From positions 186,001-250,000 of the forward strand of contig SIJG01000149.1 in assembly GCA_023374025.1 (NCBI GenBank): 64,000 nt of DNA. Reading direction: 5' to 3'. The position numbers were made by a program, and so were the translations under genes. The notes beneath the pieces are model-generated. The model was not told the DNA's origin, ran no database searches, and saw nothing but the letters and a program-made list of their open reading frames with translations. This document shows, piece after piece, positions 1 through 64,000 of the stretch. How positions within the stretch are numbered: position 1 is the first letter of the stretch; each line of letters opens with the position of its first letter. Source of the stretch: Heterodera schachtii (taxonomy: Eukaryota; Nematoda; Chromadorea; Rhabditida; Heteroderidae).

Positions 1-58
1 AAAAAATTTTAAGCAAAAATAATATAAAGTTTTTTGACTATATGGCATAAGGCAAAAA

Positions 59-182
59 TTGAAAAACCCCGAACCCCGACCCCGAACCCCGAACGATTTG
101 GCAACCCCGACCCCGAACCCCGACACTTCCAACCCCGACAACCCCGAACCCCGAATTTTCAAACCCCGACGTCGGGGGCCCA
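59..182. repeat. C-rich simple repeat (CCCCGA/CCCCGAA units)
   Basis: Irregular tandem units of CCCCGA and CCCCGAA run through this stretch, sharply GC-rich against AT-rich flanks. The C-rich strand could form i-motif structures and the other strand G-rich structures. I see no gene in 1-530. Confidence 0.8.
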
Positions 183-529
183 ACCCTATTCTGAACTACC
201 CCTGGCACAATAGCAGAAGAAGAAATTATTTTTCATATTTAAAAAATCAGGGCATTATCAATTTTTACTTTAATGCCAACAAAATGAGAAAAAACTGGGC
301 AACAAATAATTTTAATGATATTTTTTAATATATTTTCCTTTATTTTTAAGTTCGTTTTTTCAATAAAAAAACTTTGGAGAAAGGGGGGAAGGTCGAGAAA
401 ACAATAATATATTTTTCAAGTTTTCCCAATTCCCATAAATAATTTTCCTTTCTTTTTTTTTTTTTTGTCTTTTTGGGATTTCAAAATATTTGGAAATTCG
501 ATCGAATAATTTATTTTTTAATCTGGAAA

Positions 530-810
530 AAGGAGATGTGATGGGATGGACGAATTCATTTTTTGTAGGATGATTTTGTGCGGATGAAGGGAATGGTGAC
601 GAAATTGGGGGTGGGGATGGAAAACTTGGAAGTTCAGGAAATTTGAACCAAAGATTACAAAACACAAAATTGGACACAAAAAAATTATTTGGAAAATCGA
701 GCACTTAAAAAATGAAGACCAATTTGAAAAAAATTGGCTTCAAATTAAAAAAAACATTAACTATTTAAAATGAAGACAATTTGAAAAATTAAACATGCAA
801 ATAAATATTT
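530..810 (-). repeat. Dispersed AT-rich repeat A, inverted copy
   Basis: Read on the minus strand, this segment matches 4075-4245 plus 5076-5165 on the plus strand. Shared landmarks are a TTTTTTTAATTT run, GAAGCCAA, the GGAACTTCCAAATTTTCC region and the ATCCTACAAAAAA stretch. It therefore gives the sequence of repeat A before the hAT-type element interrupted the other copy. No convincing protein is encoded. Confidence 0.65.
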
Positions 811-1034
811 AAACAGTTGGGGACCAAAAATGTGGGCTGACCCATAATAATCATGTAATTTTATAGGAAAATGTTTGCCAACGGCTTGATCTTTCAAATT
901 AACTAAAATAACAATTAAATTTATTTGAATCCTTCGAATGAGAAATTTCTTTAAATTTTATAAATGTTTTTTTAAATTTGTTTACAACGTAAAACCAATT
1001 TTGTAAAAAGCTTTGTTTAATTTGGTTTCACAAT

Positions 1035-1200
1035 CTGTTGCTCATAAGTAGGGCGAGGATTTTTAGTGGCAAAAAACCCCAAAATAATTAACTCAATAGT
1101 GACAAAAAAATGCCAAAATAGTGGTAAAAAAAACAGTGGCGAAAAAGGAAAGAAGCCATTGTGTGTCATTAGTGTGCCAACAAATTTTGCAGAGCGCACA
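1035..1200. repeat. Short repeat pair, inverted relative to 2530-2640
   Basis: The segment with GTAGGGCGAGGATTT near 1048 reappears in reverse complement near 2628, and both copies sit beside ATGCCAAAATA-type runs. The pair encloses the first HTH-family copy and may be the ends of one composite insertion. No gene is seen in 811-1300. Confidence 0.45.
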
Positions 1201-1299
1201 AATGCAGAAGCTATTATAATAAGGGAGATGGAAAAATGAGATATTAAAAAAGGTAAAAATGGATTAGACTATTTAATTAAAATTATTAGCAACGAATTT

Positions 1300-2280
1300 T
1301 ATGCTTCAAAAATCACTCTGATCAAGTAAAAATCACAGATTAAGTGAATGAGCATTCCTTTTTCCATCTGATCAGAGTACTAATTCCAATTCCCAATTCC
1401 TTGGCAATTCTTTCGTCACTCATTTTTGGATTTGCTTCTTTTATTTCAAAATATTGCTTCATCTTTTCCAATTTGTTCTCGTTGGAGTATGTATTTCGTG
1501 CTTAATGAAATATAATTTTATTTTTATTTAAAAATTTCACTTACTTTTATGATATTTTGGCGCTAATTCTTTCTTCCATTTTATAAATGTAAATTCATTA
1601 ATGCCCAATTCATTCGCAAATTCATAATTAAATTCAACAAATCGTTCAATGAATTTGTACTTTTTCTGCTCATAAAAACTCTTTTTAATTTTAATTTAAT
1701 TTAAATTTATTCATTTTTCCATTTTTGTATTGAACTTCGATTTGTTCCTAATAAATTTGCAATTTTTCTTTCAATTTTGCCATTGTCTTTCATTTTGAAG
1801 TTTCCTTTTTCACGCAATTTTTCTTTAATTGCATCAAATTGTAAAATTATTTTTCTTTTTTGCTGATCAATTATATTCTGATCATTTGCCATTTTATCAA
1901 TTGGAACATTTCCCATTTATTCACCCATTTGATCAATTTCCGTGTTTTCATTTTGTTCAATTTTTATCACTTTTTCTTCACTTTCTTTTTTCTCCCATCC
2001 GTCGCCAAATATTGTCAAAATTCGGTCGGATTTTGCCGGATTCAATTACAAAAATAAAGAAAAATATAAAAAATAATAAATGCCACAAATTCATTTTAAA
2101 TGTAATGGAATATTTGTATATTATTTCTTAAATATTGCCAATTTTTCTCATTTGATTGACATTAATATACAAATCGATAATTCACTGATTTTTAAAATAT
2201 TAAAAAATCTTTATATAATTAAATATTATATCAGCTTTACTTTCAAACACATTGCTGTTGAATAATATCCTTCCCGTTGC
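1300..2280 (-). repeat. HTH-repeat family, copy 1 (degenerate gene or element)
   Basis: The minus strand encodes fragments of three similar helix-turn-helix-like modules, each ending in a W-K-K/N-E signature (around 1370-1480, 1560-1640 and 1720-1790), with AT-rich intron-like gaps. The 1707-1916 fragment has the pattern IANLLGTNRSSIQKWKNE, which resembles recognition helices of transposase or homeodomain-like HTH proteins. The 5' side contains CCATCCGTCGCCAAATATT, shared with copies at 12.6 kb and 15.35 kb. Stops and frameshifts break the copy. I do not recognise a named family; a lineage-specific multicopy gene or a transposon passenger are both possible. Confidence 0.55.
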
Positions 2281-2289
2281 TTTTCATTT

Positions 2290-2764
2290 TTATCAAAAAA
2301 CTTAATTTTGGTTATTTTTCAAATGTAAATAAATATAAATATTTTAGTTTTTAATAAGGACAAATTTTAAACTAAAAATTTTACCAAGTAAATATTATGT
2401 TTTATGGAACCAATTTTCGGGAAAATTCTTGAATTCGTAGGGGGTGTATTTTCTGAAATTCTTTCGGGTCGATTCTTGGGTGTATTTTTCGTTTTTTATT
2501 GCATTTTTTTGGTAAATTTTCCAAAAAATGCCAAAATAATGGTAAAAATAATGACAAAACGCCAAAATAATGGCAAAAAATTATTCCATTTTCTAAAGCC
2601 GCAGAAAAAATAGTTAAAAAACTAGAAATCCTCGCCCTACTCATAAGAACCAACTTTCGAAAAAAATCTTTTATGTAAAATTCGGAAAAAATTTAGTTGC
2701 ATTTTAAACCAATAAAAAATGACTTTTTAGAGTTTCGACTAAATATTTTTGTAAATTTTCAAAC
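2290..2764. other. AT-rich spacer between repeats, no gene seen
   Basis: This is AT-rich sequence with ATGCCAAAATAATGG-type runs at 2525-2580. The short open frames on both strands look like composition artefacts. Confidence 0.6.
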
Positions 2765-3655
2765 TATATAAGTCATGAACAATCATGATCAAATAAAAAT
2801 CATTGATCAATTGGATGAGAACATTCTTTTTTTTCCATCTATTCAATGTTGTAAATTCAACTCCCAATTTCTTCGCAATTATTTCATCACTAATTTTTGG
2901 ATTTGCTTCTTTAATTTTAAAATATTGTTTTATCTTTCTTCATTTATCTTCATTGGAATATTTATTATATGCTTAAAAATAATCTTTAAAAGAATAAAAA
3001 AAATTCTTTAATTTAAAAAAAAATTGGTTACTTTTATGACAGTTGGCACCAATTCTTTTTTCCATCTCATAAATGTTGCTTGAGAAATGCCCAATTCCTT
3101 CACAAATTCTTTCTTTTTGCCTTGGCCATTTAATTCATCAAATCGTCAATGAATTTGCGTTTTTTCTGCTCATAGAAACTCTTTTTCATTTTTTTATTTT
3201 TCTTTAAATTTAATTCATTTTTCTATTTTTGTATTAATTCCCGATTTGTTCCTAATAATTTTCAAATTTTTCTCTCAATTTTGCTTTGGTTTTTCCATTC
3301 AAATTTTCCTTTTTCCCTCAACTTTTCTCTAATCGCATCAAATTTTTTGACTATTTCCTTCTTATTTCTTCAAAATTCGGTCGGATTTTGCTGGATTTAA
3401 TTACAAAAATATTAAAAAATATAAATAATAAATAATACAAATACATTTTTGCATATAATGAAAAAATAATAATTCTATATTACATATTTATTGCCTAATT
3501 TTTTCTCAAATTGACATTAATTTACAAATCGATAATACGGTAATTTTTTAAATATGTTTATTTTTTTAAATATAATCATTGAAATACACTGCTTCTACTG
3601 ATGAATAAATAGGCTAACATTGGCTTTTTTCCATCTCGTTGCTTTTCATTTTATA
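2765..3655 (-). repeat. HTH-repeat family, copy 2
   Basis: This second minus-strand copy has the same order of landmarks: the GATCAAATAAAAATCA-like end near 2785, HTH-type peptide remnants around 2860-2960 and 3040-3160, the TCGGTCGGATTTTGC segment near 3370, and the upstream tail with AATAGGCTAACATTG near 3607 that is shared with copy 3. It is more decayed than copy 1, with deletions and stops. Confidence 0.5.
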
Positions 3656-3689
3656 GTGAATGAGTGTAATTTGTAATGTAATGCAATGT

Positions 3690-3840
3690 TTTTGCCGCCC
3701 GCCGCCGGGGCAAATGACCGCTAATTAGATTATTTCACAACACCGCCCCCACCTAACCGTCCGCACCGCCGAATCGCATCGTTCCGTCACCGCCCCCCCC
3801 CCCCCCCCCCCCCCTCAGAAAATATCCGTCCCCCACCCCA
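3690..3840. repeat. GC-rich island with a C-homopolymer
   Basis: A GC-rich patch (CCGCCCGCCGCCGGGG near 3700) is followed by an uninterrupted C run of over 20 bases near 3793-3815. Such runs are prone to length errors in sequencing. No gene is seen here. Confidence 0.7.
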
Positions 3841-4074
3841 AAAAACTCCCCAATTTTATGCCAAAAATCTCACACTTTAACACTACAAAATCCAAAATCC
3901 GTCATCCACCAACGTCATGGTCATTGAATTTAATAATGGATTTGCCACAATAAATTGCATATCTTTGTCTCAAGATTGTTCAAATATTTTTGTTATCCTT
4001 CTCTAAAGTGTCGAATTTTTCAAAACACTTTTTGTGTTACTCAATTTTCTAAATATTTTGGTGCCTAATTTTCA

Positions 4075-5165
4075 AATATCTTTTTTAAATATTTAATGTT
4101 TTTTTTTTAATTTTGAAGCCAAATTTTTTCAAATTGTTCTTCATTTTTTGAATGTTCGATTTTCCAAATAATTTTTTGTGTCCAATTTTGTCTTTTGTAA
4201 TCTTTGGTCCCAATTTTCCGGAACTTCCAAATTTTCCATCCCATCCAGGGCTGCACGCAATTACGGATTGCGGATTACGGAAATTACGGGGTTTTTGGAG
4301 TTACGGATTACGGATTACGGGTTACGGATTTTTGGGATTTTTCCGTAATTTTGATCCGTAATTTGACTTTTGGATTATTTTTCGAGACGATTTCTTGTAA
4401 GATATTTTTATAAAAACAAATTTTTCTATTTTCTATTTAAAGGGCTGGCTACTCATATTTCGATTTAATTTAGGCAGACTTTTTTAATTTTTTGTTTTTC
4501 TTAATAAAATAATTAAATTTCAAAAAAATTTTCCCGGCGGCGTACTCTCCTTTTGGCTAAAAACGGCTACAATTTCTGTTTTTGCTTTCCAGCGATGAAA
4601 TTTTTTAAATACATTAAACAAATTTTGGCCAAAAAAAATCTTCGGATTCCCCCTCCACCGAATTTTTTTCTGGTCTATTCATTCTTATCAATGTTGAAAT
4701 AACTATATACATAATCAGATTATAATGATCAGACTTTCAAAAAATTTTTCAAAATGAACCCCAAATATTCAAAAAGAATGAATTTTTTCAGACACAAAAT
4801 TATAATTTCTTTGTAAAATTGAAATAAAAAATAAAGAAAAGGCATCCCGAAATCTGTTTTAGATTTTTATTAATTCACTATTTAAAATTTTTTTTTTTAA
4901 ATTTTGACAAAAAATTGATTTTTGAAAATTACGGATTACGGATTGCGGATTACGGGAAATTACGAAGTTTTTGGACCCCCGTAATTACGGATTACGGATT
5001 TCCGTAACTGAGAAAATCGCCGTAATTACGGATTACGGATTTCCGTAATTGCAAATCCAGTTGCGTGCAGCCCTGATCCCATCCCAATTTCTTCATCATT
5101 CCCTTGTTCTGCTCAAAATCATCCTACAAAAAAATGAATTCATCCATCCCATCCCATCCCTTTCA
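4075..5165 (+). repeat. Dispersed repeat A, direct copy, split by a hAT-type insertion
   Basis: The copy runs to 4245 and resumes at 5076, matching the minus strand of 530-810 across the join. The interruption is exactly the element at 4246-5075, so the insertion is younger than this repeat copy. Confidence 0.65.
4246..5075. mobile_element. Non-autonomous hAT-type DNA transposon
   Basis: The ends are perfect inverted repeats: CAGGGCTGCACGCAA on the left and its complement on the right. The insertion is flanked by an identical 8-bp duplication, ATCCCATC (4238-4245 and 5076-5083). A CAGGG terminus and 8-bp target duplication are hallmarks of hAT elements. Subterminal arrays of ATTACGG/CCGTAAT repeats lie at both ends (4260-4370 and 4925-5050), as expected for transposase-binding sites. 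At 830 bp with no transposase frame it is non-autonomous. Confidence 0.9.
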
Positions 5166-6160
5166 TCCCACCGGACCAACCCCCGAGGGGCCCACTTGAC
5201 GAGACGACAATAATTTGGGGGAGGGGGGGGAAGTGGATGATGACACAAAAACGCACAAAATTCATTTTCCATTTTCATTTTTAGTTTGTTTGATTTTGCG
5301 CACAATGTAAGAAGACTTAAAATAGAAAAGCTTTTCCCTCTCTAATGGATCAATGTTTCTTTCATTTTTTAGAAAGTGAAATTTTTATGTTATCGTATAT
5401 CGTATTTCGGTTTTTTGAATTTTTATTTAAAGAATTTGTCATTAAACGTTTTCTTAAGCTAATTTAATTAGCATAATTAGGTTGTCATTAAATATTTTGT
5501 TAAGCTAATTTAATTAGTATAATTAGCTTATTTTTTGTATTAATTTTAATGTAATTATCTAATAAATTTTTAATTTTCTTCCAACGTTAAATATGTATGT
5601 ACTTTTTTCTTCTTTTTCATTCATTTTTAAATACATATATTTTAAAAGTTTCAAAAATAATTGATACAATTAAACGGTTTTATATTTTTAAATTTAAAAT
5701 GATTATTCCCTTTTCTAAAATTTTTCGTTTTTTACATAATCCAAATATTTTTAAATGTTCCAGAAATTAATTGATACAATAAAACGGTTTTTAAGTTTAA
5801 ATTTAATATAAGAATTATCCATTTTCTAAATACATATTTTGTTGCTCGAAAAAATTTTTCTCGGCGACTTCTTTCGTAAGCCAAAATACCGTTTTAAATA
5901 GAAGGATTTATGTATTTCTGCTGCTGTTGCTGCACCGATCATCAGCAAACAAAAAATAAAAACGGCGTTCGATTGCTTTTTGTTATTTTTTAAAGATTTT
6001 TTTTTAAAAGAAAATTTATAATTTTTTACTTTTAATCTTCGTTTTTGTACAAATCAATGCGGTAAATAATGAAATCCACGAACAATTAATTTGTTAATAG
6101 GTACATTAGTGAAATTCAAGAGAAATTTTTGGTCGTTTTTTCGTTAAAATATGTATGAAT
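5166..6160. other. AT-rich sequence with local duplications, no gene
   Basis: An approximately 53-bp motif ending in AAGCTAATTTAATTAG occurs twice at 5440-5530. A second motif with ATTGATACAAT(T/A)AAACGG occurs twice at 5655-5830. No coding feature can be supported. Confidence 0.6.
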
Positions 6161-6170
6161 CCAAATAGGG

Positions 6171-6260
6171 ATGGATGGATTACTCGAACAAAGTTTCGCA
6201 ATTACTGTGCCAATTTGGGACTCTTTTTTCAAGGACGCCCTTGGCCCCGTGGCCTCCAAG
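6171..6260 (+). CDS. Possible isolated exon or exon relic, unidentified
   Basis: A short GC-elevated stretch in AT-rich DNA is open from an ATG and ends in a GTACAT donor-like sequence. The peptide contains ITVPIWDSFFKDALGPV, which looks like real coding sequence rather than random AT-rich translation. I do not recognise the protein and found no second exon nearby. Confidence 0.25.
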
Positions 6261-6399
6261 TACATTATTTTATTTACATTTTTTTCTTTAATAATATTTG
6301 TAATAATTTTTATTCCTTTTTTTAATTCTTTAGTTCACTTTCAAAATGGTTTTCCCCAATTTGTTTTATTTCTTTTCCTAAATAGAATTAATTAATCAA

Positions 6400-8248
6400 C
6401 AAATGGGGCCGCCTTTCCCGAAAAATGTTTCTGGCTGAACACACAAATTCATTTGTTTTCTTTGGACGGTCACATTAGCTAAAGAGAATTTGGCCCTAAT
6501 TGCATTAAATGGGTTACCATTTACTTTGTTCCATGTTACTTTTCCGATCAAATTCTTTTTAAAAGAATTTTAAAATTAATTTAAATTTGAATTTTTCTGA
6601 TATTTTTGTGCGAATTTGGCTATTAATTAGTGAAAATTTTAAAAATTTGTTAAATTTTTTTCAAAGATGAGCCCGACCTTAGAAAAACTTATTTTCTGTT
6701 AAAAAAGTAATATAGAAATTTTCAATTTTCTCTTTATTTTCTTTCGATATTTTATTATGAGAAAAAAATTGTTTTCCAAAATATAACAAATTTATGGACA
6801 TTTTTTGTGCTAGTGATGAAGATATAACACACAATTGAGAGAGAGAGGAAAAGAAACGAAAGGATTGAGGAGAGAACACAGAATTTTTGTTGCTTTTCTT
6901 TCACTCTTTACTCCCCATAGCATAATTGAAATACAATTTTTATTTCCAAATTTAAAACAAACAATTTGTTTGACGATAACCGTGGGGTTAACTACTATTG
7001 GAATTTTTGGAACGGGGTCAGTCCGGAATGACCCTTAAATTGAATTTTGCTCAACTGTCCTTGCGTTTTTTTCACAAATTTTGTGTACCCAAATAATGAA
7101 TTTTTTTTAAGTAAAACGCATTTCGAGCATGATTTGAGATTTCTAAGACCAACTTTTTCATGCTTACTTTCCTTTAAATCGAGACTTTTCTGCCCAATTC
7201 TTACCATTAACTTACATAATTCGGCATTTTTTTTAATTTTTCACAAAATTGCACTCCTAATGATGAGCCTTTTAAATAATTCAAAAATAAACTCCTAATA
7301 ATGTTGCAATTTTTTTTTTTGAAAAATTTTCCATCCTTTAGAATTAATTTTTTCTTGATCAAAAATTTAGAATTATAAAATTAAATGAAACTATTTTTTT
7401 TATTGAATTTTTTTTTAATCTGAACATATTAATGTTTTGTGACTAATTTTACATCAGATAACTTAATAAAAAAATAAATATTTGACTTTTCAATTTTTTG
7501 AACTTCTTGTTATACTGCTTCCGAATTTGCTTCCAATTCTATTATTTATTTTAACTTTCAATTTGAATAACCTTTTAAAAAGTTGTAATAATTGTATTTA
7601 TTGAAAATTTCTTTTTATTGTTTTATCTTTTACCACACCATTCCACAAGAATCAATCCTTTAATTTTGTCCATAAAAATTTTTTGCATTATCGAATTCCA
7701 TCATTCTTTTGGGCTGAGGAGAAAAATGATGAAATTTTATTTCTGTGAGTCAACCAATTGAATTTTATTTTGATTTATTAACATTTAATTAGTTTAATTA
7801 AATAAGTAAATTATTCATCAAAATTTTAATTTTTTATAATTATATTAATAATTTTATAAATTTTTATAATTTTATTAATTCAAATAAAAAATTTAATTTT
7901 CAAAATTAAAAATGAAACAATATTTTTAGAGTGTAACGAGGATTAGTGCTTTTTTATGACAAAGCTCCACGGCTGTCTTAGAAAATGATAAGAAGGAATT
8001 ATTTTTTTTTGTTTTTATCATTGCCCCATATTTATGAATTATTTAATTTATTTAAATAATTTCCATTTTTTACATTCCTCGCATTTATTTTTTGTTTTAT
8101 TATGCAATTTAATGCTTTTTCCCTAAAAAAGATAATTGCTCTGAAATTGAAGCGGAACAAATTAATCAAATTAATTTGTGACGATTAATCGTCCGTTCAT
8201 CGTCGATTTGATCACACAAAGAAACAAAAAATTCGAAGTGTCAGCAGA
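6400..8248. other. AT-rich non-coding region upstream of the ankyrin locus
   Basis: Only AT-rich sequence with short spurious open frames is seen. The last 100 bases are less AT-rich and could include promoter or 5' leader sequence for the exon at 8249, but no specific motif can be assigned. Confidence 0.5.
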
Positions 8249-8385
8249 ATGACCGTTGTTGATCCAAGCACATCAACCAGTACACAGCAACACCACCAGG
8301 ATGACCAACAACAGCATGGACAAAATGATGATCAGCAGCAATTAGACGAACAACACCAACAGCAGCAACAACGCCAACACAAAAG
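8249..8385 (+). CDS. Candidate first exon, Gln/His-rich N-terminus
   Basis: An ATG opens a 45-codon stretch rich in Gln, Asp and His. It ends at AAAAG followed by GTGTGC, a plausible donor. It lies directly upstream of ankyrin exons in the same orientation, so it may be the N-terminal exon of that gene. The exons that should follow in an UNC-44-type ankyrin (the first ankyrin repeats) are not seen in the next 790 bases, so the linkage is inferred. Low-complexity coding or an unrelated small gene are alternatives. Confidence 0.45.
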
Positions 8386-9174
8386 GTGTGCCGCCAGGGG
8401 TCATTAGGCAGTCGTTAGGGAACCATTGTGTCGAGCACTAATTAGCTAATTACGGACATGCCAAAATATGAAAAGAAACCCAGGCAAAAAAAAATGGGAA
8501 TCACTAAATATCGAATTTAATAGAGATATACATACGAGGGATTTGTCGGCCTAGCCGATTGCCGATTCCGACATTTTTGGCTCGTAATCCGATTGTCGAA
8601 ATTTTTGAGGGCCTCAGCACTCACTGATATATATTATTGAAATATTGGCATTATTAATGGGAGTTTATGGTTTGTCGGCATTCAGCCATTGCTAATAAAG
8701 AGAATTCGTAACAGAAGAACGGGAAAAAATTTCATTGGAAAAATTTTGACAATTTTAAGCGGATAAAATTTTAATTGTTTTTTTAATAATTGAGAATCTA
8801 GCCAAAAAAAAATAAATTAAAATATTTATTACCAACGAATAATCTTTTCAATAAATCATTAATGCTTTTTAGGTAGCAAAACAAATAAAAACATAAGTAA
8901 AAAATTGAATTTTGGCTATATTTTAATTGTAAATGAAATGATTATCGAATAAGAATAAATTTTTTAAACCAAAAATTTTATTAAAAAAATATATACATAT
9001 ATAGGGTGTATTTCTGAATTTTTTAGGCTCATTTCATAGGGATGTAATTGCTTTTTTTGTTCAGGATTTTTCAGAAAATCCTGGAAATAGGCATCCAAAA
9101 TGACGAATTAATTTTTTGGAGGTAGTTTGCCAAACCCACCGTAATCGCTCCAATTACATTCATTTTTACCATAG
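8386..9174. other. Intron-like AT-rich gap lacking expected ankyrin exons
   Basis: No exon is visible, although a complete UNC-44-type ankyrin would need its first several repeats here. A short segment at 8535-8610 with repeated GCCGATT and CGACATTT words may be a repeat fragment. Confidence 0.5.
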
Positions 9175-9387
9175 GACGGCTTCACACCGTTGGCTGTTGC
9201 GCTGCAGCAGGGCCATGACCGAATTGTGGCACTGTTGCTGGAGAACGACAACACCAGCAAGGTGAAGCTGCCCGCGCTGCACATTGCGGCCAAAAAGGAC
9301 GACGTACGGTCCGCCACGCTGCTGTTGGAGAGCGAACAGAACCCGAACGTGACGTCGAAGAGCGGCTTCACCCCGCTGCACATTGCG
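9175..9387 (+). CDS. unc-44-like: Ankyrin exon (UNC-44-like), two to three ANK repeats
   Basis: The exon follows a CCATAG acceptor, is 71 codons in phase 0 and ends before a GTATTT donor. It encodes consecutive ankyrin units with the signatures [33 protein letters not shown] and SGFTPLHIA. These closely resemble the middle of the first repeat block of nematode UNC-44/ankyrin, a spectrin-linked membrane adaptor that organises axonal and epidermal membranes. Coding GC is much higher than in the flanks. The downstream exon at 10104 continues the repeat in phase. Confidence 0.9.
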
Positions 9388-10103
9388 GTATTTAGGAGAC
9401 AAAATGATGGAATTAATTTAAAAAATGAATTTAAATTTATTAAATTAATATAAATTTGAGAGGGAATATTTATGCGAATGATTTAAATTTACATAAATAA
9501 GTTGATTTTTATATATTTTTTATTCGCATATGAATAAGCCCAAAATGACACAAAATATGGAATTAATTTATCAATTCCTTTAAAAAAATGAATTTATATT
9601 TATTAAAATGATGCAATTAGAGAGGGAATTTATGAAGAAAAATTTTTTGTTTACATAAATACCTCTGCTTTTTTATACAATTTTTTAATTATAATCATAT
9701 AGAAGAAGTCGAAAATCACACCAAATATGGAATTAATTAAAAAAAGAAAATTACATTAAAATAATATAATTAGATAAGGAATTAGAAGCCCAAAATCACA
9801 CAAAATAATGGAATTAATTTAGCAATTAATTTTAATAAAATGGGATTTATGCAATTAAAGAGCGAGTTTTATGGAAAAAATTTGCTTTAAATTTACATAC
9901 ATAAATACTCGGTTTCTTTTATACAATTTTTTTTTTAAATTAAACATGGAAAGCAAAAAAAGCACATTCTTCTATAATTATATAATAATTTAATAATTAT
10001 ATTTTCATAAATTATTTTATTTTTTAAAAACTATAATAAAAAAAAAATTATTTAATCCCTATTTTTTACAATTTAAATGATTAATTCTAAAAAATATTTG
10101 AAG
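9388..10103. other. AT-rich intron with repeated short blocks
   Basis: This is the intron between two in-phase ankyrin exons. It contains about four diverged copies of a block with CAAAATATGGAATTAATT and AGAGAGGGAATTTATG-type words (9400-9900), an amplified intron repeat with no coding content. Confidence 0.6.
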
Positions 10104-10169
10104 GCGCATTATGGGAACGAGAACATTGGCCAACTGCTGATCGAAAAGGGTGCCAATGTGAACTTTCAG
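10104..10169 (+). CDS. unc-44-like: Ankyrin exon, half ANK repeat
   Basis: A 22-codon phase-0 exon lies between an AAG acceptor and a GTGGGC donor. The peptide AHYGNENIGQLLIEKGANVN finishes the ankyrin repeat begun in the preceding exon and matches the expected next part of UNC-44-type ankyrin. It precedes the triplicated exon. Confidence 0.88.
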
Positions 10170-10308
10170 GTGGGCCCAGGAGAGGAGGCTAAAAATGCCA
10201 GAAAAAAGAAACTATTAAATTAATACTTTACGAGGAATACAAAGAAAAATTGCCTTGAAATCACGAATATTTCTTACAAATTAAGAAAGAACCCGTGAAT
10301 ATTATATA

Positions 10309-10430
10309 CCGTATTTTCTCTAATTATGACCCCGTCTCCATTAATCCCTCCGTCTCCAATTATCCCCCCCCTTTCTGAGGAGGTTGAAAATTAATCCCCC
10401 GGGGTAATATTAGAAAAAATATGGTATTGG
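10309..10430. mobile_element. Short MITE-like element with terminal inverted repeats
   Basis: The left end ACCGTATTTTCTCTAATTAT pairs imperfectly with the right end, which reads ATTAGAAAAAATATGGTA. C-rich and G-rich arms lie just inside. Derived versions sit in both downstream tandem copies, so this element is part of the amplified segment. The superfamily is uncertain; a TA-target mariner-like MITE would fit. Confidence 0.45.
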
Positions 10431-10678
10431 CAAAAAATTGATGATCCACCAAAACTTAGCAAATTTTTTATTTCTTCATTTAGAAATTTTTTCCTGATCA
10501 GGGGGCGGGTCACATAGATGATTTTTAAAACCAGCCTTGGATTTTAAAAATCCCCGGCAAATTTGGTCGAAGATTTGCATCTCCCCCCGAACCGAACCCC
10601 GATATTTCTGTCCGATGGCCTGGGACCATTCCTAATACATAACCGTGTCACAATTATATGGTATTATGATTTTGTCAG

Positions 10679-10820
10679 GCTCGTCACAACATCAGTCCGC
10701 TTCATGTGGCCGCCAAATGGGGTCGTGTTAAGCTGGTCGAACTGTTGTTGGACCGTGGCGCGATCATTGACTGTCGGACGCGCGACCTTCTGACACCGCT
10801 GCACTGCGCGGCGCGTAGCG
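10679..10820 (+). CDS. unc-44-like: Ankyrin exon, copy 1 of 3
   Basis: It follows a TGTCAG acceptor and ends before GTAAAT, leaving one base of a split codon. The peptide [19 protein letters not shown] and the segment around [13 protein letters not shown] match the repeat after GANVNFQ in UNC-44-type ankyrins. The exon that should come next, supplying the rest of this repeat and the following one, is not found; the next exon (13093) starts in an incompatible phase. Confidence 0.9.
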
Positions 10821-11195
10821 GTAAATGTTACCAAGATCTATGTGTAATAAATGCTTTGACCAGGAATTGATAGTAATGGTATTATATCCCCCCATCTCCA
10901 ATTACCCCCCCCCCCCCCCCCCATTTCTGAGGAGGTTGAAAATTAATCCCCACGGGGTGATAATTAGAGAAAATACAGTATTGGCAAAAAATTGATGATC
11001 CCCAAATTTTTAAATCAGGGGGCGGGTCACATAGATGATTTTTAAAAGCAGCCATGGATTTTAAAAATCCCCGGCAAATTTGGTCGAAGATTTGCATCTC
11101 CCCCCGAACCGAACCCCGATATTTCTGTCCGATGGCCTGGGACCATTCCTAATACATAACCGTGTCACAATTATATGGTATTATGATTTTGTCAG

Positions 11196-11337
11196 GCTCG
11201 TCACAACATCAGTCCGCTTCATGTGGCCGCCAAATGGGGTCGTGTTAAGCTGGTCGAACTGTTGTTGGACCGTGGCGCGATCATTGACTGTCGGACGCGC
11301 GACCTTCTGACACCGCTGCACTGCGCGGCGCGTAGCG
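11196..11337 (+). CDS. unc-44-like: Ankyrin exon, copy 2 of 3
   Basis: This is an exact coding duplicate of the exon at 10679-10820, with acceptor and donor intact. Its length (142 bases) is not a multiple of three, so including two copies in one transcript would break the frame. If spliced, the copies would have to be mutually exclusive. Confidence 0.88.
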
Positions 11338-11715
11338 GTAAATGTTACCAAGATCTATGTGTAATAAATGCTTTGACCAGGAATTGATAGTAATGGTATT
11401 ATATCCCCCCATCTCCAATTACCCCCCCCCCCCCCCCCCCCCATTTCTGAGGAGGTTGAAAATTAATCCCCACGGGGTGATAATTAGAGAAAATACAGTA
11501 TTGGCAAAAAATTGATGATCCCCAAATTTTTAAATCAGGGGGCGGGTCACATAGATGATTTTTAAAAGCAGCCATGGATTTTAAAAATCCCCGGCAAATT
11601 TGGTCGAAGATTTGCATCTCCCCCCGAACCGAACCCCGATATTTCTGTCCGATGGCCTGGGACCATTCCTAATACATAACCGTGTCACAATTATATGGTA
11701 TTATGATTTTGTCAG

Positions 11716-11822
11716 GCTCGTCACAACATCAGTCCGCTTCATGTGGCCGCCAAATGGGGTCGTGTTAAGCTGGTCGAACTGTTGTTGGACCGTGGCGCGA
11801 TCATTGACTGTCGGACGCGCGA
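11716..11822 (+). pseudogene. unc-44-like: Ankyrin exon, copy 3 of 3, truncated
   Basis: It is identical to the other copies up to 11822, after which the coding sequence is replaced by a T run and unrelated AT-rich DNA. The last third of the exon and the donor are missing, so it cannot serve as a normal exon. Confidence 0.88.
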
Positions 11823-11889
11823 TTTTTTTTTCTCGCATTTTAATGTACGCGATTTTTTATGATCTAATTGACTACGTGTAATAATTAAA

Positions 11890-12965
11890 GGATAATGCTT
11901 CAAAAAATCACTCTGATCAAAGTGAAAGCACTGATCAAATGGATAAGCATTCCTTTTTCCATCTATTCAGAGTTGATCTTACAATTCCCAATTCTTGGCA
12001 ATTATTTTTTCGCTCATTTTTGGATTTGCTTCTTTTATTTTAAAATATTGCTTCATCTTTTCTAATTTCTCCTCATTCGTATGATGCTCTTAAATAAAAT
12101 TTCATTTTTAACTTCATTAAAAACAATTTTACTTTGAATTTTATGATATTTTGGCACCAATTCCTTTTTCCATTTCCAAAATGTAAATTCAGAAATGCCC
12201 AATTCCTTCACAAATTCTTTCTGTTTGCCTTGGCCATTTAATTCTTTAAATTGATCAATTTGTTCAATGAATTTGCGCTTTTTCTCATCATAAATTCGCT
12301 TTTTAATTTTGTTTTTGTTTAAATTTAATTCATTTTTCCATTTTTGTATTTTGACGAGATTTGCGAATAATAATTTCGCAATTTTTCTCTCAATTTTGCT
12401 ATGGTTTTTGTTGACAAATTTTACTTTTTCCTTTAACTTTTCTCTAATTTCATCAAATTTTTAAATAATTTCTTTATTTTGTTGACCATTTAAATTCTGA
12501 TCATTTTCCATTTCTTCACCCATTTGGTCAACTGCTGCTGATTGTGAGTTTTCATTTATCTCATTTTGTTCAATTTTTATCACAATTTCTTCTCTTTCTT
12601 TTTTGTTCCATCCGTCGCCAAATATTTCATCAAAATTGGTCGGATTTTGCCGGATCCAATTACAAAAATAAAGAAAAATATAATAAATATTAAATGCCAG
12701 AAAATCATTTTACGATTTAAAATTTGTTTAATAAAAATATTCTATAATAATGTAATTTTATTTCATCAAATATTGCTAAATGATTTCTTATTTTATTGGC
12801 ATTAATATACAAATCGATAATTCACTAATTTTTAAATTTTTAAAAATGATCGGCTCTTTTTTCTACTTTTATACACATTGCTGGTGAGCAATAGGCTAAC
12901 ATTGTCTTTTTCAAGCGCCCTTTGTTTTTCATTTAAACACTGAATGAGCGGCGAAATAAATCTTT
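11890..12965 (-). repeat. HTH-repeat family, copy 3
   Basis: This minus-strand copy begins with the same CAAAAAATCACTCTGATCAA-like end as copy 1. It retains HTH-type module remnants near 11990-12070, 12150-12240 and 12330-12400, then the CCATCCGTCGCCAAATATTT block (12609) and a tail with CAATAGGCTAACATTG (12889). It lies inside the ankyrin locus in place of a missing exon. The word TTTTTTCTCGCA occurs at both edges of the foreign block (about 11826 and 13081). Confidence 0.6.
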
Positions 12966-13092
12966 TAATTTAAATAATTTTATAATTTAATTACATATTA
13001 ATTTTCAATTAAAGAATGTATAAGTAACTCGGTAAATTTATTTTTATCAAATTAAATAAATCATTTTTTAATTATTTAATTTTTTCTCGCAG

Positions 13093-13239
13093 AATTTTGT
13101 TGTACAATCGGGCAAATGTGGACGAAGTGACGGTGGACTATCTGACCGCGTTGCATGTTGCAGCCCATTGTGGCCATGTTGGCGTGGCCAAACTGTTGTT
13201 GGACCGCCACGCGGACCCAAACGCACGAGCACTGAATGG
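13093..13239 (+). CDS. unc-44-like: Ankyrin exon, ~1.5 ANK repeats
   Basis: It follows a CTCGCAG acceptor and ends AATGG before GTACGG. The peptide has [21 protein letters not shown], a close match to nematode UNC-44. The leading single base shows a phase-2 start, whereas the upstream triplicated exon ends in phase 1. At least one intervening exon is therefore missing from this locus. Confidence 0.9.
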
Positions 13240-13661
13240 GTACGGTATTACAGTAAAGATTTAAAAATGTGTTTTAATTTAAAATATTATATGTTTTAAT
13301 CGTATTTTTTAATAACCTTTATAACTTTTTTAAATTTAAAATTAATTCGTTAATTTGTTTTATTTAAGATAATATTTTAATTATTTTATTATTTTAATTG
13401 TATAATAAAAACATTTTACATCTTTTCTTCAAAAACACTTTTAATAAAAAAAATTAACGTTTTTTATCTTTTTGTCATTTAAATGATCAATTAATTAATT
13501 ATCATCCTTCTGCTTGTTTAACATTTACTAATGCTTTTAAATGAATTTATTTTCTATTTTTTTTTTGCTCGAATTGTCATTAAATAAAATTATTAAAACT
13601 ATTTTAAATTCATTTGAATTTTACGGTAAATTTATTTATTTTAATTTATTTTCCGGTTCAG

Positions 13662-13826
13662 CTTCACCCCGCTTCACATCGCGTGCAAGAAGAACCGGAT
13701 CAAGGTGGTGAGCTGTTACTGAAGTACCATGCCAGCGTCGACGCGACCACCGAGTCGGGGTTGGCACCGCTGCACGTGGCGGCATTCATGGGCTGCATCA
13801 ACATTGTCATCTTCCTGATCCAACAG
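13662..13826 (+). pseudogene. unc-44-like: Ankyrin exon with a frameshift
   Basis: It completes the Gly codon split with the preceding exon and encodes [15 protein letters not shown]. The frame then breaks at about 13704-13711, where one base appears to be missing. The remainder reads [20 protein letters not shown] in another frame, up to a GTCAAG donor. The repeat pattern continues across the break, so this is an indel in a real exon: pseudogenisation or a sequencing error. Confidence 0.87.
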
Positions 13827-13899
13827 GTCAAGGTCCCTTTCCGACCATCAAAAAATCGGAATTTAATTTTAAAAATTCTAAAATATGTTTACTTATGAG

Positions 13900-14002
13900 A
13901 ATTTTGAACGCGGAGAGCCGTGCCGGTTTCACCCCTTTCCATTTGGCATCCGAGGAGGGCCATTTGCAGATGGCCGCACTGTTGAAGGAGAACGGATCAG
14001 AG
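13900..14002 (+). CDS. unc-44-like: Ankyrin exon, late ANK repeat
   Basis: The peptide SRAGFTPFHLASEEGH matches a repeat near the end of the UNC-44 repeat block, eight or so repeats downstream of the one encoded by the previous exon. The jump occurs across only 73 bases, so a block of exons has been deleted. The start phase also disagrees with the preceding exon. A GTGATT donor follows GAG. Confidence 0.75.
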
Positions 14003-14727
14003 GTGATTAAGGATGGGGTGGCCAACTTTGATTTTTTGTGTGCTGTTCGAGAGTCTTGATCTCGGGTTTTTGGTCCCGGTCTCGACTCTCAGGAAATTTT
14101 CGGTCTCGATAGCACTGGTATTTGGCCATTTGATTAATGACATTTGGGCAATTTCACGCAATCCTTTTTGGCATTTTATTTTTTGTCATATAAATTTTAA
14201 TTCAAAATTGTTTTATTTTTGGTTCATTTTACAAAACTCTCATTTTAATTTTAATACTTTTAATTTCTTTAATTTAAAAGCTTTTCCTCTATGATTTCCA
14301 CATATTTCACTTACAAATTGTTTTTGATTAATCAATTTTGATGAAATTTTATTTTGATGGCATTTGGTGGAAGAGGTTACAAATTGTCTATTGCCACTAT
14401 TAGAGACCGGCACGATCGATTGATCGATAGAACTTTTCGATATATTTCCTACGATATTTTACCGTACAAAATCGATCAATTTTGTATTGTTGGCGATCCG
14501 ATCTGAGAGCACAGTGCAAAAAATTTTGTTAAATTTGCGGCTTTTTTGAAAAATTTTTCGAAAAAAACAGTAATTCATCATAAAAAGTTTGAAAAACCCC
14601 TCGAGAATTTTTCTAAATCTTGAAATTAAAAAAAAATTTCTATTTTTTCTTCAAAAAATGTTTTTTGGTTTTTTTTTTTGAATTCTGATAACAACTTTAT
14701 CACACTGATCAATTTTATGACGTTTAG
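14003..14727. other. AT-rich gap, no gene seen
   Basis: Apart from CTCGAGACTCTC-type words near 14050-14110 and a GATCGAT-rich patch near 14410-14480, nothing recognisable is present. Confidence 0.5.
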
Positions 14728-14940
14728 CCGATCATCGAAACAACGGGCCATTTGCTGCGCACCAATCAGCGTTCGGCGTGGACTGATCTGAACACGGTTC
14801 AACGCCGGGGATTGGCCATCCAACCGTTGCACACCGTACCCCATGCACTGTCACTTATGCTACCGTTGCTTGGCTGGTCAAAAAGTGGCAGTTCCGAAAC
14901 TGTGTTGGCTGAACCGACGCTGAAAAGTGAAGTGACGCAG
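14728..14940 (+). CDS. Unassigned exon, 71 codons
   Basis: A GC-rich, stop-free, phase-0 segment runs from a TTTAG acceptor to a CAG/GTGAGA donor. The peptide (for example TDLNTVQRRGLAIQPLHTV and LSLMLPLLGW) matches neither the ankyrin repeats nor any conserved Patched-related segment I recognise. It could belong to the downstream Patched-related gene, lying upstream of its sterol-sensing-type segment. Confidence 0.5.
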
Positions 14941-15314
14941 GTGAGAAAAAATTTTTTTAATTTTCCAAGTTCAATCCCCCTCGGAATTCTATTAAATTCG
15001 GAGCCCCGACATTTGCGGTCCAGACATTTGCGGCCCGACTTTTGCGGCCACGACATTTGCGCCTATATCCAAAATCGGACTCAGAGTTGAATTTTTTTCA
15101 AGCCCTGATAGCCTAACCATAATAAAAATTAAGAAAACATGGTCTTTTGGTTCATTAGGAATAATAATTTGTTGTTTGAAAATTTTATTATTTTTTCAAA
15201 AATTCTTTGAAGATCATATGATCAGCTACAATCACTTTCAATCGCTTATTTAAAGCTGTTTATGCGTTCAGGAATTGAAAAACTTAGTTTTTAACTCGAT
15301 TTTGGACAAAGGCG

Positions 15315-15500
15315 CAAATGTCGGACCGCAATTTTTCTTCTCTTTCTTTTGTGTCCCATCCGTCGCCGAATATTTCATCAAAATTAGGTTGGATTTTGCC
15401 GGAGTCAATTAAAAAAATAAAGAAAAATATAATAAATAAAATTAAGTGCCATAAAATCATTTTTACATATAATGGAAATATTTGTATATTATATCGTGAA
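15315..15500 (-). repeat. HTH-repeat family, partial copy 4
   Basis: Only the upstream portion of the family is present: the CCCATCCGTCGCCGAATATT block at 15355, the GGATTTTGCCGGAGTCAATT block and the AATATAATAAAT tail. No HTH module remains. Confidence 0.6.
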
Positions 15501-15557
15501 GACAAAGTGAATTGCATGAAATTTATAAAAATTAAATAATTAAATTTTTTATTTAAG

Positions 15558-15647
15558 TTGATGCCCTTCTACACAATGGAACAAATTTTTGTGAACAACC
15601 CAGCTTCAGAGACGCTTGGCATAATGGCATTTATTGGACTGACAATT
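15558..15647 (+). CDS. Patched-related protein exon (sterol-sensing-type region)
   Basis: A 30-codon phase-0 exon lies between an AAG acceptor and a GTGAGT donor. The peptide is hydrophobic toward its end (SETLGIMAFIGLTI) and joins in frame to the next exon, giving the transmembrane stretch typical of Patched-related (PTR) proteins, which are expanded in nematodes and act in membrane sterol or lipid handling. Upstream PTR exons are not identified. Confidence 0.7.
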
Positions 15648-15995
15648 GTGAGTTTTTTGGTGTATTTATTTAATTTTTTTTTGGGAAATCTCGTCAAGCC
15701 CGAGCATGGGTTTTGAGGAAAATTCATTAATGGCATTTTTTGGCATTGTGCAAAGGTTTCTGATTTTCAACCTCGAGACCTTCGAATATCGGCTTTAAAT
15801 TCCCGACTTTTGTGAACTTCCTAAACCTACTAAAAACAATTTTTCCTAGACACATTCTTCCAGTCTTTGACGGATTAATGCTAGGAGAAAAATGCCATTT
15901 GCATTAAATTCATTCCAATTTAACCATAAATTTTTTGGCATTTAAAAATATATTTACAAATTAATTTTAGTTTAAATATTTCTCAATTTTTTCAG

Positions 15996-16127
15996 GACCC
16001 CGTGGTGATGGCAGCTGTGATCATTTCCATGGGCTTCAATGTGGACATTCCGGCACACGTCTCTTACCACCACTTCCACAACGCAAAATGGACAAAGGAT
16101 GGGCAGAGACAGCGCGACGATTTTTGA
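15996..16127 (+). CDS. Patched-related protein, terminal exon (truncated)
   Basis: After a TTTTTTCAG acceptor the exon encodes DPVVMAAVIISMGFNVDIPA and then HVSYHHF, the highly conserved motif of Patched-related proteins. It ends after 43 codons at TGA. In full-length PTR proteins this motif is followed by several more transmembrane helices, so the product is truncated. AATAAA lies downstream at about 16211. Fragment or pseudogene status is likely. Confidence 0.8.
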   Translation, partial: DPVVMAAVIISMGFNVDIPAHVSYHHFHNAKWTKDGQRQRDDF

Positions 16128-17230
16128 TAGGCATTCAATGGTCATATTATTTAGAATGAATATCCTATTAAATTGTTGTTATCTATATTGTCCGAATGGT
16201 CTCATTTTCTAAATAAATAAATATGACAATTGGAAAAAAGTCAATTTCGCGTAGTCGTGTCAAACTGCAGGAATTTCTTATTTTTTTGACTTTTCATACG
16301 TTCGTCCGTCCTCAAATTTATAAAAAAAATTCCAATGAATTGACATTAATGAAAACAGAATATTTATTTGGTTAGCACAGAAGATAGAGTTTCTCGCTTG
16401 TCGTTTGATATGTGGAAAAACTATGTGAAATGTGAAGAGCATATTGCAAAATGGAAGAATTTATATTAATATATTTTTTCATAGAAATAATTATATTTTT
16501 GAATTCTATGCAATCTTTGTTTTATTGTAATGAAATAAGTCAATTTGAAAATTTCAATTTTGTACTCGACAGTAGGGAATCGTAATTATCGACAAGCAAT
16601 CATGATTTTTCGAAGGAAAAAAAACAAAGAAAAATTTTTTTGGAAACCCAGAAATAGTCTAAGAATTCTGAAAAATCTAAAAAAACGTATGTATTTATTT
16701 CATATTAATTTAGGCAACACTGACGTGGCCATAATAAAATCGGACAAATTTCGTGTGCGTGTATTTTTTTATTGAATTAATAATTGAAGCAACTTTTGCA
16801 TCAAATAAATATTTGATAAATTTAAGCTTTTCTCCAGAAAAATGCATCCTTGGTCCAAGTTTTTTTTGTTCTAATTCTGGTCCGGAATTCAGAATTGAAC
16901 AGATCCGAGTTTAGATTCGTAATCAGCACCATCTAAAAGCCCAAAACACTCATTTTGAACGAAATTAAAAAAAATTAAATTCGAAAATCCATTTTTCAGG
17001 ATTACCAAAATAACTATTGATAAAAATTCATCCCCGTCCCCGTGATTCAGACCCCCGCATCCCACGCCCCCTCGACCTTCACCCCCGCGGGGGCGCGGGG
17101 GTGAAAAATACACCCCTGAGAATGACATATTCGTGGATAAAAGGCAAAAAATTTATAAATTTTGAATTTTTTTATCCAATTTGACAAATTTTATGAAATA
17201 AAGTGAATTATATTTTCATTTTAAAAATAT
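16128..17230. other. AT-rich region with one GC-rich palindromic patch
   Basis: No gene is supported. At 17080-17105 a CCCCCGCGGGGG-type palindrome stands out in AT-rich DNA and could form a stable hairpin on either strand. Confidence 0.5.
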
Positions 17231-17232
17231 TT

Positions 17233-17305
17233 GTGGATTAGTGGTTAGTGCTTCAACATTAACACTCCTTTTTGTTATGAGTTCGACACCGGCAGACGTT
17301 TTCTT
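17233..17305 (+). repeat. tRNA-like sequence (SINE head or tRNA relic)
   Basis: TAGTGGTTAGTG resembles an internal A box, and GAGTTCGACACC about 45 bases later resembles a B box. The arms do not form a full cloverleaf, so it is not a functional tRNA gene. A tRNA-derived SINE or tRNA relic is the likely origin. Confidence 0.5.
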
Positions 17306-17689
17306 TTTATTTTATTTTTTTTCCAATTAATAAGGGTTTTTCTTTATGTTTTTATTTCTAAGAAATGTTCTAATTTGTGGTAATGCATTATTTTCAACTA
17401 AAAGAGGAAAATTTTTGAAAAATCTGGCTAATTTCGAGCAAAATTCACATATCTTTAAAGAAAAATTTTCCCGGCGGCGCCTACCGGCACCGCCGGACCT
17501 CTCTCATCGCGCATTCACCAAGTTTTTTGGAAAAAAGTGCCGCAAAAAATGTTAGAAATCTGATTTAGTGATCCCGAATGCACTGAATTTTACGATTTGC
17601 TTATTTCCTCCCCAAAAGAACGAATAAATTGTAAAATATTTGAAGCAATTTTGCAACCCTGGATTAATTGACAAAAATACCCACCCGCC

Positions 17690-18410
17690 CACGGGGCTCG
17701 AACCCTAATAAAAATTGAACAAAACGAGCAAAGTCAAAACGCAGCAATTGATCAAATGAGTGAAGAAATGGGAAATGTTTCGATTGATCAAAAGAGAAAT
17801 GATCAGAAAAGTAGCAAAATTAATCACAATATTAATGATGAAGCAACTGATCTGCAAAAAAGAGAAATAATCGAAAAATTTGGGGCAATCAAAAAAAGAT
17901 TGAGAGAAAAATGGAAATAAGAAAAGAATGGCCTAAGCAAAATTGAGACAAAAATTGCAAAATTATTAGGAACAAATCGAAAATTAATACAAAAATGTAA
18001 AAATGAATTAAATTTAAATAAAAATAAAATTAAAAACGAATCAAATTCATTGAAAAAATTGATCAATTTAAAGAATTAAATGGTCAAGGCAAACAGAAAG
18101 AATTTATGAAGGAATTGGGCATTTCTGAATTTACATTTCAGAAATGGAAAAAAAGAATTAATGCCAAAATATTATAAAAGTCAAAGTAAGAATATATTTT
18201 TTGTAAAGTTAAATGTAACTTTTATTTAAGAAAACCATAACAATGAGGACAGATTAGAAAAGCTGAAAAAGTATTACGAAATAAAAGAAAAAAATCCAAA
18301 AATGAGCGATGAAATAATTGCCAAAGAATTGGAAGTTTCACGAAACACGCTGATAAATTGGAAGAAACAATTTTCTACCACTAATTGATCAGTGATTTTT
18401 ATTTGATTGA
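17690..18410 (+). repeat. HTH-repeat family, copy in plus orientation (best preserved)
   Basis: Three successive HTH-like modules can be read on the plus strand: around 17940-18010 (IAKLLGTNRKLIQK), 18055-18175 (ELGISEFTFQKWKKRI) and 18250-18386 (AKELEVSRNTLINWKKQF). Module 2 is followed by an AT-rich intron-like gap. Each module resembles the recognition helix of a transposase-type HTH. A stop (18.38 kb) follows module 3, and the end GATCAGTGATTTTTATTTGA mirrors the ends of the minus copies. Earlier stops show that this copy is also broken. Confidence 0.6.
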
Positions 18411-18962
18411 ACATAATAATAATAATATGAAAACATCATTTTATTCAATTATTTGGTAAAATTGCCGAATACGGTATCGGCTCAAAATCGCACAAAAACA
18501 CTTTTATAGGTTTTCTTAGGTGCTGAGAACGACAGAAAAAACTCGGACAAATTTGGTATCATTCGAAAGCTCTTGACGAGCTAAGTCTAAAAATCAAAGA
18601 ATCAAGTCGAACCGACGCCATCTGAGCATTGGGAATAGAGAATTCTTTTCTGGATCAGCGAGCTAAATACATCTAAAGACATAAGTAGTATAGAGTTCCA
18701 AAACCTCGCGGGTATCTCGCGGGTGTTTACCGCACAAACCAAAGCCTATGGGAGGGGCGCAGCCCTTTGAAGTTGCCGCCCCATGAAAAAATCAGGATGA
18801 GAGGGGGGGGGGGGTGTTCCAAACCCAAACCTATTGGACAACTTTGAAGTTGCCGCACAGAACCGAAATCTATTGAACCCCCTATGATAACCAAATTCGA
18901 TTTTCCCAAATCTTCGCGGGTGTTTTTTTTCACCCGCGCCGCGGAAAGCTAATCAATCATCC
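18411..18962. repeat. GC-rich repeat region, no gene
   Basis: CTCGCGGGT words near 18700-18725 recur as TTCGCGGGTG near 18913. Two related blocks containing TTTGAAGTTGCCGC lie at 18767 and 18843, with a G run at about 18805. This looks like an unclassified GC-rich repeat. Confidence 0.5.
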
Positions 18963-18984
18963 ACCTGTCACCAAAGTGACAGGT
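18963..18984. other. Perfect 9-bp inverted repeat
   Basis: ACCTGTCAC and its complement are separated by CAAA. It lies about 180 bp left of the Polinton TBP gene and could be a terminator-like hairpin or an element-end feature. The function is unknown. Confidence 0.6.
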
Positions 18985-19161
18985 AATGAATTTCAATTTT
19001 TCTTTTGCAAATTAATTCTTTTTGATCCCAAACCTTCTGGAGTTTTCTCAAATCCAGAGATTTTTATGATGCATTTTCTGATCCTGAAATTTTGAAATCA
19101 ATCAATAAAATACACAAACAGAATTATGAATTTTGAGACCGTCTCAATAAAAGAAAATTTT

Positions 19162-19710
19162 TTATCGTCTCTTTAAATTCTTTTGAGCCATTTTCAAGTA
19201 GGGTAGAATATAATGATACATCTCGTCAATTTCAGAATTGTTTTTAGTTCCAGTAATTACGACTTTACCGGTCCAGAAAATTAATGCAGTCATGCTTTTA
19301 CCCCGCTTGAAATTTAAACCGCAAAATATTTCGGGTTCATAAAAGGCACGACGATTTTTTCTAAATTCGTTCAGTTCAATTTCATGTCCGAATTTAAAGG
19401 TTGAAACAATATTTTCAATCGTGTGTCCGGTATAAGAAGCCTCCGGGCACCCCGAGCCCTTAATTATTTCTATAAAATTTTTTATATCATTTTCACAGTC
19501 TATCAGACTTTTCGTCCCCAGACATATCATTTTCCCGGATTCCCATAATAATGCGGTGGCTTTAATGGGGCTTGCACATTTGATAACCGCGGCATTGAAT
19601 TTTCTAGGGTTATACTTAAATTGGCATTCGGTGATCGTCAGAGAGTTTAGTTTAATCCCGGTACCGAGATTAGCGAGAGCAATTATATTTACGACAATCG
19701 GTTTTTGCAT
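19162..19710 (-). CDS. TATA-binding protein (TBP) homologue encoded by the Polinton
   Basis: The 182-residue product is almost exactly the TBP core: two saddle repeats at about residues 5-87 and 96-176. Repeat 1 has YNPRKFNAAVI and TALLWESGKMICLGTKS; repeat 2 has YEPEIFCGLNF and TALIFWTGKVVITGTK. Of the four DNA-kinking phenylalanines of TBP, three are kept (F38, F129, F145) and one is Trp (W56). There is no N-terminal extension. The ATG at 19710 is chosen; the open frame runs six codons further only with a non-ATG start. It is divergent from the Cys-rich gene and shares a 90-bp intergenic region with TATA boxes facing both ways. A role in element-specific transcription is inferred. Confidence 0.9.
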   Translation of the reverse strand: MQKPIVVNIIALANLGTGIKLNSLTITECQFKYNPRKFNAAVIKCASPIKATALLWESGKMICLGTKSLIDCENDIKNFIEIIKGSGCPEASYTGHTIENIVSTFKFGHEIELNEFRKNRRAFYEPEIFCGLNFKRGKSMTALIFWTGKVVITGTKNNSEIDEMYHYILPYLKMAQKNLKRR

Positions 19711-19748
19711 TTTGATACAATGTACCAATCAAATGGTCATTTCATCCC

Positions 19749-19757
19749 CTTTATATA
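19749..19757 (-). promoter_or_regulatory. TATA box of the TBP gene
   Basis: On the minus strand the sequence is TATATAAAG, starting 47 bp upstream of the chosen ATG. A start site 25-30 bp downstream would leave a leader of about 15-20 bases and bypass the upstream ATGs at 19745 and 19740. Confidence 0.65.
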
Positions 19758-19764
19758 CCCTCTC

Positions 19765-19773
19765 TATAAATAG
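19765..19773 (+). promoter_or_regulatory. TATA box of the Cys-rich gene
   Basis: TATAAATAG starts 38 bp upstream of the ATG at 19803. The identical nonamer is found before the ATPase gene. Confidence 0.65.
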
Positions 19774-19802
19774 CAACTAAAAATAAAATTAAATCGAAAA
19801 AA

Positions 19803-19982
19803 ATGAACTGCCCGCATAAAATTAAGTGTTGTCATTACTGTCCCTGTCATTACGAAATTTGTAAGAGATGTAAAATGCACAGTCTTTTGCATTTTGGTAC
19901 ATCATTTTTTGATAATTTCTGGCTATGCCCCAAATGCGCGAAACATGTTCCATATGAAAATATAAATAGCTCAAATAAATAA
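19803..19982 (+). CDS. Small Cys-rich (zinc-binding) protein, 59 aa
   Basis: The ORF encodes nine cysteines, arranged as C3, C9-C10, CPC (13, 15), CKRC (20-23) and CPKC (42-45), with several nearby histidines, as in treble-clef or zinc-ribbon proteins. It is divergently arranged with the TBP gene and 12 bp ahead of the ATPase start. A nucleic-acid or transcription-cofactor role is plausible from the fold and neighbour, but I recognise no specific family. It ends in TAA at 19980-19982. Confidence 0.72.
   Translation: MNCPHKIKCCHYCPCHYEICKRCKMHSLLHFGTSFFDNFWLCPKCAKHVPYENINSSNK
19961..19969 (+). promoter_or_regulatory. TATA box of the packaging ATPase gene
   Basis: TATAAATAG lies 34 bp upstream of the ATPase ATG, inside the last codons of the preceding Cys-rich gene. 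Its sequence and spacing match the TATA box of that gene. Confidence 0.65.
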
Positions 19983-19994
19983 GAGGCATTAAAA

Positions 19995-20609
19995 ATGTTT
20001 CGCGGTCCGTTCACACTAATTCTCTCGGGAGCTACCGGGAGTGGTAAGACCCGTTGGCTATTACGGTTTTTAAAACATCATAAGAATCTAATTGATCCAT
20101 CACCTGTAAAAATTCTTTATTGTTATGGTGAGATGAATGATAGTATTTTAGGATTAATCGGGGAGGGCGTTGAGACTTTTAACGGGATTCCGGACATGAA
20201 TAAGATTAAAGAACAGGAAAAACCTCTGTTACTTATACTTGACAATTTAATGCTTAACATGCAGAATACTTTCCTCGATATACTATTTACCAGGGGCTCC
20301 CATAATTGGAACGTAAGCGTAATTTTTGTAACCCAGAGTCTCTATGGTCGGGACATTAAAACGGCAAGAGCGAACGCCCATTATCTGGTTTTAATGCGCA
20401 ACCCTTCTGGACAATTACAAGTGAGAACACTGGGGTCACAACTGTTCCCAAAAAGACTGAATTATTTCATGGATGCATATAACGATGCGACCAGCAATCA
20501 ATTCAGTTATCTCATGATTAACATGCACCCAAATTCTGATGAGGAATTAAGATTATGTAGCAAAATTTTTCCAGATGAAACGCTGGAAATTTACTTACCA
20601 ATTGAATAG
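19995..20609 (+). CDS. A32/FtsK-HerA-type genome-packaging ATPase
   Basis: The 204-residue protein has Walker A SGATGSGKT (residues 11-19), Walker B LLLILDN (78-84, Asp83) and the polar sensor motif VIFVTQSLY (109-117, Gln114). This order and length are typical of the packaging ATPases of Polintons and nucleo-cytoplasmic large DNA viruses, which pump genome DNA into capsids. The start is the first ATG after a TATA box, and the frame is intact with no stops. It is the best preserved gene of the element. Confidence 0.93.
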   Translation: MFRGPFTLILSGATGSGKTRWLLRFLKHHKNLIDPSPVKILYCYGEMNDSILGLIGEGVETFNGIPDMNKIKEQEKPLLLILDNLMLNMQNTFLDILFTRGSHNWNVSVIFVTQSLYGRDIKTARANAHYLVLMRNPSGQLQVRTLGSQLFPKRLNYFMDAYNDATSNQFSYLMINMHPNSDEELRLCSKIFPDETLEIYLPIE

Positions 20610-20618
20610 TATATAAGG
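20610..20618 (+). promoter_or_regulatory. TATA box between ATPase and downstream ORF
   Basis: TATATAAGG starts 33 bp before the ATG at 20643, overlapping the end of the ATPase stop. The spacing matches the other TATA boxes of the element. Confidence 0.6.
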
Positions 20619-20642
20619 ATAAGAAATTAAATTAAATTAAAA

Positions 20643-20993
20643 ATGTATAAATTTAGCTCCGAAGTGAAGGAGAATACAGCGTTCCTAAAGAAGCTTGCCT
20701 CCACCAGATCAGAACAAAAGAAGAACGAATTAATCGAAAACGTTACAGCTGACCAAATTTTGGCAATTGTTGAAATTTGTGCAAATATATTGAGTTTTAG
20801 TTTTAAACTCACGAGCAAACAAAAAAGAAGATTGGCACAATACGCCGATTTCTATAGAGAAATTGCCAAATCCCGTACAGAGAAAACGGCAAGAAAAAGG
20901 ATACAACAGGGGAGTGGTATAGCCCTGGGAGCTGTCTTGATCCCGGTACTGAGTGTTTTAGCCCAACATTTATTAGAAAAAATAACATCATGA
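20643..20993 (+). CDS. Polinton-type small protein, hydrophobic C-terminus
   Basis: The 116-residue basic protein has a helical body and a Lys/Arg-rich middle (KQKRRLAQYADFYREIAKSR). Its C-terminal stretch GIALGAVLIPVLSVLAQHLL is hydrophobic and could act as a membrane segment or amphipathic helix. The RRL..YADF..., GSG-ALG and P-V-L pattern recurs in short ORFs of invertebrate Polintons; its biochemical role is not known to me. The stop overlaps the next start as ATGA, so both may be translated from one mRNA. Confidence 0.7.
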   Translation: MYKFSSEVKENTAFLKKLASTRSEQKKNELIENVTADQILAIVEICANILSFSFKLTSKQKRRLAQYADFYREIAKSRTEKTARKRIQQGSGIALGAVLIPVLSVLAQHLLEKITS

Positions 20994-21796
20994 AATTTGC
21001 AAAGAAAATGTTAATGATTCCCGAGGCGGAATATTTGGCCCTGCGGAGTGCGATGAATAGTGGTGATTATCTCCAAAATGAAAAAGCGAGTTTAGACGCA
21101 AAGATATCTCAGAATTTACAAGACCCCGGCATAAGCGAGGACCTCAAGGCGAAGAGACATGATTGGCTCTATAAAGAAAGACGTACGGTAAAGGGGATAC
21201 TTGAAAATAGACCACAGAAGGTGGTGATTGAGAATCATGTACCCGGGCCGAATGTTGCACCATATCTGGGCCTCAATAACGAATCCAAAGCACAGGAGAC
21301 CGAAGAACCCCGGAAAATAATTATTCCTAGGAAAAGACTTAAAGAGCAAACTCCTGATTCTGAATCAGATAATGATACACCTGAGGAGCTAACTCCGGAA
21401 CCCCAAACAACACCCACACTCAAAATACCCGTTCCGACCAAAACGTCTATTATCGATCCGATCCTTTTAGATGGTCTTTTTAGGTACATTAAGGAAAACA
21501 AAGATTTATTTAAAATTACTGCGACTGGAAAGGTCCAGTCGAACATGAATTTGCCGATTGAAAACAGTAATTATAGAGATGTTTTGTTGTATCTCGCGGG
21601 GAAGAAAGATGAAACGCCGCGCGGTGCAAAATTTCTTAAAGATCGGTTACTGAAGGATCCAACAGTAAAAGACATGGTTAATAAATCAAAGGTCATGTGG
21701 GGGCAAGGAAGGAAAAAGGCAATAAAATCTATAAAAACACCCGGCATAGCGCGAGAGAAGAAACCATTCAAACCACTAATATGGGCAAGACTGTAG
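20990..21796 (+). CDS. Polinton-type structural or accessory protein, 268 aa
   Basis: The N-terminus KFAKKMLMIPEAEYLALRS and the following charged helices are typical of a recurrent ORF next to capsid and packaging genes in invertebrate Polintons. A Pro/Thr/Glu-rich linker (about residues 100-150) precedes a folded-looking domain (155-235) and a basic tail ending KPLIWARL. No enzymatic motif is visible. It overlaps the upstream ORF by 4 bp and the integrase ATG at 21781 by 16 bp. A minor virion protein is the likeliest role, by context. Confidence 0.65.
   Translation: MKFAKKMLMIPEAEYLALRSAMNSGDYLQNEKASLDAKISQNLQDPGISEDLKAKRHDWLYKERRTVKGILENRPQKVVIENHVPGPNVAPYLGLNNESKAQETEEPRKIIIPRKRLKEQTPDSESDNDTPEELTPEPQTTPTLKIPVPTKTSIIDPILLDGLFRYIKENKDLFKITATGKVQSNMNLPIENSNYRDVLLYLAGKKDETPRGAKFLKDRLLKDPTVKDMVNKSKVMWGQGRKKAIKSIKTPGIAREKKPFKPLIWARL
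21730..21736 (+). promoter_or_regulatory. Possible TATA box of the integrase gene
   Basis: TATAAAA lies 51 bp upstream of the integrase ATG, within the preceding coding sequence. Its position is less typical than the others, so this is tentative. Confidence 0.35.
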
Positions 21797-22734
21797 AGAA
21801 AATTTTATCAAAAATATATTATAATTTAAAATCTCCTGCAAGTTTTGCTGGAATTCAAAAAATTTTTAAATGAGGCAAAAAAGATTGAGCCGGAAATCAC
21901 GACCGATGACGTTAATAAATTCCTAGAAAATCAGAGAACATACACGATTCACAAACCAATCAGGAAAAGATTCCCAAGACTAAAAACAATACCGAGTGGC
22001 TTCCACACCGATTGGCAGTGTGATTTGTGCATTTTTGATCACTGAAAAAGCAAAACGACGGTTATAAATATTTATTGGTCTGTATCGACGTGTTGAGTCG
22101 AATGATCTTCAGTGCACCGGCCAAGTCAAAGAAGAGTGAGGACATGATCGAGGCTTTTGATCGGGTGTTCGAAAAGTCGAAAATTATCCCGGTGAAAATA
22201 TATAGTGACAGCGGACTGGAGTTTCAGGCGGGAAAAATGAAAAAATATTTTGAGGAAAAATTCATCATCAAAAATGTAATGTATAGCCCCGATCTGCACG
22301 CCGGAGTCGTTGAAAGGGCAAATCGGACAATAAAGGAACGGTTATACCGATACTTTACAAAAATGGACACTCTACGGTGGATCGATGTAATTGACAAAAT
22401 AATAATAAAGATTAACAACAGTGTGAATAGGACATTGGGGGCCAAGCCAGTATCCGTTACTTTTGAAAATGCCCGTGCGCTCTGGGAAAAATTATATAAG
22501 GAGAAGGAATTTAAAATTTCGAAAAACAACAAATTTAAAATTGGCGATATCGTTCGAATTACCAAGGAAAAAGGGAAATTTGCAAAGGGGTACCTCCCAA
22601 ACTTTACCGAAGAATTATTTAAAATCGTTATTGTTAATTCGACGACACCTGATTCATACAGGATTGAAGATTTGGAAGGAAATTTAATAAAGGGTATATT
22701 TTATAACCAGGAATTGGTGAAAACAGATGGATGA
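21781..22734 (+). pseudogene. Polinton integrase (retroviral DDE type), two frameshifts
   Basis: The frame opens at ATG 21781 with the N-terminal pattern YYNLKSPASFAGI. It shifts within the A/T homopolymers at about 21855-21875, then shifts back at about 22036-22045 near a TGA. The core has the three acidic positions: Asp in WQCDL, Asp in YSDSGLEF and Glu in VVERANRTI, with 34 residues between the last two. An SH3-like C-terminal domain with GDIVRI and FYNQEL follows. The family is the nematode F54H12.3-like Polinton integrase, which inserts element DNA. The two compensating indels in homopolymers could be decay or sequencing errors. Confidence 0.9.
22695..22706 (+). promoter_or_regulatory. 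Possible TATA box of the penton gene
   Basis: TATATTTTATAA begins 32 bp upstream of the penton ATG at 22727, inside the integrase tail. The spacing agrees with the other genes, though the sequence is a weaker match. Confidence 0.4.
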
Positions 22735-23806
22735 CTTTTACATTGTACTACCCTCGAACACACCGGGGCAGGGGAACACTACATCGAAATTCACAGTACG
22801 ACTCCCCGAGACTTTGGAATTGGGCACAAATTGGTCAGTAGCTCTCTCATCAATTATTTACCCCTAATCATTCACCGCTCTCGGTATAAATGGTCAAGAG
22901 TTTATTAAAGTATGGGAAAATGACAGCAGTGTCCCCATTCAAGTTTATTTACCGGACATGAATTTTAAAATCGCCGGGGGATTGGGAAATAAAATTAACG
23001 AAGCATTCACACATCATTACAAAATCAAAAAACAACGTGGAAAGAGAGAAGCCAAGGCTGAAGAAACCAAAGACTCAAAAATTGATGTCGCAAAGAGGGC
23101 CGCAGAACGCGCTGGGAGAGATGTAGAAAGACATTTCAATCAGATCAATAATATCTCGAGCTCCATCCAAACCCAAATAAACACACTACGGGAAACAAAT
23201 ACTCAAATTTTAGAAGAGCCCGATATAAAAGTGTGGTTTGACAAAATGGTTAAGATGGGAACCCAAATTCAAACAACTCGAAATGAACTTAAATCTTTTC
23301 AAGAAGAAGTAGATAAAGCCAAAAACACAACATTAGAGCATGTGGCAAATAATGACATGAAACAAGCAAAGAAATCAGCTGATGTCGCAAAGGGAATCGC
23401 CAGACAGGCAAAAACCAAATATACATCAACTCTCGAGGAATATAATGATAAATCGGAAAAGGGTTATATCGGAATAGTGAATAGGCTTAATGATGCGCTG
23501 GGTGAGCATATTAAGCGTAAGGATATTGAAAATAGACAAGTATCTGAAGCTGAGAAAGGACCACAAAAAAGAGAGAGATTAGCCAATGAGGATGTTCAAT
23601 TTCACTATGATAGCATTGATCAGAAATTTATTGTCTATCTTTCCTCTGCCGTCTCCCACATAGATTTGTCAAAACACCTCGCCTATGTGCTTGGTTTTAA
23701 GAACACAAGGCTATTTCACGCGGAAGAGGTTAATTTTTCAGAGAATTTCCAAAGTTCTCGGTTATGCCAGAAAAATGGCTATCTCTTTTTTGTAACAAAT
23801 TTCTAG
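22727..23806 (+). pseudogene. Polinton penton-like minor capsid protein, one stop, truncated
   Basis: The ATG overlaps the integrase stop by 8 bp. The N-terminal pattern FYIVLPSNT, followed by RLPETLELG and WSVALSSIIYP, is characteristic of the Polinton penton (capsid vertex) family. A TAA at 22865-22867 interrupts the frame in that conserved region. The same frame then continues through a long Lys/Glu/Gln coiled-coil-like insertion (about 23030-23600) and the conserved LSSAV..LSKHLAYVLGF segment. From about 23729 the coding sequence runs into the 126-bp satellite and ends at 23806, so the true C-terminus is lost. Confidence 0.82.
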
Positions 23807-26800
23807 CGAACAAATGCTCGCGACAAGAGCCGCGGAGCGGTAAGCAACTGCCAGTTAATTTTCAGAGAATTTCCAAAGTTCTCGGTTATGCCAGAAAAAT
23901 GGCTATCTCTTTTTTGGAACAAATTTCTAGCGAACAAATGCTCGCGAGCAAGAGCCGCGGAGCGGTAAGCAACTGCCAGTTAATTTTTCAGAGAATTTCC
24001 AAAGTTCTCGGTTATGCCAGAAAAATGGCTATCTCTTTTTTGGAACAAATTTCTAGCGAACAAATGCTCGCGAGCAAGAGCCGTGGAGCGGTAAGCAACT
24101 GCCAGTTAATTTTTCAGAGAATTTCCAAAGTTCTCGGTTATGCCAGAAAAATGGCTATCTCTTTTTTGGAACAAATTTCTAGCGAACAAATGCTCGCGAG
24201 CAAGAGCCGCTGAGCGGTAAGCAACTGCCAGTTAATTTTTCAGAGAATTTCCAAAGTTCTCGGTTATGCCAGAAAAATGGCTATCTCTTTTTTGGAACAA
24301 ATTTCTAGCGAACAAATGCTCGCGAGCAAGAGCCGCGGAGCGGTAAGCAACTGCCAGTTAATTTTTCAGAGAATTTCCAAAGTTCTCGGTTATGCCAGAA
24401 AAATGGCTATCTCTTTTTTGGAACAAATTTCTAGCGAACAAATGCTCGCGAGCAAGAGCCGTGGAGCGGTAAGCAACTGCCAGTTAATTTTTCAGAGAAT
24501 TTCCAAAGTTCTCGGTTATGCCAGAAAAATGGCTATCTCTTTTTTGGAACAAATTTCTAGCGAACAAATGCTCGCGAGCAAGAGCCGCTGAGCGGTAAGC
24601 AACTGCCAGTTAATTTTTCAGAGAATTTCCAAAGTTCTCGGTTATGCCAGAAAAATGGCTATCTCTTTTTTGGAACAAATTTCTAGCGAACAAATGCTCG
24701 CGAGCAAGAGCCGCGGAGCGGTAAGCAACTGCCAGTTAATTTTTCAGAGAATTTCCAAAGTTCTCGGTTATGCCAGAAAAATGGCTATCTCTTTTTTGGA
24801 ACAAATTTCTAGCGAACAAATGCTCGCGAGCAAGAGCCGTGGAGCGGTAAGCAACTGCCAGTTAATTTTTCAGAGAATTTCCAAAGTTCTCGGTTATGCC
24901 AGAAAAATGGCTAGCTCTTTTTTGGAACAAATTTCGAGCGAACAAATGCTCGCGAGGAAGAGCCGCGGAGCGGTAAGCAACTGCCAGTTAATTTTTCAGA
25001 GAATTTCCAAAGTTCTCGGTTATGCCAGAAAAATGGCTATCTCTTTTTTGGAACAAATTTCTAGCGAACAAATGCTCGCGACAAGAGCCGCGGAGCGGTA
25101 AGCAACTGCCAGTTAATTTTTCAGAGAATTTCCAAAGTTCTCGGTTATGCCAGAAAAATGGCTATCTCTTTTTTGGAACAAATTTCTAGCGAACAAATGC
25201 TCGCGAGCAAGAGCCGCTGAGTGGTAAGCAACTGCCAGTTAATTTTTCAGAGAATTTCCAAAGTTCTCGGTTATGCCAGAAAAATGGCTATCTCTTTTTT
25301 GGAACAAATTTCTAGCGAACAAATGCTCGCGAGCAAGAGCCGCGGAGCGGTAAGCAACTGCCAGTTAATTTTTCAGAGAATTTCCAAAGTTCTCGGTTAT
25401 GCCAGAAAAATGGCTAGCTCTTTTTTGGAACAAATTTCGAGCGAACAAATGCTCGCGAGCAAGAGCCGCGGAGCGGTAAGCAACTGCCAGTTAATTTTTC
25501 AGAGAATTTCCAAAGTTCTCGGTTATGCCAGAAAAATGGCTATCTCTTTTTTGGAACAAATTTCTAGCGAACAAATGCTCGCGAGCAAGAGCCGCTGAGT
25601 GGTAAGCAACTGCCAGTTAATTTTTCAGAGAATTTCCAAAGTTCTCGGTTATGCCAGAAAAATGGCTATCTCTTTTTTGGAACAAATTTCTAGCGAACAA
25701 ATGCTCGCGAGCAAGAGCCGCGGAGCGGTAAGCAACTGCCAGTTAATTTTTCAGAGAATTTCCAAAGTTCTCGGTTATGCCAGAAAAATGGCTAGCTCTT
25801 TTTTGGAACAAATTTCGAGCGAACAAATGCTCGCGAGGAAGAGCCGCGGAGCGGTAAGCAACTGCCAGTTAATTTTTCAGAGAATTTCCAAAGTTCTCGG
25901 TTATGCCAGAAAAATGGCTATCTCTTTTTTGGAACAAATTTCTAGCGAACAAATGCTCGCGAGCAAGAGCCGCTGAGTGGTAAGCAACTGCCAGTTAATT
26001 TTTCAGAGAATTTCCAAAGTTCTCGGTTATGCCAGAAAAATGGCTATCTCTTTTTTGGAACAAATTTCTAGCGAACAAATGCTCGCGAGCAAGAGCCGCG
26101 GAGCGGTAAGCAACTGCCAGTTAATTTTTCAGAGAATTTCCAAAGTTCTCGGTTATGCCAGAAAAATGGCTAGCTCTTTTTTGGAACAAATTTCGAGCGA
26201 ACAAATGCTCGCGAGGAAGAGCCGCGGAGCGGTAAGCAACTGCCAGTTAATTTTTCAGAGAATTTCCAAAGTTCTCGGTTATGCCAGAAAAATGGCTATC
26301 TCTTTTTTGGAACAAATTTCTAGCGAACAAATGCTCGCGACAAGAGCCGCGGAGCGGTAAGCAACTGCCAGTTAATTTTTCAGAGAATTTCCAAAGTTCT
26401 CGGTTATGCCAGAAAAATGGCTATCTCTTTTTTGGAACAAATTTCTAGCGAACAAATGCTCGCGAGCAAGAGCCGCGGAGCGGTAAGCAACTGCCAGTTA
26501 ATTTTTCAGAGAATTTCCAAAGTTCTCGGTTATGCCAGAAAAATGGCTAGCTCTTTTTTGGAACAAATTTCGAGCGAACAAATGCTCGCGAGCAAGAGCC
26601 GCGGAGCGGTAAGCAACTGCCAGTTAATTTTTCAGAGAATTTCCAAAGTTCTCGGTTATGCCAGAAAAATGGCTATCTCTTTTTTGGAACAAATTTCTAG
26701 CGAACAAATGCTCGCGACAAGAGCCGCGGAGCGGTAAGCAACTGCCAGTTAATTTTTCAGAGAATTTCCAAAGTTCTCGGTTATGCCAGAAAAATGGCTA

Positions 26801-29011
26801 GCTCCTTTTTGGAACAAATTTCGAGCGAACAAATGCTCGCGAGCAAGAGCCGCGGAGCGGTAAGCAACTGCCAGTTAATTTTTCAGAGAATTTCCAAAGT
26901 TCTCGGTTATGCCAGAAAAATGGCTATCTCTTTTTTGGAACAAATTTCTAGCGAACAAATGCTCGCGAGCAAGAGCCGCGGAGCGGTAAGCAACTGCCAG
27001 TTAATTTTTCAGAGAATTTCCAAAGTTCTCGGTTATGCCAGAAAAATGGCTAGCTCTTTTTTGGAACAAATTTCGAGCGAACAAATGCTCGCGAGCAAGA
27101 GCCGCGGAGCGGTAAGCAACTGCCAGTTAATTTTTCAGAGAATTTCCAAAGTTCTCGGTTATGCCAGAAAAATGGCTATCTCTTTTTTGGAACAAATTTC
27201 TAGCGAACAAATGCTCGCGAGCAAGAGCCGCGGAGCGGTAAGCAACTGCCAGTTAATTTTTCAGAGAATTTCCAAAGTTCTCGGTTATGCCAGAAAAATG
27301 GCTATCTCTTTTTTGGAACAAATTTCTAGCGAACAAATGCTCGCGACAAGAGCCGCGGAGCGGTAAGCAACTGCCAGTTAATTTTTCAGAGAATTTCCAA
27401 AGTTCTCGGTTATGCCAGAAAAATGGCTAGCTCCTTTTTGGAACAAATTTCGAGCGAACAAATGCTCGCGAGCAAGAGCCGCGGAGCGGTAAGCAACTGC
27501 CAGTTAATTTTTCAGAGAATTTCCAAAGTTCTCGGTTATGCCAGAAAAATGGCTATCTCTTTTTTGGAACAAATTTCTAGCGAACAAATGCTCGCGAGCA
27601 AGAGCCGCGGAGCGGTAAGCAACTGCCAGTTAATTTTTCAGAGAATTTCCAAAGTTCTCGGTTATGCCAGAAAAATGGCTATCTCTTTTTTGGAACAAAT
27701 TTCTAGCGAACAAATGCTCGCGACAAGAGCCGCGGAGCGGTAAGCAACTGCCAGTTAATTTTTCAGAGAATTTCCAAAGTTCTCGGTTATGCCAGAAAAA
27801 TGGCTAGCTCCTTTTTGGAACAAATTTCGAGCGAACAAATGCTCGCGAGCAAGAGCCGCGGAGCGGTAAGCAACTGCCAGTTAATTTTTCAGAGAATTTC
27901 CAAAGTTCTCGGTTATGCCAGAAAAATGGCTAGCTCTTTTTTGGAACAAATTTCGAGCGAACAAATGCTCGCGAGCAAGAGCCGCGGAGCGGTAAGCAAC
28001 TGCCAGTTAATTTTTCAGAGAATTTCCAAAGTTCTCGGTTATGCCAGAAAAATGGCTATCTCTTTTTTGGAACAAATTTCTAGCGAACAAATGCTCGCGA
28101 CAAGAGCCGCGGAGCGGTAAGCAACTGCCAGTTAATTTTTCAGAGAATTTCCAAAGTTCTCGGTTATGCCAGAAAAATGGCTAGCTCTTTTTTGGAACAA
28201 ATTTCGAGCGAACAAATGCTCGCGAGCAAGAGCCGCGGAGCGGTAAGCAACTGCCAGTTAATTTTTCAGAGAATTTCCAAAGTTCTCGGTTATGCCAGAA
28301 AAATGGCTATCTCTTTTTTGGAACAAATTTCTAGCGAACAAATGCTCGCGAGCAAGAGCCGCGGAGCGGTAAGCAACTGCCAGTTAATTTTTCAGAGAAT
28401 TTCCAAAGTTCTCGGTTATGCCAGAAAAATGGCTAGCTCTTTTTTGGAACAAATTTCTAGCGAACAAATGCTCGCGAGCAAGAGCCGCGGAGCGGTAAGC
28501 AACTGCCAGTTAATTTTTCAGAGAATTTCCAAAGTTCTCGGTTATGCCAGAAAAATGGCTATCTCTTTTTTGGAACAAATTTCTAGCGAACAAATGCTCG
28601 CGAGCAAGAGCCGCGGAGCGGTAAGCAACTGCCAGTTAATTTTTCAGAGAATTTCCAAAGTTCTCGGTTATGCCAGAAAAATGGCTAGCTCTTTTTTGGA
28701 ACAAATTTCGAGCGAACAAATGCTCGCGAGCAAGAGCCGCGGAGCGGTAAGCAACTGCCAGTTAATTTTTCAGAGAATTTCCAAAGTTCTCGGTTATGCC
28801 AGAAAAATGGCTAGCTCCTTTTTTGGAACAAATTTCGAGCGAACAAATGCTCGCGAGCAAGAGCCGCGGAGCGGTAAGCAACTGCCAGTTAATTTTTCAG
28901 AGAATTTCCAAAGTTCTCGGTTATGCCAGAAAAATGGCTATCTCTTTTTTGGAACAAATTTCTAGCGAACAAATGCTCGCGAGCAAGAGCCGCGGAGCGG
29001 TAAGCAACTGC
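23729..29011 (+). repeat. Satellite array, ~42 copies of a 126-bp unit
   Basis: Head-to-tail units of 126 bp (some 125) run from within the penton gene to the left LTR of the retroelement. Each unit divides into a 99-bp part (33 open codons) and a 27-bp part that begins GTAAGC and ends TTTTTCAG, a nematode-like donor and acceptor. Variants are shuffled in trimers, giving 377-378 bp higher-order periods. Some units carry a TGA, others a 1-bp deletion. The left edge starts mid-unit at TTAATTTTTCAG and the right edge is cut by the LTR. The long open frames in the array follow from the 126-bp period and are not evidence of a gene. Confidence 0.95.
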
Positions 29012-30158
29012 TGTCCGGGGCACGTCTTGGTAATTGAGAATGGCCTGCGCGATGAGACGTGCGCCAAGACGGTGCACAATGGCTTTCCAATTTTCGCCAA
29101 TGTCCAACCTCGTCAATCCGCCGATGTCCAAAATGCGCGAGTTGTCCTTGTCCAATCCGTCAATTCGCCGATGTCCAAATTGCGCGAATTGTCCTTGTCC
29201 AATCCGTCAATTCGCCAATGTCCAAAATGCGCGAATTGTCCTCGTCCAAATTCGTCAACGTCAATTTGTCCAATGGGTTCCGTTTGTCCGGCGCAAAGTG
29301 TCGTCCGTGTCAAAGGGTTGCAGTGTTCAAATTTGGGTCAATTACCTTTGGTGAGGTGAAAATGTGTTAATGAGAAATGTGAGTGAAAGTCAAATGCCAA
29401 TAAATTGGTAAGTGATTTTCCGCCTCTCAAAAAATGGTGATTTAGTTTTTGGCGGAAAATCACATAAAACCTCCAAGTCCCTTGCAGTCCGTTGTTCAAA
29501 TAAATTCAAAGAAATTTATTATGATCAATTTGATGGAAATGCGAAGAGTGAGAAAAAATGTTTTAAAGCATTTTAATTGTATTTGTCAGAAGTGAGCAAA
29601 AGAGAAAAAAGGACAAGCTTAAGAAAGGCGGATGAGACCGCCGTTAATTTACAAAAGATGGTGAACGGCGATAAGAAGTGAAAGAAAAAATGGGGTTCAA
29701 AGTGAATGAATGAAATAAATAAAATGTGGAAAATGATTATGGCAAGGATGGGAAGCGCGAAATGTAAAGCAAAGTGAAAGAAAGGAATAGATAAATATAA
29801 AAGTGATTATTGCAAAATAATTGAATGAGCAAAAATCAAATACGGCATTTTGAAAATTGTCAAATTTCCTTCATTTACAATTTTCGTCGTTGCTTCATTT
29901 CTCTCCATTTGCGCCATTCGTCCTTCGTTCTTGTTCGCACTCTTTCAATTGCGCCGCTCCGTCCAATTGCCTCCGCCTGTGTGTCCTCGGGGACCACTTC
30001 GACCCCAATTCGCCGTTCGCTGTCCCTCGCCAAAGTGAGATTGGCCGTGCCTGAGTTTGTCTTTGCTCCTTTCAGTGTCGTCGTCTCTCCATGGTCCGCG
30101 CTTTGTCCCTGGGTTGGGAAATGTGTTATTTGGTCCGAAAATCGGGCTGTTTCGGACA
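29012..30158 (-). repeat. 3' LTR of the BEL element (left copy)
   Basis: On the plus strand it begins TGTCCGGGG and ends TTTCGGACA, with matched TGTCCG/CGGACA termini. It is 1147 bp, the same as the right LTR, and nearly identical to it over about the first 930 bases. The part near 29940-30140 (U3 in element orientation) is strongly diverged. It contains the last codons of the env ORF (to 29875). A purine-rich CGGGGAG directly abuts it at 30159-30165 on the minus strand, the likely polypurine tract. Confidence 0.92.
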
Positions 30159-31098
30159 CTCCCCGAAAAACAAAAGCTTGGTTTTTAACGGGTCTACCAA
30201 GTTGACTTAATTCAGTCTCGGTGAGCTGATTTTGCTTCTTTTGTAAAATACCCTCTATTTGTTTTTGAATTAATTTACCTTGGAGTTTTAAGTAAATTTT
30301 GTACATCCATAAGAGGACTGTACACATCACGACTAACCTTATTACCGTTTTTTCCCAATCTATGGTTCCGAGAATATTTAAATTTTTAAACCAATTATTT
30401 TCCACATAACGGTTTCCGGGGCTTTGGATTACGCTTTCCATTAATCTGCTAGTCCTGAGAGACCGGATTGTTTGTAAAATTTCCAATTGAGCGTTACTCA
30501 CATTGCCCAAAATTAACTGTTGGAAAGTTTGAATTGGAAATTCAGGATTTTTGATTTTTCCGAAATTATCTGAGATTTTCAAATGCTCCACGTTTTTAAT
30601 TTTTTCCCATTTTCCTGTTAGTTGGTTTACTTCTCGTATTTCCCCTCCCAACTCAATTGCAACGAATTGATTCTGTTCGCACGAGACGAACTCTGACGTT
30701 TCTTCGATTACCTTATGTAAAGGATCTAAGAATCCTAAAGTCCATGTTAATTCCCCAATTGATACATTGACTGGAATGGTTTTGTGACACCTTCCATCAG
30801 GTGATGAAATGAATGTGGAATTTGCATAAGAGCAAGGCCACCATTCAAGTACATTTGGGGAAACCCATTTTGCCTTTACTAATTCAGTACCCGTTTTTTC
30901 TCGCATTAATTGCGTTGGGTTTAAATGACTCAGATCTTGTTTTGGGTTAGCATTCTGCAAAATACCACAAATCAAGTCTACCATTTTTTGAAACAACTCC
31001 TTTGTTTCTTTATTTTGGTAAATAGCCCTCGCTGTCAATTGTGCAGCGGCTGTTGAACTTTTTCGTTCTGATCTAATGGTTTTTCCTTTACCCACCAT
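29875..31098 (-). CDS. env-like: Envelope-like glycoprotein, C-terminal part, running into the 3' LTR
   Basis: The 407-codon frame continues the envelope begun in the preceding ORF through a -1 frame change in the 64-bp overlap. It has a Cys-containing ectodomain (for example WWPCSYANSTF near residue 88 and GRCHKTIPV near 103), helices suggestive of a fusion subunit, and one transmembrane segment at about 252-271 (VIRLVVMCTVLLWMYKIYL). A charged tail follows. Its last ~95 codons lie in LTR U3; the final 23 residues are identical to those in the right LTR, but the tail before them is very different. Which viral glycoprotein family it came from I cannot say. Confidence 0.7.
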   Translation of the reverse strand: MVGKGKTIRSERKSSTAAAQLTARAIYQNKETKELFQKMVDLICGILQNANPKQDLSHLNPTQLMREKTGTELVKAKWVSPNVLEWWPCSYANSTFISSPDGRCHKTIPVNVSIGELTWTLGFLDPLHKVIEETSEFVSCEQNQFVAIELGGEIREVNQLTGKWEKIKNVEHLKISDNFGKIKNPEFPIQTFQQLILGNVSNAQLEILQTIRSLRTSRLMESVIQSPGNRYVENNWFKNLNILGTIDWEKTVIRLVVMCTVLLWMYKIYLKLQGKLIQKQIEGILQKKQNQLTETELSQLGRPVKNQAFVFRGVSETARFSDQITHFPTQGQSADHGETTTLKGAKTNSGTANLTLARDSERRIGVEVVPEDTQAEAIGRSGAIERVRTRTKDEWRKWREMKQRRKL

Positions 31099-32831
31099 TG
31101 TTCTCTTTTGATCCTATGGTTAGTCTTACCCGTAATTATTCTAAATTGCCACGAGGGGACTGCAAATCCTTGGTCACTTAATTTAAGTGTGTGACCGCAT
31201 GATTCTACACTCTTAGCATTTTCTTGAAATGATAAAGCGAACTGTGAATTTTTTGATATCCACATTCTCTTAGTGAATTTCCCGTTTTCTGTTGCCACTT
31301 TGTTGTAAAGGCAAGCGCTTTGATGCTCCGTGGAATCGAGGTTCCAAATTAGGATCGCATTATCCCCCAATCGGCATGATCCTTTAGAAAATTTACATTT
31401 GCTCACTTCCTCTGTAGGTGAGCCTAAATTTTCAGATCCCGGTTTTCCTAGTAAGGTTATTACTGCATGATAGCAATTATTCACTTCGGACTTGTCTTTT
31501 CCGAATTTCCACCAAGAATAGGCTATTTGCAATTCTTGGTTTGTATGAAATTGCTCATTTGAATGACCACTGAGAGGTCCAAATTCACACTTTTCATAAT
31601 TGATCATTTCTTGACAATCTTCGATTGTCATTGGGAGGGTGGAAACACTGACCGGATCACTGAACTTATCGTTTAGTAAATTGGTCCAAAATTTTTGGCT
31701 TTGTTTGACCTTTAGACATCGATGTGCCTTAAACGTGAATGGTTCTGAATTGGGTTGATAAATGTCAACTTCCAATTCCCGTTGAGGTTCGTCAAATAAA
31801 TTGGCAATTAGGTTGCATTGGGTTGTGTCTCTATCTATTCTCACATAATTTTTCTGTGCTCTATGATGGCAAAGCATCGGGTTTGGAATTGTTGTCCTTA
31901 TCATAGACAAAATGAAAATTATGAAAAATTGTTGAGACAATTTTTGATTCCAAAATATGCGTTTGTGGTGCCCGGACCCAGTTTTCTCAATTCTCTTACC
32001 TTGCTCGTGTTGAGACACGGGCTCATTTGGAATAACCTTCAATTTGACCATATCGTCACTGAGTTCTTCAATTTCTCGACTTTGGTTAACCTTTTCTAAC
32101 AATTCACTTTTCTCATCAGATGAGACTGATGTTTTCTCTACCCATTCTTTTTCCAGGTCAATTCCTAGTTCTTCAAGGACATTGACTTCCTTGACTAATG
32201 GTAAGCCGAATTCATTGGCTGTCTTTTCAAACTCCTCACATATCCTTTTAAACCCATCTTCTCGTACGCTACTCGCTACATTCCTTTTATTGTATGGATT
32301 TTCAATGAAAATTGGCTGTCTATCTTCCTGAAATTCCTTAAGGTGTCTTCTCTCTTCCCATTCTCCCCTTTCGGAAATTACATGAGTACGGAATGGGAAA
32401 CAATTAAAAAACTCAAAGAAACCTATGAGAAGGCCTTTCATATCTTTGTTTTTTAATCCATTTACCTTAATTCTTCCCTCAAAATAATGCATGGCCATGA
32501 GAGACCAACCGAAGGTGTTTAAATACCCGGAACCATTCAAAATGTTTCTGGTTTTTGCCCAATTTTTGATGCCAACAAGAAATAACGGGATTCGAGGATC
32601 CCCTTCAACGTACTTTTTTAATTTGTTGCTATTTTCAACTGCATCTCTGTTTCCAACTCCAACTTGGATCTTGAGAGACCCCTTTTGAGTTGAAACCTTA
32701 GCATCCAAAATTGGAATACGGGCGGGTATTAGATTGCATGTCCAAAAATCCGCTCCATTCTTTTCCCAATTCTTTCGAAAGGTTTTGAGAAACCAAACAG
32801 CATTTTCTTTATTTTCAAATCGTTTTCCCAT
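31035..32831 (-). CDS. Nucleotidyltransferase C-terminal part fused to envelope N-terminal part
   Basis: The 598-codon frame overlaps the preceding one by 103 bp and continues it by -1. Residues 30-130 match the rest of a TUTase/GLD-2-type nucleotidyltransferase (ARIPILDAKV, then KNWAKTRNILNGSGYLNTFG). Residues 130-215 match its PAP-associated domain (GLLIGFFEFF and PIFIENPYNKRNVA). A hydrophobic stretch at about 301-318 (QQFFIIFILSMI) looks like an internal signal peptide and starts a Cys-rich ectodomain (320-560), the beginning of the envelope. The initiator Met is probably not used. The third catalytic Asp of the nucleotidyltransferase seems replaced: Lys stands in the LKIQV strand. Confidence 0.8.
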   Translation of the reverse strand: MGKRFENKENAVWFLKTFRKNWEKNGADFWTCNLIPARIPILDAKVSTQKGSLKIQVGVGNRDAVENSNKLKKYVEGDPRIPLFLVGIKNWAKTRNILNGSGYLNTFGWSLMAMHYFEGRIKVNGLKNKDMKGLLIGFFEFFNCFPFRTHVISERGEWEERRHLKEFQEDRQPIFIENPYNKRNVASSVREDGFKRICEEFEKTANEFGLPLVKEVNVLEELGIDLEKEWVEKTSVSSDEKSELLEKVNQSREIEELSDDMVKLKVIPNEPVSQHEQGKRIEKTGSGHHKRIFWNQKLSQQFFIIFILSMIRTTIPNPMLCHHRAQKNYVRIDRDTTQCNLIANLFDEPQRELEVDIYQPNSEPFTFKAHRCLKVKQSQKFWTNLLNDKFSDPVSVSTLPMTIEDCQEMINYEKCEFGPLSGHSNEQFHTNQELQIAYSWWKFGKDKSEVNNCYHAVITLLGKPGSENLGSPTEEVSKCKFSKGSCRLGDNAILIWNLDSTEHQSACLYNKVATENGKFTKRMWISKNSQFALSFQENAKSVESCGHTLKLSDQGFAVPSWQFRIITGKTNHRIKREQWWVKEKPLDQNEKVQQPLHN

Positions 32832-33085
32832 TCCCTCGGAAGGATAACTACGTCTAGGTCTGAGAACCTATCTGCCATCTGATACAATGAACTCCCGGTT
32901 ATGTGTACAGTTAATATTTCTCCCCGATGGCACTTTTCAATGGTTTGTTCAATCCTTTTAAATTCATTAATTTTCATCCACTTAATATTTTCTGTTTCCT
33001 TTATTGTTTCCCAATGGCATGAGAGCCATTGTGCCAAAATGTCACTCTTCAAACTCCATATTTGCTCAGGAATTTGCTGGTTAAA
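32187..33085 (-). other. TENT/TUTase-like terminal nucleotidyltransferase domain (split over two frames)
   Basis: The N-terminal half lies in the integrase-containing frame (residues ~1086-1170) and holds the Pol-beta-type signature ITGSSLYQMADRFSDLDVVI, with Gly1149-Ser1150 and Asp1161/Asp1163. The second half lies in the next frame. The order of central domain and PAP-associated domain fits non-canonical poly(A)/poly(U) polymerases, which add untemplated nucleotides to RNA 3' ends. Loss of the third Asp would weaken catalysis. Sequence fit to this family is strong by eye; function in the element is inference. Confidence 0.82.
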
Positions 33086-36000
33086 TCCCCCATTACCAAA
33101 AGTTTTCAAATCCCCAGATTCATGAGATTGGCCTTGAGAGACCATAATCAATTCCCTTTTTTCACTTATCTCTTCCTTGTTTGGTCCATTTTTACCTTGA
33201 AGTTCGGTGCGTACGGTCATAAGGCATTGTCCGAGTAAGTTCTCCCCGTTGAAACCACGCCTCAGTCCTTCTCGGATTCCACTTTCATCGCGTATGTCTG
33301 TACCTATACCCCAACTCAAAGAGGACGAGGCCTCAAAAATTGCTTCATGTCCGGTATCCATCAACATTCTTTTTAGCATACGGTTTTGACCAAATTTCGC
33401 ACGCAGAGCGGTTAACATCACCTCGATTCTCATCCGGTTCCAATAGCTTTGATTGTATGGAATCGGATCGGTTTCTTGCAGCGCCCATTGGTATGCTTCG
33501 CGATCGGTGGCACTCTTCATGGTGATTGGTGGCAGTTCTCCCCGCAGAATTTGTTGAGCCAGTCTTGGCATTCGGAATTCCATCGCCTTCCTCCATGTAT
33601 AATACTGCTCCGAACATCGAAACAATTGATTGTCCACGCTGAACTCGATGGTAAAGAAGTTGCTGAATGCGTAAACATGGCGAAAGAAAAAATAGCCACC
33701 TCTCCCCTCAACTTCAATCCATTTGGGGTATGGGGGTTTATCCCATTCGTCATCTGCAACTCTTTGAACAGCCGTGAGAGGCTGATAATTACTGATTTGT
33801 GGAACAGCCATGAGAGGCTGATTTTGAAATGGAGGTCTTTTTTCAGACCTATTTAACAAAGGCACTCGCGGCATTGGTTCCTCAAACCAAACATCCCTTT
33901 GCCCTTGTTGAGTCGGCCAAGGCTGCTGCTGTTGTTGTTGTTGTGAAGTGCCTTGATGAAACTTCTTACGATTCGTTTCCCATTCCCGCTGCCATTTGTC
34001 TGGTCGGACTCGTTTTGGTGCTTTTTCCTTCCTTTTGATGATTTGCAACCCCAACTGCATCATACTTAAGAGCATGTCTTGGATCGATTCGATTTCGTCG
34101 ATGATGTGCCAGTGGTGAAGAAGTTGTCGATGATTTGGGTGAAGTTCGGCTTGTGGAATTGATGAAATCCAAAACAACAATCTGTCGTTGTACAGTTGTT
34201 GGGCTGTGATAAGCGTTTGCAGAAATCCCAAATCGTCCAACGTGGCTCCTCTCCTCCAGACAATAATTGAGTGCACACTCTCAATCTGCAATTCTTCCGC
34301 AAAAAGGTTTGCATCCCACTCCGCCGGATAGTGACAGAACTGCCTCGCTTCGGCATTGATCAGGCAATCGCGAATGGCACCCGCGTCCTCTTCCCCTTGC
34401 CCCAATATGAGAATTGGGGCCCTTATAACTTTTAATTCTGGTTCTTCGAAGTTTGGGCCAACGTTGTCCTCATGTTGTTCCGTCGGTGTCGTTGTTGAAC
34501 TTGGCTGTTCTGTCGGCTGTTCTTCATCAATTTCGTACCATTCCTCCTCCATGCTGGCCAAGCTAACCGTGTCTTCCATTGTCAGCGCTGAAATTTCATT
34601 AATGGGATTAGGGTCAGACTCGAGGGTCTCTATTTCCAGTGGGTATAATAAAATTGTCGCCCTTTCCATTATTTTTCCGTCTGGCATTTTTAATTTGGCA
34701 GTTCGGTTATTGATTATATTTTCTATTTTACCTAATTTCCATTTATTCCGGGGACACGGTTTTTGGTCATTGATTAGTACCACTTGTCCTATTTTTGGAA
34801 ACCTTTGTTCATCCACATTTTTGGCCTTTTCCCTTTCCCTCAATGCCAATAAATAGTCATCCCTAAAGACTTCCCAGAATTTGGTACTCTTATACATTGT
34901 TTTCTTGTGAACTTCGAGGAGTTCATCCCTTTTTGTTTGGTTAATTTGAACATCTAAATCATCTGTATCCTCGGTTTCATTAGTATCACTCTGATACTCA
35001 AAGGGTTCCCCTTCCGATGCATTGAGAATATGTATTGGGCACAAGGGCTCCATAATTTCATCGTTCTCAATGTATGTAATTGGCCTTTCGTTGACTATCC
35101 TTTCCACTTGGATAAGATAAGTCAATAATTCTTCATAATCCAATAATTTTTTACCTAACCCTCGGTATAAATGGTGTTTGACTAGACCGATTAGTCGCTC
35201 AAAAAATCCCGAGCGCCAAGGAGCTAATGGAGAGGCAAATTGCCATGTGATTCCCTTATTTGCCGTAAGCTCTTGCACCTCTCTTTCGTTCATGATCATT
35301 GACCATCTCTCCTTTTCCTCTAATTCCTTTTGTCTGGTCTGAATTTGACCCCAAACCTTATTTTTCCTCCAATGTGCCTCAGTAATTTTAGCCAATATCT
35401 TATGAGAAAGAACAAATTGGCTAGCATTGTCAGAGATTATCATTTTTGGCACTCTTCTACGCCTCATGAATCTCTCTAAAGCCAATAAGAATTTTTGTGC
35501 CGTACAATCTGTCACTATTTCTAAGTGTATGGCACGTGTGACTGTACACACAAATATTGCTCCCCAAACCTTTTGTGTGTCTTCATTGACCCTTATTGTT
35601 ATTGGACCAAAATAGTCTAAGCCAATGGTCTCGAATGCACTTGACCCTTTTACTCGGTGAATTGGTAAGGGGGGAGGATTTGGATAACTGAAAGCCTTGG
35701 CTTCTAATTTGGCACAAATCCCACATTTAGTGTATGGATTTTTCTTAATGACCATGGTAATCATTTTTCTGCATTTTGGAATCCAGAATTTTTTCCTCAG
35801 ATAATTGAGAATCTGAGTTTTTCTTCCATGTTCTGTCTCCAAATGTGCTTCAGAAATAAGCAAATCTAGAATCGGTATCTGATGAGACAGATAAATGGGA
35901 TTCACAGTATTATATTCAAATCCTCCTTCTTCAATTCTTCCTTTACACCTTAATAAACCATTATCATCTGTAAACATTTGTAAATTCCTCCTGGTATTTT

Positions 36001-36340
36001 CATCTGGAGGAAAATTCAATTGCATTTCCTTTATAATTACTTCCTCAGCTTCTTCCAACTCATTAGCCGTGAGAGGCTTAATCTTTTTAATCGATTCACT
36101 ACTCGCCTTGAGAAGTTTACGTTCCTGAATTGGCTCAGTTTGTTGTACAAACTGGAGAGGTCCCTTATAAATTCGCCGAATATACGCCACTGTATTTCTA
36201 ATTCTCTTCCACTTTGAGAAGTGGTTTACGTAAACTGTGAGAAAGGAACCCAATTTCCTTTGGTTTCCTTCCCTTGCCGGATTTGCCAATTCACAAACAT
36301 GTGACCTCTTGGTTTTGATCTGCCCATACATTTGGATCAA
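32729..36340 (-). CDS. pol: Pol: integrase, linker domains, NADAR domain, start of nucleotidyltransferase
   Basis: Of 1203 codons, residues 130-210 hold the zinc-binding N-terminal domain with HLETEHG, then CGIC. The catalytic core is at 235-390, with Asp in LDYFGP, Asp in IISDNASQF and Glu in FFERLIG. A BEL-type C-terminal domain (480-570, FPKIGQVVLIND) follows. Residues 637-765 form an unrecognised alternating strand/helix domain (APILILGQGEEDAG, HSIIVWRRGA). A Gln run is at 800-806, a NADAR domain at 880-1047, and from 1086 the nucleotidyltransferase begins. It continues the RNase H frame by +1 in a 50-bp overlap and passes by -1 into the next frame near 32825. Three non-retroviral domains after integrase are unusual. 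Confidence 0.9.
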   Translation of the reverse strand: MIQMYGQIKTKRSHVCELANPAREGNQRKLGSFLTVYVNHFSKWKRIRNTVAYIRRIYKGPLQFVQQTEPIQERKLLKASSESIKKIKPLTANELEEAEEVIIKEMQLNFPPDENTRRNLQMFTDDNGLLRCKGRIEEGGFEYNTVNPIYLSHQIPILDLLISEAHLETEHGRKTQILNYLRKKFWIPKCRKMITMVIKKNPYTKCGICAKLEAKAFSYPNPPPLPIHRVKGSSAFETIGLDYFGPITIRVNEDTQKVWGAIFVCTVTRAIHLEIVTDCTAQKFLLALERFMRRRRVPKMIISDNASQFVLSHKILAKITEAHWRKNKVWGQIQTRQKELEEKERWSMIMNEREVQELTANKGITWQFASPLAPWRSGFFERLIGLVKHHLYRGLGKKLLDYEELLTYLIQVERIVNERPITYIENDEIMEPLCPIHILNASEGEPFEYQSDTNETEDTDDLDVQINQTKRDELLEVHKKTMYKSTKFWEVFRDDYLLALREREKAKNVDEQRFPKIGQVVLINDQKPCPRNKWKLGKIENIINNRTAKLKMPDGKIMERATILLYPLEIETLESDPNPINEISALTMEDTVSLASMEEEWYEIDEEQPTEQPSSTTTPTEQHEDNVGPNFEEPELKVIRAPILILGQGEEDAGAIRDCLINAEARQFCHYPAEWDANLFAEELQIESVHSIIVWRRGATLDDLGFLQTLITAQQLYNDRLLFWISSIPQAELHPNHRQLLHHWHIIDEIESIQDMLLSMMQLGLQIIKRKEKAPKRVRPDKWQREWETNRKKFHQGTSQQQQQQQPWPTQQGQRDVWFEEPMPRVPLLNRSEKRPPFQNQPLMAVPQISNYQPLTAVQRVADDEWDKPPYPKWIEVEGRGGYFFFRHVYAFSNFFTIEFSVDNQLFRCSEQYYTWRKAMEFRMPRLAQQILRGELPPITMKSATDREAYQWALQETDPIPYNQSYWNRMRIEVMLTALRAKFGQNRMLKRMLMDTGHEAIFEASSSLSWGIGTDIRDESGIREGLRRGFNGENLLGQCLMTVRTELQGKNGPNKEEISEKRELIMVSQGQSHESGDLKTFGNGGFNQQIPEQIWSLKSDILAQWLSCHWETIKETENIKWMKINEFKRIEQTIEKCHRGEILTVHITGSSLYQMADRFSDLDVVILPREWENDLKIKKMLFGFSKPFERIGKRMERIFGHAI
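33200..33703 (-). other. NADAR (YbiA/DUF1768-like) domain inside the retroelement polyprotein
   Basis: Residues ~880-1047 show the family pattern in order: FSNFFTIEF, a strand ending in CSEQYYTWRKA, a long helix region, then AKFGQNRMLKRMLMDTG, IFEAS, SWGIG and NLLGQCLMTVR. NADAR domains act on ADP-ribose-type substrates; bacterial members remove ADP-ribose from guanine and some act in riboflavin metabolism. The acidic residue often found just before WG(I)G is Ser here, so activity may be altered. The domain lies between a Gln-rich linker and the nucleotidyltransferase. It is in frame with integrase and has no stops. Confidence 0.85.
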
Positions 36341-36929
36341 ATTCCCTGATTGTTTGTGGCCACTGTGTATTTTTCAGACTTATAAACGGTGGTCCTTTCC
36401 ACCATAATTCATTGTTTTGTAAATCTTCCGGACTAGTGCCACGAGAGGCAACGTCTGCCGGATTTGACTGTCCCTCAATATGTTTGACATTCCATTGTCT
36501 CATCTTCTCAACCCGATTTTTAATGTATCTTTCTAATTTCCTGTTGCTATTCAGAAAATCTAATACATCTGTGGAATCCGTCCACAACTGTACAGTCTCA
36601 ATTCTCAATGACTTTTCTATTTGACCCTTGACATAATTTAACCATTTCGAAGTCAAAAGCATTGCGTGTAATTCCAAAATCGGAATGGTCCGATACTTTA
36701 ATGGAATTATTGATGGAACAACGAGACTCTTACCAAATATGAGATTGGTATTTATTCGATTTGAATTAATTACTCTCAAATATATTGCCGTTCCCATGGC
36801 CTTATGTGATGCGTCTGAGAACGCATGCAATTCACACTGACAATTCTTAATCATTTCTTTTGGAATGATATTCCTTGGTACTGTTATTGACTGATTTTCC
36901 CAGTCTTTCATCAGTGTCATCCATTCCAT
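36291..36929 (-). CDS. pol: Pol: RNase H segment in a separate frame
   Basis: The 212-codon frame begins in the connection region after the reverse transcriptase and overlaps that frame by 83 bp (+1 relation). RNase H catalytic acids are visible: Asp39 in HAFSDAS, Glu86 in ILELHAM, Asp118 in LWTDSTD and Asp159 in NPADVASRG. It ends at TGA within a 50-bp overlap with the integrase frame, again +1. Conserved sequence continues across both joins, so these are recent indels, sequencing errors or recoding sites. Confidence 0.88.
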   Translation of the reverse strand: MEWMTLMKDWENQSITVPRNIIPKEMIKNCQCELHAFSDASHKAMGTAIYLRVINSNRINTNLIFGKSLVVPSIIPLKYRTIPILELHAMLLTSKWLNYVKGQIEKSLRIETVQLWTDSTDVLDFLNSNRKLERYIKNRVEKMRQWNVKHIEGQSNPADVASRGTSPEDLQNNELWWKGPPFISLKNTQWPQTIREFDPNVWADQNQEVTCL

Positions 36930-39900
36930 TTAGCTCTTCGTCAGACAACGAGGTGTCCCATTTGAGCTTTTTATTCGTTTCTACTCTTTGCCGAAATAAT
37001 TTTGCGGGCAAAATTGCTGGTGCCGCAAATCCGTTCGGATCAAAGGGTTTAGCAATTTGTGCTAAGACCTTTCTTCTCGTCAATTTCTCAGATTTAAACA
37101 CTGGGAAATGTATGACCAGAGTGTCATTGTTAATGTCCCATTTTATTCCTAACAATTTGACTCCTCCTTTTACCACTTGGTCTTCACTTGGTAAATTCTC
37201 TATTTCCTTGGTACAGTTGGACACGAACTCTCTCACATTCATACCAGCTTCAGAAAAAATCTCTTTGAGAAGAGAATAATATGACTGAATTTCTTCAGCC
37301 TTTTCTAAACCAAGTATTATGTTGTCCACATAAATGTCTCTCTCAATTTCTCTCACTTTATTATCTGTGTATTTAGATAAATGAAGTTTGATGGTCAAGG
37401 AGAGATGTGCTGGTGAACATATGACCCCAAACGTGACTCTAGTAAATCGATACTCCACGAGGGGAGAATCTTCCACGTATGGGTCTCTAACCCACAAGAA
37501 TCGCATCGCATTCCTATCCTTAGGATGTACCAAAATCTGGTGAAATGCCTTGGCTATGTCACAAGTCAACAGAATCGGTTTAATTCGACTTCGAATTAAA
37601 ATGCCTGCTAAATCATTATAATCATTATCTCCCTTTTCTAACACTTGGTTGAGGGTGAGACCTCCTCTGCATCTAGCAGACGCATTATACACAATTCGAA
37701 CCTTGGTATGTTCACTCGTTTCCTTTACCACTGGATGATGTGGTAAATAATGGACTTTACTTCCAACCAAGTACCTTTCTTCAATAGGTAATGGCTCACA
37801 CTCTTCAATGAAACCAGTTTCGACTTGTTCCATTATGATTTCATGGATTTGTCGAAGCAAATCCGGTGTTTTTCTCAGTCTGCCCAAATTTGACAGTAAC
37901 TGTCTGAATGCCATATCATAATTTGTAGGCAATTGAGCAGCCAATTCTTCATTCCATAATAACTCTGTTTGATACCTATCACCATTGAATGATATTTTAT
38001 CAATCATTCTTTGTCTCACATTTTGTTTGTCTGAATTGAGATCAGACATACCAACATGTTCCAGACCATTCCAATCCATAATCATCTTATCAAAATCATT
38101 CGGACTCAGTTGGTCACTATTCAGTTCCCATTCTACTGAACCTTGGTTACTGGAGTCTGAGACTTGACCAACAATCCATTGAATGTCATTACCACACCTT
38201 TGGTTTACGGTATGGTGAATGACTGATGATGAAATGTCGGATTGAGATCCGTTTAATGACTTAAAGAATTGAACCTTTCCTTGTCCACTCAAAAATTGAC
38301 CAATATTTGAGTCATTGATATACAATCCCGACTGTAATTCCTCTAAGACACTAATGTTCAAACGATTATAATAATCGTTTCCAATAATTAAATCAGGCTC
38401 ACCATACACCTCTGGTACCTTTAATTTTGTTTTCCGTAATTGCTCTTGAGAGAGCTGATTGAGTTCAATCACCGGAATTTTCTTCAAAATTTTATCAAGG
38501 GCTCGACATTTCATCAAAATGTCAAAGTTGCCCTTTTTGAGACCAAATTCATAAATTGGAGATTCAAATTTACCCAATTCGACATTCGATAAACCTGAGA
38601 GTTCAAACTTTTGATTACCAATTGGCTTCAAACCCAAAAATTGAGCCAATTTGGTCGAAATGTATGTCTTCTGACTTCCATCGTCCATGAAAACCAAAAT
38701 CCTTTTCCTTTGCCTCGGATTTTCAGGATTATAAATGGTAACATATTTACATTTCAGTAAAGACAATTTCGTTGTTTTACTTGTAACACACGAAGTGACC
38801 GATGTTATTTCCTTTTCGACCTCTTCAGACTCTGAGAAGTCTTGAGTCGTATTTATCTTCGACCGAACTGGTGAGTTTTCTGAACTACTATTCCTCCTAT
38901 CTTTGGGTTTGTCCTTGGATCTACACAATGAGATGTGATGGCCCGCCCGATTACAAATGTTGCACTTATATCCCTTTAAAGTGCATTGACTTGCCCAATG
39001 ACCGGTCCTTAAACAAATGAAACATAATTCCATCTTCAATACTTTATTGCGCCGTGAGAGGGCATCCATATATTTATGGCATTTACTCGCACTGTGTTCA
39101 CCTTGGCACAATTGGCATTTTCTCTGCTCATCCTTCTTCCATTTCTCACGCTCTGGTGAGCTTGACCAATCCCTTTTGGGATAAGGAGAATTCCTCCTAT
39201 CCCTCATTGGTGAATGGCTGACCGATGAGTCACTATTATCGTGTCTCTGATCACGAAATTTCCTTGGTTCAAATTTCCGCCCACGAGGGGGCGACTGATC
39301 TGAGTTCCGTTGAGGAAATTTATTCCTCCCTTGGTATTTATCATTTTTGGAAAATGCCGTGAAAGACATTGTCTGTTCATGTCTGTCCCTTTTAGGCTCA
39401 ATCACATTTTTTCTCAATTCCTGCCTATGTTTTATTTGGTCCAATGCACGTGAGAATGCATTTCGGAACTTTGACGTGTCCCAATCATCATTATCTTCGG
39501 CATCCTTAATAATACAGTATTTGTCTAACACCTCTGGAGACATTTTACCCTCCAGGTTACTGTAGTACATGCCATCTTCGACATTTTGATTCATTGAAAT
39601 CAATTGTCGAAATATTTTTTCAGACTTCAAGTACAAGGACTCGTCGTCCTCAAATGACTCACTAATTGGAAGTGACATAAGTTCCCGGTTTAACGTTCGG
39701 ATTAGCCGTTTGGTTTCCCCGTAGGTCTTTAAAAGCAAATCAATGGCATCATCATACCCGCTTTCACTAATGGGGATACCCTGAATGATTGCACTGGCTT
39801 TGCCTTCAATGCATGAGTCTAAATAACTGAACTTATCAATTTTTGGGACCTGAGAGTCCTCATGAATTATTGTACGAAAGTAATCCCAAAATGGTATCCA

Positions 39901-40377
39901 CTGAGATGGACTACCATCAAATCTCTTAAGCTCAGTTTTTGGCAAATTTTTCCTCATTGGTACACTCCTTGAGAGGGGTACTGTACCTGAGTTTGTATCA
40001 CCATCAGTATTATGAGTTATGTCTAACCTCTCTTCTAATGCCTCAATTTTGTCCTTCAAATTTGGAATGAGAACGTCAGCTGCCCTTTGTTTCTCATTAA
40101 TTTGTAACTCCTGCATTAATTCCTGCATTTCCGTTTCCTTACGGATTGCATTGTCTCGACTCAGTTTGCCAATATACTCATTAGCCAAACCCAAATTATC
40201 TTCAATCTTTTGTACCACCCTTTCTATGTCATTCAGAAGGTTTCTGAATTTGTACAGCCTCCTTTGGCATTGATTTGGGAGGGCATTTATTCCCAGGTCA
40301 GGTGGGATTTCGGTACCCAATAATGCCTCCAATTTGCTGGCACACCCCCTAATTACTGCCTGGATTGGAGCAGTCAT
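36847..40377 (-). CDS. gag-pol: Gag-Pol: gag, zinc knuckles, protease, reverse transcriptase
   Basis: Of 1176 codons, residues 20-120 are coiled-coil-like. Residues 140-330 are a Pao-type gag region (KRFDGSPSQWIPFWDYF, later YLDSCIEGKAS). An Arg/Ser-rich stretch (330-415) precedes three CCHC-like knuckles (CQLCQGEHSASKC at 421, then near 452 and 472). The aspartic protease has DDGS at 565-568. The reverse transcriptase (about 780-1080) has Asp940 in LLTCDIAKAF and the YVDN box at 1016-1019. Single-frame Gag-Pol is normal for BEL/Pao elements. The ATG at 40377 is the first good start after the hairpin-rich leader. Confidence 0.92.
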   Translation of the reverse strand: MTAPIQAVIRGCASKLEALLGTEIPPDLGINALPNQCQRRLYKFRNLLNDIERVVQKIEDNLGLANEYIGKLSRDNAIRKETEMQELMQELQINEKQRAADVLIPNLKDKIEALEERLDITHNTDGDTNSGTVPLSRSVPMRKNLPKTELKRFDGSPSQWIPFWDYFRTIIHEDSQVPKIDKFSYLDSCIEGKASAIIQGIPISESGYDDAIDLLLKTYGETKRLIRTLNRELMSLPISESFEDDESLYLKSEKIFRQLISMNQNVEDGMYYSNLEGKMSPEVLDKYCIIKDAEDNDDWDTSKFRNAFSRALDQIKHRQELRKNVIEPKRDRHEQTMSFTAFSKNDKYQGRNKFPQRNSDQSPPRGRKFEPRKFRDQRHDNSDSSVSHSPMRDRRNSPYPKRDWSSSPEREKWKKDEQRKCQLCQGEHSASKCHKYMDALSRRNKVLKMELCFICLRTGHWASQCTLKGYKCNICNRAGHHISLCRSKDKPKDRRNSSSENSPVRSKINTTQDFSESEEVEKEITSVTSCVTSKTTKLSLLKCKYVTIYNPENPRQRKRILVFMDDGSQKTYISTKLAQFLGLKPIGNQKFELSGLSNVELGKFESPIYEFGLKKGNFDILMKCRALDKILKKIPVIELNQLSQEQLRKTKLKVPEVYGEPDLIIGNDYYNRLNISVLEELQSGLYINDSNIGQFLSGQGKVQFFKSLNGSQSDISSSVIHHTVNQRCGNDIQWIVGQVSDSSNQGSVEWELNSDQLSPNDFDKMIMDWNGLEHVGMSDLNSDKQNVRQRMIDKISFNGDRYQTELLWNEELAAQLPTNYDMAFRQLLSNLGRLRKTPDLLRQIHEIIMEQVETGFIEECEPLPIEERYLVGSKVHYLPHHPVVKETSEHTKVRIVYNASARCRGGLTLNQVLEKGDNDYNDLAGILIRSRIKPILLTCDIAKAFHQILVHPKDRNAMRFLWVRDPYVEDSPLVEYRFTRVTFGVICSPAHLSLTIKLHLSKYTDNKVREIERDIYVDNIILGLEKAEEIQSYYSLLKEIFSEAGMNVREFVSNCTKEIENLPSEDQVVKGGVKLLGIKWDINNDTLVIHFPVFKSEKLTRRKVLAQIAKPFDPNGFAAPAILPAKLFRQRVETNKKLKWDTSLSDEELNGMDDTDERLGKSVNNSTKEYHSKRND

Positions 40378-41231
40378 TGTTCAAATCAATGTCCAAACTC
40401 GAAAGGTTGGAGATAAGACTCCAATTTAATAATCAATAACCGAACTGTGACCGAAAAATTTGAAAAATTTAAAAAATTTGGAACTGAGACTCCAAATTAA
40501 TCAATAACCGAACTGCGTACTGATTTGAGACTCAGTAATTTAAATAAAAGAGACGAAAGGGGGAGGGGGGAGGGTGAACGATTCACGATTTGTAAGACCT
40601 TTTTACCACGCACTGTCAGTTCTAAGACTCTGATTTTATCAAGTGCTGATGGTTTGGACAATTTTGGGTTCAAAACAAAAATAAAACAAACAAAAAAAAA
40701 AAAAAAAAAATGTTTAGACCCTCGGAAATGAGATTCCGAAATTTTGGGGGAAAAAATGGGGCTGAACAAAAAGGCAACAAAAAAAAAATGAATAAAATAA
40801 AACACGGAAATGAGATTCCGATTTTTTTCTTTTTGACAGATGGGATTGGACAAACAAATGTGACTCGGAAATAAAATTCCGAAAATATGGACAATTGGAT
40901 TGGATAAAAAAAAATAATTCGAAAATGAGATTTCGAAAAGTTTTGAATTAATGGGATTGGACAAACAAAAAAAAAAAAACAAAAGAAATGTGAATTTGGA
41001 AATGAAATTCAGATATTTTTCGGACAAATTTAATTTGGCAATTTAAATCTTTCACTGTTCGAAGATGAGACTTCGAAATATTCAGTTCAAACCGAATTTA
41101 ATTGCCTTTTTTCGGAGGAGGTGTGATCAGAATTAAAAAACTGATTAATTCTGGATGAGACCAGATTAATCAGACCTCCCCTTTTGGGAAAAAAAAAATT
41201 GAACCCGCCTGTGCACAATCAGGTCGCCAGT
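40378..41231 (-). other. 5' leader of the retroelement with a cluster of ten hairpins
   Basis: Between primer-binding site and gag start the leader holds ten hairpins: 40407-40424, 40476-40497, 40518-40537, 40722-40739, 40805-40820, 40865-40882, 40918-40937, 40991-41011, 41058-41077 and 41141-41173. Stems differ in sequence but most loops read ATGAGA, or a close variant, on the plus strand. The last, next to the primer site, has a 13-bp stem with one bulge, and an outer GGAGGT/ACCTCC pairing could extend it. A packaging or dimerisation leader is the obvious candidate role, by analogy with retroviral leaders. Confidence 0.8.
41214..41229 (-). promoter_or_regulatory. Primer-binding site of the retroelement
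   Basis: Two bases inside the 5' LTR the minus strand reads TGGCGACC, complementary to a tRNA 3' end ...GGTCGCCA, as in some tRNA-Arg species. Only about eight bases of complementarity can be argued from memory. Confidence 0.6.
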
Positions 41232-42378
41232 TGTCCGGGGCACGTCTTGGTAATTGGGAATGGCCTGCGCGATGAGACGTGCGCCAAGACGGTGCACAAG
41301 GGCTCTCCAATTTTCGCCAATGTCCAACCTCGTCAATCCGCCGATGTCCAAAATGCGCGAGTTGTCCTTGTCCAATCCGTCAATTCGCCGATGTCCAAAA
41401 TGCGCGAATTGTCCTTGTCCAATCCGTCAATTCGCCAATGTCCAAAATGCGCGAATTGTCCTCGTCCAAATTCGTCAACGTCAATTTGTCCAATGGGTTC
41501 CGTTTGTCCGGCGCAAAGGGTCGTCCGTGTCAAAGGGTTGCAGTGTTCAAATTTGGGTCAATTACCTTTGGTGAGGTGAAAATGTGTTAATGAGAAATGT
41601 GAGTGAAAGTCAAATGCCAATAAATTGGTAAGTGATTTTCCGCCTCTCAAAAAATGGTGATTTAGTTTTCGGCGGAAAATCACAAAAAACCTCCAAGTCC
41701 CTTGCAGTCCGTTGTTCAAATAAATTCAAAGAAATTTATTATGATCAATTTGATGGAAATGCGAAGAGTGAGAAAAAATGTTTTAAAGCATTTTAATTGT
41801 ATTTGTCAGAAGTGAGCAAAAGAGAAAAAAGGACAAGCTTAAGAAAGGCGGATGAGACCGCCGTTAATTTACAAAAGATGGTGAACGGCGATAAGAAGTG
41901 AAAGAAAAAATGGGGTTCAAAGTGAACGAATGAAATAAATAAAATGTGGAAAATGATTATGGCAAGAATAAGAAGTGCGAAATGTAAGGCAAAGTGAAAG
42001 AAAGGAATAAATAAGTATAGAAATGATTATTGCAAAACAATTGAATGAGCAAAAATCAAAGACGACATTTTGAAAATTGCCAAATTTCCTTCATTTACAA
42101 TTTTCGTCGTTGCTTCATTTCTCTCCATTTGCGCCATTCGTCCTTCGTTCTTGTTCGCACTCGCTCAACCCGTCCAACCGTGTCGCCCTCGTTGACCGCT
42201 TTGTGCCGAATTTGCCGCTCGTCCCCATCCGCCAAGTTGAGATTGGCTTCGTTGTCCAACTTCGCCCCAATTCGCCGCTCGTTTCCATCCGCCAAGTTGA
42301 GATTGGCTTTGTCGTCCAACTTCTCCTGGTTTGGGAAATGATGAATTATTTGGTCCGAAAATGGGTGTGTTTCGGACA
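41232..42378 (-). repeat. 5' LTR of the BEL element (right copy)
   Basis: It is 1147 bp with the same TGTCCG/CGGACA termini as the left LTR. About 930 bp next to the internal region are almost identical to the left LTR. The outer ~200 bp (U3) differ strongly and contain a 60-bp direct duplication (42231-42290 and 42291-42350). On the minus strand U3 still carries an open frame (42394-42095) ending in the same 23 residues as the env tail. Promoter elements of the element should lie here, but no clear TATA box is seen. Confidence 0.92.
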
Positions 42379-42534
42379 ATACATGAAAAATCATTTTTAT
42401 TAATTTTTTTTTAAAAAAGTGAAATTATTTTTGCGGAATGAGCCCGAGTGCCGAGTTATGACGTGCCAAAGTTCTAAGTTTTTTTATAATAAAAGTAAAG
42501 TAACAATTTTATTTAAGTTATTTTAAACTGCCCG

Positions 42535-42600
42535 ATGTGTAGAGGTAATGCGTTAGTCAAAATTTTTTGGGTCCCAGATTCGAACCCTATGCATGCTAAT
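42535..42600 (+). repeat. tRNA-like remnant
   Basis: TGTGTAGAGGTAATGCG resembles an A-box region and GATTCGAACCC is a perfect B box, but the acceptor arms do not pair. A tRNA-derived SINE fragment is likely. Confidence 0.45.
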
Positions 42601-45600
42601 AGATTTTACAATTTTTAGTGCAGATTTTCAAATGAAGATGATTATTTTTTTTAATTTAGTTAAAAATATATGTCTTAACTCGTTTTTTCGTTTTATGTGT
42701 TTGAATTTTTTTAAAGTGATCGTTTTAATTAAATCACTTGCAATGGGTTCTCGTCCCGATTTATATATGGTTACTTTTTTTAAATTCGTTTTATCTATGT
42801 TTTTATTTAGATTCTAATTTATTATTTTTTCAATAGATTCAAAAGTAAAGCAAAAATTAAATACATTTTATTAAAACCATTTATTAATTTATTTTATTAA
42901 TTTATAATAGAATAATTGATTTAAAATATTTTTATTTGACTTCTCATTTATTTGTCAAAGTTATAAAATTCTGCATTTTTATTTTAAGATTTTAACACTT
43001 AGCTGCAGTTAAATTTAATTTGATTTGATAATGTAATGGTAATTTGTTATTGCACATTGATGTTATTACCATAAATTATAATATTTATTTAAATTAATAT
43101 TTGAAAATTGTGTAATAGCGATTATGTAGTTTGGTTGTAAAACGCAATTGAAACAAATATTATAATTAAAATTTTTAAAGTATTATTCCGATATATAATG
43201 AAAAGTTTGAGTATGTCCGAGAAATAATTATTTTAACAATAAGATTATTTAGTTTAAATAAATGATATAATAATAGCTTTCACTTTTCTCTAGGCTAAAA
43301 ACATCCGGGTTAATTGCATTAGTGCTGTTGGATGCCCAATTTTGAATTTTCTTTGATACATTTGCATTTGAAAAAATAAATTTTAAAAATCTGAATTCTT
43401 GAAATACTATATTTCATGAAATTTTAATTTTTTTTTGAAAAATGATCAAAATTTTCATTACCCGGTTTCACCGGGCACCCGACCGTGTACCCTTTTATGG
43501 ATATTTCATTAATATATTCTTATTAAAATAATTTATTGATATATCATATCTTGTTGACGATTCTACAATGTCTCCCGTGTTTATCCGGCGTTTACTTTAT
43601 ATAATAAGTAACTGCTTCATTAGTTTAACTGCTTATTCACTTTAATTGGTAAATATTCGCCGTATGACTTGAAATTTAAGCAACATTATTATGATATTTA
43701 AATAATTTTTTTATTTAAAAATATTCTATAACCCATTCTGAATAATATTATTAATAAGTCACCTTAAAGCCTTGTGTTCTAAAAAATTATAATAATTATT
43801 TTTCATAAAATACTTTTTAATAAATTCTAACAAAATTTTCATAAATTATTTTCCTTTGATAAATTGGTCTTTGCGAGTAATAACATTAGTTTAATAGCTT
43901 TTTATTAGTCATATTCATATTTTGAAATCATTTTTCAAAAAATGGAATTGATAAAAGTAAATATTAAGCTCTTAATAAATTATGATACATTTGCATGTAA
44001 TTAGGATATAGTTTTATGCTTTCATTATTTTTTGAAGCTTTTTTAAAATTAATTATTTTACATTCTTACAATAAAATCTTATATTAATGAGGTGTGAATA
44101 CATTAGATTATAAATTTACATGAAATTAATTTTATATAACTTTTGAATATCTAATTTTTTTATAACAATTTTAATTTTAATTATTAAATTAGAGAAAAAT
44201 GTTTTGCTAAACTTTATTTCATAATTAATTTGAATCATGCTTTTATGTAGCATATTATTAGTAAGTTAGAAATTTATAATTATTTTTTTGGTTGTTAATT
44301 GTTTAAATTTAACTGTATCTATAAATAGGCATCAAATTTTATTATTTTTTAGATAATACTTTAAAAATAGCGATATGATTCACCTGATAAGTAAAAATTG
44401 TTTTCGAATTTTGTGCCTTTTAACTTCTTCGGTTAAATGTGTATTATTTTCGTTTTATGGTATTTAATTTTTAATCTCATTTAACAGAATTTTGTTAATT
44501 AGAATTTTCCAGTTTGTTGCTGCAAATGTTCATTATTTTTTATTTCATTTTTCGTTTCTATGATATTAAAATTTTCATTTGCCAATAAGATTTTATTCGT
44601 TAAAAGCAATTTTTAATATTTACATATTTTTTAATTTATTAAACAATAAGTTGACTACGGCAATAGCAATGAAATAAATTGTTTCTCCATAAAGCCTCAT
44701 ATATAGTTAATTCCTAATCTTATCAAAATTGTATATCTATTTAATGTCACGTATTTCTTTAAATATTTAAATTTTAATGTTAGAATTTTTTGAAATTCTT
44801 TATTTATTTTTAACTAATAAAATTGTAGAAAATTCATTTGAAATTTTATAAATTCATATAAATTATAATTGCATACATATATGTATGCTGGATCATTTTT
44901 TTACGTGTTTAAAAGAGTTTCTTCTTTTAATTATGTTTAATAATTTTAATAAATTTTGGTTAATTAAAATTCAATTAATCTCATGCGTCAACAAATATTA
45001 TTGGGTACCGAATTTAGTGAACAGTGGAATTAACAAAATAGTGTATAATCACTTTAGTTTAAGCCAAAATTTTATTTTATTTTATTTTTCTTTAATTTAT
45101 TATTTTATATTAATTATAATTGGTGAATTTGGTTTTCAATTTTTAACCTTTTAGTGCAGCACGCTTCTTTTATTGTTGCCATAATTTAAGGCTTCATATG
45201 TTTAAATTATTTATTTTGAAATTTCGTTATTTTTAAGATAAGAATAAGTTATATTATTAAACAAAAGATTTTCATAATTCTGCTGAAATATTTTAGAGCG
45301 TAAATTTTCGATTTCATTTTGTAGTCTGTTGAATAGTCTTTAAATTTTGTTTCATTTATTAATTCTTTACAAAATTAGTTTCAATTATTTTTAAATATTT
45401 AAATAGTAACTTTTTGATATTTAGTTGTAACCAAACTAATTAACTCATTTTTAGCTTTTTAAAATTTTATTTCTTTAAGTGGTTCATTGGCAAGCAAATA
45501 TTATACATTAATTTTTGATTTAATTCCATTTTTTTTGTTCTATTTTGTATAATTATAATTTTTTTTTTAACGAATTATAACTATAATATTTTTTTAACGA

Positions 45601-46017
45601 ATAAAACTTTTCCTTTTTTTAAAAGTAAATTATTTATTTGACGATTATTTTTTAGGCCGGGATTCATTATTAGGAAACAAAGAATTTTCTTGCTTATTTT
45701 TTAGTTTACAAATATATTAATTTTTTCCCTAAATAATGTAATTGCTAAAAATAAATCATTAAAATGTTATTCTTTATTGTTTGCATCGGGCTGATGAATT
45801 TCCCAAAATTAAACTTTCTGTTTCACTGAGCTAACTATATTGATGCATAATTATTTTAAAATGTGAATTATATCAGTATTTTTTTTAATTTAAAATACTA
45901 TATTAAAAAATGCTGAGGCTATGTATTTGAGTATTTGTGTTATATATTAATTTATTATGCATTATCGTTTATATTTTAAAATATTAAATTACAATTATCT
46001 TTTGTTGTGTAGTGAAT
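42601..46017. other. Extremely AT-rich, T-rich strand, no gene
   Basis: There is no GC-rich exon-like block, repeat array or RNA gene that I can support. Open frames here (for example 44885-45154) are low-complexity Phe/Ile/Asn translations. Confidence 0.6.
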
Positions 46018-46146
46018 TTACTTTGCCCCGCGGCGATGCCCGGAGAGTTGGCAAGCCGAACACGTCGGCAAGAGTTTTGATGACGACTCCTCCTTCGCTT
46101 CCGCGTCGATGAAATCGCGGACGCAAAAGTTCCGTCCGCTTTTCAT
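46018..46146 (-). CDS. Candidate first exon in an isolated GC island
   Basis: This ~130-bp GC-rich block is alone in more than 15 kb of AT-rich DNA. On the minus strand an ATG opens a 42-codon frame (MKSGRNFCVRDFIDAEAKEE, later LLPTCSACQLSG) that reaches AAA/GTAAAT, a plausible donor, just before a stop. Such islands in nematodes usually mark exons. I recognise no family, and no partner exon was found to the left. The plus strand is also open for about 30 codons but gives a less protein-like peptide. Confidence 0.4.
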   Translation of the reverse strand: MKSGRNFCVRDFIDAEAKEESSSKLLPTCSACQLSGHRRGAK

Positions 46147-49100
46147 GTCCCGTTCATGTGTTGTTAAACGTTAATTTGAAATTTAAAAAAATAACTAAAA
46201 TAATAATTTCTATGATAGAATTTATAATTAATAAATGAAAAGTTCAATTTTATTTAAATAAATATGTAAAAATTGCTAAATAAATATATAAATTATTTAT
46301 TGTTTTAACTTTTCACTGGTAATAGCCATACAAACATAAATTGCAATCAATTCAAAAAAAAAATTATTTTCTTACATTAATAACTGAATTCATTCATTAT
46401 TAATAAACATTAGGTTAAATTCTCTGATTTACATTCAGAATGCATTACATGATTTTTTGTTTTGATTATTTTATTATAGCGAATTCCTTTATTTTATTTT
46501 TGAAATTTTATTAATATAATTAAATGTGTCTTATATTTTTATAAAAATCTTTTTATTAGAATATTTTTTAGAAATAAATAATATTTATACTTTAAAAAAA
46601 TTAATTAATAATAGAGCATAATTATTTTATTTTTAAACCATGAGCATTTATTATGAATTAATAGTTAAATAATAGTATCCGTCCTGAACGTATTTTCTTT
46701 CTGGTTGCGAGTACATATTACTCATTTTGCTTTAGTATTAATAAATATTTCATCTAATAAATAATTTTGAACTAGAGATTTTCGGTATTCTGATATTAAT
46801 TATTTCTATATGTATTTATTTTCGTTATACAATTTAAATTTGATAATTTCTTATTTATTATTATTTCTACTTGGATAATATATGCGAAATATTTCGATTT
46901 CTTTTTCTCATTATGAATTTAATGTAATTTTTAAACCTTAAACTTTTATCAAATTCTTTTCAATTATAATATAGTATTCAATGTCAGTTATATGTTAATT
47001 TTTATTTAATCTATAATCATGGCAAAAATACCGTGTGGATGATTTTGATTAAACCTCGTCCTGGTGCTGAAGAAATTTTATTATTCTTACATTATTTTAA
47101 TTTTGTTATTTTCTGGTAAAATTTGAATTATGTTTTGTATTAATTAAATTAATTTTTTTCACGTTTTTTGTAGTAATTTTTTTTATTATATTATATAAAA
47201 TATTTATCTAGCATTTAATCAGTAAAATCTCTAAATCCAAAACCCAGTTTTCATGTATTTATGAATAAATACATTATATATATTTATTATTTGATATTAT
47301 TCCATAATTACGATTTATGAAAAAAACAAATATTTATTGTCATTAAATTCGTCGTTTAAAATGCATTTTTTTCTTTGATTAGTTGTAATTATATCAGACA
47401 GAATTTTAATAAATTTTTTTAGTAGTATTTAAAGCTTTAGTTCAAAGCCATTATTTTTAATTTGAATTGTATATTTATTTATGATGTATTTAATTGTTTT
47501 ATTTTAATACTATTTTTTAATTAATAATATTGTAATAGACTTCGCGTTTAAAATTGTGCGACGAAAGCTTTGTCAATATTATTAAATTTAAATATTAAGT
47601 TTTAACTGCATCAAATATGTATTATTCATTTCTCGACATTTCTTCAAAAAAGTCATATTTACAAATTATTTGATCAAAAATGTATTCAAATATTATATTT
47701 TTGCCTCCCTTTATGGATTTTAAATGATTTTTTGAAAAATTATTCCATAATTTAGTCTCGCAATTAATGAATTTTTGGAAAAATTAATAGTTGAAGAAAA
47801 TTATTAAATTTATATGATGAATGCTTTTTTATTCTATTCAAATTTTCTTTTTTTCAATATATTATGGTCTAATTTTTTGATTATTATAAATCAAATTTAA
47901 ATATTTTATTTAAAAATCGTCTATTCCACCATTTCGTAAGGCAATGGTTATTTGTCCCCCTTTAAATTGGTTGGAGATGAAGAAGAATTTTTAAATAAAT
48001 TCTAAGAAAAGTCGCATATTTTATAAAGCTCTACAATTTTATTTAAATAATTAAAAAAAAGAAGATTATTCTTTGTAATTTTATTTATTTTTAGCAGAGT
48101 TAATTCTTTAAAATATTATTTTCATCTTCAAATGAAAATTAAGTGTGATTTTTAATGTAATTTTTAATTTACTATTAAAATTAATTGATATTCTCAAGTC
48201 TAAAAATATTTGCATGTATTTCGTATTAATTTAAATTATTTTTAATGGATTTTTTTAATTGATTGTTACACCTTCTTGCACTTAGTCGGCCTTTTCTGAT
48301 TGTATGTTTAGAATATACAGTAAATCATTTAAACATTTTAATCAAGGGTTGCAATTTCTTTCCAAAGGTTGTTAAATATAAAATCACAAAAAATTTAAAT
48401 ATTACTTTCGTTTTGGGTAAGTCAAGCTCATCTGAATAACAGAGACGAATTCAATAAAATTAATTTAACGACAGAATCCTATTTATTTTTATTTATCGCA
48501 TTCCAATTAATAAAAATGGAAATAAATGAAAATATATTAAATATATCATTTTCGTGAAAAAATCAAAATATTTTTTTTCGCTAAACGATCTATCATGACG
48601 AAGAGGATTTAGTTAACATTTGTGGAAGAATAAAATTCAAATATTCATATAATAATGCAAAAAATAATAATTTTTTTTTAAATAATGAAAGAAGAATAAA
48701 ACATGAAATGTTTAAAATAAGATTGTCAATCAAATTAATTTTATTCATATAATATTCACGAATACCTATGAAATACCTTAATTAAAAGTAATTTATTAAC
48801 ATATTAATTAAAAAAGTATAACCTATTCCGAAGTTTTCTAACGCAAAAATATTTTTTGATTTTTACATTTTATTAGTTAATTTTTTCTTTAATGTAATAT
48901 TTTTTATATAATTTTTACATTTAGAATTAGCCGATATGGCATTCTCAGGTTCATTGTGTTTGAATTTTAATTTTTTAATAAATTTTCTCTCATTTCTTTT
49001 TTTATTTAAAAGATTAATTATTTTTTGTCTCTTAATAAAATGTCTTTGATTCGTTCTATCAACTTTTCTTATGCTTATAGCTTATACAGATAAATTTTAT

Positions 49101-52100
49101 TGCGGGAATTCTTTTAATCTTTAAAATTCTTTTTTTATATTTTATACTAAAAATTTAATTTTTCAAATTATATACTAAGATTATTTTGTAAAATTTTTGG
49201 AATTTCGATAGTAAAATTATTAAAATTTTAAGCATTGATTATAATTTATTTAATCAGTATTTGTTCTTTATAATAATTTTAATGAATTAATTTTTAATTT
49301 TTATCTTTATAAATTTGATTATTATGTATTAATGGTTCTATTTGCTATTATGAAACTATTTTTGGTACTATGCTTATTTTCAAAAATTATTTTTTCTTCA
49401 AATGTCTTTTTTGTAATTTTTCTCTTGTACAATACTTCGAGTTCGAAATGGTGTTTGAAATTTTTTTAATATAAATTAAAATTTAAACAATATATTATTC
49501 TTCCACCATTTTATTTTATCTTGAGTATCTGAATTTAACTATACATGTTTTTTGGAAAACAGTTTATTAACAATTTTAAATGGAATTTTCAATATAAAAA
49601 TATATGCGCTTAGAAATCAATAGTTAACAATAAATTATTTGCATATATCAATTATTTTATTTGTGTAACACATTATCATGATTAATTATTTGGCATTGTG
49701 ATGATGCTCAAATGGCATATTATCACATTTTTGCGCAAGTGTGCTTCATTATTACTTTTATATGTAAAAGTGGCCGTACTGATATTTATTAAATTTAATA
49801 TATTATTTATAAAAATCGGATACAAAGTCAAAATTTATAAATGAGTCCATACTTACATTTTAATACTTTATAAGATTTAGTGTACCCAATTAGTAATTAT
49901 AATTTTATAATTTTTATTGTTAATTGGTTAAGCTAAATCTGTTTAATATACCTATTTTTGCTTTTTTTTTTTTTGATTTTTTTTAATCTTACAAATTAGG
50001 CTTATATTAACAGATTATGGGTCTTTTATCTTGATTTAAATATTTAAATAACGATTAAATTTTGCGACTTTATTTGTCTTGTCCCTCACGTTTTATCTTC
50101 AACATTTTTTCCTTTTTTGAGCATACCTCAATGTCTAATGCATCCAAAATGTCCGTCACATATGTCTTGTTCTCTTGCGGTGTGGTAATTAATTGAATTG
50201 GTCAAATATCCATTTTTTGTAGCCGTTCAATCTTTTTTCTTTAAATATGTTATATTTATTACTGTAATATTTGTTTTTGCTTAGTAATAAAATTTTTTCA
50301 ATAATTTCTTTTAAATTGATTATATTTATACATTTATTTTTTTATTAGTTATATTTCAAGTTATTTCTATCTTTTTGGGTATTTTTGTGATTCATTTAAA
50401 TAAATATAACATCGAATATGAAATTTTATGAGTGATTGCACAACCATTAACGAGATCAGAACTTCCATTGTCGTTGCTCATTTCAGGCATTTTTCTTTCA
50501 TTAACGCAATCAAATGATTAAGTTTTCTTATTTATTGTTTATTTTTAAATTGATTATTTAATTAATTAATATGCAACTAATTTATATTGGGTTCGCTTTT
50601 TTCACCGTTAAATCAGCAGTTAACATTTATTAGTTTTTATTTGTTTATCTTTTTAAAATAAATATTGATATATTTAAATCATTTTAATCAAATAAATTTT
50701 AAACAATTTATTCATTAATTATGTTGACACGCAAATTTTTTAATCACCTTTTTTAGATCTATTCTGCTTCCAATTCGTGGCTGATTTTTCTAATTATTCC
50801 TTTATTATTAAAATTTTTTCTCATTTATTTGAATCTTTTTTTAATTAAGGCTATAAATTAAATTTACTCGCTACATGTATTCAATTAAATTTACAAAAAT
50901 TATTTCTCTTCATTGAGTTTTTTCAAGATTATTGTTAATCGTAATTAAATATAGGTATATTTTATTAATGAAGTTACACTTTTAATTTTCTTTTACTTTT
51001 ATTTAATAATCTTTTTATTATTATGTTTTTTTTCTATTTATTCTTGCATCCGCATTGATCTAATAGCAAATAAGTTTGGGGTACTTTTAAATAGCTAATT
51101 TATTTTCGCATTTTCATGATTCATTTTGCATTTCGAGGTGTTTAAAGTGAACATTAAATAAAAATTAAATTTAAGATGACAAATAAATAATAAAATTAGT
51201 TTACTCGAATAAGTTAGAGAGATAAGAGAGATATTTGTATTGGTATTGCAAATCGGTGAGGATATTTCATTAAATGGTTTGTATTTTTTAAAAATTTAAT
51301 TTACATTATTGTTTTAGGTTCTAAATTATTTGCATTTTTATTTTAATATAATTTAATCGGTATTCAAATTAATAAAAAAATTACATCTATGTGCATAAGC
51401 TCAACATATTACATAAGATAACTTTATTTTTTTGATAAACCTTTAAGGTTGTAAAGATGATTTTGCTTATTTTCGAGACAAAAGCAACAATATAAAAACT
51501 CTATTCTTGTCAATTGGATCATATTAAAAATAAGAATTGTTAATTATTTTTTTACGTTATTTATTTAATGTATTTATTGTTCTTAAATTATATTTTTCTT
51601 TTTGCAGGTATCATTAGACTTAACTCGGTGCTGATTTTTGGTTTCTAATGGTTTTTATTACTTTTCTGAGATTTTTAGTGCATTATTATTTTAAACTTAT
51701 TTTTTTATTTGGGTTTTCTAATTTCAATTAGTAACTCTTTCATTGGATATTATTTTTAACTTTGAAAGTTTTGCAAAATATTTTATTCTAAATTTTAGAA
51801 TTTATTTATTTTTACGAATTATTTAATTTTCATATTAATCAAATCTGATGATATTTGTTTCGTAGTATCAAATATTCTAAAATATTTAAAATTTAACTTC
51901 TTTTAATGTTTCAAATAATTATTACTCTGAAAAATAAATGTTATCGAATTTTTTACATGTGCTGAAACATTTTGTTTCATTAGGATCACATCATTTTTTA
52001 TATATTTAAATAATCTTGAGTAAAAGAATTTAAATTATTACCTTTTATAGAAGATTTATATTTAAAATACCTCAGATTCTCATATGGTTTTTAACAAATA

Positions 52101-54400
52101 ATGTAAATAAATTTAAATTTATGTGTTAATAGAAAATAATAAAAATGATAAAAATTTTTCTTTTTATTTTTTTAAGGCTTCTTATAATTCGTAATTCATA
52201 TTATAAAATTTTCGCAAATTTCGCAAGGTTGCAATATTCCACGCCTTGGCCGCTGTAAGTACATGGTTTCAACATGTTCAGTACATTTTACATTTAATTG
52301 AAAATAAATTAATTTATTTTTATGTTATGCTATTTTTCCATATTTCTAAGTTTAACTAATCATTTTTCAGGCCTTATTTTACTATAATTAATCTTTTTGG
52401 CGATTGTTATTGTATTTAAATTATTTTTTAATTAAGTCCATGAATTTGCCATTTTTTGCTCTTAAGAAGGAACAAGTAATTCTTTACTTTTCATTTTTTG
52501 GTTATTATATGTGAACATTTACAATAATTTTTGATTAAGCCATTATCAATTAATTTTTATTTCAATAATTACGACAGCGTTGAACAGTCAAAAATAAAAA
52601 TTTAACAAATGAATTTTATTTATTTGGCATATTTTAATTGCTTTCTATATTCTTGGTTTAAAATAAGTAAAATTTTAATACCTTCTTAATCTCTTATGTA
52701 ATGTTAATAATCAATATTTTATAGCTTTTCTTTGTCGGAAAACTCCTTCAATTCGTAATTATAGATTTGTAAATTTTACATTATTTTTTAATATAAAAGA
52801 AATTTAATTAAGTATGTTTATTAGAAATATTATTTTTAATACATTTAATGCAATACATATATAATTGTTATTGTTTCAGCGTTGTTTTTAAGCTAAAAAA
52901 ATAAAATGCAGTCGACGAGGCCAAAACATACTGCTATATTTTAGTAAGAATCTTCCCGCCGCATTAATTATTTGTAATTCAATTAAGCGAAATTTTTACA
53001 TTCATTAAACATTTATTTAATTATTATGCAATGATTCTATGCATTTTTCCATTATTGTATTGCTAAATATTCTTCATGAATTTAAGTGTAATTTGATATT
53101 TTGTAAAAGAGAACTATAATAATTAAATTGTATTTCATATCACGAAAAATTGACTTTTCCTCATGCAATTTTGTTTTTTAATAAATTCAACTTCTTCTTG
53201 ATGATTTAAAATAATACTATAAAAATTATATTGGTTTAATTTTTATTTCTTTCATTAACCTAATGCTTAGATGAGAAGGACATATTATTTTTACGTGCAA
53301 AAAATCCATAAATACAAAAATGTGTTAAAGATGCTGAAATCTATTCAAAAACCAAAAAAAAGACAAATGAGGTGTGAAAATAGCTTAAAAAAAATTCTAT
53401 TTCTTTATAGCGCTGTTTATTAAAATTTTTGATTAGATTATACACAATTTGCATAAAATTAGAAGGAAGAATCTCAAGAAGTAAGAATTATTTGATGTTT
53501 TCTCAATTTTTAAAAAACATTTCTCACCCTTTTTTTGTTTTAATAAATTATTTTGTGTTTTTCAATTTAAATATCGATAGTAAAATTATATATATTAACT
53601 CCTTCAACGTAATTTTTAATATAGGTTAATAAATAATCATTTTTGAATTAATTTTTATTTATTATTTTTAGTTGTAATTTAACTTCTTTTTTTCTTTGTC
53701 AATTAGTTATGCTTCGGTAATCTTTTCATAAAACAATGTTTTTTATTATCTTAATTTAGCTTTTCCGGTTCAATACGTTAAAAATTAAATTGATTTATAC
53801 TTACAAAATTTTTGAAGCTTTTTCAGCTGACTTAGGCAAATTTTTCTTTATTGTTTCCTTTGCAGTTTTTTTTGTCGTTGCTTTTTCATGAGCTATATTT
53901 TATTTTCATTAATTCATTTATTCTTGAACTAATTTTAATGCACAATATTCAGATTAATATAGTTTTTGGAAATAATATTTAAAGAAATTTTTTAATTTTA
54001 TGAATTTTTTCCATATAAGCTAATTTTCGAATTAAATGATAATTACATATAATATTTTAATTTATAATAAATATTATTATCTTGGCCATGTGCTTTCCAA
54101 TTTATTTTCAATCTAGGTTGTATGCCTTCATTTCCTATTCATCTTTATTTTTCCTTTTTAATTTTATAATTACTTAGTTGTATTGCATTTGTCTTTTCCT
54201 GTTTTTTTTTTATCATTTTTAGTATAATTTCATTTAATATGTAATAAAATTAGTTTAATTTTTATAATTATTTATAAAACACCAATTTATATTTTTTTTA
54301 TTATTCACTTGTTTCTGACATATTGTTTTCTATTTTGTCCATATAAATCAAATTCTGATTATTAATAAAAAGTTAGTCCTAGCAAGAATAATATTTAATA
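46147..54400. other. Extremely AT-rich DNA, T-biased on the plus strand, no gene
   Basis: There is long monotonous AT-rich sequence with T clearly exceeding A. A CACGCCTTGGCCGCT/GTAAGT fragment near 52235 is the only other GC-rich word with a splice-like edge. It could be a giant intron or a gene-poor block. Confidence 0.55.
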
Positions 54401-57400
54401 ATGCATTTTTCAGGGAACTTTTTTCGTATGGTTTTCTGAAGTTCTTTTACCCCAAGTACAATTAAAAAATTATTAAAAAGAAGTTTTTAATGAAAAAACA
54501 GAAACCTTTTCTCGGTATAAAAGAATCATTCAAATTAAATAAATTAAAATTCAACATTTATTTGCTGAAACACTACTAAAAAATACGGAAAAAATATTGA
54601 AAATTTTATTCAAAGATTATTTAAACAAAAATTATTATAGTTAAAATTATCTAATAAAATTATTATTGTGCAACCCTAAAATATAAAGACGAACAATAAT
54701 TAATATAATTTCTTGAAAAAAATGATAAAAAAATCCCTAATTCAAAACAACTAAAGCAAAGAATAAAACATTTAACATTTAGAAAACCAAAAAAGGGAAG
54801 ATAAAACGGTGAATATTGATCTGGAATTAAAATTACTTCCTACTGATACACATTGGAAATTAAGAAAGTGCGCAATTCCTGAATTAAAAAACCTTCACAA
54901 ACTCGAGAAAAAATTTAACCGTAATTTAAATAAAATAATTATAAGTAAGATAATTTATTATTTTTTTTTATAAAATTTAATTAAATCTGTTTGGTTAATT
55001 TTTATTTATAAAAATTTTTAATTTTAAGTTATAAAAAATTTTAATCGATATAAAAATATATAACATAAAAATTTCCTATACAATAAAATAATAAAAAATT
55101 GAAAAAAAAATTTATTGATAAAATTATATTTAAGAAAGAGTGAAATATTTTAACAGAGAAATTAATCAACTATCTTTTTTTAAATTTTGTTATTTTTAAT
55201 TTAAATGATTATGTTTAAAATAATTTCTCACCTTAAAATTATAAAAAAACGAACCAATTATGTTTAATTTGATGGAATTTAAATATTGCATTCTTAACTA
55301 AAATCTTAAATGGAAAACAACGAAAAACACATGTGGGAAAATATTAAAAACAAAAATCAAAAACAAAAAAAAATATCATAGAAAATTTTGATAAATAAAA
55401 TAATCAACGTTGTCCAATATTTCTAATTATTTTAATCGGATACAAATGAATATTTAATGATGATTATTATTCAAATGCAGAAATATATTATAATAGATAA
55501 GCAAAAATTAAACATAACAAAATTACATTAACTAAAGATAATAAAATACTATTTTTTAGGAAAATTAGAAAAAATTTGCAAATTTCAACTCTTATTTTTT
55601 CTTTTTTTATTTAAATGGAATATTTGCTCATTCTTTATTAACTCCAATAAGAATTATTAAAAACTATTATTTGCATTTTCTATTGTTTACTGAAAATTAC
55701 GGTAAAGCATAATTAAGTAATAAAATTAAGAAAAATTGAAAAAAGTTTTGGTAATTCAATAACAAAAATACATATGTAATCAGTTAAATATTTTAAAAAA
55801 TTAACTATTGGTTTATTTTAGAATAGCTAATTGTTCGACCTACTCCAGACCAAAGAACACACTTAAAAGCAAAAGTTTAATAAGGTTCTTAAAATTTGGA
55901 AATCAGCAAAAAGAAATGTTGATAACATTGGATCAGATGAGATTAAAATCGCTGAATTTTTCAAGATAAGCAAAAACCTCGAGCTAATGCATAAATAAAA
56001 AACTTAATTAATTTGCCATGAATAATGTGATTATTATTTAATTCTAATGCTGAAATAATAAAAAAAAACTAAGCAATAAATTTTGATAATTCTATGAAAG
56101 TAAAATATATATCTTAATTAATCAAATGATTTTTAGTAATTAAATATATTGTTTTATTTTAGAATTGCAATTGTTCGACCTACTCCAAGACCAAAGAAAC
56201 ACACTTAAAAGGCAAACTTTAATAAGGTTCTTAAAATTTAGGAAATCAGAAAAAAAAGAAATGTTGATATGAAAATTCAAATGCCTAATAACAGTTAGAA
56301 ATTTTGTAAAATTAATTTGGAACGGCGCCGAAGAATACCTAATAATGTAAACATTTAAAATATTGCCTAAAAAACAAATTAAAAAAGAATATTCATTTTG
56401 ACGTAAAATTAACTTTGAATAGAAATATTTGTTTATTTATAAATAATAAGAATATTGCAAAAACCCATATTTATTCTAAACATCACAAATGCATAAAATA
56501 AAACATAAACATAAAAAAATAAAATTTTCATTTTCAATCTTCAAAGATTTATTTGCCAAAATTCTCAAAATCCTTTGAAACAAAATATTTAAATAATTCG
56601 AATAACTTTTGTTTCAACCCAGCAATTACTCCAGAAATCCGCTTTCAACATTTCATCCAAATGAATTTTCTCCTGCTTGGCCGAATAAATTCTTTTATAT
56701 TTGCCATCAAAAACAATTATATTCTTTTTAAATAAGATTTATAAAAAAAATTTTTTTTGGATTTTTTCAAGATAAAATCAAAAATATTAATGACTAATTT
56801 AATAATTTTATTTAAAATAATCGCCTAAATTAAATAAATAACAAATTTATGTTTGATATTATGAATTTTATATTATAATTTTAGCAAAATCAGAAAATAA
56901 ATAAAGGATAGAGCAAGCCTACATATACCGAACATGAATGAGATTAACTGAAATACTAAATTAAGCAAAAAATCTTTGCCAAAAGGGGAATCATAAAAGA
57001 AGAACAAATAAATGATGGAAAAATTAAAAACAAGCATATATAAAAAAAATTAAATTTAAAAGATTTATTTGTCGGTAAAAGTAAAAAGAATACGCAATGA
57101 AAACAAAAAAGTATAGATGCTGATTTAATAATTTACATGTTATTTCCAATCTAAAATTTTTAGTATTCATTATGTAATACACTAGGTACTAGGTTTGTTC
57201 TATTTGTCAGTACTTTACCCAACAGATACTTTAAAAAACCAAACAAAAGAAGACCGCAAATTAAAGAAAAAAAGAATAACAAAAGAACAAAAAGTATAAT
57301 TAATGTACCATATTAATATAATTTTTTAGAATTGATTAACTTTTAATCATAACTATAATATTAAAATATTATGTACAAGAGAATACTTTACCCAACAGAT

Positions 57401-60400
57401 ACTTTAAAAAATCAAACCCAAAACATTTTTTCTGAATTTATACATAGCCAAAACAGAGCAAAAAATAATTAAATTTATTTATAATAATAGCGGAATAAAT
57501 ATTTTATTGTAAGAAACAAACAGATAAAAATAACTAAAACGGATTTATTATTTAATAGGTACAACTTGCCAGCGAACTGAGAGGACTTCTTCAACCAAAT
57601 TATAAAACAAAGAAAAATATTTTTTAAAGAAAATATAAAGAAAAATATTTAAATGATGGATTATTTTTGTTAATAGTAAATAAAAATGCAAAATATAAGA
57701 ATAAATTGTTTTTGTAATTCCTCAAACCCAATTAAATAATATCTAAGAAGATGCAATTTATTAAATAGTTTTTTAATTATTATCAAAATTTAGATAAAAA
57801 AATTATTTAACAAATAAATTAAAAAAAACTCATCTTAAAGTAAATTTTAATGAATGAAACAAAAAACAAAAATCTGTAATTTTAAGAAAATATAAAACTT
57901 TGAAATATTTAAAAAATGCGAATACCTTTTGTCTTTGCATCTATGAATATCACAACGTAGCATGGTCCAGATGATATTACAACTTAATAAAATGTTAAAC
58001 TATATACAATATGAATATGAATTTTAGTTTTTATCATAAAATTTTGGGTTTTACATAATTTTATCTGGTACGATATTGCAACAAATAAATTATTATTATT
58101 TTAAATATAACATTGAAAATTTCATGGGATAAATTGTATAAAGAATTAGTAATACCTAGTTTAAATTTTTTGAAACCAAAACCAAGGTTGAAACAATTTC
58201 CGAATTTATCATATAAAGAACGCCAATTCTCTAAAATTTTCGTAAATATAAATCCAAATATTTAATTAACAAAAAATAATACGAACCAATAGAATTCAAA
58301 AACTCAGAGAAAACCGCAAATTAAAGAAAAATAAAATAACAAAAGAAAACCAAAAAGTATAATTAATGATAATTTTTTAGAATTGATTAACTCTTAATCA
58401 TAATTGGGTACAAGTGAAATGGCATGATATATTAAAAAAACTTATATTCAATAAATTGGTTAAAATAATATAAATAAAAAATAATAATTTTAAAAGTTTT
58501 AATATTTCATAAAAAGAAATAAATAATAGAATATGCTGGATTTGGTGGACCATTCAGTTAATCTACTTCAAAAATAAAATATAAACAAATTAAAATAAAT
58601 ATTCATTTATAATTATTTAAGATATAACAGTACAGAAACCATACATTTAATAAGCGTAATAGTTGGAAAATATGGCATTAATTAAAATTGATATAAAAAA
58701 TAAAAATTAATAGAAACACCCCCAATGGGCACTGAAGATGTTCCATAAACTCTTGGGCCATTTAAATGAAACATACACATTCTAGAAAAATTATACATTT
58801 GACAAATCAATTAAATAATATTTAGCAAATTAAGAAACAAAATGCAAGTATTTTTGAATCTAAATGACATGTTGAACGAAAAAAAGTAATCGCTGAAATT
58901 TAATAGCTGTAATTCAATATTCATAATTAATAAAAGAGGTACATCTTAAGTGCCTTATTAATCGATAACATAATAAACCTATTTATTTAAAGTTTATAAC
59001 TCATGAATTCAATAATATATTAAAAAAAATTTCTAAATAATTTTAATGCATGAGGCGCATTATTTTGCAGCAAATTAACAATGTAAATTAACTACAGAAA
59101 TTTACCATAAGTAATAAAACATAAATTGCTAATTTTTAGAAAAGCTAATAATTTCCTCAATATTATAAGATAAACCAATTAAAATAAATATTTTAATATA
59201 TGTTTATAATTTCAAAGAAATCCATCAAGCATCAGTAATGCAAGAAACTAAATTAAGAAAATATTAATAAATATTTTTTTCATCACAGGATGATTTTTTC
59301 AACAATTTAATTCTTGTAGCAAAAAGAACATTTGGAATAATAATTTAAAAAAATAAAAAGATTATTGTATTTTATCTAACAAAAAGCTTTCTCATAGAAC
59401 CAACACAATTACGTCGATTTAACCATGTTTACATACAAGATTAATTATAACATTAAATATAAATAAATTTAAATCAAAATAATCAGTTAATAAAAAATTT
59501 TGTTTTTAGTGTCTAAATTTAGTTTTTTTCTAATGTTTAAATAAATTGAATTTAAAAAAATTCTTTAAGTAATTTTTAGAATTACCCATTTTTATAAGAT
59601 GAAAGAATTAAAAATTTTAAAAAATCAGTTCAAATAAATTGAAAATAAACAAAATTACAATATTAAAACAAACTTATCCGAAGATGAAGAATCTTTTTCA
59701 ATAGATTTTTGAAGACGCTTTGCAAATGAAATTATAAAATATCATTCATCGTTTAGTCAACTTTAAAGTTTGAAATATTACGGTATCGAAGACAATTATA
59801 TATTAATACAAAAATAAATCTAATAAAAACAAAAAATTTTCTAATCCTATTTTTTGAAAAATAATTATTCTTATCATTAATATAAGAGACTTTCAATAGA
59901 ACTCGCACTTAATATCTGATTTTTCTATAATCTTAATTAAAATTTCAACTCTTTCTGAATTTCGCCACGTGATGAGTAATTGCCATGAATTTGTGCTTTA
60001 AATTTTAAACTTCAATAGAACTCGGTTATAACAGATTTCCTATACTCTATAATTTTAAATTTAACTTTTTAAGCTTTTTAAATTCAATTGTAGAAAAATT
60101 GGAAGAAATCAAACATGAAAAAATCACTATTTTTAATAATAAATTATTCTTAAAATTGAAAGATTCTAAGAAAGCATTTTTGATAACTTTTGTAATATCT
60201 TCTTCAAAACTGAATTTTGGGGTCTAATAATTCTAATAAAAAAAGTTTATTTACCATAGTTACTTATTGAAAGTTAATTCCAACAGGACGTTGGAAAAAA
60301 AAACCAAACACGACGAGAAAAAATATTAATACTTAAAAATACTATATTTAAGAAAATATAACAATAATCATTTTAAATTAAAAATAATATGTTTTACTTA

Positions 60401-60950
60401 AATACTTCTATGTTAATTCTTTATTTTATTTTTTTTATTTAAAAAATAGACAAAATAAACCTTCGATCCTTATAAAAGGATCTTTGCTGATCCCAAACAA
60501 AGACTTACTCGAAAAAGCTAAAGAGTCAAAAATCAAGTCAGTAAAAAAAACCAATAAAAAGTAACAAAATAGTTGCATAATACGATAAGTTAAATTTTTG
60601 CCGCGAACAGCTCTTCGAGTAAATTATTAAACTAAAATGCAAATGTATTTGAAATATATACTTTAAATTAAAAAAGGCATTTAGCAAATCAATTAGATAA
60701 TTTAAACGTTTTTTCAATTTTCAAGAAAGAAAAAACATAGAATTCCTTTTGTTGTATTAAAATGTATGATAATTAGTATCATGAGGAAGGAATTCATTTT
60801 TTAGGTGTCTTTGATCAAGCCTCTAAAAAAAAATTATGAATTTATTTTAACAATTCTGGTTTATTGCAAAAAATCTATTAAAAATGGTAAAATATCACAT
60901 TAAACATTTATTTGTGCAACTAAATTTAGATAAAAAATTTAAAAAATTTT
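54400..60950. other. Extremely AT-rich DNA, A-biased on the plus strand, with local duplications
   Basis: Composition switches to A-rich near 54.4 kb. Direct duplications are visible: 55808-55925 and 56152-56275 share TTGTTCGACCTACTCCA and ACACACTTAAAA; 57215-57255 and 57385-57420 share ACTTTACCCAACAGATACTT; 57255-57370 resembles 58310-58410. No gene is supported. Confidence 0.6.
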
Positions 60951-61007
60951 TAAAAAATTGTTTGCCCTTACTCTAAAACGATTCCATCACCTTTTACAAT
61001 TTTTTGG

Positions 61008-61192
61008 TTGGGTCTATGCGACCGCCCAGGGACTTCGTCGGCTTTTTCGGCTCGTGGAGGGTTGGGTTTATGCGACCGCCGCCGTTATTCTCGTTCCCGA
61101 TCGCCTTTTCGTCGCCGTGAGAACAATGCCCGTCGATACCCTTCAAAAAATTTCATCCCAAACGATGTGCCAAGAGACCGCCGACATTAGCT
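61008..61192 (+). CDS. Terminal exon of an RS-rich (splicing-factor-like) protein
   Basis: A GC-rich block in AT-rich DNA reads, in one frame, GLCDRPGTSS, then RRRYSRSRSPFRRRENNARR, and ends at TAG after RDRRH. The Arg/Ser-rich tail is typical of SR or RNA-binding proteins. A near-direct duplication of 54 bp (GGGT(C/T)TATGCGACCGCC at 61012 and 61066) lies at its start. The upstream boundary is unclear; an acceptor-like CCCAG is at about 61029. Downstream sequence to ~61590, with AATAAA at 61577, looks like a 3' UTR. Confidence 0.5.
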
Positions 61193-61259
61193 TACTCAGG
61201 CCACCACCTAACGGATGCCGAATTAACGGCAGGGACGCCTTTTTTAAGGGGTTGTGATG

Positions 61260-61960
61260 TGTTAGATTGAATATTTTTTGACCTCTCTATCTTAATTTAA
61301 TTCTCTAAGTGTTATTTTTCTCTCCTGCCTCTGACCTATAATTATGTATTCCTTTTAATGTTTTCTCTAATTATGTTGTTGTTTGCAATCGATATTTCCT
61401 TTGCTAAATTTCTCCTCATGTCTTCGTTAATTCATTCCTTTTTCATGGTACACTTTTACTTCGGACACTGCTCTCTCTAAATATTTTGTGTGCATTTTTA
61501 TTCGTCGTTTTCTCGCATTGAATTTAAAATAAACATAATTGAACTGTCCTTGACCGAAGTGCCTGTCCTAATTAATAAAGCATTGGCCCCTTTCCCCACC
61601 TGTGTTAATTAATTAATTAGTCTACAGTCCGTTCGTTTGTCTTCTTGTCGGCATTCTCGGACGTAGACTATTTTACCCCGAGTGGCAAAGCAAAAGAAGG
61701 AGATAAATTGGACGTTTTAAATTACATTTTAACGTTTTATCGTAATGATTTACACAAATTCATTCAAATATTTATACAGGCCGTTTTCTGTTTGTACGTT
61801 AAAGCTAAATTAAAGTTGAATTATTTCAAACGATTAATAATTTTGAATTAAATGACCGAATACATTAGAATTTAAATTTGCTTTTCAGATCACCTTTTTC
61901 TACGCGCTTTTTCTAAGAAAAAATCTTTGGGGACGAATGGGGGTCCGGCAGTGCCAATAT
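61260..61960. other. Probable 3' UTR and flanking sequence
   Basis: Pyrimidine-rich sequence with AATAAA at 61577 follows the RS-rich exon. A short exon-like stretch near 61645-61735 (YFTPSGKAKEGDKLDVLNY) is open but has no recognisable family or clear splice sites. Confidence 0.4.
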
Positions 61961-61973
61961 GCGTCGCCGGGGG

Positions 61974-62495
61974 AATTATTTCATAATTGCTTAAAATTTA
62001 AAGAAAATTAATAAAAAAAAGCATGAACAGTTGTTATGGGCATAATTAAAATGAAAATTCATTGTATAGTTTCATTATATTTTAAATTATTTCCGTAGTA
62101 AAAACAATTCGCAATGCTTTATAAATTCATTTTCGATATAATTCTTGACATGCAAAATACCTTAGATTAATTCTGATGAAAAATGAATATTTTATCTGTA
62201 CCGGATTATTAAAAAATTCTGTTTCCCAATACAAATTATTTTTAAAATGAAAGATGCTTGAAATTCAATATCTGTTATTATTTCAAAATTGCCTAAAATT
62301 TAAAGAAAATTAATTAAAAAAACATGAACAGTTGTTAAAATGAAAATGAAAATTCATTGTATAGTTTCATTATATTTTAAATTATTTCCGTAGTAAAAAC
62401 AAAATGAAAGAAGCTTGAAATTCAATATCCGATTATTATTTCATAATTGCTTAAAATTTAAAGAATTAATTAAAAAAGCATGAACAGTTTCAAAT
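61974..62495 (+). repeat. Three diverged tandem copies of an AT-rich block
   Basis: TTTCATAATTGCTTAAAATTT followed by AAGCATGAACAGTTGTT recurs at about 61980, 62280 and 62440. The first two copies share a longer tail with GTATAGTTTCATTATATTTT. No coding content. Confidence 0.75.
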
Positions 62496-62745
62496 GAATG
62501 AAAGGAGAAAAGAGAAAGACGAGGAAAAGGATCAACAAAGCTCTACTCGGGTAAACAGAAAAACACTTTCAAAGCTAACCAATAAGCACTGAATAAATTT
62601 TCGCTTTACTCAGTCAAATACTGAGAAACTCCTTTAGCGAACGACAGATGGGGAATTACTGATTTGTTAGTGTTAGATAAGGGGGCCGCAGGAGTCGCTT
62701 TATTTATTCACACCACAAATTGATGACCTATCGGGCGTCGCCAGT

Positions 62746-62945
62746 TGTTGTGTCCAAAGGACAAAACAAAAATAATATTTATTTGACAGAGAAAAGAAAA
62801 TATAATTTTAAAGTCCAAAATCAGAAAAGTGGGAAATGCGACGAATGAATGAAAAATGAGGAAGGATTGGGAAATAGGATACAGTATGAAATTGATGATG
62901 TTCAATCGTGCCAATACATAAAAAATATTTAAATCCCATCCAACA
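62746..62945 (-). repeat. Possible LTR remnant with adjacent primer-binding site
   Basis: The segment begins TGTTG and ends CAACA. Just left of it the minus strand reads AC then TGGCGACG, the same two-base spacer and TGGCGAC primer-site start seen next to the BEL 5' LTR. No second LTR or coding region was found, so this is at most a remnant. Confidence 0.35.
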
Positions 62946-63018
62946 ATTGTTGTTGTTGTTGTTGTTGTTGTTGTTTCGGCGATCCTACGTTTTGATTTTG
63001 CAAAATTGTTTGTTGCGG

Positions 63019-63333
63019 TTATTGCGGTTGCGGCGCAGCCATTATAAGCATTTGTCCATTCTCTTGGTGAAGGTTTTGGAATTGTTGTTGTTGTTGTTGC
63101 AGGTGGTGGTCAAGGTGTTGGTAGTCATAATCTTGGGGTTGCTGCACAAATTGCTGACGTTGATATGCAATGTTTTTTTGCGGTTGATGAGTTGGAGTGA
63201 ACGGCAAAAATTGTTTTTGTTGTGTTTGTTGTTGCTGACGTCGGTTTTTTACCATTTTGCCCCATTTCGCTAAACCCCGCTGCGGTTCGTTGGCGTACAC
63301 GAAAAAATGGGCGTTGTAATGTGCGCAGGTGAC
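63019..63333 (-). CDS. Gln-rich protein, terminal exon
   Basis: The frame reads VTCAHYNAHFFVYANEPQRG, then KWGKMVKNRR, followed by Gln-rich low-complexity sequence with CAA/CAG runs, and stops at TAA 63019-63021. It continues in phase from the exon at 63397-63483. The expected acceptor at its 5' edge reads TTTTTCCG instead of TTTTTCAG. I do not recognise the family; Gln-rich tails occur in many regulatory proteins. Confidence 0.5.
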   Translation of the reverse strand, partial: VTCAHYNAHFFVYANEPQRGLAKWGKMVKNRRQQQQTQQKQFLPFTPTHQPQKNIAYQRQQFVQQPQDYDYQHLDHHLQQQQQQFQNLHQENGQMLIMAAPQPQ

Positions 63334-63396
63334 CGGAAAAAGAAATAATTAGTATTAAATTTTATCAATAAAAGTTTAATAAAATTTGTTTTTTAC

Positions 63397-63483
63397 CTCC
63401 TCTAAATTGCCTATTTCCGCTATGAAAACGCGGTTGCCATTCATGCTGGTGATGGCCAAGGCTGTTATCGTGGTGCGCACCAT
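63397..63483 (-). CDS. Gln-rich protein, first exon
   Basis: ATG at 63483 opens 29 codons in phase 0 (MVRTTITALAITSMNGNRVF, then AEIGNLEE) ending before GTAAAA. The 63-bp intron to the next exon has a normal nematode length, but the 3' end lacks AG. GC content is exon-like on both sides of the intron. No promoter element is evident. Confidence 0.5.
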
Positions 63484-63933
63484 GATAGCGCTGGCCCCGT
63501 GTTTTTAACAAAAATACAAGAATATTTGATAGCGTTTTTGAGAGGCAGATTTCCCATATTTTAAAAGCTCATGTAAGAAATCGATCAAAAAATAAGGCAA
63601 AATAATAATAATAATAAATTTTAATCATTTACCAAAAATCGAAAAAGAAAAGAAACAGTTTACTATTCTTTTTTAAGCCCAACTCGCTTTTTAAAATTTT
63701 TTTGTATTTGAAAAATTTACCACTTTTTGAAAAAATCTTTTGGCAAACAGTCAACTTTGTTCCAATTTTTGTGTGTTTATTTCAAAAAAAATATTTTAGA
63801 AAGTTGATGAAAAAAAACTTAAAGAGAAGGGCTGATTAAATTCTTAAGGTTGGAAAACAGAAGCGTGACAAAATTTTTGGTGTTATTTAAACTATAAATT
63901 TTTATATGTAAAAAAGCATTTCACCGATCCATA
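63484..63933. other. AT-rich intergenic region between divergent genes
   Basis: It separates the minus-strand Gln-rich gene from the plus-strand secreted-protein start and may contain both promoters. No specific motif is identified. Confidence 0.45.
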
Positions 63934-64000
63934 ATGCTGTTGTTGCTGTTATTGCTGGCGACGGCGACCTTGCACTGCGCTATGCCAGACCCAAGGTATT
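63934..64000 (+). CDS. Start of a secreted-protein gene (partial)
   Basis: ATG at 63934 is followed by a Leu-rich hydrophobic core (MLLLLLLLATATLHCAMPD), a typical signal peptide. CCAAG/GTATT near 63995 may be a donor, or the frame may continue past the window edge. The identity of the mature protein cannot be judged. Confidence 0.5.
   Translation, partial: MLLLLLLLATATLHCAMPDPRY

What the first reader, a model, noticed from the sequence alone, without database searches (positions are those of the whole stretch)
29047..42307. Dozens of hairpins with one shared loop but different stems throughout a retroelement
About 45 sites inside the element, in the leader, every coding segment and the LTRs, form a 4-8 bp perfect stem around the loop NTGAGA (or ACGAGG/TCGAGG) on the plus strand, i.e. 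YCUCRN in element-sense RNA. Stem sequences are unrelated from site to site, so this is not a simple sequence repeat. Examples with long stems are 31924-31945, 33012-33031, 34399-34420, 35796-35817, 38028-38048, 40918-40937 and 41058-41077. Most GAGA words within the internal region sit in such a hairpin; GAGA words in the neighbouring Polinton do not. This suggests an RNA (or ssDNA) recognition element used many times per genome, such as dispersed packaging sites for Gag nucleocapsid, or protection or localisation signals. I know of no BEL/Pao element described with this.
Basis: seen in the sequence. Interest (0 to 1): 0.92.

Follow-up and report, generated by a model that had tools for sequence, protein, structure and literature searches.

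The report
Lineage-specific hairpin code in retroelements
A virus-like jumping gene in what is probably a nematode genome carries about fifty small RNA hairpins with different stems but the same loop, and some related jumping genes carry their own sets with different loops, which looks like a private tag by which each element could recognise its own RNA.

Summary
In the 13-kb BEL/Pao element, 37 of 70 NTGAGA/NCGAGG words sit in perfect stems of 4-8 bp, against 0 of 50 on the same strand elsewhere in the window. Codon-preserving shuffles predict about 0.5 hairpins in five ORFs; 30 distinct are seen. The loop is a pseudo-triloop: Y1 pairs with R5 across CUC and N6 is free (39 of 87 pairable versus 0 of 81 unpairable ends). 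A sibling copy keeps all stem pairs of 19 of 19 hairpins, two by double compensation. Four related families in the same genome have dispersed hairpins with other loops: UNUUNA (one), GUUNGN (two), CUUNGN (one). These lie in one reverse-transcriptase clade, in which one member, C47, shows no excess. Leaders of six families hold loop-sharing arrays, in one of them almost only there. Best explanation: Gag binding sites, a leader packaging signal that spread along the RNA, with a loop private to each lineage. The reader protein is inferred, not shown. Top listings of five paper searches showed nothing alike.

The parts
29012..29942 (-). 3' LTR (sense strand is minus); 931-bp match, 910/931 identical to the 5' LTR
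   Evidence: holds one strict hairpin 29627-29642
41232..42162 (-). 5' LTR, same 931-bp match
   Evidence: holds one strict hairpin 41847-41862
40378..41231 (-). leader between 5' LTR and gag ORF: densest hairpin array (7.0 per kb)
   Evidence: TCTCA in hairpins 6 of 7, G-U allowed, p 3e-10
36847..40377 (-). ORF gag-protease-RT: DUF1759, zinc knuckles (three by pattern), DUF1758, RVT_1, start of Peptidase_A17; 11 strict hairpins
36291..36929 (-). ORF with rest of Peptidase_A17; 1 strict hairpin
32729..36340 (-). ORF integrase (H2C2 and rve below Pfam cut-off, DUF5641 above) then NADAR domain (about 33196-33676); 13 strict hairpins, one shared with the next ORF
31035..32831 (-). ORF with Cid1/PAP-associated nucleotidyltransferase domain; 6 strict hairpins, one shared with the ORF before
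29875..31098 (-). last ORF, no Pfam match at E 0.01; 0 strict hairpins
41847..41862 (-). hairpin GGCGG-UCUCAU-CCGCC (5' LTR)
41150..41165 (-). leader hairpin UCUGG-UCUCAU-CCAGA
41058..41077 (-). leader hairpin UUCGAAG-UCUCAU-CUUCGAA
40918..40937 (-). leader hairpin UUCGAAA-UCUCAU-UUUCGAA
40805..40820 (-). leader hairpin CGGAA-UCUCAU-UUCCG
40722..40739 (-). leader hairpin UCGGAA-UCUCAU-UUCCGA
39897..39910 (-). hairpin, 4 bp, UCUCAG
39846..39859 (-). hairpin, 4 bp, UCUCAG
39278..39293 (-). hairpin, 5 bp, CCUCGU
38924..38937 (-). hairpin, 4 bp, UCUCAU
38827..38842 (-). hairpin, 5 bp, UCUCAG; loop changed to UAUCA in both siblings
38442..38455 (-). hairpin, 4 bp, UCUCAA
38238..38251 (-). hairpin, 4 bp, UCUCAA; outermost pair broken in C51a
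37651..37664 (-). hairpin, 4 bp, UCUCAC
37453..37466 (-). hairpin, 4 bp, CCUCGU
37260..37275 (-). hairpin, 5 bp, UCUCAA
36944..36957 (-). hairpin, 4 bp, CCUCGU
36809..36826 (-). hairpin, 6 bp, UCUCAG
36209..36224 (-). hairpin, 5 bp, UCUCAA
36065..36078 (-). hairpin, 4 bp, UCUCAC
35876..35893 (-). hairpin, 6 bp, UCUCAU; double compensatory change in siblings
35398..35411 (-). hairpin, 4 bp, UCUCAU; double compensatory change in siblings
34908..34925 (-). hairpin, 6 bp, CCUCGA
34616..34629 (-). hairpin, 4 bp, CCUCGA
34399..34420 (-). hairpin, 8 bp, UCUCAU, in the part that the C51b match lacks
33805..33820 (-). hairpin, 5 bp, UCUCAU
33769..33784 (-). hairpin, 5 bp, UCUCAC
33321..33334 (-). hairpin, 4 bp, CCUCGU (NADAR coding)
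33012..33031 (-). hairpin, 7 bp, UCUCAU
32855..32870 (-). hairpin, 5 bp, UCUCAG
32781..32794 (-). hairpin, 4 bp, UCUCAA, in the overlap of two ORFs
32587..32602 (-). hairpin, 5 bp, CCUCGA
32114..32131 (-). hairpin, 6 bp, UCUCAU
32006..32019 (-). hairpin, 4 bp, UCUCAA
31924..31945 (-). hairpin, 8 bp, UCUCAA
31331..31346 (-). hairpin, 5 bp, CCUCGA
29627..29642 (-). hairpin GGCGG-UCUCAU-CCGCC (3' LTR)
40479..40494 (-). hairpin that needs G-U pairing to reach 4 pairs (seven more of this class: 39445-39460, 38590-38605, 33129-33144, 32666-32681, 32492-32507, 32420-32435, 30450-30465)
38028..38048 (-). 7-nt-loop variant UCUCAAU (others: 42291-42307, 42231-42247, 31565-31579, 30029-30045)
35796..35817 (-). 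8-nt-loop variant (other: 36731-36750)

Best explanation
The hairpins are multi-copy RNA recognition sites on the element's sense (genomic) RNA. Each presents a fixed apical triplet (CUC) on a short stem of free sequence, closed by a Y1-R5 cross-loop pair with a free sixth base. They are most likely read by the element's own Gag, through its zinc-knuckle nucleocapsid. A dense array in the leader would act as the packaging signal. The roughly 40 further copies along the gag, pol, NADAR and nucleotidyltransferase genes would help Gag coat, condense and select the full-length RNA. Related lineages keep the device but have switched the loop, so each lineage has a private code that may keep its particles from packaging a relative's RNA. 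Shown: the sites, their excess, the cross-loop pair, compensation in siblings, family-specific loops, leader arrays.
For: Selection for structure: codon-preserving shuffles (0 of 1000 shuffles reach the observed count in C51b, C103, C217 and C68); all stem pairs kept in 19 of 19 motif hairpins in C51b versus 30 of 41 control hairpins, 2 versus 0 double compensations; a U-A to C-G swap of loop ends 1 and 5 at 40530, a site with an imperfect stem in the window; pairable versus unpairable loop ends 39/87 versus 0/81. Not insertions: 0 of 111 codons of 19 hairpins gapped against C47 (15 of 1599 elsewhere). Family-specific loops: each of the four motifs is in excess only in its own family, and these families lie in one RT clade, 99/96 support. 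Leader arrays: window 6 of 7 words, C51b 7 of 10 (part of the LTR included), C73 8 of 16 (GAAA tetraloop; rest 2 of 65), C68 3 of 3, C217 3 of 5 (ACCGG), C103 5 of 19 (GUUU). Hairpins also stand in the NADAR and nucleotidyltransferase parts (7 and 10 of the 52), so the need follows the RNA, not one gene. The C51b match lacks that part yet has the hairpins, so a reader encoded in gag-pol fits best. All 15 elements with a gag region in hand match a zinc-knuckle pattern. Spacing of 47 inner sites is more even than random placement (cv 0.75 versus 0.97, P 0.028).
Against: C47, the nearest relative beyond the siblings (64% aa in RT), with long open frames, knuckles, NADAR and nucleotidyltransferase matches, has no excess of any loop class that I could find, so the device is dispensable or replaced there. 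Families without the hairpins also have three knuckles, so knuckles alone do not predict them. GUUNGN hairpins are poorly kept between C217 and C13 (4 of 10 aligned C217 sites keep loop and stem in C13), and its ends 1 and 5 cannot pair; UNUUNA looks like a tetraloop closed by U-A, so the geometry is not one shape. C13 alone gives no loop at p < 1e-5 in the bulge-tolerant screen. C217's leader array has a different loop from its body. One of the 19 hairpins with intact stems in C51b has lost the motif loop there (38837). G-U versus A-C does not settle the strand. No binding or packaging data exist.
Confidence: 0.55

Rival explanations
1. The reader is another element-encoded protein, e.g. the Cid1-like nucleotidyltransferase, the RT/integrase or the NADAR protein, tailing, repairing or protecting the element's own RNA.
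For: The window element, C47 and C13 carry NADAR and nucleotidyltransferase matches after integrase; C68 has weak matches to both. Both are nucleic-acid enzymes by family (NADAR: PMC11125620, abstract start in the listing).
Against: C51b has the hairpins without the NADAR/nucleotidyltransferase region (it could be a dependent copy); C47 has both domains and no hairpin excess.
Confidence: 0.15
2. A host RNA-binding protein reads them, used by the element for export, localisation or stability, or aimed at it as defence.
For: Hexaloop and pseudo-triloop hairpins are read by cellular proteins (IRE/IRP, PMC8466369, passages; Roquin, PMC5603727, listing).
Against: Loops differ between families co-resident in one genome, window flanks show no excess (1 of 46 and 0 of 49), and a purely repressive site would be expected to be lost, not kept by compensation.
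Confidence: 0.15
3. The sites act in the cDNA or antisense strand (strand transfer, single-strand cover), not in genomic RNA.
For: DNA hairpins are symmetrical; G-U versus A-C test not significant.
Against: Predicted formation higher in sense (0.58 versus 0.43); two sibling single changes keep sense G-U pairs and none gives A-C (small numbers).
Confidence: 0.08
4. A mutational by-product: template switching at quasi-palindromes by reverse transcriptase, or insertion of small hairpin units.
For: Short perfect inverted repeats are a known product of such switching (recalled).
Against: Only one loop class is in marked excess in the window element; no gaps at hairpin codons; C47 has no excess; siblings keep stems, twice by paired changes.
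Confidence: 0.03

Closest known systems
Dispersed packaging signals of ssRNA viruses and HBV pregenomic RNA (Twarock et al. 2018, PMC6281560, passages read; other examples only from the listing)
   Same: many stem-loops across one genome sharing a loop recognition motif with variable stems; proposed co-operative coat-protein contacts
   Different: here the loop is near-strict and the excess is plain by counting; it is in an LTR retroelement; co-resident relatives have different loops
Retroviral Psi / Gag nucleocapsid leader sites (e.g. HIV-1 leader binding about two dozen NC copies, PMC7395439, abstract start seen in the listing)
   Same: zinc-knuckle Gag, several hairpins in the leader before gag
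   Different: here the same loop recurs on average every 233 nt through all but the last gene
Iron-responsive element and viral pseudo-triloops (BMV promoter hairpin, HBV encapsidation signal; PMC8466369, passages and reference entries read)
   Same: hexaloop with cross-loop pair 1-5 and free base 6
   Different: triplet CUC not AGU, a bulged C below a 5-bp upper stem in only 2 of 45, tens of copies, mostly in coding sequence
BEL/Pao retroelements (Belpaoviridae)
   Same: gag-protease-RT-A17-integrase order, LTRs, three knuckles by pattern
   Different: NADAR and Cid1-like nucleotidyltransferase cargo; hairpin code. NADAR in LTR elements has a precedent in Ectocarpus Gypsy families (PMC12477816, passages read)

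Membership tests
BEL/Pao retroelement | RT plus Pao peptidase A17 plus integrase/DUF5641 and LTRs | tested here: met
   (RVT_1, A17, DUF5641 above Pfam cut-off; rve and H2C2 below it)
BEL/Pao retroelement | Gag with DUF1759 and CCHC knuckles | tested here: met
Dispersed packaging signals | multiple dispersed stem-loops sharing a loop motif | tested here: met
Dispersed packaging signals | conserved positions under selection in relatives | tested here: met
   met for the 92% siblings; weak for C217/C13; not met in C47
Dispersed packaging signals | bound by coat/Gag protein and promoting assembly | not testable with these tools
   needs binding and packaging assays
Retroviral Psi | hairpin cluster in the leader between LTR and gag | tested here: met
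Retroviral Psi | required for packaging | not testable with these tools
   no assay
Iron-responsive element | C-G cross-loop pair, AGU triplet | tested here: not met
   loops are U-CUC-A (37 of 45) and C-CUC-G (8 of 45)
Iron-responsive element | bulged C below a 5-bp upper helix | tested here: not met
   2 of 45; no Rfam match at E<=1 in 28900-42500

The most novel reading that the evidence does not exclude
A private self-recognition code: each lineage of these BEL/Pao elements marks its whole RNA, captured genes included, with dozens of hairpins bearing a lineage-specific loop read by its own Gag. Loop switching together with Gag then sets packaging barriers between elements sharing one host nucleus. 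The code began as a leader array and spread along the genome.
Probability: 0.4. Interest if true: 0.93.

Novelty: new variant of a known kind. Interest (0 to 1): 0.85.

Why it matters
Whether RNA genomes carry many weak packaging signals besides one strong one has been hard to settle because the motifs are loose (recalled). Here the motif is strict enough to count by eye, survives codon-preserving controls, and comes with natural contrasts: siblings that keep it, relatives with another loop, and one relative without it. That makes protein-RNA co-evolution of packaging specificity directly testable with short RNAs and purified Gag domains, and suggests a way for co-resident retroelements to avoid packaging each other.

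Tried and rejected
Rejected: simple repeat (stems mostly unrelated; some leader stems are alike); amino-acid motif (all three frames); insertion units (0 of 111 codons gapped); general excess of hairpins in the element (29 of 52 hexaloop hairpins of 5 bp or more have other loops, within the 24-43 hairpins seen for each other loop length 3-10); IRE.

Led nowhere: relatives in viral contigs (none); a different loop class in C47 with gapped words, bulges or leader arrays; GAAAT in four related loci (3 hits each, p 2e-4 to 6e-4, not pursued); G-U versus A-C strand test (not significant). The covariance model, built from 43 window sites, has 29 hits at E<=0.05: 28 in the window element and C51 copies, 1 elsewhere; the window hits are by construction. 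The pair counts are partly by construction, because rows were chosen by pairing, and are not used as evidence.

Limits of the screens. One search gave nothing usable for the four loci with withheld runs, and it lists repeat-driven words (window left flank, L040, L043) because it counts copies; searches count distinct stems. The family motifs were found on the sequences they are tested on, so p-values are uncorrected; can try about 32,000 gapped words per locus. C103 (9e-21) and C217 (3e-13) survive plainly, C68 (2e-7 in one stretch, 5e-7 in the other, 2e-11 pooled) less so, C13 and C26 not alone. Leader loops of C73, C217 and C103 were picked. One search found a gag start in 12 of 14 elements, so C13 and C28a leaders were not examined.

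Coverage: of 125 RT matches (itself a lower bound), 15 incl. the window were read at about 9-16 kb and 15 more (L017, L019-L032) only at 3.8-3.9 kb, where absence is weak; 95 were not read. C26, a NADAR match, was read at 3.8 kb. The tree used 21 RT rows and warns that long branches meet.

Full report
What was checked. The element's sense strand is the minus strand of the window: the pol ORFs lie there and carry DUF1759, zinc knuckles, DUF1758, RVT_1, Pao peptidase A17, integrase (below the Pfam cut-off) and DUF5641, followed by a NADAR domain and a Cid1-type nucleotidyltransferase domain. LTRs of 931 bp match at 910/931 (29012-29942 and 41232-42162). In sense RNA the reported loops read UCUCAN and CCUCGN.

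The observation. Of 70 NTGAGA/NCGAGG words in 29047-42307, 37 have perfect stems of at least 4 bp; of 50 elsewhere on that strand of the window none has a stem of 3. With G-U pairs there are 45, and with 7- and 8-nt loops 52. Screening every loop word and loop length 3-9 puts the same word first in the element. Codon-preserving shuffles of five ORFs give 0.47 hairpins on average against 31 counted (30 distinct, one in an ORF overlap); loops use all three frames. The stems are thus not a by-product of protein sequence, codon usage or composition.

The shape. Among all 168 hexaloops NCUCNN, stems of at least 4 bp occur for 39 of 87 whose ends 1 and 5 can pair (U-A 29 of 62, C-G 8 of 9, A-U 1 of 5, U-G 1 of 4, G-C 0 of 2, G-U 0 of 5) and for 0 of 81 whose ends cannot. 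So the unit is a CUC triplet closed by a cross-loop pair with a free sixth base, the geometry called pseudo-triloop in iron-responsive elements and some viral hairpins (PMC8466369, passages read). It is not an iron-responsive element: the triplet differs, a bulged C below a 5-bp upper helix occurs in 2 of 45, and Rfam gives no match at E up to 1.

Siblings. Two copies on contig C51 are about 92% identical in DNA over 4.6 and 6.2 kb. Against C51b, 19 of 19 motif hairpins in the aligned part keep every stem pair; 5 of 176 stem bases changed, including two double compensations, while overall divergence is 7.5% (binomial P 0.008). Of 41 control hairpins with other loops, 30 keep every pair, with 15 broken pairs and no double compensation (Fisher P 0.012). 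At 40530 loop ends 1 and 5 switched together from U-A to C-G, and base 6 varies. Against this, some loops are lost: UCUCA became UAUCA at 38837 (one of the 19) and UUUCA at 40489, and one outermost pair broke in each copy when G-U stems are counted (38247 in C51a, 40733 in C51b). In C51b the match stops after integrase and the LTR follows, so the NADAR and nucleotidyltransferase part is missing, and the hairpins are present all the same.

Relatives with other loops. RT search of the same genome gives 125 matches. In 9-16 kb around the nearest ones, screens find other loops in excess on the sense strand: C103 UNUUNA (19 of 99 with stems of at least 4), C217 GUUNGN (12 of 67), C13 GUUNGN (6 of 34, four distinct stems), C68 CUUNGN (11 of 63, eight distinct stems). 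Each motif is in excess only in its own family; C47 and seven outgroup families show no excess of any of the four (C47: 0 of 19, 0 of 71, 2 of 146, 1 of 23). Codon-preserving shuffles, 1000 each, never reach the observed counts in C51b (18), C103 (11), C217 (6) or C68 (7), while C47 shows 0, 0, 1 and 0 for the four motifs, as its shuffles do. C26 has three GUUCGN hairpins, but they are copies of one 33-nt repeat. C217 and C13, about 75% identical, share loop and stem at 4 of 10 aligned C217 sites, and C13 gives no loop at p < 1e-5 in the bulge-tolerant screen, so that family is the weakest. The RT tree (21 rows) puts window, C51a, C47, C217, C13, C103 and C68 in one clade (99/96), next to C35 and C73; the hairpin label needs two changes, for instance one gain and a loss in C47, and loop type follows the subclades (midpoint root, with a warning about long branches).

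Leader arrays. Hairpins are densest in the leader (7.0 per kb; gag to NADAR about 4, nucleotidyltransferase ORF 5.6, last ORF 1.2). Loop-sharing arrays stand in the leaders of window (6 of 7 words), C51b (7 of 10, LTR part included), C68 (3 of 3), C217 (3 of 5, but with loop ACCGG, unlike its body), C103 (5 of 19, GUUU closed by U-A or A-U; rest 2 of 25) and C73 (GAAA tetraloop, 8 of 16 in the leader, 2 of 65 in the rest). Of the eight in C73, four share one stem and a fifth differs from it by one pair. C47 shows no repeated loop in its leader; C35, C184, C30, C107 and C28b show two or three loops alike, which I did not test further; C13 and C28a were not examined. The leader is where retroviral packaging signals lie (listing), which is the main reason to name Gag as reader.

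Mechanism. I take the sites as Gag-binding sites on genomic RNA, first in the leader, then spread along the RNA by point changes inside codons (0 of 111 codons of 19 hairpins are gapped against C47; identity to C47 is 0.50 and 0.46 in hairpin codons against 0.54 and 0.58 elsewhere). They stand in the captured genes as well, so the requirement belongs to the RNA. A per-lineage loop suggests selection to differ from co-resident relatives. Steps not shown: which protein binds, whether packaging depends on it, whether relatives are excluded. The sense strand forms the hairpins more readily in prediction (0.58 versus 0.43; other hexaloop hairpins 0.28), but the G-U test is not significant.

Known and new. 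Dispersed packaging signals are described for ssRNA viruses and HBV (PMC6281560, passages read). Paper searches on dispersed packaging signals, pseudo-triloops, and BEL-Pao or retrotransposon with packaging, hairpins or RNA structure showed nothing like this in LTR retroelements; I saw the top listings only (20, 20, 20, 12 and 2 papers, titles and abstract starts), and the library holds only part of the literature. Host: 10 of 15 gag relatives outside this genome bear Meloidogyne names, the best of these at 34-39% identity over 73-96% of the query; the top hit is an unnamed metagenome protein. A nematode host is therefore likely but inferred.

Noticed in passing
window 31035-33676 (minus): The element carries a NADAR domain and a Cid1/PAP-associated nucleotidyltransferase after integrase; C47 and C13 also have both, C26 and C90 have matches to both, C217 a NADAR match with two stops, C68 a NADAR match and a below-cut-off PAP_assoc match. 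NADAR in Gypsy elements is known from Ectocarpus (PMC12477816, passages).
   Followed up: partly
L044 (C68), ORF 3603-5999 minus: Weak Pfam match to a Monjiviricetes fusion glycoprotein after the nucleotidyltransferase match, below the curated cut-off: possibly an envelope-like gene in this clade.
   Followed up: no
L039 and L045: C217 and C13, which share the GUUNGN loop, match the knuckle pattern at the first and third place only; the other families match three. A candidate link between knuckle and loop.
   Followed up: no
L045 7829-7928 and L053 1745-1844: Repeats with 33-nt spacing, each carrying a GUUNGN word and most a hairpin, upstream of NADAR in C13 and within the stretch of C26.
   Followed up: partly
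L050 1594-2054: C73 leader holds eight GAAA tetraloop hairpins.
   Followed up: partly
window 27000-29061 (searched from 27000): Tandem array of 126-bp units with a 377-bp triple period abuts the element.
   Followed up: no
window 19162-23806: TBP gene (minus) next to ORFs with A32-like ATPase and weak integrase matches, consistent with a Polinton.
   Followed up: no
L036 4063-5427 minus: PIF1-like helicase ORF next to the C51b copy.
   Followed up: no
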